From positions 1 to 43,162 of the IMG/VR virus record IMGVR_UViG_3300028925_008100: a stretch of 43,162 bases of DNA, one strand, 5' to 3'. The position numbers and the translations under genes were made by a program. Each line of letters opens with the position of its first letter. Within the stretch, counting starts at the first letter, position 1. Of the stretch, positions 1-43,162 are shown piece after piece. Origin of the DNA: a virus. The notes beneath the pieces were generated by a model, which ran no database searches, was not told where the DNA came from, and saw only the letters and a program-made list of their open reading frames with translations.

Positions 1-1037
1 TCTTTACCACTAGCCCCAAGTTCTTCATTAGTAATCAAATAATACTGATTATCTTTTACCATATAGGTTTTGTATCGTTCAATATTATTTTTTATATAAT
101 TAACTCTAAAGTTTTTAAATTTATTTGCTACTTCATCATCACCCTTGTGTTGATATAAATTTACTCCTTCATTATAGGATAAATTAACACGAATACGATT
201 ACTATCCATTACCTCTGTAATTGTTGCTACATAATCTCTTGGTTTTAATTTTGCTTGTGCTTGAGTAGTTGTGATAATCTTTTCTTTTGCCGTACCACCA
301 TTTCCACCACTTTCATTTTCAGTATCAGATTCAATAACTTTTTTAGGAACTTTAGGAATAAATCTTTCTAATCCAGCTTCTTCTAAAGCTTTCTTTGTAT
401 CCGGCTTTACTTCAAATACTTCTCCGGCCTCATCTTTACCTGTTGCTACGTGTTCTGCAAAATCTTCTCTTAGTGCTTCAATAGCTGGTGGTGGGTCTTG
501 TGGGTCGAATCCTACATCTTTGATTGGGTCTACAAAAACTCTACCGTCTCCACCAATTTCTTCCAATACTACTCCACCTGGTCCAAGAATTTCTGTTACT
601 CCATCGGGTCTTAAATTTGTTTCTGACCTTATTTGCATTGGTGTTTGAACACCTATATCTTTTGTAGGTGTTTCTATTGGTGGTGGTAATAATACTGGCG
701 CTGGAATAACCAATGGTCTAACTGGCGCTGGTAATGGTTGTAGTTTTATAACTTCTGCTACTTGCTCTAATTGTATTTCTGCTTCAGTTACAACTTTTGG
801 TGGTCTTGGTGTATATGCTGCTGCAATATTTGCTACGGCATTACCTGGCTGTGAAGTATCTTTTTCTTCCGATACATTTTCTATCTTAGGTCGTATAGGT
901 AATCTTGGTGGTGGTGTAACGACTTTCGCTCTTGCTCCACCAGCTGCTGCTCTATTTGAGACTGGCTGATTTTTACGAGTGACACTTGTATTGTCCTCAC
1001 CCCCAACTTCTCTACTATATCCTCTTGCTCTAGCCAT
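1..1037 (-). CDS. Partial structural protein, proline-rich
   Basis: The open frame starts at the ATG at 1037 and runs off the window edge, so about 345 codons are visible and the C-terminus is missing. The start overlaps the stop of the preceding gene as TAATG. The N-terminal third is basic and then rich in Pro and Ala with repeated Pro-Pro-Pro runs. The rest is acidic, then a region beginning around residue 275 with KLKPRDYVATITEV that looks like a folded beta-rich domain. I do not recognise the family. Its place downstream of gp25-, gp6- and fibre-like genes suggests a baseplate or tail-fibre-associated virion protein made late, but that is inference from position only. Confidence 0.75.
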   Translation of the reverse strand, partial: MARARGYSREVGGEDNTSVTRKNQPVSNRAAAGGARAKVVTPPPRLPIRPKIENVSEEKDTSQPGNAVANIAAAYTPRPPKVVTEAEIQLEQVAEVIKLQPLPAPVRPLVIPAPVLLPPPIETPTKDIGVQTPMQIRSETNLRPDGVTEILGPGGVVLEEIGGDGRVFVDPIKDVGFDPQDPPPAIEALREDFAEHVATGKDEAGEVFEVKPDTKKALEEAGLERFIPKVPKKVIESDTENESGGNGGTAKEKIITTTQAQAKLKPRDYVATITEVMDSNRIRVNLSYNEGVNLYQHKGDDEVANKFKNFRVNYIKNNIERYKTYMVKDNQYYLITNEELGASGK

Positions 1038-1912
1038 TAGTATTGTCCATCTGCTGCTTGTTCTTGAAGTGTCGCATCTGCTACTTCATCACCTTGTGAA
1101 GCTAATTCAATTAAATCTTGTTTTGATAAATTTCTATAATCATCTTCAAATACTGGGTCTTGTTGTTGAGTTGAAGTATCTTCATTTGTTGTATCTTCAT
1201 TACCTGTAATCTTATATAGACTCGGTATAACGATTTGTCCACCTACCATATTTTGTGTAAATCCTCTATCTTTTGGATTAATATCAAACTCTAAAACATT
1301 TTGGTCTTTTGAATCAAATTTAATTAATCCACCATTGTCTGCTTGAATCGCTTCATATTCAATCATAGCGTTCATTTCTTTAAAGTCATTTAAATATTCT
1401 GCATTATTTACTAAACTATCAGTTATAATTTTTACTTCTGTTTTGTCAGGTGATGTTTCACCGACAATATATTTTTGTTCTTTGATAAATACTTCCATAG
1501 GTTCTGCATTTGATTTTTCTTCATCTGATGTCTTTTGGAAGTATCTTACTTCTCCATTAATTATTTTTCGTTCAGCTTCACCTTTAAATAATGTTCCATC
1601 TTCTTTAATGAAAACATTTCTTGGTCTACCTGCTAATCGTCTTAAAAATTTATAAGTAACTTTAAAATCACCTTGTCTAAAACCTAAGTTTCTTAGATGT
1701 TGGCCAATATTCAAATCAACAAAAGAACCATCAGAAGTTACTTCAAATTCACCCAATCCCATTATTCTTGTTACAAGTAAAGTATCTTGTATATCATAAA
1801 CATACAACGCAACATAATCGTTGGTAGTATCTTTACCAAAGCTACTATAAACTTTACCTGGTTGGTAATAATTTATTTTTTCTTTATCTGTAAATCCGTA
1901 TTCTAAAGCCAT
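1037..1912 (-). CDS. Hypothetical virion protein, 291 aa
   Basis: The ATG follows a good ribosome site (TAAGGGTAACA). The protein has no signal peptide or membrane segment. The first 130 residues are a beta-rich mix typical of tail components, and the last 50 are acidic and Gln/Asp/Thr-rich (a low-complexity linker before an Ala/Gln-rich end). No family is recognised. It lies 8 nt downstream of 1921-2637 and overlaps the next gene by one base, so it is translated with the baseplate block. A tail or baseplate accessory role is inferred from position. Confidence 0.7.
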   Translation of the reverse strand: MALEYGFTDKEKINYYQPGKVYSSFGKDTTNDYVALYVYDIQDTLLVTRIMGLGEFEVTSDGSFVDLNIGQHLRNLGFRQGDFKVTYKFLRRLAGRPRNVFIKEDGTLFKGEAERKIINGEVRYFQKTSDEEKSNAEPMEVFIKEQKYIVGETSPDKTEVKIITDSLVNNAEYLNDFKEMNAMIEYEAIQADNGGLIKFDSKDQNVLEFDINPKDRGFTQNMVGGQIVIPSLYKITGNEDTTNEDTSTQQQDPVFEDDYRNLSKQDLIELASQGDEVADATLQEQAADGQY

Positions 1913-1920
1913 TGTTACCC

Positions 1921-2637
1921 TTAATTAAGTTTCTTATCTATTACGTATGGAAATTGTAATTGTAACCATATTCGTTGACCTTGTAGCGTTCTGTATAAAT
2001 GGTCTTCAACTATTTCGTCATAACGAAAATTCTTTAAATCTTTGTTTACTTCTTTAAATCTTTTAGAACTTATTCCTCTAACATCTCTTTTTGTATTAAC
2101 TCTAAATTCTTCCCAACCATCAGCGTTAACATTTTTTTTATCTTTACGATTTTCTGAAAAGAATTGTATCAATCTTTCGTGTAATCTATCTGTTGATATA
2201 TCTGGTGTGTTATCATCATTAAAATATTCATTAGTGAATTGAATTAAATAATCTCTTATGGTTGCTTGAAATTCAATTATATCTGTTGTTATTGGGTCGA
2301 TTGTTGTATCTGTTGCTGAATCGGTTGTTGAACTATCTTGTCCTGCTCCAAAGAAACTAAAACTATTGTCAAGTTCTCCCGTAAAGAATTGTTGTTTGTT
2401 TTCTAAACGAACTTGTTGAAAGTCTTCTTCCAATGCAACTCCATCAACTGAACCCTCAAATGATTGTAGTCTTCCTACTGAATCCCTTAGTGGTGCTTTC
2501 GCATCAACTACTGAACCTGATATATTCAACGACTTTTTTAGATTTTCAATTTCATTTTGATATTCTATGACATCTCCACTTAGGATATTATCATACAATT
2601 CTGATTTCTTTCTTGCGTCGGAAGGTAAGTAAGGCAC
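1921..2637 (-). CDS. Hypothetical virion protein, 238 aa
   Basis: The start is a GTG at 2637, just after the TAA of the upstream fibre-like gene. The N-terminal 45 residues are charged and predicted helical, followed by a Thr/Ser/Asp-rich linker (about residues 100-120). A basic, Asp/Lys/Arg-rich helical C-terminal half ends in WLQLQFPYVIDKKLN. The family is not recognised. Gene order after a gp6-like protein makes a baseplate or tail component likely. Confidence 0.7.
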   Translation of the reverse strand: MPYLPSDARKKSELYDNILSGDVIEYQNEIENLKKSLNISGSVVDAKAPLRDSVGRLQSFEGSVDGVALEEDFQQVRLENKQQFFTGELDNSFSFFGAGQDSSTTDSATDTTIDPITTDIIEFQATIRDYLIQFTNEYFNDDNTPDISTDRLHERLIQFFSENRKDKKNVNADGWEEFRVNTKRDVRGISSKRFKEVNKDLKNFRYDEIVEDHLYRTLQGQRIWLQLQFPYVIDKKLN

Positions 2638-2638
2638 T

Positions 2639-3805
2639 TTATCTCACCACTCTAAATTCAAATTCATCATCATAGAAATTAATTTGTTCATCAGTAGTGT
2701 CACTACCACTAATTACTTTAATAGCAAATCTATAATTTCTCTCTGCTTGTAGTCCGTCCATTTGTATGTTAAAGAAATTACTTGTTGAATCACAACTAAT
2801 CTTAGAACCCGTTCCAAATGGAATTATCTCTTCCTCTGTTTCTGCGTCACGAACTGAATAAAAAGCAGATGCACTTGGTAAATATTTTACATCTAATTCA
2901 CTTGGTGTTGTTGCAAAAGAAGTTGTTGGATACAATTCTCTACCAACTACTCTTAATTTTACTTTTGATTTTTCTTTGTATTCAGGTCTTAAATTTTTAA
3001 AATATATTTTTAATCTTTCTAAATCTGTTGAACTTAAAGCTGATAAACTTCCTGTTGCCCAACTTGAGTCATCCCACACTGCTTCCAATTTAGGTGGATA
3101 GATTGTATGAGTTTCTCTTGAAAAGAATTTTAGATTTCCTAATCGAGTTGAATCACCTTCTTGTCCTGCATTAAATGTGAAACTTGCTGTTGCGTGATTG
3201 CTTCCATATGAACCACTATCCTCTCGTTTCAGAATAAACCCGTTGTTCGGGTAAACTGAACTTGAGTAAACCCAATTATTCACCATATCAGTAACATCTG
3301 CTCTAATATCTTTCTTATCAAATGTAATGTCAAATGAAGAACTAATACCATATTCTTGATTAGCATCAAGACTTGCTGAAAACCAAGTACCACCTTCAGT
3401 CAATACCGAACCCGTAATCCAAGGCGTTAATGCGTCGTGATTACGATATTGATAACTTGCTCCGTCAGAAGTTACTGGATTGTGGTCAAGTTTTCCTGTT
3501 CCTGCAGTCCAACTACCACTTACCATATAAATGTGCAGTTTTTGTTCTGCTTCAACTTCTTCCGAAGTTGCGTCAAATAAATTTAAAAAGAATTTTGTTC
3601 CTGTTGGCATTAAACCACTTTGGATTGATTCTGAAATATATGCTAAATCAAAGTCAATCAATACTCTTGATACATTTGCTATACTACCATTTTGTTGAAC
3701 GACTTTATTAACTTCTAATATTTCATCTAATCCAGTATTAATGGAAGCTGTTGTTCCACCTGAATAAAGTGTTGTGTCTCGTTTTCCAAATTCAAAATAA
3801 TGCAT
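2639..3805 (-). CDS. DNRLRE/CBM96-like fibrous tail protein
   Basis: 388 aa, starting at an ATG overlapping the stop of the gp6-like gene (TAATG). The N-terminal two thirds resemble the DNRLRE-type jelly-roll fold found in secreted and virion surface proteins: an early segment SRVLIDFDLAYI, a central Trp-rich stretch (SGSWTAGTGKL, TPWITGSV, GTWFSASLD) and DVTDMVNNWV near residue 195. The last third is another beta-rich domain (YRFAIKVISGS). This fits a baseplate-attached surface protein that could bind glycans, but binding is inference. It takes a slot where T4 relatives carry gp7/gp8-type wedge genes, although no gp7 or gp8 similarity is visible. Confidence 0.65.
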   Translation of the reverse strand: MHYFEFGKRDTTLYSGGTTASINTGLDEILEVNKVVQQNGSIANVSRVLIDFDLAYISESIQSGLMPTGTKFFLNLFDATSEEVEAEQKLHIYMVSGSWTAGTGKLDHNPVTSDGASYQYRNHDALTPWITGSVLTEGGTWFSASLDANQEYGISSSFDITFDKKDIRADVTDMVNNWVYSSSVYPNNGFILKREDSGSYGSNHATASFTFNAGQEGDSTRLGNLKFFSRETHTIYPPKLEAVWDDSSWATGSLSALSSTDLERLKIYFKNLRPEYKEKSKVKLRVVGRELYPTTSFATTPSELDVKYLPSASAFYSVRDAETEEEIIPFGTGSKISCDSTSNFFNIQMDGLQAERNYRFAIKVISGSDTTDEQINFYDDEFEFRVVR

Positions 3806-5781
3806 TATTTATCTCCCAATACTCTTCCCTCGATATCACTATCGGGGAATTTCAGTTCAAATATACTTGGGTCTAATGATGGATATACAACTCCGTCTTT
3901 TGATGCGGAATCCATATCATAAACATTACCACTATAATTGTCTGTTGTTAAATGTTTATTCGTAATAACAATTAAATTCTTTTGTGGATTATTTGTTTCT
4001 GGTGGAACAATTGAAACTACTCCGTCCACTAATGAAATCTGATATGCTAAATCACTCAACACAATCGGTTGATTAATTTGCCACTTCTCTGTTGCGAAGA
4101 AATTCTTCACTTGTTGTATTGCTTTAAACAATACATCATTTTTATTAAATCCTCTACGAGTTATGATATTAAACTTAACTCCAATATTAATAACATAAGC
4201 GTCTTTAAGATTAATTGCATCTGTTAGTAATCTATATTGTGAAAGATATAATTTTAAATTTTCTTTTACTGCTTGATTTACTTGAGTTAGTTTTTTATTT
4301 CCTGTATGACCTAATAAATACATATTCAATGCCATAGGATTAGGAATAGTTGAGATGTTTCCAATTCGTTTTGCTACTCCATCAATGACTTCCAATTGTC
4401 CATTTTGTTCTAATTGTTCATCTTGAACAATAAATGCTTTTGCAATATTACCATATTTCTGTGGTAATGAATAAACTCTCGTAATGTAGTCTGCTCTTGT
4501 TACTGCTCTATTCTGTGCATTAAAGTATGCTGCAGCATTTTCTTTTATTTCAATTAATGTTTCTTGACTTGCTCCACCTGAGCTTGGTGATTCATTAAAT
4601 ACTATCAAACTTCCATTTGAAGTATCTTGTGTAGCAGTATCTAAACCTGATGTGCTATTTGTATAGGTTTTACTCTTAAAGTTTGTAATTGCATTTGTTG
4701 GAACATTATCTTCAACTGCTCCACCGTAATTATATTTTACAGTTAATGTAGTGCTTGATGGTGATAATCCAAATGTTTCAGTCTTTAGGAAATTACTTGG
4801 GTCAAAACTTTCATCTAATCTTGAAATACCCGTTCCTAATGATGAACCAACATTATCTGGATTTGGAATCAATTCTTCATCTGCGTCTGCACTAATACCA
4901 CTTCCGAATCGTATTTCCATTTTATTATCATCACGAACATAAGTTGTAAATCGTCTTGCTGTTTTAATTAATTTTAATAAGTAAGGTGAATCATTTTGAT
5001 GTTCTGATAAAGCTGGGTCATTGAGTGTTGTATTCTCTTCTGATTCAAATATCGTATCTTGTGCTAAGAAAGGAACTTGATACCAAGTATTATTTTCACT
5101 ATCAGTTACTGATATAATCTCAGTTACCTTATCGTTTGGTAAAACTACCTTATCAAACTTTTTAGCAGTTGTAAATGTAAATGTTTTACTTTCTCTTTTT
5201 CCAGATTTTGCTAAAACTTTTTTAGTTAATCTATAATTTGTTGGAATATTACCGGTTGCTGGTTGTAATGTTTCTACTTGCATTGGGTCTAATGAACTTG
5301 ATGCTTTAAAGTTAACATCATCCAATAAACTAAATTCTATTCCATTTGGTGTTATTGTGGTTGAGTTTGCACTTATGATACCAGCGTAATCTAAATCTGC
5401 TTTATATACACCACTACCTAAATCTTTTGCAGGAACATCAACTTGAACCGTAAGTTCTACCGTTGAAGGTGCTGCTAATCTTGGTTTATATCCATATGAT
5501 TGAGCAATTGCTAATACATTTTTTCTTTCCTCTGCAAATTGTAATAATGTTTCTCTAAATTGATTATCAACATAATAATTCAATACATCACCTACATACG
5601 CAGCCATTTCAACAAACATCATTCCTGGTGATGCTTCATTGAAATCATTGTATGTTGTTGGGAAGTAACTCTTTGCAAATTCTATAAGATTTTGTCTTAT
5701 ATCACGGAAATCTCTACCGAGATAATTTACCTCTTTTTTTACTAATTTTTTATTTGTTCCGTAGTCTACTTGCCTCGGCAT
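3805..5781 (-). CDS. 6: Baseplate wedge subunit, gp6/gpJ-like
   Basis: 658 aa, the usual size for T4 gp6 and its marine relatives. The N-terminus has the family signature: a YLGRDFRDIRQNLIEFAKSYFP segment at about 20-41, then DFNEASPGMMFVEMAAYVGDVLNYYVD-type sequence at about 46-72. A central beta-rich Baseplate_J-like region follows, and a C-terminal segment around residues 540-600 has the typical 'ILTRRGFNKNDV' and 'LSDLAYQISLVDGVVSIV' pattern. In T4, gp6 dimers form the inner wedge ring and contact gp25 and gp53. The adjacent gp25-like gene supports the assignment. The ribosome site is GGAG, 11 nt before the ATG. Confidence 0.9.
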   Translation of the reverse strand: MPRQVDYGTNKKLVKKEVNYLGRDFRDIRQNLIEFAKSYFPTTYNDFNEASPGMMFVEMAAYVGDVLNYYVDNQFRETLLQFAEERKNVLAIAQSYGYKPRLAAPSTVELTVQVDVPAKDLGSGVYKADLDYAGIISANSTTITPNGIEFSLLDDVNFKASSSLDPMQVETLQPATGNIPTNYRLTKKVLAKSGKRESKTFTFTTAKKFDKVVLPNDKVTEIISVTDSENNTWYQVPFLAQDTIFESEENTTLNDPALSEHQNDSPYLLKLIKTARRFTTYVRDDNKMEIRFGSGISADADEELIPNPDNVGSSLGTGISRLDESFDPSNFLKTETFGLSPSSTTLTVKYNYGGAVEDNVPTNAITNFKSKTYTNSTSGLDTATQDTSNGSLIVFNESPSSGGASQETLIEIKENAAAYFNAQNRAVTRADYITRVYSLPQKYGNIAKAFIVQDEQLEQNGQLEVIDGVAKRIGNISTIPNPMALNMYLLGHTGNKKLTQVNQAVKENLKLYLSQYRLLTDAINLKDAYVINIGVKFNIITRRGFNKNDVLFKAIQQVKNFFATEKWQINQPIVLSDLAYQISLVDGVVSIVPPETNNPQKNLIVITNKHLTTDNYSGNVYDMDSASKDGVVYPSLDPSIFELKFPDSDIEGRVLGDK

Positions 5782-5784
5782 TTC

Positions 5785-6198
5785 TTATTCTCCTGTATTA
5801 AAAGTAAATGTTATAGTATCTAATGTTTCGGGGTCTAATGATACTGAAAATTCAAGCTGAACATTTATAATATTCGTGCTTGCATTTTCCTGTAAAACAA
5901 ACACATTATTTATAATGATATAAGGTAATTGTGTACCAATTACTTCTCGTATTTCCTCTTCAATAGATTCTTCAACATTACCAACTTGGTCAAATATTAT
6001 ATTTCTTAAATTTGAACCCAAGTCTGGTTGCATAGGTCTTTCACCCTTTGCAGTTAATAAAACATTTCTAACATTAGACCTAGCTTGTTCCAGTATAGTT
6101 TTGGTTTTATTAAAAAATCCATTTACTCCATAACTTAATGGAAATCCAACTCCAACATATACATCATCATTATTATCTATTTCTCTTACACTTGTCAC
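5785..6198 (-). CDS. 25: Baseplate wedge subunit, gp25-like
   Basis: 137 aa, typical for the gp25/lysozyme-like baseplate family (GPW_gp25). The key stretch is about residues 40-70 (NVRNVLLTAKGERPMQPDLG followed by SNLRNIIFD), which carries the conserved 'L.T..GER...P.FG..L...lF' pattern with Leu in place of Phe. The C-terminal beta strands (INVQLEFSV, DTITFTFN) complete the small fold. In T4 the protein joins wedge to tube and sheath at the baseplate core. The start is GTG at 6198 with an upstream AGGA. It lies 3 nt from the gp6-like gene. Confidence 0.92.
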   Translation of the reverse strand: MTSVREIDNNDDVYVGVGFPLSYGVNGFFNKTKTILEQARSNVRNVLLTAKGERPMQPDLGSNLRNIIFDQVGNVEESIEEEIREVIGTQLPYIIINNVFVLQENASTNIINVQLEFSVSLDPETLDTITFTFNTGE

Positions 6199-6207
6199 TT
6201 TTTATTC

Positions 6208-6693
6208 CTATGGTCTGAAGTTGCCTTCACCCTTTTTCTTTTTATCCATTGCTTTCATCAATCCAGAATAATCACGAGTTAAAGCGTCTTGGACACCTTC
6301 TGGAACTTGGTCTACTGAAACACCTTGTTTCTTGATTGTATCTACTGCTGCCATTTCTCTTGCTCGTTCTTTATTTTGAACTCCACCCAAATTTCCATAA
6401 CCCAATACTTCTGCCATATTGTCACTACCTAATACACCACCGCCCAATGTAGGATAGTCATCAGACTTTGCCTGTTGTCCTAATGGGTTCGTGTTGTTCA
6501 ATACTTCATTCAATGTTGAATTTTTGGTGTATTGTTTTTTAGTTTTTTTCTTTACTATGTTTGGTTTTGGTTTAGAAATCACTTCTGATAGTTTGATTTC
6601 TTTATCTTCATTAATAAATATCTCACTTAGCTGCTTTTTAATCTCTTTACGGACAACTAATTCAATTATATTTTTTAACTTACTCTTATTCAT
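6208..6693 (-). CDS. Hypothetical baseplate-block protein, 161 aa
   Basis: Starts at an ATG behind AGGAG. The first 60 residues are lysine-rich and probably helical, including the segment VRKEIKKQLSEI. The remainder is low-complexity and Gly-rich (GGGVLGSDNM), ending in a basic MDKKKKGEGNFRP tail. There is no recognisable enzyme motif. Its slot between gp5-like and gp25-like genes implies late expression. It could be a small assembly factor or a linker, but this is only position-based. Confidence 0.65.
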   Translation of the reverse strand: MNKSKLKNIIELVVRKEIKKQLSEIFINEDKEIKLSEVISKPKPNIVKKKTKKQYTKNSTLNEVLNNTNPLGQQAKSDDYPTLGGGVLGSDNMAEVLGYGNLGGVQNKERAREMAAVDTIKKQGVSVDQVPEGVQDALTRDYSGLMKAMDKKKKGEGNFRP

Positions 6694-6714
6694 TACTACT
6701 CCTATTTAGTTTAA

Positions 6715-8358
6715 TTATATGTTTTCACCCAGTTTAATTAGTTCTGCTATTATTCCCATTGAAGATAGTTTTTGGGCGTCTTGTTCTGTCTTTTTAGAAC
6801 TGATTAATAATTCTCTGACTTGTGGTGAACCACCAAAGTCAAGATATCTTTTTACATCTTCAGTATCAACACCCTTCGATGCAATCACATCTCTAATATC
6901 TGTTGTGTCTAATGGTGGATTATTTGGGTCTGCCTCATAAGCATCAAGTGCTTCTATTATTGATTGCGTTGAACCACCACCTTGTTGTATAGTATCAAAT
7001 GCTGCATTTAATGCCGCAACCGCTACAGCTGCTGCTGCTGCCTGTGCTTGTATGTTTGCTACTTTAGATTTTGCTTTATCAATATCGTCAAAAAATTCAT
7101 TCCACGCGAGTTTATTTTTAGCAGGAAGAGAATCTAACTCATTTAATCCGAGTGCTTCAGTTAGTTGATTCAACGATACGGTTTTCCATTCTTTTTTATC
7201 TACCCATTTAAAATCAAAAAAGTCTTTTACTTTTTTTAATTGGTCATTAAAAAACTGCAAATCAAGTAAATGGCCTGAAAGGTTTAGCGGGTTTATTACT
7301 CCCGGTGCTATTACGGGTGGTAATATTTTTGATGCTGCTGATATTACTCCATTGTTAATATTTGCTATATGTGGTTTCATAGATTCTGCCATTGGTAAAA
7401 TGTTTCGTGGTAATAACTTTGTATCACTATCTATATCATCTATCTTGTCACTTATATCTTTTTTTACTCCATTGGAATAATCCGTTACCATTTCGTTGGT
7501 TACAATACTTACCGCTTCACTATTTTCAATATTTACTTTATTACCTTTAATAAATATATCACGTTGTGCAAAAATACCAATATCATCTGACTTAGCATTT
7601 ATCATAATTCTATCGGAATCAAAAATAATTTGTGGTAAGTTATAATCTATATTTAATCCTCTACTATCTTCTCCACCCATTTCAGGCCCTTCTTTTAAAG
7701 TGGGTTCTGAATACACTATCTTTTCGTTAGTGGTCATTTGAATTGAAGAATCACTAGCTAGTAAATTTATGTTTGGTGAAATAGATTCACCTTCGATTTG
7801 ATTACTACCTAAAATAACTGAATTACCAAATCGTCCTTGTATGATTGTATCACCTTCGGAAAATGGCACTTTTGGCGGAGATGTATCTACAAAATATCTA
7901 CCTTGTCTATACTGTTCCAATTCACGATTACTATTTAGTAATGTACCTTCTTCATCATCATTTTTTGATTTATCTCCAACACTACTTTTATTAAAGTTTT
8001 GAAAATTTACTTTATTAGTATCAGTATTTAATCTACCAAAGTAATATCTTTGTTGAGTGGTTTTATCATTAAATCCAAGAACTATTTCGCCAACTATTGG
8101 TATCTGTAATATATTGGCATTTAATGGTAAAAATTCTTGTAATTCACTTGGACTATCTCCCTCCTCTGAAACAACATATCTACCGACTATTGTTCCTCTA
8201 TCATCAGAGATATCCATTACCTCTAATGCTTCTAATTCATAGAATAAGTGTTCTGCACCTAATTGCGCAAGTTTATTTCTTAATCCATCACTCGTAAGTA
8301 TATGGTTATCTAAAGGATTTGGTTCTCCACCAGAACCCCTTTTAATAATGTGAGCCAT
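6715..8358 (-). CDS. gp5-like baseplate hub/spike protein
   Basis: 547 aa. The N-terminal 130 residues look like the OB-fold of gp5/VgrG-type hub proteins: alternating strands such as RGTIVGRYVVSEE and LQIPIVGEIVLGF, with a 'PIVGE.V' turn typical of the phage spike OB domain. The middle has beta repeats expected for a needle (SVQ-type turns, INAKSDDIGIFAQRDIFIKG, with 'I..A..DI.I...' spacing near 255-275). No lysozyme catalytic motif is visible. The C-terminus is Ala-rich helical plus acidic loops. It probably forms the central spike or hub. Its stop lies 22 nt upstream of the next gene. Confidence 0.7.
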   Translation of the reverse strand: MAHIIKRGSGGEPNPLDNHILTSDGLRNKLAQLGAEHLFYELEALEVMDISDDRGTIVGRYVVSEEGDSPSELQEFLPLNANILQIPIVGEIVLGFNDKTTQQRYYFGRLNTDTNKVNFQNFNKSSVGDKSKNDDEEGTLLNSNRELEQYRQGRYFVDTSPPKVPFSEGDTIIQGRFGNSVILGSNQIEGESISPNINLLASDSSIQMTTNEKIVYSEPTLKEGPEMGGEDSRGLNIDYNLPQIIFDSDRIMINAKSDDIGIFAQRDIFIKGNKVNIENSEAVSIVTNEMVTDYSNGVKKDISDKIDDIDSDTKLLPRNILPMAESMKPHIANINNGVISAASKILPPVIAPGVINPLNLSGHLLDLQFFNDQLKKVKDFFDFKWVDKKEWKTVSLNQLTEALGLNELDSLPAKNKLAWNEFFDDIDKAKSKVANIQAQAAAAAVAVAALNAAFDTIQQGGGSTQSIIEALDAYEADPNNPPLDTTDIRDVIASKGVDTEDVKRYLDFGGSPQVRELLISSKKTEQDAQKLSSMGIIAELIKLGENI

Positions 8359-8747
8359 TAGTTTTCCTGTTTAATATCTTGAATAATTTCGTCTTGCTTG
8401 TTTTGTAACTCTTGAACATTTTCTTCTATTGCATCCATCAATTGTTCTTTTTCTGATTCGGATAGTCCGAACTCTTCTCCAGCATCTGATACTCTTTTTT
8501 CAGCTGCTGTAATTCTTTGAACGATTGTTGCTAATTTGACGAGTTGTTCATCGTTCTTTACATTAATTTCTAAGTATTCTTTTAACATAGGAATCATTTG
8601 CACGGCTGTATCGCCATCTTTAATAAATCCCACTACCTCTTTCATCAATACTTCTAATTGCTTCTTATTGGTATGGGAATTATCATAGATGTCTTTGAAC
8701 ACATCACCGAGTGTTTTTCCTTTGAATATTTCATAATCTGTTGACAT
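8358..8747 (-). CDS. Helical coiled-coil protein, first late gene
   Basis: 129 aa, almost entirely predicted helix with heptad-like Leu/Ile/Val spacing (for example SEKEQLMDAIEENVQELQN) and an acidic composition. The ATG is preceded not by a clear Shine-Dalgarno site but by a tandem AAAATTAAGCAAAATTA stretch. It is the first gene behind the late promoter word at 8816-8823, and its stop overlaps the spike gene start (TAATG). No family is recognised. A chaperone or baseplate assembly role is possible. Confidence 0.65.
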   Translation of the reverse strand: MSTDYEIFKGKTLGDVFKDIYDNSHTNKKQLEVLMKEVVGFIKDGDTAVQMIPMLKEYLEINVKNDEQLVKLATIVQRITAAEKRVSDAGEEFGLSESEKEQLMDAIEENVQELQNKQDEIIQDIKQEN

Positions 8748-8815
8748 AATTTTGCTTAATTTTGCTTGTTTTTAATCTAATAATAAATAGGTAAATATCA
8801 AAAAATAGGGATATA

Positions 8816-8823
8816 TATTTATA
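8816..8823 (-). promoter_or_regulatory. T4-type late promoter (TATAAATA)
   Basis: On the minus strand this reads exactly TATAAATA, the T4 late -10 consensus, with no sigma70 -35 needed. It lies about 70 nt upstream of the first baseplate gene, and this genome encodes a gp55-like sigma factor only 1 kb away. It sits in an almost symmetric AT block (about 8811-8828), so chance matches are a concern. The position at the head of the structural block is the main support. Confidence 0.7.
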
Positions 8824-8864
8824 TATCATTTGATTTTTGTTAGATTCGCTAATAGTTATTATAC

Positions 8865-8887
8865 GACTACGGAATTTGTAGTCTTTT
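8865..8887 (+). promoter_or_regulatory. Hairpin with T-run in leader of plus-strand gene
   Basis: GACTAC and GTAGTC form a six-base stem around a seven-base loop, followed by TTTT. It lies just after a TTATTATAC element that could be a -10, and 26 nt before the ATG at 8913. It may be a leader structure or a weak attenuator for 8913-9134. A GATAAATA word at 8889-8896 could alternatively serve as a one-mismatch late promoter. Confidence 0.4.
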
Positions 8888-8912
8888 AGATAAATAAAAA
8901 GGGGAAACTAAA

Positions 8913-9134
8913 ATGAAAAATACTATGGCAATGATAATGGATGTAGTTTCAGGCATAAAAGGCCTGTTATATCACGTTATTGGTCTTGGGGTACTTGTTC
9001 AACTAATATTTGTTGGCGGGTTCTTCGGTATGGACATTATTGGTAATCTTATCGGTTTAGTGAATTTGTTTGCAACAAGTGGATTCGCTGGATTTATAGC
9101 ACTATTAGTAGTGTTGGGATTACTTAATAAGTAA
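8913..9134 (+). CDS. Small membrane protein, the only plus-strand gene
   Basis: 73 aa with two hydrophobic segments: about residues 18-38 (LLYHVIGLGVLVQLIFVGGFF) and 55-71 (GFAGFIALLVVLGLL), separated by a MDIIGNLIGLVN stretch. It starts at an ATG behind AAAAGGGGAAACTAAA, an unusually strong ribosome site. It is closed by a bidirectional terminator 26 nt downstream. Similar small Gly-rich two-helix proteins occur beside tail genes in marine T4-like phages, as I recall. A holin-like or virion membrane function is possible but not shown. Confidence 0.8.
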   Translation: MKNTMAMIMDVVSGIKGLLYHVIGLGVLVQLIFVGGFFGMDIIGNLIGLVNLFATSGFAGFIALLVVLGLLNK

Positions 9135-9159
9135 AAAAGAATAAAGGTGGAATTAAAAA

Positions 9160-9184
9160 GGGGCGAGAATATCGCCCCTTTTTT
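9160..9184 (+). terminator. Bidirectional Rho-independent terminator
   Basis: GGGGCGA (9160-9166) pairs with TCGCCCC (9172-9178) around a five-base loop, followed by six T on the plus strand. On the minus strand the same stem is followed by TTTTTAATT. It therefore ends both the plus-strand gene at 8913 and the long minus-strand operon that finishes with the late sigma gene. Confidence 0.93.
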
Positions 9185-9187
9185 GTT

Positions 9188-9913
9188 TTATAGATTATCC
9201 CAACTACCTGTAAATTTGGTTTCTATTGAACCAGTAGTTAAGTAATTGTATTGTAGATTAACGTGATGTTTCTTCATCACATTGACAACACGAGTAATGT
9301 GTTGTGTATTTGAATTGGTCATTTCTCTAATCATAATGTATAGAGCTTTCTTATTGAAGTTATCAATGTTCTCTCTATGTTCCATAAGATACAAAACCGA
9401 ATTAGCAACATCCATATCTTGTTTTCTTTTGAAAACCGTAGTTAAGTTATTTGCCCAATACTCAATGAACAAATCAAGATATTCTTTCTTTGCTGTGATT
9501 AAGTCAGCTCGTGTTGCTTCTTTAACGGGGTCACGTTTGTAATCAGTAACTTCTTCTCCGTCAGTTTGTTTCATCTTCTTGTAATTATTATTGTTGTGTA
9601 GAATCAAATAGTTCTTAGCAACAATACTAAAGTATGAGAATGCTTTTCCTTTACCTTCGGTAAACTTATGCATATTCATATATAGAAAACTAACTACTTC
9701 GTGTTTCACATCATCTGATGGAACATCAAAGTAATAAAACTTAAATGTATGAATTATATTTTCTGCCAGCTTTTCAAAGGCATTTCTGATATGTTCATTA
9801 TAAATTCTCTCCCTCATATGAGGACGAGTTTCTTTATTGTGTCTTATGATAGCATTTTCTGTATCTTGTGTAAAGTAATATCTTGGTGATGTCTTTGCTG
9901 CTTTTCTTGGCAT
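9188..9913 (-). CDS. 55: Late-transcription sigma factor, gp55-like
   Basis: 241 aa. The region from about residue 25 to 117 matches the sigma region 2 style of T4 gp55 and relatives: helical IYNEHIRNAFEKLAENIIH, then HEVVSFLYMNMHKFTEGKGK, then AFSYFSIVAKNYLILHN, which resembles the DNA-melting/-10-reading helix ('AFSYF...AKN.L'). A C-terminal acidic/aromatic tail ends in TGSWDNL, as expected for a sliding-clamp-binding end. Gp55 recruits host RNA polymerase to TATAAATA late promoters. It is last in a six-gene operon and has a possible extra promoter inside the gene before it. Confidence 0.88.
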   Translation of the reverse strand: MPRKAAKTSPRYYFTQDTENAIIRHNKETRPHMRERIYNEHIRNAFEKLAENIIHTFKFYYFDVPSDDVKHEVVSFLYMNMHKFTEGKGKAFSYFSIVAKNYLILHNNNNYKKMKQTDGEEVTDYKRDPVKEATRADLITAKKEYLDLFIEYWANNLTTVFKRKQDMDVANSVLYLMEHRENIDNFNKKALYIMIREMTNSNTQHITRVVNVMKKHHVNLQYNYLTTGSIETKFTGSWDNL

Positions 9914-10168
9914 TTATACTTCCTTTTCTGTTATTTCGTTTAATTCATCTACGGTAGCTTTGATTGATTGGAATACAATTCCTACCTCATCGTCAGCTTC
10001 AAAGTTTCCTTTGTCGTCAATTTGTTTTAATGTTGCTTGTGTATCAATTACTCGTTGTGCGTAATCTTCTATCCAAGTTTCTAATCGTTCAGTTTTTCTC
10101 GTTAAGTTAAATATAACATAACTTTCAACCAAAGTCAAGAGAATTAATATTATTAAAAAATAAATCAC
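9914..10168 (-). CDS. Small single-pass membrane protein
   Basis: 84 aa with one N-terminal hydrophobic segment (MIYFLIILILLTLVESYVIF), then a charged coiled-coil-like cytoplasmic tail (LTRKTERLETWIEDYAQRVI). The start is GTG, overlapping the stop of the HD gene as GTGA. Its stop directly abuts the sigma gene ATG. Function unknown. Its first coding region also contains a sigma70-like promoter pointing at the sigma gene. Confidence 0.75.
   Translation of the reverse strand: MIYFLIILILLTLVESYVIFNLTRKTERLETWIEDYAQRVIDTQATLKQIDDKGNFEADDEVGIVFQSIKATVDELNEITEKEV
10110..10138 (-). promoter_or_regulatory. Possible internal promoter for late sigma gene
   Basis: TTGACT (10133-10138) and TATATT (10110-10115) on the minus strand are separated by exactly 17 bases, within the coding region of 9914-10168. 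A transcript would begin near 10103 and reach the gp55-like gene. It lacks the A-tract upstream box shared by the other promoters here, and a coding coincidence cannot be excluded. Confidence 0.4.
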
Positions 10169-10953
10169 TTTTTTGCCTCCCCAAATAGTTCGTTAAATAT
10201 ATCTTTAGCGTCTGTTGACTTGGTAAACTTTTCTTTTACTTGTGTATCAACTGCTGCTTTAATGTTTGTTACTGATTTCATAACCTTTTGTGATTCCTTT
10301 TTATCTTGACGATGCCATTCATCATATTCGGTATGAGTCGCCATCATATCTGCTTGGTGTAAAATGTAAGCGATATTACTTTTCAATCTCCAAGCTGGAT
10401 TATATCCTTTAAGATATTTTTCATTAGCGTCTTCGTAAAGTCCGTCCGTTAACATCAATCCAAGATATTCCCACTCCGTCATATCTATTCCATAATGTTG
10501 TAAAATAAATAATGACCTATCCGTAACATTCATATAAGAAGATAGATTATTATTGTGTGTATAAATCTCTCCCATATTTTTTACTCTCCAATCATTATCT
10601 TGAACGACATAATAATCATTACCTTGTAAATCCCCAACTTTACCTAAGTCGTGATGTAGAGCTGCAAATACTAATTCTTCATTAGTAAAGTTAATTGTTG
10701 CTCCATTGGATTCCCAAGTATCTCTAATCTGTTGTGACATATTGACTACGTGTAATATATGTTCTACATATCCACCCACCATAGCGTTGTGAAATGCTGC
10801 TTTACCACTTGCTGGCGCCACTACCATTCTGTCCTCAAAATCATCATACATTTTGTTGAGTTTTTCTAATCTATCTCCTGTAAATGTATTGTTGATAATT
10901 GTTCGTAAGTCCGTCCAATTGCTTTGTATTTTTTGTTCTGTTAATTGCTTCAT
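10165..10953 (-). CDS. HD-domain phosphohydrolase (YhaM-like)
   Basis: 262 aa. Metal ligands of the HD superfamily are visible: an upstream His in the segment AAFHNAMVGGYVEHILHV (about residues 54-71), then the HD pair in ALHHDLGKVGDL (about 98-109), and later His residues near TEYDEWH. Layout and length resemble HD nucleases/phosphohydrolases such as the YhaM 3'-5' exonuclease domain, without its OB domain. It could hydrolyse RNA, ssDNA ends or nucleotides. It overlaps the glycosyltransferase gene by 4 nt, so it shares its operon. If the operon modifies DNA, a nucleotide-pool role is possible. Confidence 0.75.
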   Translation of the reverse strand: MKQLTEQKIQSNWTDLRTIINNTFTGDRLEKLNKMYDDFEDRMVVAPASGKAAFHNAMVGGYVEHILHVVNMSQQIRDTWESNGATINFTNEELVFAALHHDLGKVGDLQGNDYYVVQDNDWRVKNMGEIYTHNNNLSSYMNVTDRSLFILQHYGIDMTEWEYLGLMLTDGLYEDANEKYLKGYNPAWRLKSNIAYILHQADMMATHTEYDEWHRQDKKESQKVMKSVTNIKAAVDTQVKEKFTKSTDAKDIFNELFGEAKK

Positions 10954-12284
10954 TTTTCTATAACCTCGTATCTATTTTTTGTAAATTTTATATCTGTTTC
11001 ATTTCTTAATCTATTTCTATATGAAGTAAACCCAATTCTTACTCCCCAACCCATATGTAATAATATCTCATTTTTGGTTACGGATTTTTTAGTTCTGATA
11101 AAGTCTACTATCTTATCATATGATTCAGTTCTTTTAATTGTATTTAAATTATCAATAGCGCCTTGAAACATATCATTAATTTTTAAAATTTGTTTTTCCC
11201 ATTTACTATCTTGAAATCTTTGTAATGATTTTTCTGAATACTCGTTTCTAAATTCTTTATCATCTAATACTTTATTCATTGAATCAAGAAAAGTATTTGA
11301 ATCATTATAATATATTCCAGCGTCATCTGCTAACTCGTGATAACTTCCGTCATCTGAAAACATATAAGGAACTCCGACACTCATTCCGTCAGTAGCAGAT
11401 ATTGCCCAACCCTCATACTTTTGTTTACAACAAACTCCAACTTTACAAGATGATAGTTTAGAAAAATACCCAAACCTATCATACTTATCAATTGTAATAT
11501 ATTCTCTTTCTTTTGATTCTGCTAATGGCACCCATACTTCAAAGTCTTGTCTTTGTTCCCAAAGTTTATCCATTTGCTCTAAAAACCAGGGATAATTTTT
11601 ATATGCGTGTGGTCGGTGATTATAAACAACTATATTTTTGTCTGTTGTTTGTTGTTCATAGTTTGGTGTTTCCCATCCGAGATATTGTGGTTTAAGAATA
11701 TCATCTAATTGTTTAACGACATTATCATTAAAATGTTCTTTAGCATTTTTCAATACAAGTTCTTTTTGTGCTTGTGTATTGATACCACACTTTTCCATTT
11801 GTAGTAAACCGATTATATTAAATGCTAAACCAACCTCATATTCATAGTTGGTTATCTCTTTAAATTCAGTCCAATGAGTATATCCAATAATTGTAGGACA
11901 TATATCGGTTGTGTTGAAAAGTAAATTTTTTAACTGACCAGTATGTTCTGGTAAATGTGAATATAAAATATCATAATCAGTATGTTTCCAATTGATTGCT
12001 TTGAACACTTCTTTAAATGGAAATGCCATTCTCATAGAATTTGGATAAGACATCTGTGGAACTATTAATTGGTCGGTATTGTCAAATTGTAAACTCGGTA
12101 TAAGTTCTGGTGACAATATTGTCCAATGTAAGTCAGTTCTTATCTTATTCATTTCTTTAATGATGTTTCCAAGCACGACAACATAACTATCCTTTTCTAA
12201 ATCCTTTTGGAAAGTAATGTTTGGATACACGAGTATCTTATACTTGCATTCTTTATCGTCTGATGTGAATCTATCGATAGACAT
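10950..12284 (-). CDS. GT-B glycosyltransferase with winged-helix tail
   Basis: 444 aa. The C-terminal Rossmann half shows a GT4-type donor site: NIVVYNHRPHAYKNYPWFLE (about 222-241), a KVGVCCKQKYEGWAISATD segment with the 'E.W....EA.A.G.P' style (about 281-300), and a 'GVPYMFSDD' step. The last 45 residues (SVTKNEILLHMGWG, then FTSYRNRLRNE, then IKFTKNRYEVIEK) read as a winged helix. A DNA-binding tail on a glycosyltransferase suggests a DNA base glucosyl-type enzyme rather than one acting on lipopolysaccharide. It overlaps its neighbours by 1 and 4 nt in the modification operon. Confidence 0.72.
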   Translation of the reverse strand: MSIDRFTSDDKECKYKILVYPNITFQKDLEKDSYVVVLGNIIKEMNKIRTDLHWTILSPELIPSLQFDNTDQLIVPQMSYPNSMRMAFPFKEVFKAINWKHTDYDILYSHLPEHTGQLKNLLFNTTDICPTIIGYTHWTEFKEITNYEYEVGLAFNIIGLLQMEKCGINTQAQKELVLKNAKEHFNDNVVKQLDDILKPQYLGWETPNYEQQTTDKNIVVYNHRPHAYKNYPWFLEQMDKLWEQRQDFEVWVPLAESKEREYITIDKYDRFGYFSKLSSCKVGVCCKQKYEGWAISATDGMSVGVPYMFSDDGSYHELADDAGIYYNDSNTFLDSMNKVLDDKEFRNEYSEKSLQRFQDSKWEKQILKINDMFQGAIDNLNTIKRTESYDKIVDFIRTKKSVTKNEILLHMGWGVRIGFTSYRNRLRNETDIKFTKNRYEVIEK

Positions 12285-13528
12285 TATGAATTATCTGACT
12301 CGTGTGTTGAAGCTTCTTCAAATTCAAAATCATATCCAGCTGGTTCAACGAACTTTTCCATCAAATCATAGTATTTCTTTTGATTTGTTTTTGCCCAAGC
12401 TGTCTTCCAATCTTTTGATGGGTGATGAACCACTACTACGACTTTATCGTAGTCTGAATATAACAACTTGTTCTGAATATTGTCCATACTCATCTTAGCT
12501 GATGTCATCATTATTACTAATGTTTTATCTGAAAGTCTGTATTCTGCCTTAAGGTCTTGGGCTTCAGCTGACATTACATTCCATTTTTTCCAAACCTTTC
12601 CAGTCATTTGTTCGTATTCGACATCTTCAACTTTCTTCTGAACTCTATTGGCTATTACACCACGAGTTCGTGAATTTAGTCCAAAACCAACGAGCATTTG
12701 AGAAGCTTCATATTCAAATGGTTTGATTCCATATTCTTCATATAACCCAAGTAATTGTTTCTCATAATCATCATTATCATTTTCTTTTCTTTTCTTTTCA
12801 TCTTCTGGATTAAGTAGTAATCCTAATTGACCAATTTCTACTTTACTCCAATCTGTCAGGTCTACATCTACATATTTATATTGAGTAGCTGACTTAGACT
12901 TTTGGATACCTTTCTGAGTATGTTTTCCACCGATACGAACTCGGTCAAAACCAAGAACATCTTCAGCTCCAATAGCCATTACCAATGGGTCTGTATATTC
13001 AATTGAACCACCATTCTCTTCAATCCTATCTGCTATATATTGGATTCTGTCTGGATACTCTTGGTATCTAACTTGGAATGTGTGCATATCTGTAAGTTCT
13101 TCTTTCTTACCGAACTTGACATCAAACTCTCCACACGAAGCATTATCGCCATCACCGAGAATTCTTTTAGCCATTATTTGGGCTTTGTGAACATCAAGTT
13201 TAGGTTTAGCACCTTCACTTATATTATAACTCATATCATTTGTCCTCACATTATTATTTCTTAGATATGAACCCTCATATCTTGTTGCTTCTTCTTTTGT
13301 TTCAAACCACTCAATTACTTCATACTTCCAATTAATATTTGAGTTTGAAAAATCTTCTCTAAGTTCAGGACTTGAACTTGTTTGCCAATATCCATCCCAA
13401 ACTTCTCCCTTATGATATCCAAAATACCATTTATCATTTGTAAGATTTGTCCACTTGTAGCAAAAGTATTTAAATCCAGAAGGATTATCTTTTATTTCTT
13501 TTTCTAATATTCTATCTGTCATTTTCAT
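12284..13528 (-). CDS. GIY-YIG + ParB-like fusion protein
   Basis: 414 aa in two parts. Residues about 17-90 look like a GIY-YIG nuclease module: YKWTNLTNDKWYFGYHKG holds the modified 'Y.Y..TN..n...Y.G.h.G' motif, then a Glu at the usual distance (YEGSYLRNN). Residues about 150-260 resemble a ParB-like nuclease/DNA-binding module: MAIGAEDVLGFDRVRIGGKH, then VDVDLTDWSKVEIGQLGLLLN, matching the ParB pattern 'dG.hR..a...v.v.v.d.sd.e...l...N'. The rest has no identified fold. It starts 1 nt after the DruA-like gene. Whether it cuts DNA or targets a modification enzyme is open. Confidence 0.6.
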   Translation of the reverse strand: MKMTDRILEKEIKDNPSGFKYFCYKWTNLTNDKWYFGYHKGEVWDGYWQTSSSPELREDFSNSNINWKYEVIEWFETKEEATRYEGSYLRNNNVRTNDMSYNISEGAKPKLDVHKAQIMAKRILGDGDNASCGEFDVKFGKKEELTDMHTFQVRYQEYPDRIQYIADRIEENGGSIEYTDPLVMAIGAEDVLGFDRVRIGGKHTQKGIQKSKSATQYKYVDVDLTDWSKVEIGQLGLLLNPEDEKKRKENDNDDYEKQLLGLYEEYGIKPFEYEASQMLVGFGLNSRTRGVIANRVQKKVEDVEYEQMTGKVWKKWNVMSAEAQDLKAEYRLSDKTLVIMMTSAKMSMDNIQNKLLYSDYDKVVVVVHHPSKDWKTAWAKTNQKKYYDLMEKFVEPAGYDFEFEEASTHESDNS

Positions 13529-14716
13529 TTATCTTCCAATATCCTTTAAGTATTTTTCTTTTGCTTGTTCCCAAGTGATGTTAATCATACCTGAATAAAA
13601 TAACATCTCTGGTTTAATTTTATTTTGTTCTAATAGTTTCTCATATCGTTTGATTGCTTTACGCTTCCACCAACTATCAATATACTCAATATCTCTATCG
13701 AACATATTTCTAATTTGTAATTCATCTTCTTTGATTTCACTTCTTAGAAATTCTTTTCCATTTTGATATATATTTGAAAAGTAACAACCTCGTTTGAATC
13801 CGTGTTCATACTTTGCTCTCTTAATATCTAATTCTTTATATATCAATTGAATAATCTTTTGTTTAATACCTGTTACGGGTTGGTTTGTTTTACCCGTTGT
13901 AACTCTTAGATAATCTTCTGTTCGGTGTTCTTTCAACCATTGGTGCCAAGAATCATAAAATGAATCATCTGGTTTTAAACTAATCTTACCTTTGGTTTCT
14001 CCGAGTGTTTTCCATTGTGGTATTCCATTATACATTGAGTGAATACCATACAACGCTGTTGTTGATATACCGACTAATGTTTGTCCATATAGTTTCTTCC
14101 AAGTATCACGAACAACTTTTGATGTAACCATTTGTGCTACTAACTTACCACCCAACATATTATAACCGAGTGGTTGCACACAACATATCGTAGTTCCGAT
14201 AGCTGTATGATTTAGTTTTCCGTCTTGAAATTTATTTTCTTTTGTCCAACCAATTAAACTATCTCTTACACCTAAAGCTGTAACATCACTACCTAAACAA
14301 ATTAATCCTAATACTTTACCTGTTGTTTCGTCTTTAACATAAAATTTTACATTACGACCTGGATTTGCTGTGAATTCCATTGAGTGAATAAGTCTTCTCG
14401 TGATAATCCAATCTTCATTTGCTTTTGCATTTCCGTGTTCTACTGGTTCTACAATTGGTTTGATTGAATTGATTTCTGAAATAGTTTGTTCTTTATTATA
14501 AATGTCTGTTGGTTGCCAGATAGTTCTTTCTAATCTATCAATAACATCTGCTCTATCCATAAAGAATTGTGGGTCTTTATTAAACTCTTCCCACTTCTTC
14601 CATAATGTATTTTCTTGAACTGACATTTCTTTTAGAAAGTCCATATTATCTATGAACGATTTCTTTTCTGCTTCGTAATTAAACTCTGCTTCCCCAAAGA
14701 AGTTTTCAAAACTCAT
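13529..14716 (-). CDS. DruA/Mom-like protein (DUF4338-type), 395 aa
   Basis: First gene behind the promoter at 14755-14783. Residues about 131-245 carry the DUF4338 layout: TTGKVLGLICLGSDVTALGV, then SLIGWTKENKFQD, then HTAIGTTICCVQPLGYNMLG, then LYGQTLVGISTTALYG, then QWKTLGETKGKI. In DruA-family proteins this reads 'iGw....r...l..i..n.rFL..p...v.nLas', then 'dw...yg..p.l.et', then 'nW..lG.T.G'. Mom-type DNA acyl-modification enzymes share a similar GNAT-like core. Function is uncertain: DNA modification or anti-host defence. The match is by eye and partial. The co-operonic glycosyltransferase favours DNA modification. Confidence 0.55.
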   Translation of the reverse strand: MSFENFFGEAEFNYEAEKKSFIDNMDFLKEMSVQENTLWKKWEEFNKDPQFFMDRADVIDRLERTIWQPTDIYNKEQTISEINSIKPIVEPVEHGNAKANEDWIITRRLIHSMEFTANPGRNVKFYVKDETTGKVLGLICLGSDVTALGVRDSLIGWTKENKFQDGKLNHTAIGTTICCVQPLGYNMLGGKLVAQMVTSKVVRDTWKKLYGQTLVGISTTALYGIHSMYNGIPQWKTLGETKGKISLKPDDSFYDSWHQWLKEHRTEDYLRVTTGKTNQPVTGIKQKIIQLIYKELDIKRAKYEHGFKRGCYFSNIYQNGKEFLRSEIKEDELQIRNMFDRDIEYIDSWWKRKAIKRYEKLLEQNKIKPEMLFYSGMINITWEQAKEKYLKDIGR

Positions 14717-14754
14717 CTATATAACCTTTTTATTCATAATTTTTATATTACTCT

Positions 14755-14783
14755 AATATACAACATTAATTGTCGCAAGTCAA
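14755..14783 (-). promoter_or_regulatory. Early sigma70 promoter of the modification operon
   Basis: Minus-strand -35 TTGACT (14778-14783), 17-base spacer, -10 TATATT (14755-14760), preceded by the shared AAAAAGC box. The start would be near 14748, giving a leader of about 30 nt before the ATG of 13529-14716. It drives the six-gene run to the terminator at 9160. Confidence 0.9.
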
Positions 14784-14788
14784 GCTTT

Positions 14789-15316
14789 TTATTTTTTATC
14801 CGTAACATATGTAAAATCTGCTTCCATACTTGTTTTTAATATTTTAGCATTCTCAAATTTATATGGTTTAGTTCCTGGTGATTCCAAGATATCAATACGA
14901 TTTACAAATCGTTTATTCATTGTATCTTTAACTTGATATACCCCATCTTTTCCGTCTGTTCCTGTTAGAACAATAAAATCTCCATAGTCTAACCAACCAC
15001 CCCATCTTTTTAAAAGATTTCTACTAACTGCTACAAATTTATATTCTGATGCTTGGTGTATTTTTATTCGTGTTCCATCGGCTAAAATATCTGGTGTTGA
15101 ATCTGTTTGGCCTCGTGTCGGGTGATACATAGTTACCGTAACATCTAAACCTGATAACTTTATCTCCGTGTACTTATCTTTTAATAACTTGTTTTCATCT
15201 TGCAATTCTTGTATCGTGTCTGTGTAGATATCTTTGTATTTCTCAAATTGACAAACCCAAATGTATCCATTAAACATTGTAAAAAATGTTAAGAATATAA
15301 TAAAATATTTTTTCAT
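14789..15316 (-). CDS. Membrane-anchored 3D-domain protein
   Basis: Start chosen at the ATG at 15316 (MKKYFIIFL), behind AAAGGAGTGGAAACT, rather than at an upstream in-frame start. 175 aa with an N-terminal hydrophobic signal anchor (residues about 1-22) and a short coiled coil. A C-terminal double-psi barrel of the 3D family follows, with VTMYHPTRGQTDSTPD, then GDFIVLTGTDGKDGVYQVKD, then TMNKRFVNRIDIL. The spaced Asp residues match the three Asp that name the domain. 3D/MltA-related proteins bind or cleave peptidoglycan. It may act in lysis or cell-wall remodelling. Confidence 0.75.
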   Translation of the reverse strand: MKKYFIIFLTFFTMFNGYIWVCQFEKYKDIYTDTIQELQDENKLLKDKYTEIKLSGLDVTVTMYHPTRGQTDSTPDILADGTRIKIHQASEYKFVAVSRNLLKRWGGWLDYGDFIVLTGTDGKDGVYQVKDTMNKRFVNRIDILESPGTKPYKFENAKILKTSMEADFTYVTDKK

Positions 15317-15342
15317 AGTTTCCACTCCTTTTATAGTAATAA

Positions 15343-16236
15343 CTATTTAGTTCCTACTTTTTTCTGTACGAAATCTACCATCTGTTCTGCAACATTTATC
15401 TTGGTATACTTTTCCATACCTTTAAATCCTGGTGCTGAATTAACTTCACAAATTACATAACTTCCATTATTAAATAACAAGTCAACACCTGCTATATCTA
15501 AATTTAGTAATCTTGCACACTCACCACCAATCCATTCAATATCATCATCTATCTGATAAGGTATTGCTTCTCCACCTCTTGTGATGTTCGCTCTAAAATC
15601 TCCGTCAATAGATTGTCGCATCATACAACCGACAACTTTACCATTGACAACAAGCACTCTCAAATCTTTACCAAAAGAGTCTTGTATAAATTCTTGTAAT
15701 ATAATATTATAACTTGGTTTTGTTATCTCTGCCATCTTCATCAATTGTCTGAATTGTTTTCTATCCTCAACTAAGAATACCCCCGCTCCATATGAACCAC
15801 TTAATGTTTTTACTACCATAGGATAACTTAAATTCTTTTCTACCAAAGTAATATCAATTGGATGCTTTACCAACATAGTCTTTGGAACTGGTAGATTTGA
15901 TTCTCCTAATATCTGTTGTGAATACAATTTGTCTTTAACTGCGTCAATAGCTTCACTTCCATTAATCATCACTACACCTAATCGTTCCATATGTCTGATA
16001 ATAGCTTTAATAAAGTATGTCGTTCCACTACCTGTTCTCGGTAATACGAAATCAGGTAATTTTCTTGGCTCACCACTAACGATAATAGATTTTCTATCAT
16101 CTCTATCAACGAATATATCCACATCTTGTGGATTAACTACACGAATCGTGATTCCTTGTTTCTCAAATTCCTCTACGAGTCTTTTGACTTCGTGGTTCTC
16201 ACCTGATAACGTCTTCTGGATTATCCAGCCGTTCAA
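15343..16236 (-). CDS. RimK-like ATP-grasp ligase
   Basis: 297 aa, close to E. coli RimK. It begins with TTG overlapping the stop of the gene before it (TTGA), behind GAGGAAATGGA. The ATP-grasp core is clear: DKLYSQQILGESNLPVPKTM (about 104-123), PMVVKTLSGSYGAGVFLVED (about 138-157) with lysine and glycine-rich loop, LRVLVVNGKVVGCMMRQS (about 193-210), and the C-terminal metal site LLFNNGSYVICEVNSAPGFK (about 254-273). RimK-type ligases add Glu to ribosomal protein S6 or make peptide-like amide bonds. In a phage it may modify the host translation machinery, or amidate a modified base or small metabolite. Confidence 0.85.
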   Translation of the reverse strand: MNGWIIQKTLSGENHEVKRLVEEFEKQGITIRVVNPQDVDIFVDRDDRKSIIVSGEPRKLPDFVLPRTGSGTTYFIKAIIRHMERLGVVMINGSEAIDAVKDKLYSQQILGESNLPVPKTMLVKHPIDITLVEKNLSYPMVVKTLSGSYGAGVFLVEDRKQFRQLMKMAEITKPSYNIILQEFIQDSFGKDLRVLVVNGKVVGCMMRQSIDGDFRANITRGGEAIPYQIDDDIEWIGGECARLLNLDIAGVDLLFNNGSYVICEVNSAPGFKGMEKYTKINVAEQMVDFVQKKVGTK

Positions 16237-16388
16237 TCCATTTCCTCTTCGTGATATTGGTCAAATGGATTTTCATATTCTAATTCCATTTCAATAGTGT
16301 TTAATAATTCTTGAACTATATTCCAATCTTCTGCTTCTATCGCTTCTTCTAATTTCTCTAATACATCTTTTAATGTTATTCCACTCAT
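16233..16388 (-). CDS. Small acidic protein, 51 aa
   Basis: I prefer the ATG at 16388 (MSGITLKDVLEKLEEAIEAE), which follows AAAGGAGAGAG at the correct distance, over a longer TTG start at 16430. The product is acidic and helical and ends in HEEEMD. No family is recognised. The stop overlaps the start of the RimK-like gene by 4 nt, so the two are likely translationally coupled, and it could be a small regulator or partner of the ligase. Confidence 0.6.
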   Translation of the reverse strand: MSGITLKDVLEKLEEAIEAEDWNIVQELLNTIEMELEYENPFDQYHEEEMD

Positions 16389-16481
16389 AAATATACTCTC
16401 TCCTTTGTTGCTACTTGTTGTTGATACCAATCTAAATTCTCATCTCTCCATACATATGGATTTTCTGAATTTTCAGACCAT

Positions 16482-17411
16482 TTATTTCATAAATCCTTGT
16501 ATTGCTAATTCTTTGTGTTTTGCCTCTACCATAATATCTACATTGTTACCATATGTATCTGGCAATTGATTAATTAAATCTGAATGTGCTTGTGGTCTAA
16601 TTGACTCATCTAACTGATGTTCTGCTTTTGATTCTGAATAATGAACCACCGGAACAATGCCATCAGGCCAAGTAGACATAGCTAATTCTAATGCTTGTTG
16701 TTCTGTTTGTCCACCTGTATTGAACTTGTAATGATGATAATCAAATGTAATTGGGATACCTATTCTTTTATGTATGCCCTCATATAAATCTTTTACTGAA
16801 TACATAGATGCTTTGTCGTCATTTTCCACTACGAGTCTTGACTTGACTGAATCGGGTAGTCGTTCAAAGTTTTTACAAAACCTATCCATAGCAGATTGTT
16901 TATCTCCGTAAACACCATTACAATGTATATTGATTTTGTTGTAGTGTGTTCTACTCAAACCCATAAAGTCAAATATATCTCCGTGCATAATTAAATCTTT
17001 AAATGTATTCGCAACTACATTTTCATTTGGTGAAACCAAAACATTGAATGGTCCTGGATGAGATGTAACACGAACTCCGTGTGTATTAGCCATTGTTCCT
17101 GCTGAATGTAACCATTGTTTAATCTCTTTAATATCCTTTAAGTCATCCCACTCATACTCAGTTTTCCAAGGTGCTAACCCACTTGTCATACGATAAAAGT
17201 TATGTCCGTTCAGAACATTCCAAGTCATAATGTTATGTAAGTCTTTTGCGTTCGCAAGTGCAATCTCAGATGCGTAGTCCACACCCTTAGATTGAAACGT
17301 ACGTTTAATCATACCACGACCTGTCGTGATTGGTTTAGTTCCTTTTGGTTTATCACCATACTTAGTTGGATAACTAAGTTGCATATTTATACAAGCATAA
17401 CCTAATTTCAT
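16482..17411 (-). CDS. uvsE: UV damage endonuclease UvdE/UvsE-like
   Basis: 309 aa, the length of bacterial UvsE. TIM-barrel signature pieces are in order: KLGYACINMQL at the N-terminus, THGVRVTSHPGPFNVLVSPN (about 135-154), KINIHCNGVYGDKQSAMDRF (about 183-202) with a metal-binding His, RLVVENDDKASMY (about 219-231), GIPITFDYHHYKFN (about 242-255) with the paired His, and VVHYSESKAEH (about 281-291). UvsE nicks 5' of cyclobutane dimers and 6-4 photoproducts. It protects the phage genome from light, fitting a sunlit aquatic habitat. The ribosome site is AGAGG. Confidence 0.92.
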   Translation of the reverse strand: MKLGYACINMQLSYPTKYGDKPKGTKPITTGRGMIKRTFQSKGVDYASEIALANAKDLHNIMTWNVLNGHNFYRMTSGLAPWKTEYEWDDLKDIKEIKQWLHSAGTMANTHGVRVTSHPGPFNVLVSPNENVVANTFKDLIMHGDIFDFMGLSRTHYNKINIHCNGVYGDKQSAMDRFCKNFERLPDSVKSRLVVENDDKASMYSVKDLYEGIHKRIGIPITFDYHHYKFNTGGQTEQQALELAMSTWPDGIVPVVHYSESKAEHQLDESIRPQAHSDLINQLPDTYGNNVDIMVEAKHKELAIQGFMK

Positions 17412-17428
17412 AATTCTAATGTAACCTC

Positions 17429-17436
17429 TATTTATA
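17429..17436 (-). promoter_or_regulatory. Possible late promoter before uvsE
   Basis: Exact TATAAATA on the minus strand, 18 nt before the ATG of the uvsE-like gene. An AT-rich sequence produces this word by chance, and a start from it would leave almost no leader. Weak candidate. Confidence 0.25.
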
Positions 17437-17440
17437 AGTA

Positions 17441-17626
17441 TTAATTATTTTTCTGTAATCGTAATTTTTCTTTATATTCTTCAGGTGATATATAAATACC
17501 TTTTCCGTAATCATTCAGTAAAGACTTTTCTAACTTTCTTCGTTCTTTAAAGTCTTCATATGATTCACCTTCTAATCTTTTATCACCCTTGAGTAACTTA
17601 CCAATCTCTAATCGTTTTCTCATCAT
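17441..17626 (-). CDS. Small basic helical protein, 61 aa
   Basis: Starts ATGATG, and either Met could be used. The first ATG overlaps the stop of the preceding gene as ATGA. The sequence is dense in Lys, Arg and Glu (ESYEDFKERRKLEKSLLNDY) with no membrane segment or cysteines. Unknown function. It is co-transcribed with the zinc-ribbon gene upstream and uvsE downstream. Confidence 0.6.
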   Translation of the reverse strand: MMRKRLEIGKLLKGDKRLEGESYEDFKERRKLEKSLLNDYGKGIYISPEEYKEKLRLQKNN

Positions 17627-18099
17627 TTTTCTACATCTCCCATTAAGAATTTCTTCTGTTTATTTAATGCCTTGTTAACTTCTCGTTGAGCTGCTATCTT
17701 TTCTTTATGACGAGCAACTAAGATTTCGTCCTTAGTCTTTCGTTTAACCTTTTTCTTTGCCTTAACCTTAGTAGGTTTCAATGTTCCTTTTAACTTAGGT
17801 TGTTCTTTACCTTTGTGAAATACATTTCCGTCTTTATCAACGAACTCATTCATAAAGTGCCACCCTGCTGGACGACCTGTTGGTTTGTATTGTTTGGCAT
17901 TGAAATCATTAGCCAGTTCTGGAAATGCTTGATGTAATTGTCCAGTTAGACATCTATTACATATTACTGATGTAGCTTCCTCTCCGACATTACGAACTTG
18001 TGTTCCACAACTACAATCCATATATCTTATATTATTTGCGTATGGGTAGATAGTTTCTTTTGCAACTATATAACCACCATTATTTGTAAATACACTCAT
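17623..18099 (-). CDS. Zinc-ribbon protein with basic tail, 158 aa
   Basis: A four-cysteine zinc site lies in the first half: CSCGTQ (about 29-34) and CNRC (about 47-50). This is followed by PAGWHFMNEFVDKDGNVFHK and a very basic Lys/Arg-rich tail (KAKKKVKRKTKDEI, about 112-125). The layout suggests a nucleic-acid-binding protein. No family is named. It starts at an ATG after AAAAGGAGTT and overlaps the next gene by 4 nt. Confidence 0.65.
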   Translation of the reverse strand: MSVFTNNGGYIVAKETIYPYANNIRYMDCSCGTQVRNVGEEATSVICNRCLTGQLHQAFPELANDFNAKQYKPTGRPAGWHFMNEFVDKDGNVFHKGKEQPKLKGTLKPTKVKAKKKVKRKTKDEILVARHKEKIAAQREVNKALNKQKKFLMGDVEK

Positions 18100-18116
18100 A
18101 TTGTATAACTCCTTTT

Positions 18117-18347
18117 TTATGCTTGTGCTATTGAGCCCGAATACATTGCTTCTTCAACTACTCGTTCTTCAATTGTCTTATCTATAAATTTTGCTATCTC
18201 GTTACGGATTTGTTTTTCCGCCTGTAAATCATGCTCGATTATATCTTCAATAAGTTTTCCAACTTCTTGTTCAGTATCATAATCTTTCTGTTTTCTTAGT
18301 GAATCTTCAATCTGTTCTAATCGTTCAACTAAATCTCTAATTTTCAT
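18117..18347 (-). CDS. Acidic helical protein, 76 aa
   Basis: Helical throughout, with heptad-like Leu/Ile positions (IRDLVERLEQIEDSL, then EVGKLIEDIIEHDLQ). The start follows AAAAAGGTAAGAT. Unknown function. It lies in the operon that begins at the 18688-18716 promoter and follows the tRNA-Cys gene by about 20 nt. Confidence 0.6.
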   Translation of the reverse strand: MKIRDLVERLEQIEDSLRKQKDYDTEQEVGKLIEDIIEHDLQAEKQIRNEIAKFIDKTIEERVVEEAMYSGSIAQA

Positions 18348-18360
18348 ATCTTACCTTTTT

Positions 18361-18681
18361 TTATGTGAGTGATGGGTGAGAATCGAACTCACGAATAATG
18401 GATTTGCAATCCACCCCATTAACCACTCTGGCACCATCACGGCCTTGATGACGGCGTTCATTTAATTTATGTTCTTGAATACTTTCAATATGTTTACAAA
18501 ATGTTTTTTTATGTCGTTTCCTAAATTTGAATGCAGGACACGAACAACTCCACTCTAATCTGTTTGGATTAAAAGTAATGTCATACGATTTTCGTCTTAT
18601 TCTGTGGTGTTCAGTGCCATCATTATCCACAAGCACTCCACCAAAAAGGTCTAAAACATAATCTATATTTATATTATTCAT
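18361..18681 (-). CDS. SWIM zinc-finger protein read through tRNA-Cys
   Basis: 106 aa if begun at the ATG at 18681, which is exactly at the predicted transcription start of the promoter at 18688-18716. The SWIM motif CxC...CxH is complete: C46, C48, C62 and H64 (LEWSCSCPAF, then TFCKH). SWIM domains bind DNA or proteins and occur in MuDR-type and bacterial SWI2/SNF2-associated proteins. Residues from about 81 to the end are encoded by the tRNA-Cys gene itself, so the C-terminal tail is an unlikely functional sequence. No in-frame stop is seen before the tRNA. Confidence 0.65.
   Translation of the reverse strand: MNNINIDYVLDLFGGVLVDNDGTEHHRIRRKSYDITFNPNRLEWSCSCPAFKFRKRHKKTFCKHIESIQEHKLNERRHQGRDGARVVNGVDCKSIIREFDSHPSLT
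18368..18440 (-). tRNA. tRNA-Cys (anticodon GCA)
   Basis: 73 nt. The acceptor stem GTGATGG/CCATCAC is fully paired, the T-arm GTGAG/CTCAC has a TTCGATT loop, and the anticodon loop TTGCAAA has stem GTGGA/TCCAT. The discriminator is U73, as in E. coli tRNA-Cys. No CCA is encoded. The gene lies entirely inside the SWIM reading frame. Confidence 0.92.
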
Positions 18682-18687
18682 ACCACT

Positions 18688-18716
18688 AATATACAACATT
18701 AATAGCTTGATGTCAA
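18688..18716 (-). promoter_or_regulatory. Early sigma70 promoter, leaderless type
   Basis: TTGACA (18711-18716), 17-base spacer, TATATT (18688-18693), preceded by AATAAAAAGC. The ATG at 18681 lies after only six bases, so the mRNA of the SWIM/tRNA-Cys operon probably begins at its start codon. Confidence 0.9.
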
Positions 18717-18728
18717 GCTTTTTATTAA

Positions 18729-18890
18729 TTATTTTTCTTTTATCCGATTTATTAACTTTTTAATCCGTCTTTCACGAAACGATATCTTCTCACTAGAGTG
18801 TCCTTCATTCAATTTCGTCCGTGTTAATCTTTTCTGTAATTGATGAACTTTATGAAACAACTTAAACTTGTATTCAAATTTCTTACTCAT
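18729..18890 (-). CDS. Small basic protein, 53 aa
   Basis: An open frame from an ATG behind AAGGAGATTGTT to TAA, 53 residues: MSKKFEYKFKLFHKVHQLQK, then highly basic KISFRERRIKKLINRIKEK. Composition suggests a nucleic-acid-binding peptide. No family is recognised. It follows 18952-19929 by about 60 nt, and the promoter at 18688-18716 follows it directly. Confidence 0.7.
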   Translation of the reverse strand: MSKKFEYKFKLFHKVHQLQKRLTRTKLNEGHSSEKISFRERRIKKLINRIKEK

Positions 18891-18951
18891 AACAATCTCC
18901 TTAAAATTAATTAAATCGGTCTACATTAATAAGTAGGATATATATAGAATA

Positions 18952-19929
18952 TTATTTAGTTCTTATTCCACCTCTTGCTGTTGGTTGTGGATTAATTTTT
19001 TGTTTTGGTGCAACTTCTTCTTCTATAACTTCTTCTAAATCATAATGTAATCCATCATTTCCGTTTTGACCTATGATATCCATTCTATCATCATCTTCTT
19101 GTGGTGTTGCGAAATCATCATCACCATATGGATTAGGTGTTAATAATGGTTCTGAATATACATCTTGCCAATGTTCTTGTTGGGTTTTTTCTTTTTCGGG
19201 ATGACCTGGAATTATTTCATTTTCTTTAGTTCTAAGTATTAGCGCTTGGTTATATGCTATGACTAACATAACTGCTAATGGGTCAAATACAAAGATAAGA
19301 ATAAAGATAAAGAACTTTACTACGGTATCAATATCAGTTCCGAATGTTCTGGCTAAATAAATTGCTGGTCCGACATCCACACCCGTTGATACTAATTGTA
19401 TTTCTAAATCTGCCTTACGAGTCTTGATATTTAATATCTCTTCATTGACATTTCTTATTTGTGGGTTGTAATCTTCTCGTAGTTTTCGTTTAGCAGTGAT
19501 ATAATTCTCTGGTAAAGATTCTACTTGTTGGTCTAATTCTTGTTTTAAAAATAGTTTGTCGTCTTGTAATTGTTCCAACCTATCATCTATCATTAATAGT
19601 TCAGTAGATTGTTTTTCAAATTCAAGAGTTGCTCCTTGATAAGCATTAGATAGATATCCAAAGATACCTGCTGATGTTATGAATATCAATACAATAGTTG
19701 CTAAAGTCATATAGACTTTTTGAAACCAATTAATCATATTCCAATAACGATATAAAAATGATGCCGTAACTAATTTACCAAGTTCTAATGAACTGGCCAT
19801 TACCACTACTGATAAGAAAGCTCCACTAAAAAGTTTTGCTAATCCATATACCGAAAATGCTGCTGCACTTCCTGCAATTAATAATGCGGATAATCCTATC
19901 CATATATAAAAATATTTTGATTGCTTCAT
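18952..19929 (-). CDS. Four-helix membrane protein with coiled coil
   Basis: Start taken at the ATG at 19929 (MKQSKYFYIW), behind AAAGGTGG, not the longer frame that reads into the structured RNA. 325 aa. Hydrophobic segments are at about 7-28 and 30-52, then 66-90, and a fourth near 205-228 (FFIFILIFVFDPLAVMLVIA). A long charged coiled coil (about 95-180) sits between the third and fourth. An acidic tail ends in ARGGIRTK. Similar membrane/coiled-coil proteins occur in marine T4-like phages, as I recall. Function unknown; envelope remodelling or superinfection exclusion is possible. Confidence 0.75.
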   Translation of the reverse strand: MKQSKYFYIWIGLSALLIAGSAAAFSVYGLAKLFSGAFLSVVVMASSLELGKLVTASFLYRYWNMINWFQKVYMTLATIVLIFITSAGIFGYLSNAYQGATLEFEKQSTELLMIDDRLEQLQDDKLFLKQELDQQVESLPENYITAKRKLREDYNPQIRNVNEEILNIKTRKADLEIQLVSTGVDVGPAIYLARTFGTDIDTVVKFFIFILIFVFDPLAVMLVIAYNQALILRTKENEIIPGHPEKEKTQQEHWQDVYSEPLLTPNPYGDDDFATPQEDDDRMDIIGQNGNDGLHYDLEEVIEEEVAPKQKINPQPTARGGIRTK

Positions 19930-19954
19930 AATTCTTTTTCCACCTTTAATATAA

Positions 19955-20225
19955 ATAGTGAATAAACGCACTAATCTGTCGTTTATTTCAAATTCTTCCG
20001 ATGACTTTACTATAATTCGTCACCTCATCTCATATCTATGAGTTAACACTACGTTCGAGTCTACAACCTCGCCTATCCTGTAGTATCTATGTCTGTCTGG
20101 TAGGACTTTTGTATCGGTCAATGCTTCCGACTACTGATTTCACTCTTTTATTCCGTCTAAAACTTAAACCCAAGATGTTTTGGGAATGAAAACTCTACGA
20201 TATCAATTATTGGTTTTCGTTTTTT
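19955..20225 (-). ncRNA. Putative structured non-coding RNA
   Basis: About 270 nt without any reading frame, between the Hc1-like gene and the membrane protein. At least seven local stems are visible: 19961-19968 with 19980-19987 (AATAAACG/CGTTTATT), TGAC/GTCA at 20002-20022, CTCATA/TATGAG at 20029-20042, CGAG/CTCG at 20056-20071, TCCT/AGGA at 20076-20105, TCGG/CCGA at 20114-20130 and CCCAA/TTGGG at 20169-20184. No tRNA fold, terminator or group I intron core is recognised. Strand is assumed from the neighbours. It may instead be a long structured leader of 18952-19929. Confidence 0.5.
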
Positions 20226-20234
20226 TATATTTAA

Positions 20235-20417
20235 TTATTTACTAGCGTTTACTGATTCTTTTCTATATTCAGTAACTAACTTTTTTATCTCACCGATAGA
20301 TTTACGGGCTCTTGTTCCTGCCGCTTTATTACCTGTGTTTACATTAGTTTCGTGATTTGCTGAAAAATCTGAAAACAAATCACCTAGTTGTGTATATAGT
20401 TCATTTAATTTACTCAT
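20235..20417 (-). CDS. Histone H1-like Hc1 family protein, 60 aa
   Basis: The C-terminal half GNKAAGTRARKSIGEIKKL matches the core of bacterial Hc1-type histone H1-like proteins (compare the chlamydial pattern 'GNKAAGTR.RK....LK.L'). The length fits short family members, and the N-terminal helix LNELYTQLGDLFSDF is also in place. A DNA-binding, nucleoid-compacting or genome-packaging role is likely. The start follows GGGAGTAAAGTA. Confidence 0.8.
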   Translation of the reverse strand: MSKLNELYTQLGDLFSDFSANHETNVNTGNKAAGTRARKSIGEIKKLVTEYRKESVNASK

Positions 20418-20455
20418 TACTTTACTCCCTGTTGTTGTTTAGTAATTCTTTATTG

Positions 20456-20653
20456 TTATAATTCTTGAAACTCAGCTACTATGAGATTCATACAAATGTA
20501 GTAATATTCATTATTCCTCAGAATAGTGTCAGCCAAACCATACATAATTTTTAGGTCTTCTGGCGTATAACGGCATCGCTCAACCAACACTTTTCCAAGA
20601 ACATAAAATCTATCATCATCGATAGAAATAAATTTATTATTAAATTTATCCAA
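20456..20653 (-). CDS. Hypothetical protein, 65 aa
   Basis: The frame begins with a TTG overlapping the Hsp20 stop region. No good Shine-Dalgarno site is seen, so the start is uncertain. Sequence such as SIDDDRFYVLGKVLVERCRY and ILRNNEYYYICMNL is mixed helical/strand with two cysteines. No family is recognised. It lies between the Hsp20 and histone-like genes. Confidence 0.45.
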   Translation of the reverse strand: MDKFNNKFISIDDDRFYVLGKVLVERCRYTPEDLKIMYGLADTILRNNEYYYICMNLIVAEFQEL

Positions 20654-21119
20654 TCTTAATTGATAGTTTCTTTGGCTTTGCTGGCTCTACTTTAGGTATG
20701 TCTATTGAGAGTAATCCGTCTTTAAACGAAGCTTTTATGTTATCTCCGTCCAATTGTTCACCAAGTTCAAACTGACGCTTGAAAGATGATTGCTTTAATT
20801 CTCTACGAATTACTTTAGCTCCATCATCATTATACAATGCGTGTTTATCTCCTGATATTACTAATATACCTTCTTGAACATCTACTTTCAAGTCCTTCTT
20901 ATCAAGTCCTGGTATTTCTGCTATGATACCGACTCTATCGTCATACTCATAAACATTTACCTTTGGATAAGCTGTTCCCTGAAATGGTTTAACCCCAACT
21001 TGTTTCTCAAGCTCTGGAAATTGTTTTGATACAATTTGGTCAAACATTCTGTCAAATGGTGTTAGAAAATCTTCCCTATCGATAATAGGGAATCCTGTGT
21101 GAAATGCAACTTTAGTCAT
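20646..21119 (-). CDS. Hsp20/alpha-crystallin small heat-shock protein
   Basis: 157 aa. The alpha-crystallin domain is clear from about residue 45: YPKVNVYEYDDRVGIIAEIP, then GLDKKDLKVDVQEGILVISG, then IRRELKQSSFKRQFELGE, and the family ending 'FKDGLLSIDIPK' (about 131-142). It is an ATP-independent holdase for unfolding proteins, common in T4-like phages of aquatic bacteria. The ribosome site is GGAGAAAAATA. Confidence 0.93.
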   Translation of the reverse strand: MTKVAFHTGFPIIDREDFLTPFDRMFDQIVSKQFPELEKQVGVKPFQGTAYPKVNVYEYDDRVGIIAEIPGLDKKDLKVDVQEGILVISGDKHALYNDDGAKVIRRELKQSSFKRQFELGEQLDGDNIKASFKDGLLSIDIPKVEPAKPKKLSIKIG

Positions 21120-21215
21120 TATTTTTCTCCTGTTGTTGTTAACTATTTAGTCTAACTTCTGATAACCTCTCTTGAGCGTTATCTGTATATAAATATAGAG
21201 TAATCTAATAAAACA

Positions 21216-21392
21216 CTACATTTTTTTTAACATTTTTTTTGGAATCCAAACTATGCGTCCAGTTTCCATTTTACCCTTTATTTTTTCGTTCTGTATCCTA
21301 CTATTAAAATCTGATTGTTCGCATACCATTATAGTACCCTCATATATCATACCATCAATAGTAGGATAATCAAACTCCACTTTTACTTTCAT
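21216..21392 (-). CDS. Small basic protein, 58 aa
   Basis: An open frame of 58 codons from an ATG that overlaps the thioredoxin stop (TAATG) to TAG: MKVKVEFDYPTIDGMIYEGT, then VCEQSDFNSRIQNEKIKG, ending in a Lys-rich PKKMLKKM tail. No family is recognised. The overlap and sensible composition argue that it is real. Confidence 0.65.
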   Translation of the reverse strand: MKVKVEFDYPTIDGMIYEGTIMVCEQSDFNSRIQNEKIKGKMETGRIVWIPKKMLKKM

Positions 21393-21682
21393 TACTTAGC
21401 TTTTTTTTGAGCTGGTAATTTTAGTGGTTTGTGGTAGATATCGATTCTCTTTTTCAATCTATCTATATCTTCATATCCCACAACTCTTTCTACAAGAACA
21501 TTATTCTCATAAATAGCAGTTGTTGGAACTCCACGAATTTCTGCACTTTCTGCTAATGTTGGACTTTCATCTATATCAACAAATTGAACTGGATATCCTG
21601 CTTTAACTAATCGCTCCATATGTGGTGCCATTTGTTTACAAGGCCCACACCAAGTTGCGTTAAAGAATTTTACTTCTATCAT
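21392..21682 (-). CDS. Thioredoxin-like protein
   Basis: 96 aa. The redox site W11-C-G-P-C15 (NATWCGPCKQM) is intact, as is the cis-proline loop 'RGVPTTAIY' (about 54-62). Fold length is slightly short of host thioredoxin (about 105). T4-like phages use thioredoxin or glutaredoxin to feed ribonucleotide reductase. It is coupled to the 58-aa gene downstream. Confidence 0.93.
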   Translation of the reverse strand: MIEVKFFNATWCGPCKQMAPHMERLVKAGYPVQFVDIDESPTLAESAEIRGVPTTAIYENNVLVERVVGYEDIDRLKKRIDIYHKPLKLPAQKKAK

Positions 21683-21684
21683 TA

Positions 21685-21837
21685 TTAAGCTCCATATTCA
21701 AAACCCCAATTTAATAACATAAATCGGATTTTGTTTTGTTTATAATTAAGTTGTAGTACCGTAACTCTACCCAAACGAACTTCAATATTCCATTGTGGTT
21801 TCTTACGACTTTTCCAACTATCTATAAAATTAAACAT
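21685..21837 (-). CDS. Small basic protein, 50 aa
   Basis: An ATG at 21837 behind GAGGAGAACAATAAT, ending in TAA just before the thioredoxin start. The sequence (MFNFIDSWKSRKKPQWNIEV, then LGRVTVLQLNYKQNKIRF) has paired Trp and beta-like spacing. Similar short 'WNIEVR' proteins are found in T4-like phages, as I recall. Function unknown. Confidence 0.7.
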   Translation of the reverse strand: MFNFIDSWKSRKKPQWNIEVRLGRVTVLQLNYKQNKIRFMLLNWGFEYGA

Positions 21838-21863
21838 ATTATTGTTCTCCTCTTTTCGTAGTA

Positions 21864-22310
21864 TTAACTTCCAAAGACTTTTTTCTTGCCGCCATCATAG
21901 GCGTATGCGTGTCCTTCTTCCATCAAGACATCATTTACTGATACCCATCCGTCCAAAGATAAGTCTATCTTACTATCTGGATTTGCGATACACTCATTAA
22001 TGTGTTCACCAACGAATTCAGGTGCTACGAAAATTTCACCTAAAACTCTACCATATTTTCCTGTACCAAAGGATTTTAATTTAAAAGTCCCTTGTTCCAA
22101 TAATTCTTTATTACGAGCTTTTGCTAATAAGCCCTTTGCTTTTTCTTCTAAATCTCTTGTTCTTGATTCCCAAGTGTCGAGTCCCATATATCTAACTCTT
22201 GCTTTCCACTTAACTTTAAATCCTAAATCAATCCAACAATCAATTGTATCTCCGTCTACAACTTTAATCAGTTCGCACTCGTACTCCCTGAAATCCATTT
22301 TCTTTGCCAT
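21864..22310 (-). CDS. Staphylococcal-type thermonuclease homologue
   Basis: 148 aa, no signal peptide, so cytoplasmic. The SNase core is visible: VVDGDTIDCWIDLGF with D19 and D21 as Ca ligands, RVRYMGLDTWESR with R40 and the downstream Glu, then GKYGRVLGEI with R88, and a GHAYAYDGG C-terminal helix region. These are the Asp, Arg, Glu and second Arg of the active site. It could degrade host nucleic acid. It starts at an ATG after GGAGAAGAACA. Confidence 0.9.
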   Translation of the reverse strand: MAKKMDFREYECELIKVVDGDTIDCWIDLGFKVKWKARVRYMGLDTWESRTRDLEEKAKGLLAKARNKELLEQGTFKLKSFGTGKYGRVLGEIFVAPEFVGEHINECIANPDSKIDLSLDGWVSVNDVLMEEGHAYAYDGGKKKVFGS

Positions 22311-22322
22311 TGTTCTTCTCCA

Positions 22323-22613
22323 TTAAAAAGAACGAACTCCCAAATCAACACAAATGTATTTTAGTTTATCAAATTGAGAAGTATACACACCTGTGTCTAA
22401 ACAATTTTGTATTTTATCAACTTCAGAATTCGTTAGTCTGCTAACATATACCTCTCCATTATAAGTATAAGTGTTGGCTTGTTTTTGACTCATTCTGTTT
22501 AATGTTATCATCACTTCTTTCATTCGTATAAAGCTAGGATAACTACCTACTGCAAATCTTGAATGTTCTGATATAAGAATATACTTTTCATAATCACTTT
22601 TATAACCTTGCAT
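22323..22613 (-). CDS. Hypothetical protein, 96 aa
   Basis: The start overlaps the stop of the previous gene (TAATG). Mixed alpha/beta sequence with no membrane segment: YILISEHSRFAVGSYPSF, then NGEVYVSRLTNSEV, then LKYICVDLGVRSF. No family is recognised. It lies between the zinc-finger gene and the thermonuclease. Confidence 0.6.
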   Translation of the reverse strand: MQGYKSDYEKYILISEHSRFAVGSYPSFIRMKEVMITLNRMSQKQANTYTYNGEVYVSRLTNSEVDKIQNCLDTGVYTSQFDKLKYICVDLGVRSF

Positions 22614-22990
22614 TATTTACTCTCTTTCTTTTTTAGTTTATCTAAATGTTCTTCTGCTATTTCTTGTTCTAATTCACAACTTAAATGGTTACCATCATTT
22701 CCAACATAATCCCACGCAACTTGCCACATACTATCATTACAATATTTACATTTCCAATCATCCTGTTTAATAGTATCTCCGACTTTTAAATCTTTAACAC
22801 CTTTCCACATAGTCATATCTAGTGGTCTACTTTTACTAAGGGATTTACTTACCTTTAATTTGCTTATTATATTATCTAAGACTGCAGCTATCTCAACTGA
22901 TAAAACTGCTATTTTATTTTCATCAAGGGTGCCACTTTTGTGTCGGTTTAATACATCACCGACAACACCCTCTACAAGTTTGCTGTCCAT
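22613..22990 (-). CDS. Small zinc-finger protein, 125 aa
   Basis: Start at the ATG at 22990 (MDSKLVEGVV) after GTTGGAGAAAAAT. A helical N-terminal half is followed by a CxxC site (WKCKYCNDSMWQVAW, about 79-93) and a second pair at the end (NHLSCELEQEIAEEHLD). The CxxC...C/H pattern may form a small zinc site. No family is named. A double palindrome lies directly upstream. Confidence 0.6.
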   Translation of the reverse strand: MDSKLVEGVVGDVLNRHKSGTLDENKIAVLSVEIAAVLDNIISKLKVSKSLSKSRPLDMTMWKGVKDLKVGDTIKQDDWKCKYCNDSMWQVAWDYVGNDGNHLSCELEQEIAEEHLDKLKKKESK

Positions 22991-23020
22991 ATTTTTCTCC
23001 AACCTTTCTGTTTAATTTAT

Positions 23021-23080
23021 ACTGGCGGCAGTAGAAAGGAAAACACCCACCGCCAGTCGTGTGAATTAATTAATTCACAC
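23021..23080 (-). repeat. Two inverted repeats between genes
   Basis: ACTGGCGG (23021-23028) pairs with CCGCCAGT (23050-23057) around a 21-base loop. Immediately next to it lies a perfect 22-bp palindrome (23059-23080) with arms GTGTGAATTAA. The site is between the ATPase stop at 23087 and the start of 22613-22990. No T-run follows either stem on the minus strand. It may be a protein-binding operator, an mRNA processing or stability element, or an attenuator. Confidence 0.65.
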
Positions 23081-23086
23081 TAATCA

Positions 23087-24256
23087 TTAAAAATCACTAT
23101 CCGTTAATGACTCGTCATCAATGTCTTCAACATTAAATAAGTCCTCACCTGAGCCGTCATTGACATACTTCTGAACCAATTGTTTAACAAAGGTTCTTTC
23201 AGAATCAACACCACCATCATTTGAGAATTGTGGATAGATACTTACTTGAGCGGCTTCAACAATGTCAAATCCGTCAAATAGTAATCCAGCCATTTCAACT
23301 GAACTTCTCGTAGAGATAGCTGTTGAAATCTTACCCGTTTCAGACAATGATTCAGTTCTCGAAGTGTGAGCTATCTCAGCGACAGCTTTCAACATCTCAA
23401 CATCAACATGCGGAAACATATAAGATAGTAGTTCCAACTCTTGAGTATCTGTTAGAACGTCCATTTCAACAATAGTGAATCTATCCATTAGAGCTTTATC
23501 CATAACTCTCGTAGAAGTATATTCATTACCAATGTTAGCCGTAGCCACAAAGGTAACACCCTCAGCGACATTAATGGTTTCTTGTCCATTAGCTTCGTCC
23601 AACCTAAGATATCTTTGACCTTGGTCTAAAACCGTCATCAAGATATTCCAAGCGTCTGGGTGAGCTCTTGACAACTCATCAAGAAGTATCACAGCGTCTG
23701 GTGTTTGAATAGCTTTCACGAATAAAGACTCAGAAAAATAAGTTCCCTTAGCTTTATCAAAGTGAACATTACCAATTAAGGTAGCTCTTGGGTCTTGTGT
23801 TCCACCCATATTGAAGTAGAAGTCAGGTCTATCTAAGGCGTTAACCAAAGATTTAGCAGCCATTGTTTTACCACAACCGGCTGGACCCGTCATCAAAATG
23901 TTCTTACCACGAACGGCAGAACGGATTAAATATTTCCATTTCAATTCATTCATCATCAAACCTTTAGGTTTTAGAGAATAAGAATTGTGAATGAAGTTTA
24001 AAACCTCAGCGTGTTCTTGTGGAACATCAACTGAAGATTCGAAAACTGGTGTTTGGGTTTGTTCGTAAACCGACATAGGAACAGCCCACCAATAATTCTT
24101 TCCAGACTTATTGACTCTCTGCTCTAAAGCCATACCATTAGTATGGGCTTTCTTTCTAGCACCAGTTGTGATTTGAGAAGTGTACTTGACATCATTACAA
24201 TCCCAAGCATTAAATCTGTTTCCAGATTTCTCAACTCTTACAACTATTTTACTCAT
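23087..24256 (-). CDS. MoxR/CobS-type AAA ATPase
   Basis: 389 aa from the ATG at 24256 (MSKIVVRVEKSG), behind AAAGGAAAAAG. Walker A GPAGCGKT (about 124-131), Walker B AVILLDEL (about 187-194), sensor 'TFVATANIGNEYTSTR', and a C-terminal helical lid. MoxR-type ATPases partner VWA proteins to remodel or unfold targets, as in CobS/CobT or RavA/ViaA. The partner here is 24999-27083, with a homing endonuclease gene between. A short beta-rich N-terminal domain (about residues 1-65) may bind the substrate. Confidence 0.9.
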   Translation of the reverse strand: MSKIVVRVEKSGNRFNAWDCNDVKYTSQITTGARKKAHTNGMALEQRVNKSGKNYWWAVPMSVYEQTQTPVFESSVDVPQEHAEVLNFIHNSYSLKPKGLMMNELKWKYLIRSAVRGKNILMTGPAGCGKTMAAKSLVNALDRPDFYFNMGGTQDPRATLIGNVHFDKAKGTYFSESLFVKAIQTPDAVILLDELSRAHPDAWNILMTVLDQGQRYLRLDEANGQETINVAEGVTFVATANIGNEYTSTRVMDKALMDRFTIVEMDVLTDTQELELLSYMFPHVDVEMLKAVAEIAHTSRTESLSETGKISTAISTRSSVEMAGLLFDGFDIVEAAQVSIYPQFSNDGGVDSERTFVKQLVQKYVNDGSGEDLFNVEDIDDESLTDSDF

Positions 24257-24300
24257 AACTTTTTCCTTTTCGTTATTTTTATCATTAATCATTATATACT

Positions 24301-24329
24301 ATAATACGAATTCTTTTGCTTAATGTCAA
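24301..24329 (-). promoter_or_regulatory. Early sigma70 promoter of the MoxR gene
   Basis: TTGACA (24324-24329), 17-base spacer, TATTAT (24301-24306), preceded by TAATAAAAAGC. It sits between the GIY-YIG gene stop and the MoxR start. The transcript start would be near 24295, leaving a leader of about 40 nt with a good ribosome site, unlike the leaderless members of this promoter family. Confidence 0.9.
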
Positions 24330-24337
24330 GCTTTTTA

Positions 24338-24991
24338 TTAATTATTTTTTCTCGTCTTTGGATAATTTATTTTCTTACCCGTTTTAGCTTCACTAATTCT
24401 TCTTTTAGTTTCTTCTGACAATTTTACACCCTTACGATTACTTGGTCTTCTCTTAGCTGCATCAGACATTTTCTCTCTATGTTCTACATTTGACCATAAC
24501 TCTTTTTGACTTATAGACATCTTTGCTTTTGTATATTCTGAATGCTTAAATCCTGACATACGTTCAGAGTTTTTCTTCTTCCACTCATCTGTATGTTTCC
24601 AGCCAGTAACTCTCGGGTGTCTTGCTCTTTCAGATATGTTAAATATATGTTCTGGCTTAGTGTTCTTAAATAGTTCATCTAAATATGCTTGTTCCACATC
24701 ATACACTTTATCAATTGGAATATCTTTTTCTAATATCGTAAATTGTAATTCGTCAGTAAATATTTTATTATCAAATGAAGCCTGTAATTTTGCATTATGG
24801 TGATTACCCTTTTTAAGTTTGTAATTGTGCATATACTTTCTTCTCTTAATATCAAATGCACTACCAATATAAGTCTTACCCCTAAAATTTATTTCATAAA
24901 TGACTGCCACTTTTTTCTCCGTTGATTTATCTTTGGAATAACTATTCATAGTCTTCTTATAATAAGTATCATCTTTGGAAAGTTTATTCAT
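24338..24991 (-). CDS. GIY-YIG homing endonuclease with NUMOD3 repeats
   Basis: 217 aa. The nuclease core is at about 28-100: VIYEINFRGKTYIGSAFDIK carries 'iYei...gK.YIGs...d...R', with Arg and a later Glu (VYDVEQAYL). The tail holds several NUMOD3-like DNA-binding motifs (GWKHTDEWKKKNSERMSG, GFKHSEYTKAKMS, KLSEETKRRISEAKTGKK). This is the Seg/Mob-type free-standing homing endonuclease layout. It separates the VWA and MoxR genes. The start is at 24991 with only a poor ribosome site. Confidence 0.9.
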   Translation of the reverse strand: MNKLSKDDTYYKKTMNSYSKDKSTEKKVAVIYEINFRGKTYIGSAFDIKRRKYMHNYKLKKGNHHNAKLQASFDNKIFTDELQFTILEKDIPIDKVYDVEQAYLDELFKNTKPEHIFNISERARHPRVTGWKHTDEWKKKNSERMSGFKHSEYTKAKMSISQKELWSNVEHREKMSDAAKRRPSNRKGVKLSEETKRRISEAKTGKKINYPKTRKNN

Positions 24992-24998
24992 TGTTTTA

Positions 24999-27083
24999 TT
25001 AATTATTTTTGGAAAGAAACATTTGATTCATAGTTTTAGCTATCTGATGAACACTCGTAACATCAACGAACTGAGCGTCTTTACCATACATAGTTTTGAA
25101 GTCTTCCATATTTCTACTTCTATCGTAATTACCATCACCAATAAAATAACTCATAACACTAATACCTTTTTGAGCAATTTTCTTTACTTGTCTTTTAGTA
25201 TGTTGTAGAGCTTTATCAGAATAATATTCAAATCCATCACCACTAAACATTGGTTGTCCGTCAGAAAAGTTTAAGAAATAAGAATCTTTATTGTTAGTGC
25301 TTGGAACAAAGTCGTCCATAATAGCTTCATAACATAATCCCTCAGGAGTAGTTCCACCGGCTCTTAGGTTAGGCCATAAATTTTTAATGTGTGAGAACTG
25401 ATTGATTCTTGAATCATAACCAATAGCGACTAATGGTTTGCTGTCGTGAGTAGTTCTAAATGATACTACCACATCAACATTTTGAATCATTGAAGCGGCT
25501 TTACATATACCCACAACTGAAGTCATAGCGTTATCCCATTTTTCACCACCCATACTACCACTAGCGTCAACACTAATGTGAAGTATAGCGTCATTGTATT
25601 GTTCTACGAAAGTAGTTTGAAAAACTCTTGAATTATTAAAACCTAATTCAGCTATTAATCTCTTGTCAATTCTACCACTATCCAATCTTGAATTTTTTAG
25701 TGTTCTTGATTCCCCACGAATCTGTAATTTTTTACCAAGTAAAGTTCCAAGTTTTGTTCCACGAACAATAGCTGGTAATGTTCGTAAACCATAATAATGA
25801 CCACCAATTAAACCTGGAAATGTAACATCATCAATCATTTGTTGAGTAAGTTTTTTTACAAACACAACACTAGTTCTACTTGGAATCTGGTCATAATTAC
25901 CTGACTTATAATCTGTTTTTGTCATACCTTCACCTACTTGTTTTTCAGTAACTCCGGCTTCTTCCATAGATTGAACTTGTTTAGAATCTTTCTTAGATAA
26001 CTTACCAACTTTCTTGATATCATCATTCATAAAATCTTTTTGCTTTTTAATAGCGTTGGCTAATTGCTTAGCTTGTTGTGGTGTTAAACTTGGATACTCA
26101 TCAGCCATTTGTTGATTGTCGTGGACATTAATTTCACCTCTTACTTGTGTCCAATCAGTAGCATCAATCTTACCTTTCATATCGTAGTATTCGTGATAAT
26201 CACCATTAGCCAATAACTCAGCAGCTTTGCTCTGCATTTCTTTTTTACTCATAGGTTTACCTTGACCTTGACCACCTTCATCACCACCCTTTAACTTATC
26301 CCCGTCCATATCAGGAGAATCACCTTTGGTTAGTGTATCAATGTTTTGATAAATAGTATGTAGTGTTTGACAAGCTTTATCAAATGCCTCGTCCATAGTA
26401 GTCATAGTTTTAATACTACCAAATATATTTCTGTAAATAGTTCTCAATTCAGGTAAAGCATCTAAATCAGTATTCTTGTTAGTAAGGTTAATGATACGAG
26501 CTTCATAGTTTTCATAAGTCAAATCATTACCAAAGGTATTATCCCTTAGAGCTTTATCAATAGCTTTAGAGTGGAAATACTTGTCATACATAGCGTGGTA
26601 ATAACCTTTATAACCTGGTGAAGTAGAGAATACATAATAATCAATTCGTCTATCCTCAACATAGTTTAACATATTTTTAAGATGACCTAAAACTTCAAAT
26701 TTTTTATAACCACGATTCAAACCATTCTGTAAAAGTTCGTGTGGTGTGTTTTGTTCAAGATTTCTCAAGAAAGAAAAATCAGATAATAAAACGTGTGAGC
26801 CCTCGTGTAAAGCCAAACCAACAACGTGGTCAAAATTCTTTTCGTTTATCTTACTACCAATAGTAACAACTTTTCCGTCAGTATAAGAATCACCATTGTT
26901 TTGATACCTAACTGGAATATCAGAACGATTGGTTACAATGTTAACAAAGTTTCCAATAGCCCTACGATATCCGGCTAAAGCGATGTGGTCTACTTTTGGT
27001 TTAGTATCAAGTTCAGTATCTGTAAAAGATGTATTGTTGACTTGAATATCATTCCAAAAATTAGTATAGTTTCCGTAACTCAT
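24999..27083 (-). CDS. HEXXH + VWA protein (DUF2201/CobT-like)
   Basis: 694 aa. The N-terminal 200 residues hold a metallopeptidase-like motif HEGSH at about 93-97 (LALHEGSHVLL), as in the DUF2201 N-terminal domain. The last 190 residues are a VWA domain with a complete MIDAS (DASGS at 506-510, then TT near 573-574 and FSDGQ near 606-610). The region between is a charged low-complexity linker. MoxR ATPase/VWA pairs form metal-chelatase-like remodelling machines. The ATG is 5 nt after the -10 of the promoter at 27089-27117, so the mRNA is probably leaderless. Confidence 0.85.
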   Translation of the reverse strand: MSYGNYTNFWNDIQVNNTSFTDTELDTKPKVDHIALAGYRRAIGNFVNIVTNRSDIPVRYQNNGDSYTDGKVVTIGSKINEKNFDHVVGLALHEGSHVLLSDFSFLRNLEQNTPHELLQNGLNRGYKKFEVLGHLKNMLNYVEDRRIDYYVFSTSPGYKGYYHAMYDKYFHSKAIDKALRDNTFGNDLTYENYEARIINLTNKNTDLDALPELRTIYRNIFGSIKTMTTMDEAFDKACQTLHTIYQNIDTLTKGDSPDMDGDKLKGGDEGGQGQGKPMSKKEMQSKAAELLANGDYHEYYDMKGKIDATDWTQVRGEINVHDNQQMADEYPSLTPQQAKQLANAIKKQKDFMNDDIKKVGKLSKKDSKQVQSMEEAGVTEKQVGEGMTKTDYKSGNYDQIPSRTSVVFVKKLTQQMIDDVTFPGLIGGHYYGLRTLPAIVRGTKLGTLLGKKLQIRGESRTLKNSRLDSGRIDKRLIAELGFNNSRVFQTTFVEQYNDAILHISVDASGSMGGEKWDNAMTSVVGICKAASMIQNVDVVVSFRTTHDSKPLVAIGYDSRINQFSHIKNLWPNLRAGGTTPEGLCYEAIMDDFVPSTNNKDSYFLNFSDGQPMFSGDGFEYYSDKALQHTKRQVKKIAQKGISVMSYFIGDGNYDRSRNMEDFKTMYGKDAQFVDVTSVHQIAKTMNQMFLSKNN

Positions 27084-27088
27084 ATTAT

Positions 27089-27117
27089 AATATATCGATT
27101 CTATTTGCCAATGTCAA
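27089..27117 (-). promoter_or_regulatory. Early sigma70 promoter of the VWA gene
   Basis: TTGACA (27112-27117), 17-base spacer, TATATT (27089-27094), upstream AATAAAAAGC. The VWA start codon follows after five bases. A second copy of this promoter type lies about 100 nt upstream. Confidence 0.9.
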
Positions 27118-27184
27118 GCTTTTTATTAATTATATTTAACAACATATGAAAACCTAAAATCGTGGTATATGTCATTTCTATCAT
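27101..27184 (-). CDS. Possible leaderless 27-aa peptide
   Basis: The ATG at 27184 lies five bases after the -10 of the promoter at 27190-27218 and opens a 27-codon frame ending in TAG. It contains the next promoter. The predicted peptide (MIEMTYTTILGFHMLLNIIN plus a short basic tail) has a hydrophobic middle. There is no independent support, and it could be a chance frame. Confidence 0.25.
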   Translation of the reverse strand: MIEMTYTTILGFHMLLNIINKKLDIGK

Positions 27185-27189
27185 ATTCT

Positions 27190-27218
27190 AGTATACAAAT
27201 AATACTGATTAATGTCAA
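27190..27218 (-). promoter_or_regulatory. Early sigma70 promoter, second copy
   Basis: TTGACA (27213-27218), 17-base spacer, TATACT (27190-27195), upstream AAAAAAAGGC. It precedes the VWA promoter by about 100 nt and would read through it. Confidence 0.88.
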
Positions 27219-27236
27219 GCCTTTTTTTAATTGTAT

Positions 27237-27476
27237 TTATGATTGATATACATCTTTGAAAGACAATCCATTTACCTGATAGATAAGAATATATTTTTTA
27301 TCCTCACCCTCATCCCATTCTTCATAACCAACTGGCATATTCTTTTCTTTAGTCATCATCTTATTTATTGAATCAACTTGTGATTCGGTATGACATATAA
27401 ATTGTAAACAACCATTACCATAATCATTGACTAATACGCCCTTTAAATTATTCTTCAAGAAATAATGCCTTATCAA
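27237..27476 (-). CDS. Hypothetical protein, 79 aa
   Basis: Begins inside the 3' end of the lipoprotein gene, overlapping by about 29 nt. A small alpha/beta protein: RHYFLKNNLKGVLVNDYG, then KKYILIYQVNGLSF. No family is recognised. Its stop is followed by the promoter at 27190-27218. Confidence 0.6.
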   Translation of the reverse strand: MIRHYFLKNNLKGVLVNDYGNGCLQFICHTESQVDSINKMMTKEKNMPVGYEEWDEGEDKKYILIYQVNGLSFKDVYQS

Positions 27477-27978
27477 TAGCCATAAAGAACTTACTAAAGA
27501 ACTCTACTGAATATTTCTTTTTAGTTCCTTGAAAGTTTGCTCTCAATGATGATAAGTCCTCATCTATTTTTGTAATGTTAATTGTAGCGCTTAGAGTTTG
27601 TTCTGGTATAATGATGTCATCATAGTATTCCGCACCACTATTCCAATCTCCGAATATTAAACCAATGAACTGAAATATTCCTGTAAATACATTCATTCCT
27701 TTTTTGAAATCATTTGGTTCTTTAACTACCATTGGTTTAGTTGTGCTTGCTGTGATTAGTCCGAACTCAGGTTGTATTACATCTATTGTGTATCCTAAGT
27801 CTGCAAATGTTGCAAGTGATACTTGAATTAAAGTTTTGGTATCAACATCATACTCTCGTGTTTCTACTGCTCTCTTTTCAGTAGTGGTAGGTTTAGAACT
27901 CGATAAGACACTACACCCACTCAATACCAAAAAGGCTAAACTAATACTTAATGCTTTGATATTTAAAGTCTTCAACAT
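27448..27978 (-). CDS. Lipoprotein, 176 aa
   Basis: A type II signal peptide with lipobox LVLSGC (about 17-22) follows a hydrophobic stretch (IKALSISLAFLVLSGC), so the mature protein is lipid-anchored. The mature part has beta strands and a membrane-close hydrophobic loop (NVFTGIFQFIGLIFGDW). No family is recognised. It overlaps the BamE-like gene by 38 nt. A phage lipoprotein at the envelope may block superinfection or alter outer-membrane assembly. Confidence 0.75.
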   Translation of the reverse strand: MLKTLNIKALSISLAFLVLSGCSVLSSSKPTTTEKRAVETREYDVDTKTLIQVSLATFADLGYTIDVIQPEFGLITASTTKPMVVKEPNDFKKGMNVFTGIFQFIGLIFGDWNSGAEYYDDIIIPEQTLSATINITKIDEDLSSLRANFQGTKKKYSVEFFSKFFMAIDKALFLEE

Positions 27979-28336
27979 TTCCGTCTCCGTTTAATTTAAT
28001 TACCAATGTTATATTCTTACTTGATTTTTCATTACGACTTTTACTTCCACCGAATAGTCCAAAGAATTTTGGTGTCCAACCTGCTCCTGCTCCTGATACA
28101 TTTGATGATTCAGTTAACCAAGATATCTTATCGTATGTCCAAGCTTCTCCACCACCTTTTCTACTCGTTACCAAGTTAGGTGAACCAAATAGAACTACAA
28201 CTTCAGATGAACTCATACCCACATTTAATTCTGATTGAACTTTACCTAATGTAAAGTCATTAGATTCTGCTGATGCCATTGGAACTGAACAAGCTCCTAA
28301 CATCATTGTTAAAATTAATACTTTAATATATTTCAT
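27941..28336 (-). CDS. BamE/SmpA-like outer membrane lipoprotein
   Basis: 131 aa. A lipobox LGAC sits at about 13-16 after MKYIKVLILTMM. The mature part begins with VQSELNVGMSSSEVVVLFGS, then AWTYDKISW, matching the SmpA/OmlA (BamE) pattern 'l..GMt..qV...lG.P...........W.Y'. BamE is a small accessory of the Bam outer-membrane insertion complex. A phage copy could interfere with, or redirect, outer-membrane protein assembly. The start follows ACGGAGTAAACT. Confidence 0.7.
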   Translation of the reverse strand: MKYIKVLILTMMLGACSVPMASAESNDFTLGKVQSELNVGMSSSEVVVLFGSPNLVTSRKGGGEAWTYDKISWLTESSNVSGAGAGWTPKFFGLFGGSKSRNEKSSKNITLVIKLNGDGNVEDFKYQSIKY

Positions 28337-28371
28337 AGTTTACTCCGTTGTTTGTATAGTAATAAATATCT

Positions 28372-28608
28372 TTACTCTTGATTAAAACCCATTTGTTCCA
28401 TAGCTTTTAAAATACCCTCGATGATTTCTCCAGCATTGTTTGGCATAATTGATATACCTTTCTTGGTAGGTTTATACTCACCAGATTTATTATCCATATA
28501 ATAAATACGAACATCTATGAACTTGTATCCTTCGTATTCCTTTTCGTATATACGATATACTTCTGATGAATTCTTTTTGATTTGTGTTATTAAGTTTTCT
28601 TTACTCAT
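28372..28608 (-). CDS. PC4/YdbC-like ssDNA-binding protein
   Basis: Start at the ATG at 28608 (MSKENLITQIKKN), 78 aa. The PC4 core is clear: YEGYKFIDVRIYYMDNKSGE, then KPTKKGISIMPNNAGEIIEG, matching 'vdIR.yy.d..G...PtkKGIsl....w..l'. PC4 proteins bind ssDNA and modulate transcription. In a phage it may act at promoters or replication bubbles. Its stop is 36 nt upstream of the BamE-like gene start. Confidence 0.85.
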   Translation of the reverse strand: MSKENLITQIKKNSSEVYRIYEKEYEGYKFIDVRIYYMDNKSGEYKPTKKGISIMPNNAGEIIEGILKAMEQMGFNQE

Positions 28609-28747
28609 TTTCAATCCAATTTATAAATTTGTCTATAATCATTTCCAATATATAATATACTGATAAGAACAATACGACTACACCCATAGTAGCTATTGCT
28701 AAGACTATCAAACATAGTGCTATGAAATTATCAAGGTATTTAATCAT
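28601..28747 (-). CDS. Small membrane protein, 48 aa
   Basis: An ATG inside the end of the HAD gene (8-nt overlap) opens 48 codons: MIKYLDNFIALCLIVLAIAT, then hydrophobic VVVLFLSVYYILEMI, then a charged tail. One or two membrane segments. Unknown function. The stop overlaps the PC4-like start region. Confidence 0.65.
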   Translation of the reverse strand: MIKYLDNFIALCLIVLAIATMGVVVLFLSVYYILEMIIDKFINWIENE

Positions 28748-29486
28748 TTAGTATATTCTGTAATATTTTTTCTGTATGTCTATAACCAAACTTATCTGAA
28801 GGTTTTCCTGCTTGAAAAACATAACAATTATCTCTATCATTCATTATTTTCGCTAATGGATAATCATTACCACCCTCCATTGTTCTATCACCAATAAAGA
28901 AATACTTTTGGTCAGGGTGTTCCGTTATAATATGATATAATATTTGTGATTTGTTATTACCCTTTGGTGCGATATCAATACTAATCTGTCCACCGATAAC
29001 TGCTTCTATATCTACCCAATCTCTATTAATCAATCCTGATATAATCTCTCGTTCTTGACATTCTAAATCATACTGAAAATAATCTTCTCGTTCATCATTA
29101 GAACAATCTCTACCAACAACACTAAAATTTAACATCGAACCTCTGTCCTCAATGTGATTACCTGCTCGTGTTTCATACTGAGAATTTAATAATGTTTCTT
29201 CTAAGAACTGAATTAAGTTTTCCGGTGGTAGAAAGTTATTATAATAAACTTGTTTTCCCATCCACTCTGTATAATACTCATTACCACCACAAGTGAATAA
29301 TCCCTCTGCTCTTTCTAATATATGTAGTGGAACTTGTTCTTTCATCTTTTCTAAATCACTACCACTAACTAAATAGAATGTATTTTCCTTAGACCAGGTA
29401 TCAAAGAACTCTAAAAATTCTTTTGTCATCTTTTTTCTTGATGGTGTAAGTGTTCCGTCAACATCAAATATATAAATATTAGACAT
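28740..29486 (-). CDS. HAD enzyme, phosphomannomutase-like
   Basis: 248 aa. HAD motif I FDVDGTLTPS gives D8 and D10, and motif II 'YLVSGSDLE' follows at about 38-46. A cap region has the PMM2-like order NGGNEYY/GSMLNFSVVGRDC. Motif IV is FFIGDRTMEGGNDYP. The length and the order Ser-Gly-Ser, then Asn-rich cap, resemble eukaryotic-type phosphomannomutase (HAD-IIB). It likely converts mannose-6-P/mannose-1-P, feeding GDP-sugar synthesis. The start follows TAGGAGATATATT. Confidence 0.78.
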   Translation of the reverse strand: MSNIYIFDVDGTLTPSRKKMTKEFLEFFDTWSKENTFYLVSGSDLEKMKEQVPLHILERAEGLFTCGGNEYYTEWMGKQVYYNNFLPPENLIQFLEETLLNSQYETRAGNHIEDRGSMLNFSVVGRDCSNDEREDYFQYDLECQEREIISGLINRDWVDIEAVIGGQISIDIAPKGNNKSQILYHIITEHPDQKYFFIGDRTMEGGNDYPLAKIMNDRDNCYVFQAGKPSDKFGYRHTEKILQNILND

Positions 29487-29515
29487 AATATATCTCCTAT
29501 AATTTAGTAAATTTT

Positions 29516-29866
29516 TTATTCATCTATCACATTGGTTACTTGTATTAATATAATTGCTACTGCTAACAATATACATATAAATGTTTTTAATGTTGGTATC
29601 TCTTTTAAAAGTGAATAACTCATTATACCAAAAATAATTGTTCCAACACCAAATCCTATCATACGCATATTCCATACAAAACCAAAGTGTTCATATGATA
29701 GTTTTGTTGCATAAAAGAATCCAAGTCCAACTGGTAAACCAAATATTGACATTAAGAATCCATTATTCCAAAATGGGCTATCGGGCCATCTGAATTGACC
29801 ATTAAGTTGGAAGAATGCTAAAATGTTACATACAACTAATATAGCTGTAGCCAGCATTAACTTCAT
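29516..29866 (-). CDS. Four-helix membrane protein, 116 aa
   Basis: Hydrophobic segments fall at about 1-19, 38-56, 64-84 and 93-112. The second is preceded by GQFRWPDSPFWNNGFLMSIF. There are no recognisable transporter motifs. The start directly follows the stop of the next upstream gene (TAAATG). Function unknown. Confidence 0.65.
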   Translation of the reverse strand: MKLMLATAILVVCNILAFFQLNGQFRWPDSPFWNNGFLMSIFGLPVGLGFFYATKLSYEHFGFVWNMRMIGFGVGTIIFGIMSYSLLKEIPTLKTFICILLAVAIILIQVTNVIDE

Positions 29867-30097
29867 TTATATTTCTTCTCCGTATAAAGAATAAGTCTTT
29901 ATTGGTTCTGCCTTAACTTCTCCATCCTCAATATGAACTTCACCTTTCATAGCATCCAAATAAAATTGTGATACTTTTAGTTTACCGAAGATTGCGTTAA
30001 GAACTTCTGTTAATGATGAATATACTTTCTTCTTATCGTCATCTAACATTGACCAACGGTCTCCTGGTGGAATACGAATTGCTTTAAGTTGTTTCAT
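29867..30097 (-). CDS. Hypothetical protein, 76 aa
   Basis: Small soluble protein (MKQLKAIRIPPGDRWSMLDD, then YSSLTEVLNAIFGKLKVSQF) with a final GEEI. No family is recognised. It runs immediately into the membrane gene 29516-29866. Confidence 0.6.
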   Translation of the reverse strand: MKQLKAIRIPPGDRWSMLDDDKKKVYSSLTEVLNAIFGKLKVSQFYLDAMKGEVHIEDGEVKAEPIKTYSLYGEEI

Positions 30098-30354
30098 TAT
30101 TCTTGTTCACTTTCAACAAGTAACTCTTTTGGTTTATGTAGTGATGAAGAAAAGTGTTCTCCCAACGCATTCAATTTACCTTGAGCTGATTCCAATTTCG
30201 CAACATACTTATCTACTTCTGCTAACAAGTCTGGATGTTCTCCGATTGCTACTGCGTTAGTGAAATATATTTCAAGTGTTGCAACACACTCTAATATCTC
30301 TGCTTGATACCTTGCTTTAATTGCGTGTAGTAATCCATTATTTACTTTTATCAT
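30097..30354 (-). CDS. Hypothetical protein, 85 aa
   Basis: Start chosen at the ATG at 30354 (MIKVNNGLLHAIKARYQAEI), which overlaps the stop of the membrane gene (TAATG). The 22-residue upstream extension is a shadow of that gene. Two helical stretches, soluble. No family is recognised. Confidence 0.6.
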   Translation of the reverse strand: MIKVNNGLLHAIKARYQAEILECVATLEIYFTNAVAIGEHPDLLAEVDKYVAKLESAQGKLNALGEHFSSSLHKPKELLVESEQE

Positions 30355-30626
30355 TATGACACCACCCAAACTAGTAATGTTCCTATTAAAAACCCAACAA
30401 ATCCACCTATGAAAAGCCAACCTAATGATTCTCCAACTAATCGTGTATGAGTTAATTTACCTGATTTGAGAGCTTTTTTAATCATATTAATCTCAAATTT
30501 TGGTGCTGATAAAATTCCGTTATTTCTAACATTATCCCAACATTTGTTCCAAGTGTAGTTCTTAATTCCATAGAACTCGTGTGTGTCTTTCCAAGACTTT
30601 TTTGTTTTTGCTTTTGCTTTTTTCAT
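30354..30626 (-). CDS. Membrane protein with basic N-terminus, 90 aa
   Basis: Starts MKKAKAKTKKSW behind AGGAGAAGATAGAG. A soluble Lys/Asn-rich half is followed by a single C-terminal membrane segment (ESLGWLFIGGFVGFLIGTLL, about 66-85). It could be tail-anchored in the inner membrane. Function unknown. Confidence 0.65.
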   Translation of the reverse strand: MKKAKAKTKKSWKDTHEFYGIKNYTWNKCWDNVRNNGILSAPKFEINMIKKALKSGKLTHTRLVGESLGWLFIGGFVGFLIGTLLVWVVS

Positions 30627-30640
30627 ATCTCTATCTTCTC

Positions 30641-31222
30641 CTATATTTGATATTCAATTCCTAATCTAAATTTATAAAATTCTACTCCTTTAAAATTATT
30701 GTAATCAAATAGATTTACCAACGATACATTATCGTTGAGTTTCCATTTGAACTCTAAATAATTCTCATAATCAAAATTACTATTGCCCGTTTTATCTGAA
30801 TAATATCCATCTATCATATAACTAATAGTAAACTTCTCAGATACACTTTGTCTATATTCATAACCAACCGATAAAGAATTCTTTTCCTTATCCCCATAAT
30901 CAAAGCCAGTATAACCAACTGAAAATCCTTTTAGATAATCTGGTTTGTATCTTAAATCTAATTTAACATATTTTAAATCTCGTGATGCTTTATTTACATA
31001 TTGTGGTTTTATATAAAAATCACCTGGCTCTGCTTTAAACCAATACTCATCATCAACATACTTTAATCCATCTTGTCTTTCCCATTGGCGATTAAAAAGT
31101 AGATTCTTATTCTTAACTCCAAAGGATACTTCATAGTCTGCTATATCTTGGTATGTTATATCATTTGGTGTTCTTAATGATAAGCTACCAAATAATGTTA
31201 ATCCTATTAATAAATTATTCAT
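30641..31222 (-). CDS. Outer-membrane beta-barrel-like protein
   Basis: 193 aa. Strands of alternating hydrophobic/charged residues with many Tyr/Phe recur from about residue 75 onward: DLKYVKLDLRYKP, FSVGYTGFDYGD, NSLSVGYEYRQ, FTISYMIDGYY, YLEFKWKLND, and FRLGIEYQI at the end. This fits an outer-membrane barrel of about 8-10 strands. A short hydrophobic N-terminus may be a signal. Start TAATG overlaps the cupin stop. A barrel-like protein is unusual in a phage and may change receptor or porin content. Confidence 0.55.
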   Translation of the reverse strand: MNNLLIGLTLFGSLSLRTPNDITYQDIADYEVSFGVKNKNLLFNRQWERQDGLKYVDDEYWFKAEPGDFYIKPQYVNKASRDLKYVKLDLRYKPDYLKGFSVGYTGFDYGDKEKNSLSVGYEYRQSVSEKFTISYMIDGYYSDKTGNSNFDYENYLEFKWKLNDNVSLVNLFDYNNFKGVEFYKFRLGIEYQI

Positions 31223-31554
31223 TAGTGGTATCGCTTTCCATCAAACACACATATGAAAATTAATTGTTCATAATTACTTCTATTGTATACTCTATGAAAA
31301 TCTCCATCTGGTATTAATATTACATCACCTGGATTTACATCAAAGGATTTTTCACCAACATCCATATACCCGTGTCCACTAACGAACTGATAAACTTCTT
31401 CTTGCCCATCGTGTTTGTGGCCAGTAGTTTCTTGCATTGGATGTAATATTGTTTTAGATACTACAAGATTCTTTAAGTCGGTATTGTCAACCAATGTATA
31501 GGTTGAATTTTCTTTTACTATCTTGCTATCTACATTGTTTAATTTAATTTTCAT
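31222..31554 (-). CDS. Cupin protein, 110 aa
   Basis: Single cupin barrel with GHKHDGQEEVYQFVSGHGYM (about 43-62) matching cupin motif 1 (H.H...E), and PGDVILIPDGDFHRVYNRS (about 74-92) matching motif 2. It is paired with the next gene, another cupin. It may be an isomerase/epimerase or a mannose-6-P isomerase-type enzyme acting with the neighbouring HAD gene. Confidence 0.8.
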   Translation of the reverse strand: MKIKLNNVDSKIVKENSTYTLVDNTDLKNLVVSKTILHPMQETTGHKHDGQEEVYQFVSGHGYMDVGEKSFDVNPGDVILIPDGDFHRVYNRSNYEQLIFICVFDGKRYH

Positions 31555-31901
31555 TATTCTCTTCCATAGTCATCTTCGATTCTAACGATATCATCTTCAC
31601 CGAAGTAAGTTCCTGTTTGTGTTTCTATAAATATTAATTCTTCTTCACTTCTATTGAAAACTCTATGTTTGGTTCCAACTGGTATCTCAACTATCTCACC
31701 AACACCATATAGTTTATCTTTACCATCTAATGTCATAGTTGCTTGTCCTTGAACAATTACCCAACATTCACTTCTCTTATGATGATACTGATAACTTAAT
31801 CGTTCACCTGGTTTAACTATGATTCGTTTCACTTTACAATAGTCTGCTTCAAGTAGATGTTCAAATGAACCCCACGGTCTTTCTTCTTTGTAATTACTCA
31901 T
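31554..31901 (-). CDS. Cupin, mannose-6-phosphate isomerase type II-like
   Basis: 115 aa. It has the C-terminal domain pattern of type II phosphomannose isomerase/GDP-mannose pyrophosphorylase: RPWGSFEHLLEADYCKVKRI, then KPGERLSYQYHHKRSECWVI, then GTKHRVFNRSEEELIFIE. Metal-binding His and Glu of 'Q.H..R.E.W' are present. With the PMM-like HAD gene this suggests a phage-guided mannose-6-P and nucleotide-sugar step. The start overlaps the HNH stop (ATGA). Confidence 0.88.
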   Translation of the reverse strand: MSNYKEERPWGSFEHLLEADYCKVKRIIVKPGERLSYQYHHKRSECWVIVQGQATMTLDGKDKLYGVGEIVEIPVGTKHRVFNRSEEELIFIETQTGTYFGEDDIVRIEDDYGRE

Positions 31902-32386
31902 TTAAATTTATCTGCCTTGTATTTTGGTTTTCTCTTGCCTTTTAAATGGACTTCAGAGTTAGTCTTTGCTCTATGACACTTCTTACAAAGTGTTTGTAGA
32001 TTATCTAAACTATAATAACTCCAATCTAAATTTTTTGCTTTGACAAACTTCTGTTCCACTAATGGTTTGATATGGTCTGCATGCCAAGTTCTATTTTCAC
32101 AACCACAATGATTACATTTACCACTATCACGATTCCACAATTGTGCTCGTTGTTCTCCACTATGGTATATTAATAAATATTCAGTAGCACAATCTTCATG
32201 CCAACTCTTTCTTTCATTAATGGAATCGTCTTCCTTTAATATTACTTTACTACACCAACGACAATGTCCTTTGGTTTCTGTATAATAACTATCTGGCTTT
32301 GGTGGTAATCTAAAGTTACCATCCCACTTTTCTTTCTTCTTACCAAATGTTTTCTTATGTCGTGAACTCCACCTACTTAACGGCAT
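31898..32386 (-). CDS. HNH endonuclease
   Basis: 162 aa. Catalytic motif TWHADHIKPLVEQKF (about 106-120) with the HH-type pair, then SYYSLDNLQTLCKKCHRAKT (about 128-147). Zinc pairs are CNHC (about 95-98) and CKKC. A first CxxC zinc site (HCRWCSK) lies at about 36-42. Type and layout fit a free-standing HNH homing or phage-type nuclease. It overlaps the upstream gene by 14 nt. Confidence 0.85.
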   Translation of the reverse strand: MPLSRWSSRHKKTFGKKKEKWDGNFRLPPKPDSYYTETKGHCRWCSKVILKEDDSINERKSWHEDCATEYLLIYHSGEQRAQLWNRDSGKCNHCGCENRTWHADHIKPLVEQKFVKAKNLDWSYYSLDNLQTLCKKCHRAKTNSEVHLKGKRKPKYKADKFK

Positions 32387-32876
32387 TCAAATATTTCTTT
32401 CGTGTCTTCCTATCCAATAAATGTATAGTGGTTAAATAATCCACTAACTCACTCTTAGTAATTAAACTAATCTTATTCTTTCTGAATAAGTTCTTTATAT
32501 GGTTTGATGTTCTTGTATAACCCAATTTAATATAAGTATTAACACAACCTTTGAAACATTGAGTAAAAGTTTGATGATTATAATTTACTTGTTCTTGTTG
32601 TATAGGTTCTGATATAGGTTTAAGTTCAGGCATTTTAAATTCCTTTACCTTTGGTGCAAACATCTTACCACCAACTTTAGCTGCTCGTCTATCCAATCGT
32701 TCTAAGTTTCTTTTTACTGAACTCGAAACGGGTTGGACAAACGCACCAGTCTTGTGTGGATAAACAACGTGAGCTGAATAAGGTTCAACTGATGAACAAC
32801 TTACACACTCTCTAAATCCCAAATGAATTCTCTCATCTGGTATTTTGCTATCACACTTAATACAATTGTTAATCAT
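32373..32876 (-). CDS. Zinc-ribbon protein, 167 aa
   Basis: N-terminal zinc ribbon with CIKCDSK (about 5-11) and CVSC (about 24-27). A basic middle and a helical C-terminal half (SHIKNLFRKNKISLITKSEL) suggest DNA or RNA binding. No family is named. It overlaps GroES by 8 nt and the HNH gene by 14 nt. Confidence 0.65.
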   Translation of the reverse strand: MINNCIKCDSKIPDERIHLGFRECVSCSSVEPYSAHVVYPHKTGAFVQPVSSSVKRNLERLDRRAAKVGGKMFAPKVKEFKMPELKPISEPIQQEQVNYNHQTFTQCFKGCVNTYIKLGYTRTSNHIKNLFRKNKISLITKSELVDYLTTIHLLDRKTRKKYLNAVK

Positions 32877-33162
32877 TAACGATTGCTAATATATCTTTTT
32901 CAGCTAACAATATTACTTCATCACCCTTATGTGTGATTTCTGTTCCACCGAATTTCTGATATATAATCGTATCTCCAACTTTAATTGACATTGGCATTAA
33001 CTCACCTGAGAAACTTCTTGAACCAGGTCCAACTGCTAATACTTCACCTTGTTCAGTAGCACCTTGTTCTGATATGGTATCGGGTAATATAATACCACTT
33101 TCCGTTTTTTCTTGCTTGGTAGCTTTACTGACAACTACTCTCGCATCTATTGGTTGTAACAT
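32869..33162 (-). CDS. groES: GroES-like co-chaperonin
   Basis: 97 aa, the size of bacterial GroES. Signature pieces are PIDARVVVSKATKQEKTESG (mobile-loop region), then GIILPDT, then QGEVLAVGPGSRS (about 38-50), VGDTIIYQKFGGTEI, and a VILLAEKDILAIVN end. Phage GroES variants (T4 gp31-type) cap GroEL to fold the major capsid protein. The start follows AAGGAGAGAG. Confidence 0.93.
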   Translation of the reverse strand: MLQPIDARVVVSKATKQEKTESGIILPDTISEQGATEQGEVLAVGPGSRSFSGELMPMSIKVGDTIIYQKFGGTEITHKGDEVILLAEKDILAIVND

Positions 33163-33174
33163 ATACTCTCTCCT

Positions 33175-33182
33175 TATTTATA
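33175..33182 (-). promoter_or_regulatory. Possible late promoter before groES
   Basis: Exact TATAAATA on the minus strand immediately before AGGAGAGAG. It is located where the transcript start would lie near the ATG, so it would be nearly leaderless. It may be a chance AT run, but GroES of T4-like phages is needed late for capsid folding. Confidence 0.3.
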
Positions 33183-33194
33183 TTTAACTATTAA

Positions 33195-33401
33195 CTATAC
33201 TACTAATGTAACATTCTTAGCAACAACGCCTTTTGCACCTTCTCCGATTTCAAATGTAACTTCTTGACCTTCTGTTAAAGTCTTGAACTCATCACTTTGA
33301 ATTTCGGAAAAATGTACAAAGTAGTCTTTATCATCTGATGTATCGGATACGAAACCGTAACCTTTTTTAGCATCAAACCATTTTACTTTACCTTCATTCA
33401 T
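33195..33401 (-). CDS. Cold-shock protein, CspA family
   Basis: 68 aa, with RNP1 KGYGFV at 13-18 and RNP2-like YFVHF at 27-31. Residues [14 protein letters not shown] and [17 protein letters not shown] fit the whole OB fold. It binds single-stranded RNA/DNA and may act as an RNA chaperone. Start after AAGGACAGATA. Confidence 0.95.
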
Positions 33402-33447
33402 TATCTGTCCTTATTTATTATCTTATTAATCTACTAATTTATTCTAG

Positions 33448-33519
33448 TATCGCTACGGAGAGTCGAACTCCGATTGCCAGGATGAAAACCTGGAGTCCTA
33501 ACCATTAGACGATAGCGAC
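33448..33519 (-). tRNA. tRNA-Glu (anticodon TTC)
   Basis: 72 nt. Acceptor GTCGCTA/TAGCGAT with one G-U pair, anticodon stem CCAGG/CCTGG with loop TTTTCAT, T-arm CGGAG/CTCCG with loop TTCGACT. Discriminator A, no encoded CCA. Confidence 0.93.
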
Positions 33520-33525
33520 ATATCA

Positions 33526-34035
33526 TTAAAAATGTGCGTCCTCTACTTCAAAGCACGTTAATCCTAAATCTCTCCACATATCAACGACTTTCTTTCTATC
33601 GTCAAATACACAAAATACATCATTGATATCCACAAAGGTATCTAACATCTTTTTCTTTAAAATCTCATCTGGCATAACTCTCATACTAAGAGTAGCAGGA
33701 TTACCATTTGCTACTGGTGAAGAACTATCTTTAAATTTATCAGGTCTTAAAACCAATAAATCAAATGGAATCTGATGTTGCTTCAACCAACTATCTGTAG
33801 TGTGATAACTTCTATCGTTTCTACCACTAAAGATAATAATCTTATATCCTTGTTGATGAAACATTTGTGCACACTTTACTACTGGCGCATTAGGTGTATC
33901 GAGTTGAATGTTACCCGCATTGAAAAATATATCCCAATCTAACTTACCATTAGGTTTGGTTGATATATCTCTCCTCTTATCTATGTTAGCAAGAGTTCCG
34001 TCTAAATCAAATATTATTGTATTTTTATTATTCAT
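33526..34035 (-). CDS. HAD-family phosphatase (PNKP-like)
   Basis: 169 aa. Motif I IIFDLDGTLANI gives D10 and D12, and motif II YKIIIFSGRND follows (about 70-80). The later Asp pair in FDDRKKVVDMWRDLGLTCFE (about 143-162) fits the polynucleotide 3'-phosphatase or acid phosphatase subgroup. It could repair DNA or RNA ends. The ATG at 34035 is exactly six bases after the -10 of the promoter at 34042-34070, so the mRNA is likely leaderless. Confidence 0.85.
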   Translation of the reverse strand: MNNKNTIIFDLDGTLANIDKRRDISTKPNGKLDWDIFFNAGNIQLDTPNAPVVKCAQMFHQQGYKIIIFSGRNDRSYHTTDSWLKQHQIPFDLLVLRPDKFKDSSSPVANGNPATLSMRVMPDEILKKKMLDTFVDINDVFCVFDDRKKVVDMWRDLGLTCFEVEDAHF

Positions 34036-34041
34036 TTTACT

Positions 34042-34070
34042 AATATAATCTTTCTACTTAACAATGTCAA
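34042..34070 (-). promoter_or_regulatory. Early sigma70 promoter, leaderless type
   Basis: TTGACA (34065-34070), 17-base spacer, TATATT (34042-34047), upstream CAATAAAAAGC. The HAD gene ATG lies after six bases. The promoter sits 12 nt downstream of the tRNA-Ala 3' end. Confidence 0.92.
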
Positions 34071-34081
34071 GCTTTTTATTG

Positions 34082-34153
34082 TGGAGCTACTCAGAATCGA
34101 ACTGAGGTAATCGCAGTGCAAGTGCGATGTAATAACCACTATACGATAGCCCC
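34082..34153 (-). tRNA. tRNA-Ala (anticodon TGC)
   Basis: 72 nt. Acceptor GGGGCTA/TAGCTCC with the G3-U70 pair that is the alanine identity element. The anticodon stem TCGCA/TGCGA has loop CTTGCAC, and the T-loop is TTCGATT. Discriminator A, no encoded CCA. Confidence 0.95.
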
Positions 34154-34172
34154 ATTATTACTATAACCTATT

Positions 34173-34201
34173 AATATACGAAATTATTCTATTAAAGTCA
34201 A
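34173..34201 (-). promoter_or_regulatory. Early sigma70 promoter of tRNA-Ala
   Basis: TTGACT (34196-34201), 17-base spacer, TATATT (34173-34178), upstream AAAAAAAGAC. The start would lie near 34166, about 13 nt before the tRNA 5' end. Confidence 0.88.
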
Positions 34202-34222
34202 GTCTTTTTTTATTTCTTTTGA

Positions 34223-34292
34223 GCCGAATACAAGAATCGAACTTGTGTCGGGACATTACAAATGTCCTGCTAAACCACTCAGCTAATTCGGC
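34223..34292 (-). tRNA. tRNA-Thr (anticodon TGT)
   Basis: 70 nt. Acceptor GCCGAAT/ATTCGGC, anticodon stem GGACA/TGTCC with loop TTTGTAA, T-arm ACAAG/CTTGT with loop TTCGATT. The stop codon of the upstream ATPase gene lies inside the first ten bases. Confidence 0.92.
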
Positions 34293-34828
34293 AATCCTAT
34301 TAATTTAATAATCTTCGTTACTGTGTTTTCATCAACACGTATTGTATGGTAATCAATATTATTACTATCCAATATCTTTTTACAATGCACATCTATTTTA
34401 ATTGAATCTTCAAGACTTTGATATCTCTCATCATCATTGTGTTCACCTACACTTCTTTCCAATAAGATATTTATATTATTATAATTATTATGTAAATCTA
34501 AAATCATTTGGTTAAAGGATTCAGAATAAAATTCTGATGGATATCCTTTACTATACCAAGTTTTATATATAAGAGAAAACAATACTGGTGAATCAATTAC
34601 AATATAATCAACCTTACCATAACACTCTGCTATACCTCTATGTTGATTTCCCAATACATAAAGTTGGTCTTTAATTGCAGACATATTATTATCCCAAGCC
34701 AATCTTTTAGGAAATTCATATGGGTTGTTACAACTTATATGTTTCCTTTTGAGTTCATAAAAAACTCCAGCTGATATACTGGACTTTCCAATACCAGGCC
34801 CACCAAAAAGATTTATTAGTTTACTCAC
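34283..34828 (-). CDS. NadR-like P-loop ATPase/kinase
   Basis: 181 aa. Walker A GGPGIGKSS at about 9-17. The 'DYIVIDSPVLFSLIYKTWY' segment (about 74-92) fits the NadR/AAA-type nucleoside kinase fold used in phage P-loop kinases. A later basic LERSVGEHNDDERYQS likely forms the lid. Length and motif order resemble phage nicotinamide riboside or nucleoside kinases, but the substrate is not certain. The GTG start overlaps the previous stop as GTGA, and the stop lies in tRNA-Thr. Confidence 0.78.
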   Translation of the reverse strand: MSKLINLFGGPGIGKSSISAGVFYELKRKHISCNNPYEFPKRLAWDNNMSAIKDQLYVLGNQHRGIAECYGKVDYIVIDSPVLFSLIYKTWYSKGYPSEFYSESFNQMILDLHNNYNNINILLERSVGEHNDDERYQSLEDSIKIDVHCKKILDSNNIDYHTIRVDENTVTKIIKLIGLPN

Positions 34829-35064
34829 AAGCTTTGAGATAAACTATACAAGTAACCAATAATCGATACGATGTTTAATACCGTTAGATTATATTGTTTA
34901 GTTCTTTGTGTCTGAATTGTTATTATACTTAAACCAATTATGATACCTATTTTACCCATCGGTAAATTTATAAAATATGGTGATACCATTAATATCAATG
35001 TTCCAAAATATATAACAAAATACTTATATAGTTTTTCTTTTATATTTTCATTTACTACTTGCAA
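34825..35064 (-). CDS. Small three-helix membrane protein, 79 aa
   Basis: TTG start overlapping the upstream stop. Hydrophobic segments at about 14-33 and 36-50, with a third near 60-75, and a QTQRTKQYNL loop between the second and third. Gene and length resemble a short SemiSWEET- or PnuC-type fragment, but this is not established. Placement beside a NadR-like kinase makes a nicotinamide-riboside link imaginable only. Confidence 0.5.
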   Translation of the reverse strand: MQVVNENIKEKLYKYFVIYFGTLILMVSPYFINLPMGKIGIIIGLSIITIQTQRTKQYNLTVLNIVSIIGYLYSLSQSL

Positions 35065-35489
35065 TTTTCTACTATCCTTTTTCTTAATTCACTTGATGAA
35101 TAATTATGTCCTCTTGTATTGTAAACTATTTTGATTGGTAAATCTACACCAGTCAAATTTGGATTACCTTTCCAATCCTCTCCTACAAATCTAACTTCAG
35201 GATTAATCTCTTTCAATAAGTTTACTAAATCTTCTTCGGTATCGTATTCAATTATTTCATCTATATACTTTACTGCTTCCAATTGTATTCTTCGTTCCTC
35301 TACTGATTGTATTGGTTTATTCTTTTCAGGTCTATCAATTGTTGGGTCTCTATGTAAACCAACTATTAAATAATGACATTGTTCAGTTATTTCCTTTAAC
35401 ATTAATATATGTCCTGCGTGTAACAAATCCATTGTTCCACAAGTGAATCCCTTTATATGTCCTTCCCCGTACTTATATCTATTTACCAT
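35055..35489 (-). CDS. Cytidylyltransferase-family nucleotidyltransferase
   Basis: 144 aa. Nucleotidyltransferase motif GTMDLLHAGHILML gives the HxGH pair H24/H27, and RPEKNKPIQSVEERRIQLEA follows with the conserved Arg cluster. The downstream 'SSSELRKRI' is the family ISSTxIR motif. This is the TagD/HldE/GCT class, activating glycerol-3-P, ethanolamine-P or a sugar phosphate with CTP. It could supply an activated group for a base or envelope modification. Confidence 0.88.
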   Translation of the reverse strand: MVNRYKYGEGHIKGFTCGTMDLLHAGHILMLKEITEQCHYLIVGLHRDPTIDRPEKNKPIQSVEERRIQLEAVKYIDEIIEYDTEEDLVNLLKEINPEVRFVGEDWKGNPNLTGVDLPIKIVYNTRGHNYSSSELRKRIVENCK

Positions 35490-35492
35490 TTT

Positions 35493-35834
35493 TTATAGTC
35501 TCCCAACCTTTTTTCTTTCTTCAATTATATCATCATCTCTCAATGGAATAGAATAGTGCATATATGAATCTTTCATAACTCTTGTCGCACCTCTATATTT
35601 ATATAATCTATATGGTCGTGTATCATTACCATAACCATTTGTTATTCTCATATAATCATAATCTCTATGTAGTATTCGTTTTTCCCAATACTCCGTAGCT
35701 AATCTATATTCGGTAGTTTTTTCACCACTAATGATTCTATCCCAAACTTCCTTTATAACTATTAAATATAATATATTTTTATTTTTCTTTATATTTTTCA
35801 CACCAAGACCAATGAGAATCTCCACTACATTCAC
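35493..35834 (-). CDS. ASCH-domain-like protein, start uncertain
   Basis: The conserved part is LYLIVIKEVWDRIISGEKTT, then YRLATEYWEKRI, matching the ASCH/YqfB-type 'i...ll..I..G.Kt.E.R....w..r'. ASCH proteins bind RNA or modified bases. The N-terminus is unclear: an ATG at 35861 lies 83 nt inside the preceding gene, and a later GTG at about 35801 is plausible. The listed end is only the middle of these two candidates. Not a clear enzyme. Confidence 0.5.
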   Translation of the reverse strand: MNVVEILIGLGVKNIKKNKNILYLIVIKEVWDRIISGEKTTEYRLATEYWEKRILHRDYDYMRITNGYGNDTRPYRLYKYRGATRVMKDSYMHYSIPLRDDDIIEERKKVGRL

Positions 35835-36003
35835 AATCTTCACCACTACACTCTTTATCATCTAAGATTTCCCAAGTGAATGGTAAGCGATTTCGTTGAT
35901 ACTGATTCATTGACCAAGCTAAGTCATCAGTTGTTAATGTAGTGACTTTGGTATCACCACTATTAAGGTATGTAATCTCTACTTTATGTTTTTGCTTTTC
36001 CAT
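35779..36003 (-). CDS. Hypothetical protein, 74 aa
   Basis: The start overlaps the 30-aa gene stop (TAATG). Acidic Cys-rich tail with CSGEDCECSG then WCEKYKEK. This could bind metal. No family is recognised. The 3' half overlaps the ASCH frame on the same strand. Confidence 0.6.
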   Translation of the reverse strand: MEKQKHKVEITYLNSGDTKVTTLTTDDLAWSMNQYQRNRLPFTWEILDDKECSGEDCECSGDSHWSWCEKYKEK

Positions 36004-36095
36004 TATTGTCTCCCTATTTTATCTATGGAATCTAAACCTCGTTTTCCATATAAAACTATTAATACTATTAGAACTACTAAAACTATGTAATCCAT
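36003..36095 (-). CDS. Tiny membrane protein, 30 aa
   Basis: ATG overlaps the carbamoyltransferase stop (TAATG) and the TAA overlaps the next gene ATG. The product MDYIVLVVLIVLIVLYGKRG is one hydrophobic helix with a short charged tail. Double overlap makes it a likely real, coupled gene. Confidence 0.65.
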   Translation of the reverse strand: MDYIVLVVLIVLIVLYGKRGLDSIDKIGRQ

Positions 36096-37615
36096 TATTT
36101 CTGTCCTGTAAAGACTTTAACACCATACTTATCAGTAAAGTCTTTTGCGTCTTTTTCGTCATTAACAATTGGTTGTCCTTTAATGTTAAGACTTGTGTTC
36201 AATACCATTGGACAACCTGTCTTCTTGTAGAACTCTTTAATCAATTTATAATAACCTGGATTATCTTCTTTACTGACGGTCTGAACTCGTGAAGTATTAT
36301 CCACGTGACATATCGCTGGATACTTATCAGGAAATTTACAAGGTGCAGTATATTGCATAAATTGAGATTTCCGTGTAGGCATATCGAATATCTCGTGTGC
36401 GTGTTCTTCCAATACTGATGGAGCGAATGGTCTGAACTCTTGTCTATTCTTAATTGTATTCATTTGTGCTTTAATGTCTTTACCTCGTGGGTCTGCAAGT
36501 AATGAACGATTACCTAATGCTCTCGGGCCATACTCTGCTCTTCCATTAGCAACACCAACTAAATTACCTTTAAGTAATTCTTTTACTACTTGTTTGACTG
36601 GATACTTTCCTTTAATGTTATATCCTAAGAAAGCTCCGTTCTCCATAAAGTCTAAGTGTTTACCATTGACATATGCCGCACAACCTAATGATGAACCTGC
36701 GTCACCTGGATTCGGAAGTATCCACATATTAGGATACTGATTCTTAACGACTAAACTATTGGCTACACAATTCAATGCAACTCCACCACTATAACACATA
36801 TTAGCAGTTTCTGGAACTACTTCTTTTGCTTTTTTAAATACCTTCTGTATTTGCCATTCACATATAGTCTGAACATTAGCTGCTATATCAAACTTCCATT
36901 GTTCTGAACCATCATCTGGATAGATACTTGGATTATAATCCATACAACCTTTGTGTAGATTTCTTCTCAATGATACATCATCGTGATAAGTAAAGAAGTC
37001 ATTGTATAATATTGATTGTAAGTCTTTATTTTGTTTACCCCAAGCTGCCATACCCATTAAAATGAATTCATCTTCTTGTGGTTTCAATCCTAATCGTTGA
37101 GTCATAGCACTATACCATAATCCTAAACTATGTGGATATGTTTGACTCCATCTCTTTTCTAATTTATTTCCATTGGCATACCATATAGTAATTGTATCAA
37201 ATTCTCCAATAGCATCAATACATACAATTGCACTTTCTCTATATGGTGATGTGAAGTAAGTAGAACTTGCGTGAGATATATGGTGGTCAACATATTCGTC
37301 AATCTTCATATTCATATTCTCAATAGGTTTCAATACTTCATTCAGATGTTGTTGTGGTAGATTCTTTCTCGTGAATACTTCTGAATATTGTCCAGCTTTT
37401 AATTGTCTGAGTTTCTTAACATATGGTCTTTCAAAGTAAACCACTTTCTTTGGTATACCATAATCAAACATATCCAAGAACATTTCTATATTTAAATTAC
37501 TATCATTTTTTATACCACTATATCTTTCTGCGTGTGCAGCAAAGAGAATTTTATCATCCTCAATTAATGTTATTGCTGCGTCGTGGTTTAACGCATTTAT
37601 TCCTAAGATTTTCAT
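36095..37615 (-). CDS. NodU/TobZ-type carbamoyltransferase
   Basis: 506 aa. An N-terminal actin-like domain starts with MKILGINALNHDAAITLIED (H11). VDHHISHASSTYFTSP has H111, H112 and H115 (YrdC-like/Kae1-type metal region). The C-terminal half holds SGGVALNCVANS, NPGDAGSSLGCAA, YGPRALGNRSLLADPR and PFAPSVLEE, typical of carbamoyltransferases that transfer carbamoyl from carbamoyl-AMP to a hydroxyl. Target may be a hydroxymethyl base or a small metabolite; phages of this type often carry it. Start behind AAGGAGTAGAA. Confidence 0.93.
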   Translation of the reverse strand: MKILGINALNHDAAITLIEDDKILFAAHAERYSGIKNDSNLNIEMFLDMFDYGIPKKVVYFERPYVKKLRQLKAGQYSEVFTRKNLPQQHLNEVLKPIENMNMKIDEYVDHHISHASSTYFTSPYRESAIVCIDAIGEFDTITIWYANGNKLEKRWSQTYPHSLGLWYSAMTQRLGLKPQEDEFILMGMAAWGKQNKDLQSILYNDFFTYHDDVSLRRNLHKGCMDYNPSIYPDDGSEQWKFDIAANVQTICEWQIQKVFKKAKEVVPETANMCYSGGVALNCVANSLVVKNQYPNMWILPNPGDAGSSLGCAAYVNGKHLDFMENGAFLGYNIKGKYPVKQVVKELLKGNLVGVANGRAEYGPRALGNRSLLADPRGKDIKAQMNTIKNRQEFRPFAPSVLEEHAHEIFDMPTRKSQFMQYTAPCKFPDKYPAICHVDNTSRVQTVSKEDNPGYYKLIKEFYKKTGCPMVLNTSLNIKGQPIVNDEKDAKDFTDKYGVKVFTGQK

Positions 37616-37617
37616 TT

Positions 37618-38517
37618 CTACTCCTTAATGATTAATATCTCGTGTGACTCTTTCGGGTCATTGTTATCTTTATTCTTTCCTATTCGGGTTTCCCCTTGTC
37701 CAAATGAATATTGCCATTTGGGAAAAACTTGTTTATATCCTTTATACATTTCTCTAATTTCTGCGCAATCATTATACGATAAGATAAACTTACCTTTATG
37801 ATTATCCAATAACTCTCTCAACTTATTATGGTCGAAGTGTGTATGATGAACTGGAAAGTTACTATTGGGATATATTGCTTTAAACATCTTGTTATCATCA
37901 TCACCCTCTTTCTTTTCCATATAGTATGGTGGGTCACAATATATCAGTTCGTTCTCGTGTCCTGGTATCACTTCTTCAAATGATTTACATTCAACACTCA
38001 TATTCGGAACATTAAAATTCTTTACTCGTTGTATAGCATTTTCATACAATGATTCTTTCTTTAAAAAAATAGAAGAAAACCAACCTAAAAACATTGGCCC
38101 ATATGATAGATTATGGTTGTACCAATAATATGCAGCTCCTAAGTCGTCTGCTAACTCAATAGACTTTCTATCATAATGGCTGGTTTTCCAATTTTTAAAT
38201 AACTCTTGAACCTTATCCCAATGCAGTAGTGTATCTTTAATCTCATCATACTGCTCTTTCGTTGGTTCTAATTCTTGTAGTATCCCATATAATCTTTTTG
38301 GATTGGATAACTGATGTTGCCAGTAATTAACCAAGATATTAAATATATCATATCCTTTAATCCGAATACCTAATTCGTGTGCCCATCTAACTTCTAATGA
38401 ACCACCGCCCACGAATGGACTAATGATTTCTTTTGGTCTGGGCCAGAACGGAATGTGATATGAAATGGTTTCATATGCTTTTGATTTACCACCTGCATAT
38501 CTAATTGGTGTTCTCAT
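37618..38517 (-). CDS. dam: Dam-type adenine methyltransferase (D12 class)
   Basis: 299 aa. Motif X/I IRYAGGKSKA and FVGGGSLEV (about 35-43) bind SAM, and the catalytic DPPY is at 195-198 (LIYCDPPYYM). These are typical D12/MT-A70-independent Dam features. It could methylate GATC-like sites to evade restriction. The start lies 16 nt inside the previous small gene, and its stop is followed by the carbamoyltransferase start. Confidence 0.92.
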   Translation of the reverse strand: MRTPIRYAGGKSKAYETISYHIPFWPRPKEIISPFVGGGSLEVRWAHELGIRIKGYDIFNILVNYWQHQLSNPKRLYGILQELEPTKEQYDEIKDTLLHWDKVQELFKNWKTSHYDRKSIELADDLGAAYYWYNHNLSYGPMFLGWFSSIFLKKESLYENAIQRVKNFNVPNMSVECKSFEEVIPGHENELIYCDPPYYMEKKEGDDDNKMFKAIYPNSNFPVHHTHFDHNKLRELLDNHKGKFILSYNDCAEIREMYKGYKQVFPKWQYSFGQGETRIGKNKDNNDPKESHEILIIKE

Positions 38518-38662
38518 CTAACTCCTCAATCTCTTGTTGTAGTTCTGCCTTCAGTCTGGCACGATTATAATCTGTTTTAACTTTATGAACTATCTTTGTA
38601 GGGATTGGTGTGTCTTTCATAGTTAAAGTCTTTTGAAACTTTTTCTGTTTCTGCTTCTTCAT
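38501..38662 (-). CDS. Small basic protein, 53 aa
   Basis: ATG overlaps the previous stop (ATGA) and TAG lies inside the Dam start. Sequence MKKQKQKKFQKTLTMKDTPI then VKTDYNRARLKAELQQEI. Strongly basic N-terminus, possible coiled coil. Unknown function; likely translationally coupled to dam. Confidence 0.65.
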   Translation of the reverse strand: MKKQKQKKFQKTLTMKDTPIPTKIVHKVKTDYNRARLKAELQQEIEELDENTN

Positions 38663-38904
38663 CGTAATGTATAGATATCTTTGATTAAATGTTCATCACC
38701 ATTCATATCTGTAAACTTAGTAGGTAAATTATCATACTGACCTTTAGGAACTGCGCCGTGGTCGGTCATAGAACCTTTAAGTCGTTTCGGTGGTAATCCT
38801 TCTAAATCACAAGTATCCCATTGTAATTCATTATCAATACCTTCAACCTCTACAATAGGTTTACTTTTATTGAATCCATATAATTGTATCAATGGAAATC
38901 TCAT
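38659..38904 (-). CDS. Hypothetical protein, 81 aa
   Basis: Starts at ATG overlapping the 38901-39158 stop (ATGA). Polar beta-rich protein (IVEVEGIDNELQWDTCDLEG, then GQYDNLPTKFTDMNGD). No family is recognised. Confidence 0.6.
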   Translation of the reverse strand: MRFPLIQLYGFNKSKPIVEVEGIDNELQWDTCDLEGLPPKRLKGSMTDHGAVPKGQYDNLPTKFTDMNGDEHLIKDIYTLR

Positions 38905-39158
38905 CTGATAAATTGTTCGTCATCATATGTGTTAACAAATTCAGGACCTGCACATTCCCAAGAACAATAGTTCTTAACAATAGCACCTTTAACTTCTGTT
39001 CTATTAGGTCGGTTCTCGTGATTGGATTGATATGGTTTATCAGACATTGGCATATCAAAATGTTTTGCTATTACGGTTTTGACTGAACCGCAACTAAAAC
39101 ACTTTCTTCTGATTGGTGCAACTATTGGTCTTGTTTGTTTTCGGCCTCTTGGTGGCAT
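38901..39158 (-). CDS. Small zinc-binding protein, 85 aa
   Basis: CFSCGSV (about 19-25) and CSWECAG (about 65-71) provide two Cys pairs for one zinc. A basic start (MPPRGRKQTRP) suggests nucleic acid binding. The ATG follows AAGGAGTTACA. Unknown function. Confidence 0.65.
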   Translation of the reverse strand: MPPRGRKQTRPIVAPIRRKCFSCGSVKTVIAKHFDMPMSDKPYQSNHENRPNRTEVKGAIVKNYCSWECAGPEFVNTYDDEQFIR

Positions 39159-39177
39159 TGTAACTCCTTGTTTTTAT

Positions 39178-39282
39178 TTATTCTTTAATCATTGTATACA
39201 TTAACCACACACCAAATACTAATCCAAGGGCTTCGCCCATTAAAGGATAAGTTTGAAATAGTGGTAGTGGTTCTGGTATCAT
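39178..39282 (-). CDS. Small membrane protein, 34 aa
   Basis: ATG overlaps the S1/P1 stop (ATGA). MIPEPLPLFQTYPLMGEALG, then LVFGVWLMYTMI: one hydrophobic segment. Likely real by overlap. Unknown. Confidence 0.55.
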   Translation of the reverse strand: MIPEPLPLFQTYPLMGEALGLVFGVWLMYTMIKE

Positions 39283-40046
39283 TCGTATATCTTGTTTAAT
39301 ACGCCTGCTAATCTGATACCACTTTGGTATAATCTTTTCTTTACTAATGGAAAATTATCATACATATATAATTCTGCTTTATCGTATGTGTTTAAAAATG
39401 GGTCATTGAAGTCTTCGTAGATATCTCTAACATAGTTATGTGATTCCATTACCCAATCTTCTACATTACCTTGAAAAACTTTTGTATTGGTATGTTCCCT
39501 TATAACGAAGTCTGATAATTCGGTATAGCTTAAATTGTAATGTTCAATCATATCGGTATCCCAAATCAAATGTAGATTAGTTGGTGAATGCCCATACCAT
39601 TGTGCTTCAATCTTATTACCACCCCAATCTTCATATTGTCCCGTGTGCATTGGTTGATGAACATCTCCAATTAAATGAACTAAATACTTTAAATAAAATG
39701 CTTTAGTTTCTTTATCGGATACCTTATCTTTCAATACTTCAATACACTTGTCAATTGCCATCATAATATCTCCACCTTGAAGTCGTTCTATTTCAAACCA
39801 CTCTTTATCTAATGGGATATTAATATAATGCCATTGTCCGTATTGTTTATATAGTGGATTAGATTTCATCTCATCAGGCCAAGTAGATACTCGGGCTAAT
39901 GATTCTCCATCTAACAAATATACTATTTGATTATAGGCATCGGGAGATAAGTGTTGTTCGGCAATATAACCAACTGAACGATGTCCAGTATCTCCCCAAC
40001 TCAATATTTGGGATAAAAATAATACTATAATTAATACATACTTCAT
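39279..40046 (-). CDS. Secreted S1/P1-type nuclease
   Basis: 255 aa. A signal peptide (MKYVLIIVLFLSQILS) is followed directly by W17, which after cleavage becomes the N-terminal zinc-ligand Trp of this family. Then H22 (GDTGHRSVGYIAE), DEMK region, HLIGDVHQPMHTG (about 117-129) and DWGGNKIE, plus a late NLHLIWDTDMIE. These are the trinuclear zinc ligands. The enzyme digests single-stranded DNA/RNA in periplasm or outside. It is unusual on a phage; it may recycle host or competitor DNA for nucleotides or phosphate. Start behind AAGGAGTTATA. Confidence 0.93.
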   Translation of the reverse strand: MKYVLIIVLFLSQILSWGDTGHRSVGYIAEQHLSPDAYNQIVYLLDGESLARVSTWPDEMKSNPLYKQYGQWHYINIPLDKEWFEIERLQGGDIMMAIDKCIEVLKDKVSDKETKAFYLKYLVHLIGDVHQPMHTGQYEDWGGNKIEAQWYGHSPTNLHLIWDTDMIEHYNLSYTELSDFVIREHTNTKVFQGNVEDWVMESHNYVRDIYEDFNDPFLNTYDKAELYMYDNFPLVKKRLYQSGIRLAGVLNKIYE

Positions 40047-40636
40047 TATAACTCCTTATAAAAAATTAGTTTCTTATTTTCACCCGTTGGTTTAACGAAT
40101 AGTTCTTTCAGTTCTTCTTTATTGTTCCACTTCATACTTGATGATTTATGTTCTGGTAGTCCTGCTGTTTTTCCTACGAGTTCCCAATTGTCTGCTTTGT
40201 AAACTGCTCCGTTGTTACCACCTGCTACAAATGTCAGTAAGTGTTTTAAGTCATCACCATACTTTTTGTACCACGCAGTCTTACAATGTTTACGAACTTG
40301 TTTTAAAATTTGTGTTCCTGCATTTTTAATCGTATGAGGTTTCATACAAAATCTCCAATTGGATGCGAATTCATTGAATACATCTTTGTATTCATCTTTG
40401 GATAAATTTACTCTCGTTAATAAGTCTTTTGGTGGTGGATAAACTGAACTACCTATTCCTATCATGCCGATTGGTTGTGGTAGATTAAATTGATTTACAA
40501 TGGTATCGTCAAAAATTAACCAATCTATTCTACGACCTACTGATACTGCGCTCGGAACATATGAATGGTATTGTTCAATAATGAATTGAACTAATTGTTT
40601 TTGGCTGTCTGAATGAACTTGTTCTAAATATAACAT
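40046..40636 (-). CDS. Second DruA/Mom-like protein, 196 aa
   Basis: Residues about 25-165 follow a compact form of the DUF4338 layout: YVPSAVSVGRRIDWLIFDD, then QPIGMIGIGSSVYPPP, then NEFASNWRFCMK, then ILKQVRKHCKTAWYKKYGDD, then GAVYKADNWELVGKTAG (about 148-164). The last element matches the DruA 'Y.aanW..vG.T.G'. It is shorter than the 13529-14716 protein. The family may be DNA modification or defence related. It is coupled by TAATG to the S1/P1 nuclease gene. Confidence 0.55.
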   Translation of the reverse strand: MLYLEQVHSDSQKQLVQFIIEQYHSYVPSAVSVGRRIDWLIFDDTIVNQFNLPQPIGMIGIGSSVYPPPKDLLTRVNLSKDEYKDVFNEFASNWRFCMKPHTIKNAGTQILKQVRKHCKTAWYKKYGDDLKHLLTFVAGGNNGAVYKADNWELVGKTAGLPEHKSSSMKWNNKEELKELFVKPTGENKKLIFYKEL

Positions 40637-40654
40637 CTGTCTATTGAGTGTTTG

Positions 40655-40725
40655 AGCGGTTAGTAGGAATTGAACCTACATCTACTGACTGGTAGTCAAG
40701 TGAAATAACATTATTCTATAACCGC
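40655..40725 (-). tRNA. Unusual tRNA-like gene, apparent anticodon ACC
   Basis: 71 nt. Acceptor GCGGTTA/TAACCGC and T-arm GTAGG/CCTAC with loop TTCAATT are perfect. The anticodon loop reads CTACCAG (ACC, glycine), but its stem CTTGA/TCAGT has a mismatch, and the D-loop lacks the usual GG. A34 is rare for Gly. A DNA hairpin with a three-base loop (TGACT/AGTCA) occupies the anticodon region. It may be a degraded or noncanonical tRNA. Confidence 0.55.
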
Positions 40726-40883
40726 AATAATAAGTATAATTGAATAACCTGAAAATGTAATTTATTTTTATTATTGAGAAGTGCGACGAAGTCGGTAGGT
40801 GAAATGAGTCGGAGCAAAGTTACGACGAGCAAAGTAAAGCTAACAAAGTTAACGAGTATATAAGGTATAGAGGTATAGAGAAC
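40726..40883 (-). other. Intergenic stretch, no gene
   Basis: About 158 nt between the odd tRNA and the 86-aa gene. It contains near-repeats of AACTTTG/ACTTTGCTCG on the minus strand (about 40810-40855). A weak promoter-like TATACT at 40733-40738 precedes the tRNA. No reading frame of interest is seen. Confidence 0.5.
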
Positions 40884-41144
40884 TTATCTAATCTGATATG
40901 TTTCAATACTTGCTAAGAACTCAGTAATGGATAAAGTATTACCTTTGCTATCCTTAATTCTGATATCCTCTAATAGAGAACTACCTTGATTGATTAGTTT
41001 CATAAGTATGGTGAATCCTTGTTGAGTATGAAAGGTATTGAATGATGTTTCCCCCAATACATTATGACTAGAATTGATGACATCTTGTTCGGTATCATCA
41101 GGGCCTAATATATAGTATGTAGTGTTGATATTAATAACTATCAA
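40884..41144 (-). CDS. Conserved-looking hypothetical protein, 86 aa
   Basis: TTG start overlapping the stop of the 45-aa frame (TTGA). The pattern IVININTTYYILGPDDTEQD, then NSSHNVLGETSFNTFHTQQG, then GFTILMKLINQGSSLLEDI, then SITEFLASIETYQI is well structured. Comparable short proteins occur in T4-like phages, as I recall. Function unknown. Confidence 0.65.
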   Translation of the reverse strand: MIVININTTYYILGPDDTEQDVINSSHNVLGETSFNTFHTQQGFTILMKLINQGSSLLEDIRIKDSKGNTLSITEFLASIETYQIR

Positions 41145-41278
41145 GTTGATTTCTCAAATACGCTCTTTTGTTTAATAGCAAGGAATTCAATACGCACCTT
41201 TCGTGATACGAATAAAGGTGTTATTAATTCTATAGGGATGCGATTTTTTAATAATGGATGAGCGAGTCCGATTGGCAT
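41141..41278 (-). CDS. Possible small protein, 45 aa
   Basis: ATG at 41278 opens 45 codons to TGA, which overlaps the next TTG start. MPIGLAHPLLKNRIPIELIT then VSRKVRIEFLAIKQK. No clear Shine-Dalgarno site. Only the overlap supports it. Confidence 0.4.
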   Translation of the reverse strand: MPIGLAHPLLKNRIPIELITPLFVSRKVRIEFLAIKQKSVFEKST

Positions 41279-41556
41279 ATACTGCGATTCAACTTCTTAG
41301 GTTTACGGTTAACCAAGGGGGTGGGGTGCAAATGTATGTCATTATGTCATACTATGGGATTATGCGATGTAAATTGATTAGCGCTGTAGGTTTTGGAACC
41401 TTATGTGACACTATGTCATAGGTGTGGAACTGTTGTAGTACTGTATATACCAGTGATATAGACCTCGGTTCCCTCGGATTTAGTTGTTGCTTCTGGACTT
41501 TATGGCGTACCGCACCTATTGCTTGATAAGATTTTGAATTTCAGAGCGAATTTATT
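41279..41556 (-). other. Gene-poor region with direct repeats
   Basis: No convincing gene. It holds three ATGTCAT words (41336-41342, 41344-41350, 41413-41419) and one arm of a direct repeat CCAAGGGGG...GGTGCAAA (41313-41332), whose second copy is at 41570-41585. A 62-codon open frame without a normal start is present on the minus strand, possibly decayed. Base composition is visibly less AT-rich than the neighbourhood. Confidence 0.6.
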
Positions 41557-41658
41557 TTAAGATTTGATGCCAAGGGGGGTGCAAACCAGTTGATTATTTG
41601 GGTAATCCAAGATGTCGCTCGTGTAATCCAAGCGAAATGCCGGGTTATTTTTGCCCAT
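41557..41658 (-). CDS. Possible leaderless 33-aa protein
   Basis: ATG at 41658 is seven bases after the -10 of the promoter at 41666-41694. The frame gives MGKNNPAFRLDYTSDILDYP, then NNQLVCTPLGIKS. It includes the second copy of the CCAAGGGGG repeat. The position at the transcription start is the main support. Confidence 0.4.
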   Translation of the reverse strand: MGKNNPAFRLDYTSDILDYPNNQLVCTPLGIKS

Positions 41659-41665
41659 ATATACT

Positions 41666-41694
41666 AATATACGACATTTTTTAATCAATGTCAA
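41666..41694 (-). promoter_or_regulatory. Early sigma70 promoter upstream of repeat region
   Basis: TTGACA (41689-41694), 17-base spacer, TATATT (41666-41671), upstream AAATAAAGC. It would produce an RNA covering the repeat region, the two small frames, the 86-aa gene and the odd tRNA. Confidence 0.9.
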
Positions 41695-41730
41695 GCTTTA
41701 TTTGCTTTATTTTGAAAATAGTTTACTGAA

Positions 41731-42492
41731 TTATAACATTTTTTGGAATTCTTCGAATGCCATATACTCTATTTCTTGGTCTTGCGGTATAGCAAGAGGT
41801 GCTTCTTCATTTTCCTTTGGAAAATCATTATCGCTAGATGCATCCCCTGGGTGGAGACCCGCATGGGTCTCAGCAATAACGGTATTCTTGGTCTTGCGCA
41901 CCACATTAGCCATATCTTCGTGACTAATTACTGGTGTTGCTTGGTCTAGCGCTCTACCTATTGCGGTATCTCTATGGCGATACCATCCACGATTACTTTG
42001 ATTTAGGCGGTATATACAGTTGAAACACAGTAAACGCAAATTATCTATTCTGGTATTCTGTGGATTCTTATCTAAAAAATCCAGTATTAAGGGAGGTTGC
42101 TTATCTTTTATGTCTTGAAAGTCTTGATTGCAATTATTACATTGACATTTCATATACCCCTCTCTGATGGCTTTAGTCAATAAAGTGTCTTCTCTATAGG
42201 GATTTGGGTTCTTGCCTTCCAAAATTAACTTTAAATCCCACGCAAATGCACCTGAATTACTTCGTCTAATGCCTTTTGAAGATTGTAACGGAGCGTATAA
42301 GTCATACATCTTGGCATATTTCTTGAAAGTATTTTTTGAAACTCCCATATAGATAGCAGCCTGTCCCATAGATTGCGTAGACTTGATTGCCGCTTTAATC
42401 TTTAGAGGCGTCATATGTGATTGTCCGTAGTCTTTTCTACCAGGTTTCCCTTTGAATTTCATCTTTTGCACCATATTCTTTGTATCTTTCAT
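41731..42492 (-). CDS. HTH protein with degenerate HNH/zinc fold
   Basis: 253 aa. A helix-turn-helix occupies about residues 32-55 (IKSTQSMGQAAIYMGVSKNT, then FKKYAKMY). Residues about 115-165 look like an HNH fold: CQCNNC, then LILDFLDKNPQNTRIDNLRL, then LCFNCIY. In active HNH nucleases the first block has a catalytic His (LDHID) and the last a CxxCH; here both His are missing (LDFLD, CFNCIY). It probably binds DNA through HTH and zinc but does not cut. Its leader holds an inverted repeat, so autoregulation is possible. An internal GAGACCC/GGGTCTC hairpin is at 41854-41871. Confidence 0.75.
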   Translation of the reverse strand: MKDTKNMVQKMKFKGKPGRKDYGQSHMTPLKIKAAIKSTQSMGQAAIYMGVSKNTFKKYAKMYDLYAPLQSSKGIRRSNSGAFAWDLKLILEGKNPNPYREDTLLTKAIREGYMKCQCNNCNQDFQDIKDKQPPLILDFLDKNPQNTRIDNLRLLCFNCIYRLNQSNRGWYRHRDTAIGRALDQATPVISHEDMANVVRKTKNTVIAETHAGLHPGDASSDNDFPKENEEAPLAIPQDQEIEYMAFEEFQKML

Positions 42493-42523
42493 TAATTACC
42501 CCTTTAAGTGTGTCATTTTTACC

Positions 42524-42579
42524 ATCAAGATAAATGTCGTGTCGCACACATACAAGTATTATATTGAAATTATCTTGAT
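42524..42579 (-). promoter_or_regulatory. Inverted repeat around possible promoter
   Basis: ATCAAGATAA (42524-42533) and TTATCTTGAT (42570-42579) are perfect inverted copies, 36 bp apart. Between them the minus strand has TATAAT (42558-42563) with no strong -35. The layout upstream of the HTH gene is that of an operator pair for autoregulation. Confidence 0.5.
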
Positions 42580-42603
42580 ATTGTTCTTGACACCTTTATC
42601 TGT

Positions 42604-42619
42604 ATCAATAACTATTGAT
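42604..42619. repeat. Short palindrome
   Basis: ATCAATA/TATTGAT around AC, upstream of the HTH gene leader. Could be a further operator half-site. No other support. Confidence 0.4.
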
Positions 42620-42685
42620 TATTTGAAAATGTGGTTGATTTGTTTGGATTGGTGGGTGAGTTTCCCTTGAATACCCTTAGATTCC

Positions 42686-42808
42686 CTAATATTCTAATAA
42701 AAGCCAGATGATTAGGTTTAGTAATAATATGATGAATAATATGAGTCCTATCTCTTGATATAGGTTAAAAAGTCCTTGATTATTCTGTATGGTGGTAGAT
42801 ATATCCAT
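42686..42808 (-). CDS. Small membrane protein, 40 aa
   Basis: ATG at 42808, 40 codons to TAG: MDISTTIQNNQGLFNLYQEI, then one hydrophobic helix LILFIILLLNLIIWLLL. It follows the 51-aa membrane gene by a few bases. May act as holin-like or envelope peptide. Unknown. Confidence 0.55.
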   Translation of the reverse strand: MDISTTIQNNQGLFNLYQEIGLILFIILLLNLIIWLLLEY

Positions 42809-42815
42809 AATATTA

Positions 42816-42971
42816 CTATTTCTTGATTCGAAACCATACTACTGGCTTCTCTTGTTTCTTAGTCGTCTTAGGTTTTGTCCATTTTAATAGTAGACAAATG
42901 ACCAAAATCCCTAACGCAATTAATATATATAATATTGTTTCCACCTTGTGTATAAATATATAAATGGGCAT
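42816..42971 (-). CDS. Small membrane protein, 51 aa (start uncertain)
   Basis: The frame can begin at the ATG at 42971, in the terminator tail, or at the GTG at 42944. The sequence has a hydrophobic helix (ILYILIALGILVICLLL) and a basic tail (KPKTTKKQEKPVVWFRIKK). AAGGTGG lies just before GTG-proximal codons, but spacing is poor. Unknown function. Confidence 0.45.
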   Translation of the reverse strand: MPIYIFIHKVETILYILIALGILVICLLLKWTKPKTTKKQEKPVVWFRIKK

Positions 42972-42993
42972 AAAAAACCCACCGATTAGGTGG
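42972..42993 (-). terminator. Rho-independent terminator (minus strand)
   Basis: Minus strand CCACC, loop TAATC, GGTGG then GTTTTTT. It would end transcripts entering from beyond the right edge, before the two small membrane genes. Confidence 0.85.
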
Positions 42994-43162
42994 TTATTTA
43001 CGAAGTAAATCTATTTATTGCGATTCTAAATTGTGCGGATTCACCATCCATTATTCAGAACTGATGAACTACCCTACTGATTAACCTATGGTTAATGATG
43101 ATTATCAATGATTTATTTACTACGTAAATCTCAGAATCAAAACTTATTCAATTCCTTTATCA
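42994..43162. other. Right edge, hairpins only
   Basis: About 170 nt with several small palindromes (ATTTAC/GTAAAT twice, at about 43001-43015 and 43120-43134, and TTAACC/GGTTAA near 43081-43095). No gene can be supported. The only frame is 17 codons. Confidence 0.5.

Follow-up and report, generated by a model that had tools for sequence, protein, structure and literature searches.

A replaceable DruA-nuclease-glycosyltransferase slot precedes a conserved late-sigma block in an uncultured marine T4-like virus

Introduction

In an uncultured marine T4-like virus, six genes run from one encoding a DruA family protein to one encoding a gp55-like sigma factor, which raises the question of whether all six act in a single DNA modification pathway and whether that pathway is wired to late transcription, as the initial annotation had proposed. 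Comparison with relatives showed that the operon consists of two units, a block encoding an HD domain protein, a small membrane protein and the sigma factor (HD-TM-sigma) and an exchangeable slot that here holds the genes for DruA, a predicted nuclease and a glycosyltransferase (GT). The window referred to below is the whole stretch of DNA analyzed, namely, positions 1 to 43,162 of record IMGVR_UViG_3300028925_008100.

Results

All six open reading frames lie on the minus strand within 9188-14716 and, as had been noted, are tightly joined, with junctions of 0 nt (DruA/GIY-YIG), -1 nt (GIY-YIG/GT), -4 nt (GT/HD), -4 nt (HD/TM) and 0 nt (TM/sigma). The promoter predicted upstream of DruA also held up: a sigma70-like sequence, TTGACT-17-TATATT, is present at 14755..14783 (minus strand, reading from 14783 to 14755), and relatives that share the left neighbor, a conserved gene for a 178-aa protein (14789..15325, minus strand), keep TTGAC-17-TATATT 5' of DruA. 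Across the window, sigma70-like sites were not above shuffles (59 versus 63). Because this promoter is of the host sigma70 type, the cassette would be expressed before late transcription.

The last gene (9188..9913, minus strand) encodes a 241-aa protein that, as a single sequence, gave no direct match in profile databases, and an alignment of its family found no gp55 match by profile in the PDB. We therefore tested gp55 homology by hhalign, in which the family alignment matched a T4/cyanophage gp55 alignment with P=91 and E=9.5e-7; in addition, 5 of 13 family members matched the PHROG late sigma factor (best E of 0.0019). The protein is thus predicted to be a late sigma factor homologous to T4 gp55, in keeping with the initial annotation. 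Preceding it is a gene for a small protein predicted to have a single membrane segment at its N terminus (9914..10168, minus strand), the position of which is conserved in relatives, and before that the gene for the HD domain phosphohydrolase (10165..10953, minus strand). The latter matched PF01966 at 0.0023, under the curated cutoff, and a PHROG phosphohydrolase at 2e-12; residues H65, H101, D102, H199 and D202 are invariant, again bearing out the original reading, and a profile search of the PDB returned nothing useful. HD-TM-sigma is an invariant block that also occurs in phages without DruA or GT (Flavobacterium phage immuto and loci L242-L257), and on this synteny we dropped the idea of one six-gene pathway. 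A role for the HD protein in modification was likewise rejected, since it accompanies sigma even in the absence of DruA; it belongs to the sigma block and not to the modification cassette.

Downstream of the sigma gene lies a T4-type late promoter box, TATAAATA (8816..8823, minus strand), 76 nt before the conserved right neighbor of the locus, the first gene past the box, which encodes a 129-aa protein (8358..8747, minus strand). The box is found at -56, -65, -66 or -76 (in one case, -57) in nearly all close relatives and within 150 nt in 94 of 103 loci in all. It is not enriched window-wide (15 occurrences versus 10 expected), so the evidence for it is its conserved position. Neither the box nor its spacing differs among phages whose slot carries DruA alone, DruA-nuclease-GT or a different cassette, which argues against a late promoter specific to modification.

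The first gene of the slot (13529..14716, minus strand) encodes a 395-aa protein that belongs to the DruA family, matching PF14236 (DUF4338) at E=1.4e-22 (80.6 bits versus a curated cutoff of 27) and PADLOC DruA (PDLC00002) at 4e-24. A profile search of the PDB gave nothing useful, but an AlphaFold2 model (pLDDT of 86.8) searched against the PDB with Foldseek resembled mostly GNAT/acyltransferase folds (best probability of 0.98 and E of about 0.01, with none below 1e-3). DUF4338 has been called a GNAT domain (PMC10853773); in the literature on this domain, we found that label but no biochemistry, and we found none that was settled for the defense protein DruA. The protein had been described as DruA/Mom-like, and its DruA identity stands; the likeness to Mom lies in the GNAT-like model, as there was no match to the Mom profile, PF25680. 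True Mom is encoded by a gene separate from DruA in L178, L181 and L288. DruA is probably a DNA base acyltransferase and a fold relative of Mom.

The second gene (12284..13528, minus strand) encodes a protein with a GIY-YIG domain at about residues 17 to 110, matching homing endonuclease profiles in PHROG (1.5e-12) and PADLOC (HEase, 1e-3). Residues Y24, Y35, G37, E85 and N102 are invariant in an alignment of eight homologues, so that the motif is present with its catalytic E and N and the protein is a predicted nuclease. The ParB/Srx-like assignment of a second domain is putative and made at the motif level, G201xH203 (GxH motif) being invariant across the eight homologues. A profile search of the PDB gave nothing useful, and a fold search with a mediocre model (pLDDT of 68.7) was uninformative, with one sulfiredoxin match at an E of 0.39. 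Compared by hhalign with a family of ParB+PD-(D/E)XK proteins found in relatives (see below), the protein scored a probability of 7% and E=0.0047; that family in turn had weak PDB profile matches, such as Spo0J/ParB at 0.11.

The third gene (10950..12284, minus strand) encodes a GT-B/GT4-like glycosyltransferase (PF00534, 2.8e-8; 34 bits versus a cutoff of 26.4), as had been annotated. Of 16 aligned homologues, 14 share its C-terminal helix-turn-helix-like tail, which is missing from L018 and L024 and may be a winged helix, as read from the sequence. A tblastn search of 50,697 phage records found no relatives of this GT. In almost all resolved loci, the GT gene adjoins a gene for a nuclease, Mom or DruA.

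In relatives, the DruA-nuclease-GT genes sit in a replaceable slot before HD-TM-sigma. Among 51 distinct DruA-containing slots, 27 are arranged as DruA-X-GT and 2 as DruA-GT, while 22 have DruA with neither GT nor partner, so DruA must be able to function without them. A partner without GT was found in none of the 51 (Fisher p of about 2e-12 for the linkage, ignoring shared ancestry). The partner X is a GIY-YIG/ParB-like protein, ParB+PD-(D/E)XK (ParB_N at 0.009, with an invariant D..ExK motif), GmrSD_N+HNH (GmrSD_N at 6e-6; L031, L095 and L176), a GHKL ATPase (HATPase_c_3 at 4e-11 and 7e-14), an HNH-like protein or a bona fide Mom (PF25680 at 1e-40), the family labels for L008, L174 and L185 coming from motif reading rather than profile matches. 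GTs 66 to 86% identical to that of the window pair with different, nonhomologous partners. Beyond the earlier reading, the comparison shows a nuclease that can be exchanged but that travels with the GT. Slots without DruA appear to hold other modification genes, for an amino-methyltransferase, a thymidylate synthase homologue, AsnB and a PLP enzyme: N6_N4_Mtase, Thymidylat_synt, Asn_synthase and PALP in L153; N6_N4_Mtase and Asp_Arg_Hydrox in L148; and PALP with a methyltransferase-like protein carrying an SPPY motif in L150.

The same genes recur elsewhere. In a second phage lineage, the order is partner-GT-T4-type DNA polymerase (1.4e-84)-231-aa protein-DruA, and three different partners lie beside polymerases that are 89 to 100% identical. 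On bacterial contigs, DruA adjoins GT in five of six cases, and in three sequences examined the neighbor of the GT is a single ParB_N-DruA fusion (ParB_N at 3e-11, 1.6e-9 and a weaker 0.011), ParB_N being clear only in L285 and L287. The bacterial copies also adjoin recombinases.

Discussion

On balance, we favor the view that DruA, the GIY-YIG/ParB-like protein and GT constitute a restriction-modification-like DNA hypermodification cassette with plug-in nucleases, carried in a replaceable slot. DruA, with its probable Mom-like GNAT fold, would most likely put an acyl-type group on a DNA base, and GT, guided by its DNA-binding-like tail, would most likely attach a sugar either to this base or to a different one in the phage DNA. 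The restriction half would be the ParB-like nuclease, targeting host or competing-phage DNA that lacks the modification or carries a foreign one, while the modification would shield the phage's own DNA. A DNA modification role for DruA and GT is suggested by the GNAT-like model, by exchange with Mom and base hypermodification genes, by restriction-type partners, by the bacterial ParB-DruA fusions beside GT and by the polymerase-linked second lineage. We infer DNA as the substrate, the order of the reactions and the discrimination between self and nonself. The module originally proposed thus survives for DruA and GT but not for all six genes.

Several known systems offer parallels. Mom domains of jumbo phages are fused to endonucleases, which has been interpreted as modification that shields phage DNA and a nuclease that attacks other DNA (PMC7824862), and in these fusions, as with Mom of phage Mu, a GNAT fold putative base modifier is coupled to a predicted nuclease, as is probable here; in our case, however, the GNAT-like protein is of the DruA family, there is a GT in addition and the nuclease, encoded by a gene of its own, is swapped among unrelated families. 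Glucosylation of hmC by the alpha- and beta-GTs of T4, and its RB69-type variants, likewise combine a T4-like phage, a glycosyltransferase, nucleases directed at host or competitor and self-protection, but the present GT is GT4-like with a helix-turn-helix-like tail, and we identified no hydroxymethylase or alpha- or beta-GT in the window. The GmrSD_N (ParB/Srx-like)+HNH partners of three relatives recall GmrSD/BrxU type IV restriction, except that they are phage encoded beside the phage's own GT and that the window itself has GIY-YIG+ParB-like. ParB-like proteins also occur in DNA modification operons of Dpd and other systems, as the ParB-like NTPases DpdB and DndB (PMC12839542), whereas TGT and phosphorothioation genes were not found here.

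The partner nucleases might instead be homing or selfish endonucleases that invaded a tolerated slot, DruA and GT being independent and the pairing mere hitchhiking. GIY-YIG proteins also occur as homing endonucleases, a group in which such domains, like HNH domains, are typical, PHROG and PADLOC give the window protein this label and its version of the nuclease was seen only in the same virus (IMG/VR). We nevertheless regard this explanation as unlikely because GmrSD_N proteins, GHKL ATPases, PD-(D/E)XK proteins and Mom are not homing types, no partner occurs without GT in the 51 slots, the pairing recurs in the second lineage and bacteria have a ParB-DruA fusion beside GT. Rather improbable, too, is that DruA and GT act on a surface glycan, tRNA or protein and that the slot is a general host interaction locus. 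The family of this GT also makes surface glycans, which are the usual products of GT4-like enzymes, and its weak PDB match by profile is WlaC (0.021). Glycosyltransferase clusters in cyanophages have been interpreted as makers of surface glycans (PMC7824862). Against a non-DNA substrate stand the neighbors, among them Mom, DNA amino-methyltransferase-like proteins, the thymidylate synthase homologue, restriction-type proteins and DNA polymerase, together with the tail of the GT and the ParB_N-DruA fusion.

We think it quite improbable that DruA, partner and GT are a phage-borne defense against competitors, Druantia- or GmrSD-like, that lays down no self-protective DNA mark. Druantia does include a DruA (PF14236; PDLC00002), GmrSD family proteins restrict modified phage DNA and recombinases adjoin the bacterial copies; yet here DruA is linked to GT and ParB-type proteins, no role in Druantia has been defined for GT and 22 DruA slots have no effector. 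PADLOC run on three window proteins recognized DruA as the only Druantia component, the other operon proteins match unrelated families rather than DruB-E or DruH/DruE, and DruB-E homologues were not recognized in the neighborhoods examined. Least credible, and very improbable in our view, is that late transcription through the gp55-like sigma requires the modification. The cassette adjoins the sigma gene, and in T4 modified DNA is tied to late transcription. However, TATAAATA keeps its spacing across DruA-only, DruA-nuclease-GT and unrelated cassettes and follows sigma, the operon promoter is of the sigma70 type, HD-TM-sigma is found without DruA or GT and elsewhere the set adjoins DNA polymerase; the proposed wiring to late transcription is therefore not supported.

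If DruA, nuclease and GT do form a modification cassette, it would predict a new DNA hypermodification involving a GT family not found by tblastn in cultured phages, and DruA, a defense protein, would gain a testable role as a DNA base acyltransferase. More tentatively, this may be phage restriction-modification in which nucleases of at least five unrelated families plug in while GT is retained. In that case, DruA and the helix-turn-helix-tailed GT would yield a base that is acylated, glycosylated or both and that is not known from cultured phages, and phages competing with one another would drive the nuclease exchange. This would suggest that marine T4-like phages fight each other with exchangeable nucleases behind a shared modification. 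The slot adjacent to the late sigma gene is a place to seek more hypermodification pathways.

An exchangeable slot lies upstream of a constant HD-sigma block

The 43-kb virus record carries a minus-strand operon (14716-9188) in which all of the genes abut or overlap. On sequence grounds the first protein is certainly DruA (PF14236, 1.4e-22; PADLOC, 4e-24), and the second is a GIY-YIG protein both by profile and by motif. The ParB-like part of the second protein is putative, being suggested by a conserved GxH motif and analogy with relatives; direct profile and fold comparisons yielded no clear ParB match. A glycosyltransferase (GT; PF00534, 2.8e-8) and an HD protein, the latter with weak Pfam but good PHROG support, lie downstream.

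Across relatives, the HD gene, a small membrane protein gene, the sigma gene and the following gene are constant; the same block occurs in Flavobacterium phage immuto (annotated order), and HMM searches found HD and sigma in distant contigs lacking DruA. The variable slot lies between a 178-aa gene (or DruA) and HD. We resolved 57 distinct HD loci, gathered by searching with DruA, sigma, HD and GT and thus not a random census, and found DruA, a partner gene and GT in 27 (a few with an extra gene), DruA without GT in 22 (two with two DruA copies), DruA and GT without a partner in 2 and no DruA in 6, absence being read at the locus rather than genome-wide, as most contigs are fragments. None of the 57 carried a partner gene without GT; the Fisher value for this linkage overstates its significance because related loci are not independent.

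Partner proteins, encoded upstream of GT, fall into several unrelated families: GIY-YIG/ParB-like (the window, L018, L034, L136, L140, L145 and L228), ParB with an invariant D..ExK motif (L009, L024, L056, L171 and L263, and more distantly L041 and L236), GmrSD_N plus HNH (L031, L095, L176 and L221), GHKL ATPase with or without a PD-(D/E)XK-like tail (L005, L006 and L170), HNH-like (L174 and L227) and true Mom (L178, L179, L181 and L183), with L008, L023 and L185 left unassigned; the HNH and PD-(D/E)XK labels come partly from motif reading. Because GT remains 66-86% identical to the window GT across many of these partner types, the partner is the exchanged element.

DruA and GT may form the modification half of a restriction system

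Slots lacking DruA encode an N6_N4_Mtase (amino-methyltransferase), a thymidylate synthase homologue, an asparagine synthetase B-like protein and a PLP enzyme (L153:4269-8905), an N6_N4_Mtase and a dioxygenase-type hydroxylase (L148), or a PLP enzyme together with a methyltransferase-like protein bearing an SPPY motif (L150). These look like base-hypermodification genes, the L153 cassette resembling another such pathway, which suggests that DruA and GT share that functional position. The AlphaFold2 model of DruA (pLDDT 86.8) matched chiefly acetyl- and other acyltransferases in a Foldseek search of the PDB, with no single E value below 1e-3. DUF4338 has been termed a GNAT domain (PMC10853773); Mom is described as a GNAT protein, and Mom-endonuclease fusions of jumbo phages as combining protective modification with attack (PMC7824862). 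We infer that DruA and GT would modify DNA, with the partner acting alongside them as the restriction half.

The linkage recurs independently in a second T4-like lineage (L018 and L021-L024): the order is partner, GT, DNA polymerase (T4-type, 1.4e-84), a 231-aa gene and DruA, and differing partners adjoin nearly identical polymerases. The 231-aa gene occupies the expected sliding-clamp site, but this identity went unconfirmed in a PDB search. On bacterial contigs, which are metagenome or single-cell assemblies, DruA adjoins GT in five of six matches, and L283 may be viral rather than bacterial. DruA is fused to ParB_N in L284 (0.011), L285 (3e-11) and L287 (1.6e-9), where the fusion gene is convergent with a GT homologue. 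Recombinases are encoded close to the pair in L285 and L287, and the two genes possibly constitute a mobile system of their own.

The operon ends at a gp55-like sigma gene

No direct family match was found for the 241-aa sigma protein. The gp55-like assignment of the initial annotation was nevertheless borne out by hhalign, which matched the alignment of its family, over the N-terminal 100 residues, to one of T4, cyanophage and other gp55 proteins (P=91, E=9.5e-7), and by relatives, some of which match the PHROG late sigma. A homologue in a 484-kb uncultured phage (L082:12001-12696) has one in-frame stop under the standard code, which may reflect either stop-codon reassignment in this phage or a match running across a frame end.

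A conserved sigma70-type promoter (TTGAC-17-TATATT) precedes DruA, and the late box TATAAATA lies just 3' of sigma, so that the operon ends at the sigma gene and a late unit starts there. In nearly all close relatives the box is at -56, -65, -66 or -76 (one at -57) from the next gene, and it is ≤150 nt from that gene in 94/103 loci. Among relatives its offset steps by about 10 nt (8748-8830; -56, -66, -76), and the few sequences inspected suggest that copies of a 10-nt repeat in the leader, AAGCAAAATT, ahead of the start codon account for these shifts. The late box is constant whatever the slot contains, which disfavours the earlier proposal that modification is linked to late transcription. 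Antisense to the operon, between sigma and the late box, lies a hydrophobic 73-aa ORF with a strong terminator of 12 pairs after it (8913-9183, plus strand).

Other candidate modification genes and further features of the window

At 36095-38517, a carbamoyltransferase gene (PF16861, 1.7e-56; PF02543, 1.3e-41) is separated by 2 nt from one for a D12-class DNA adenine methyltransferase (PF02086, 6.9e-24). Since a carbamoyltransferase of the same domain composition produces 5-carbamoyloxymethylcytosine (PMC8670742), the virus may, by analogy, carry a second DNA modification. A short second DruA/Mom-like gene (40046-40636; PF14236, 1.1e-7; PHROG Mom-like, 2e-6) overlaps an S1/P1 nuclease gene (39279-40046; PF02265, 1.5e-59). 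In L288, a near relative, the homologue follows a true Mom gene (6.4e-49), and no S1/P1 gene was seen next to the relatives examined. A phosphomannomutase-like/HAD protein (28740-29486; PF03332, 1.6e-27) could possibly supply sugar nucleotides for GT. Upstream of the slot (15343-17411) are genes for a RimK-like ATP-grasp ligase (7.9e-51) and a UvdE-type UV endonuclease (9.2e-53).
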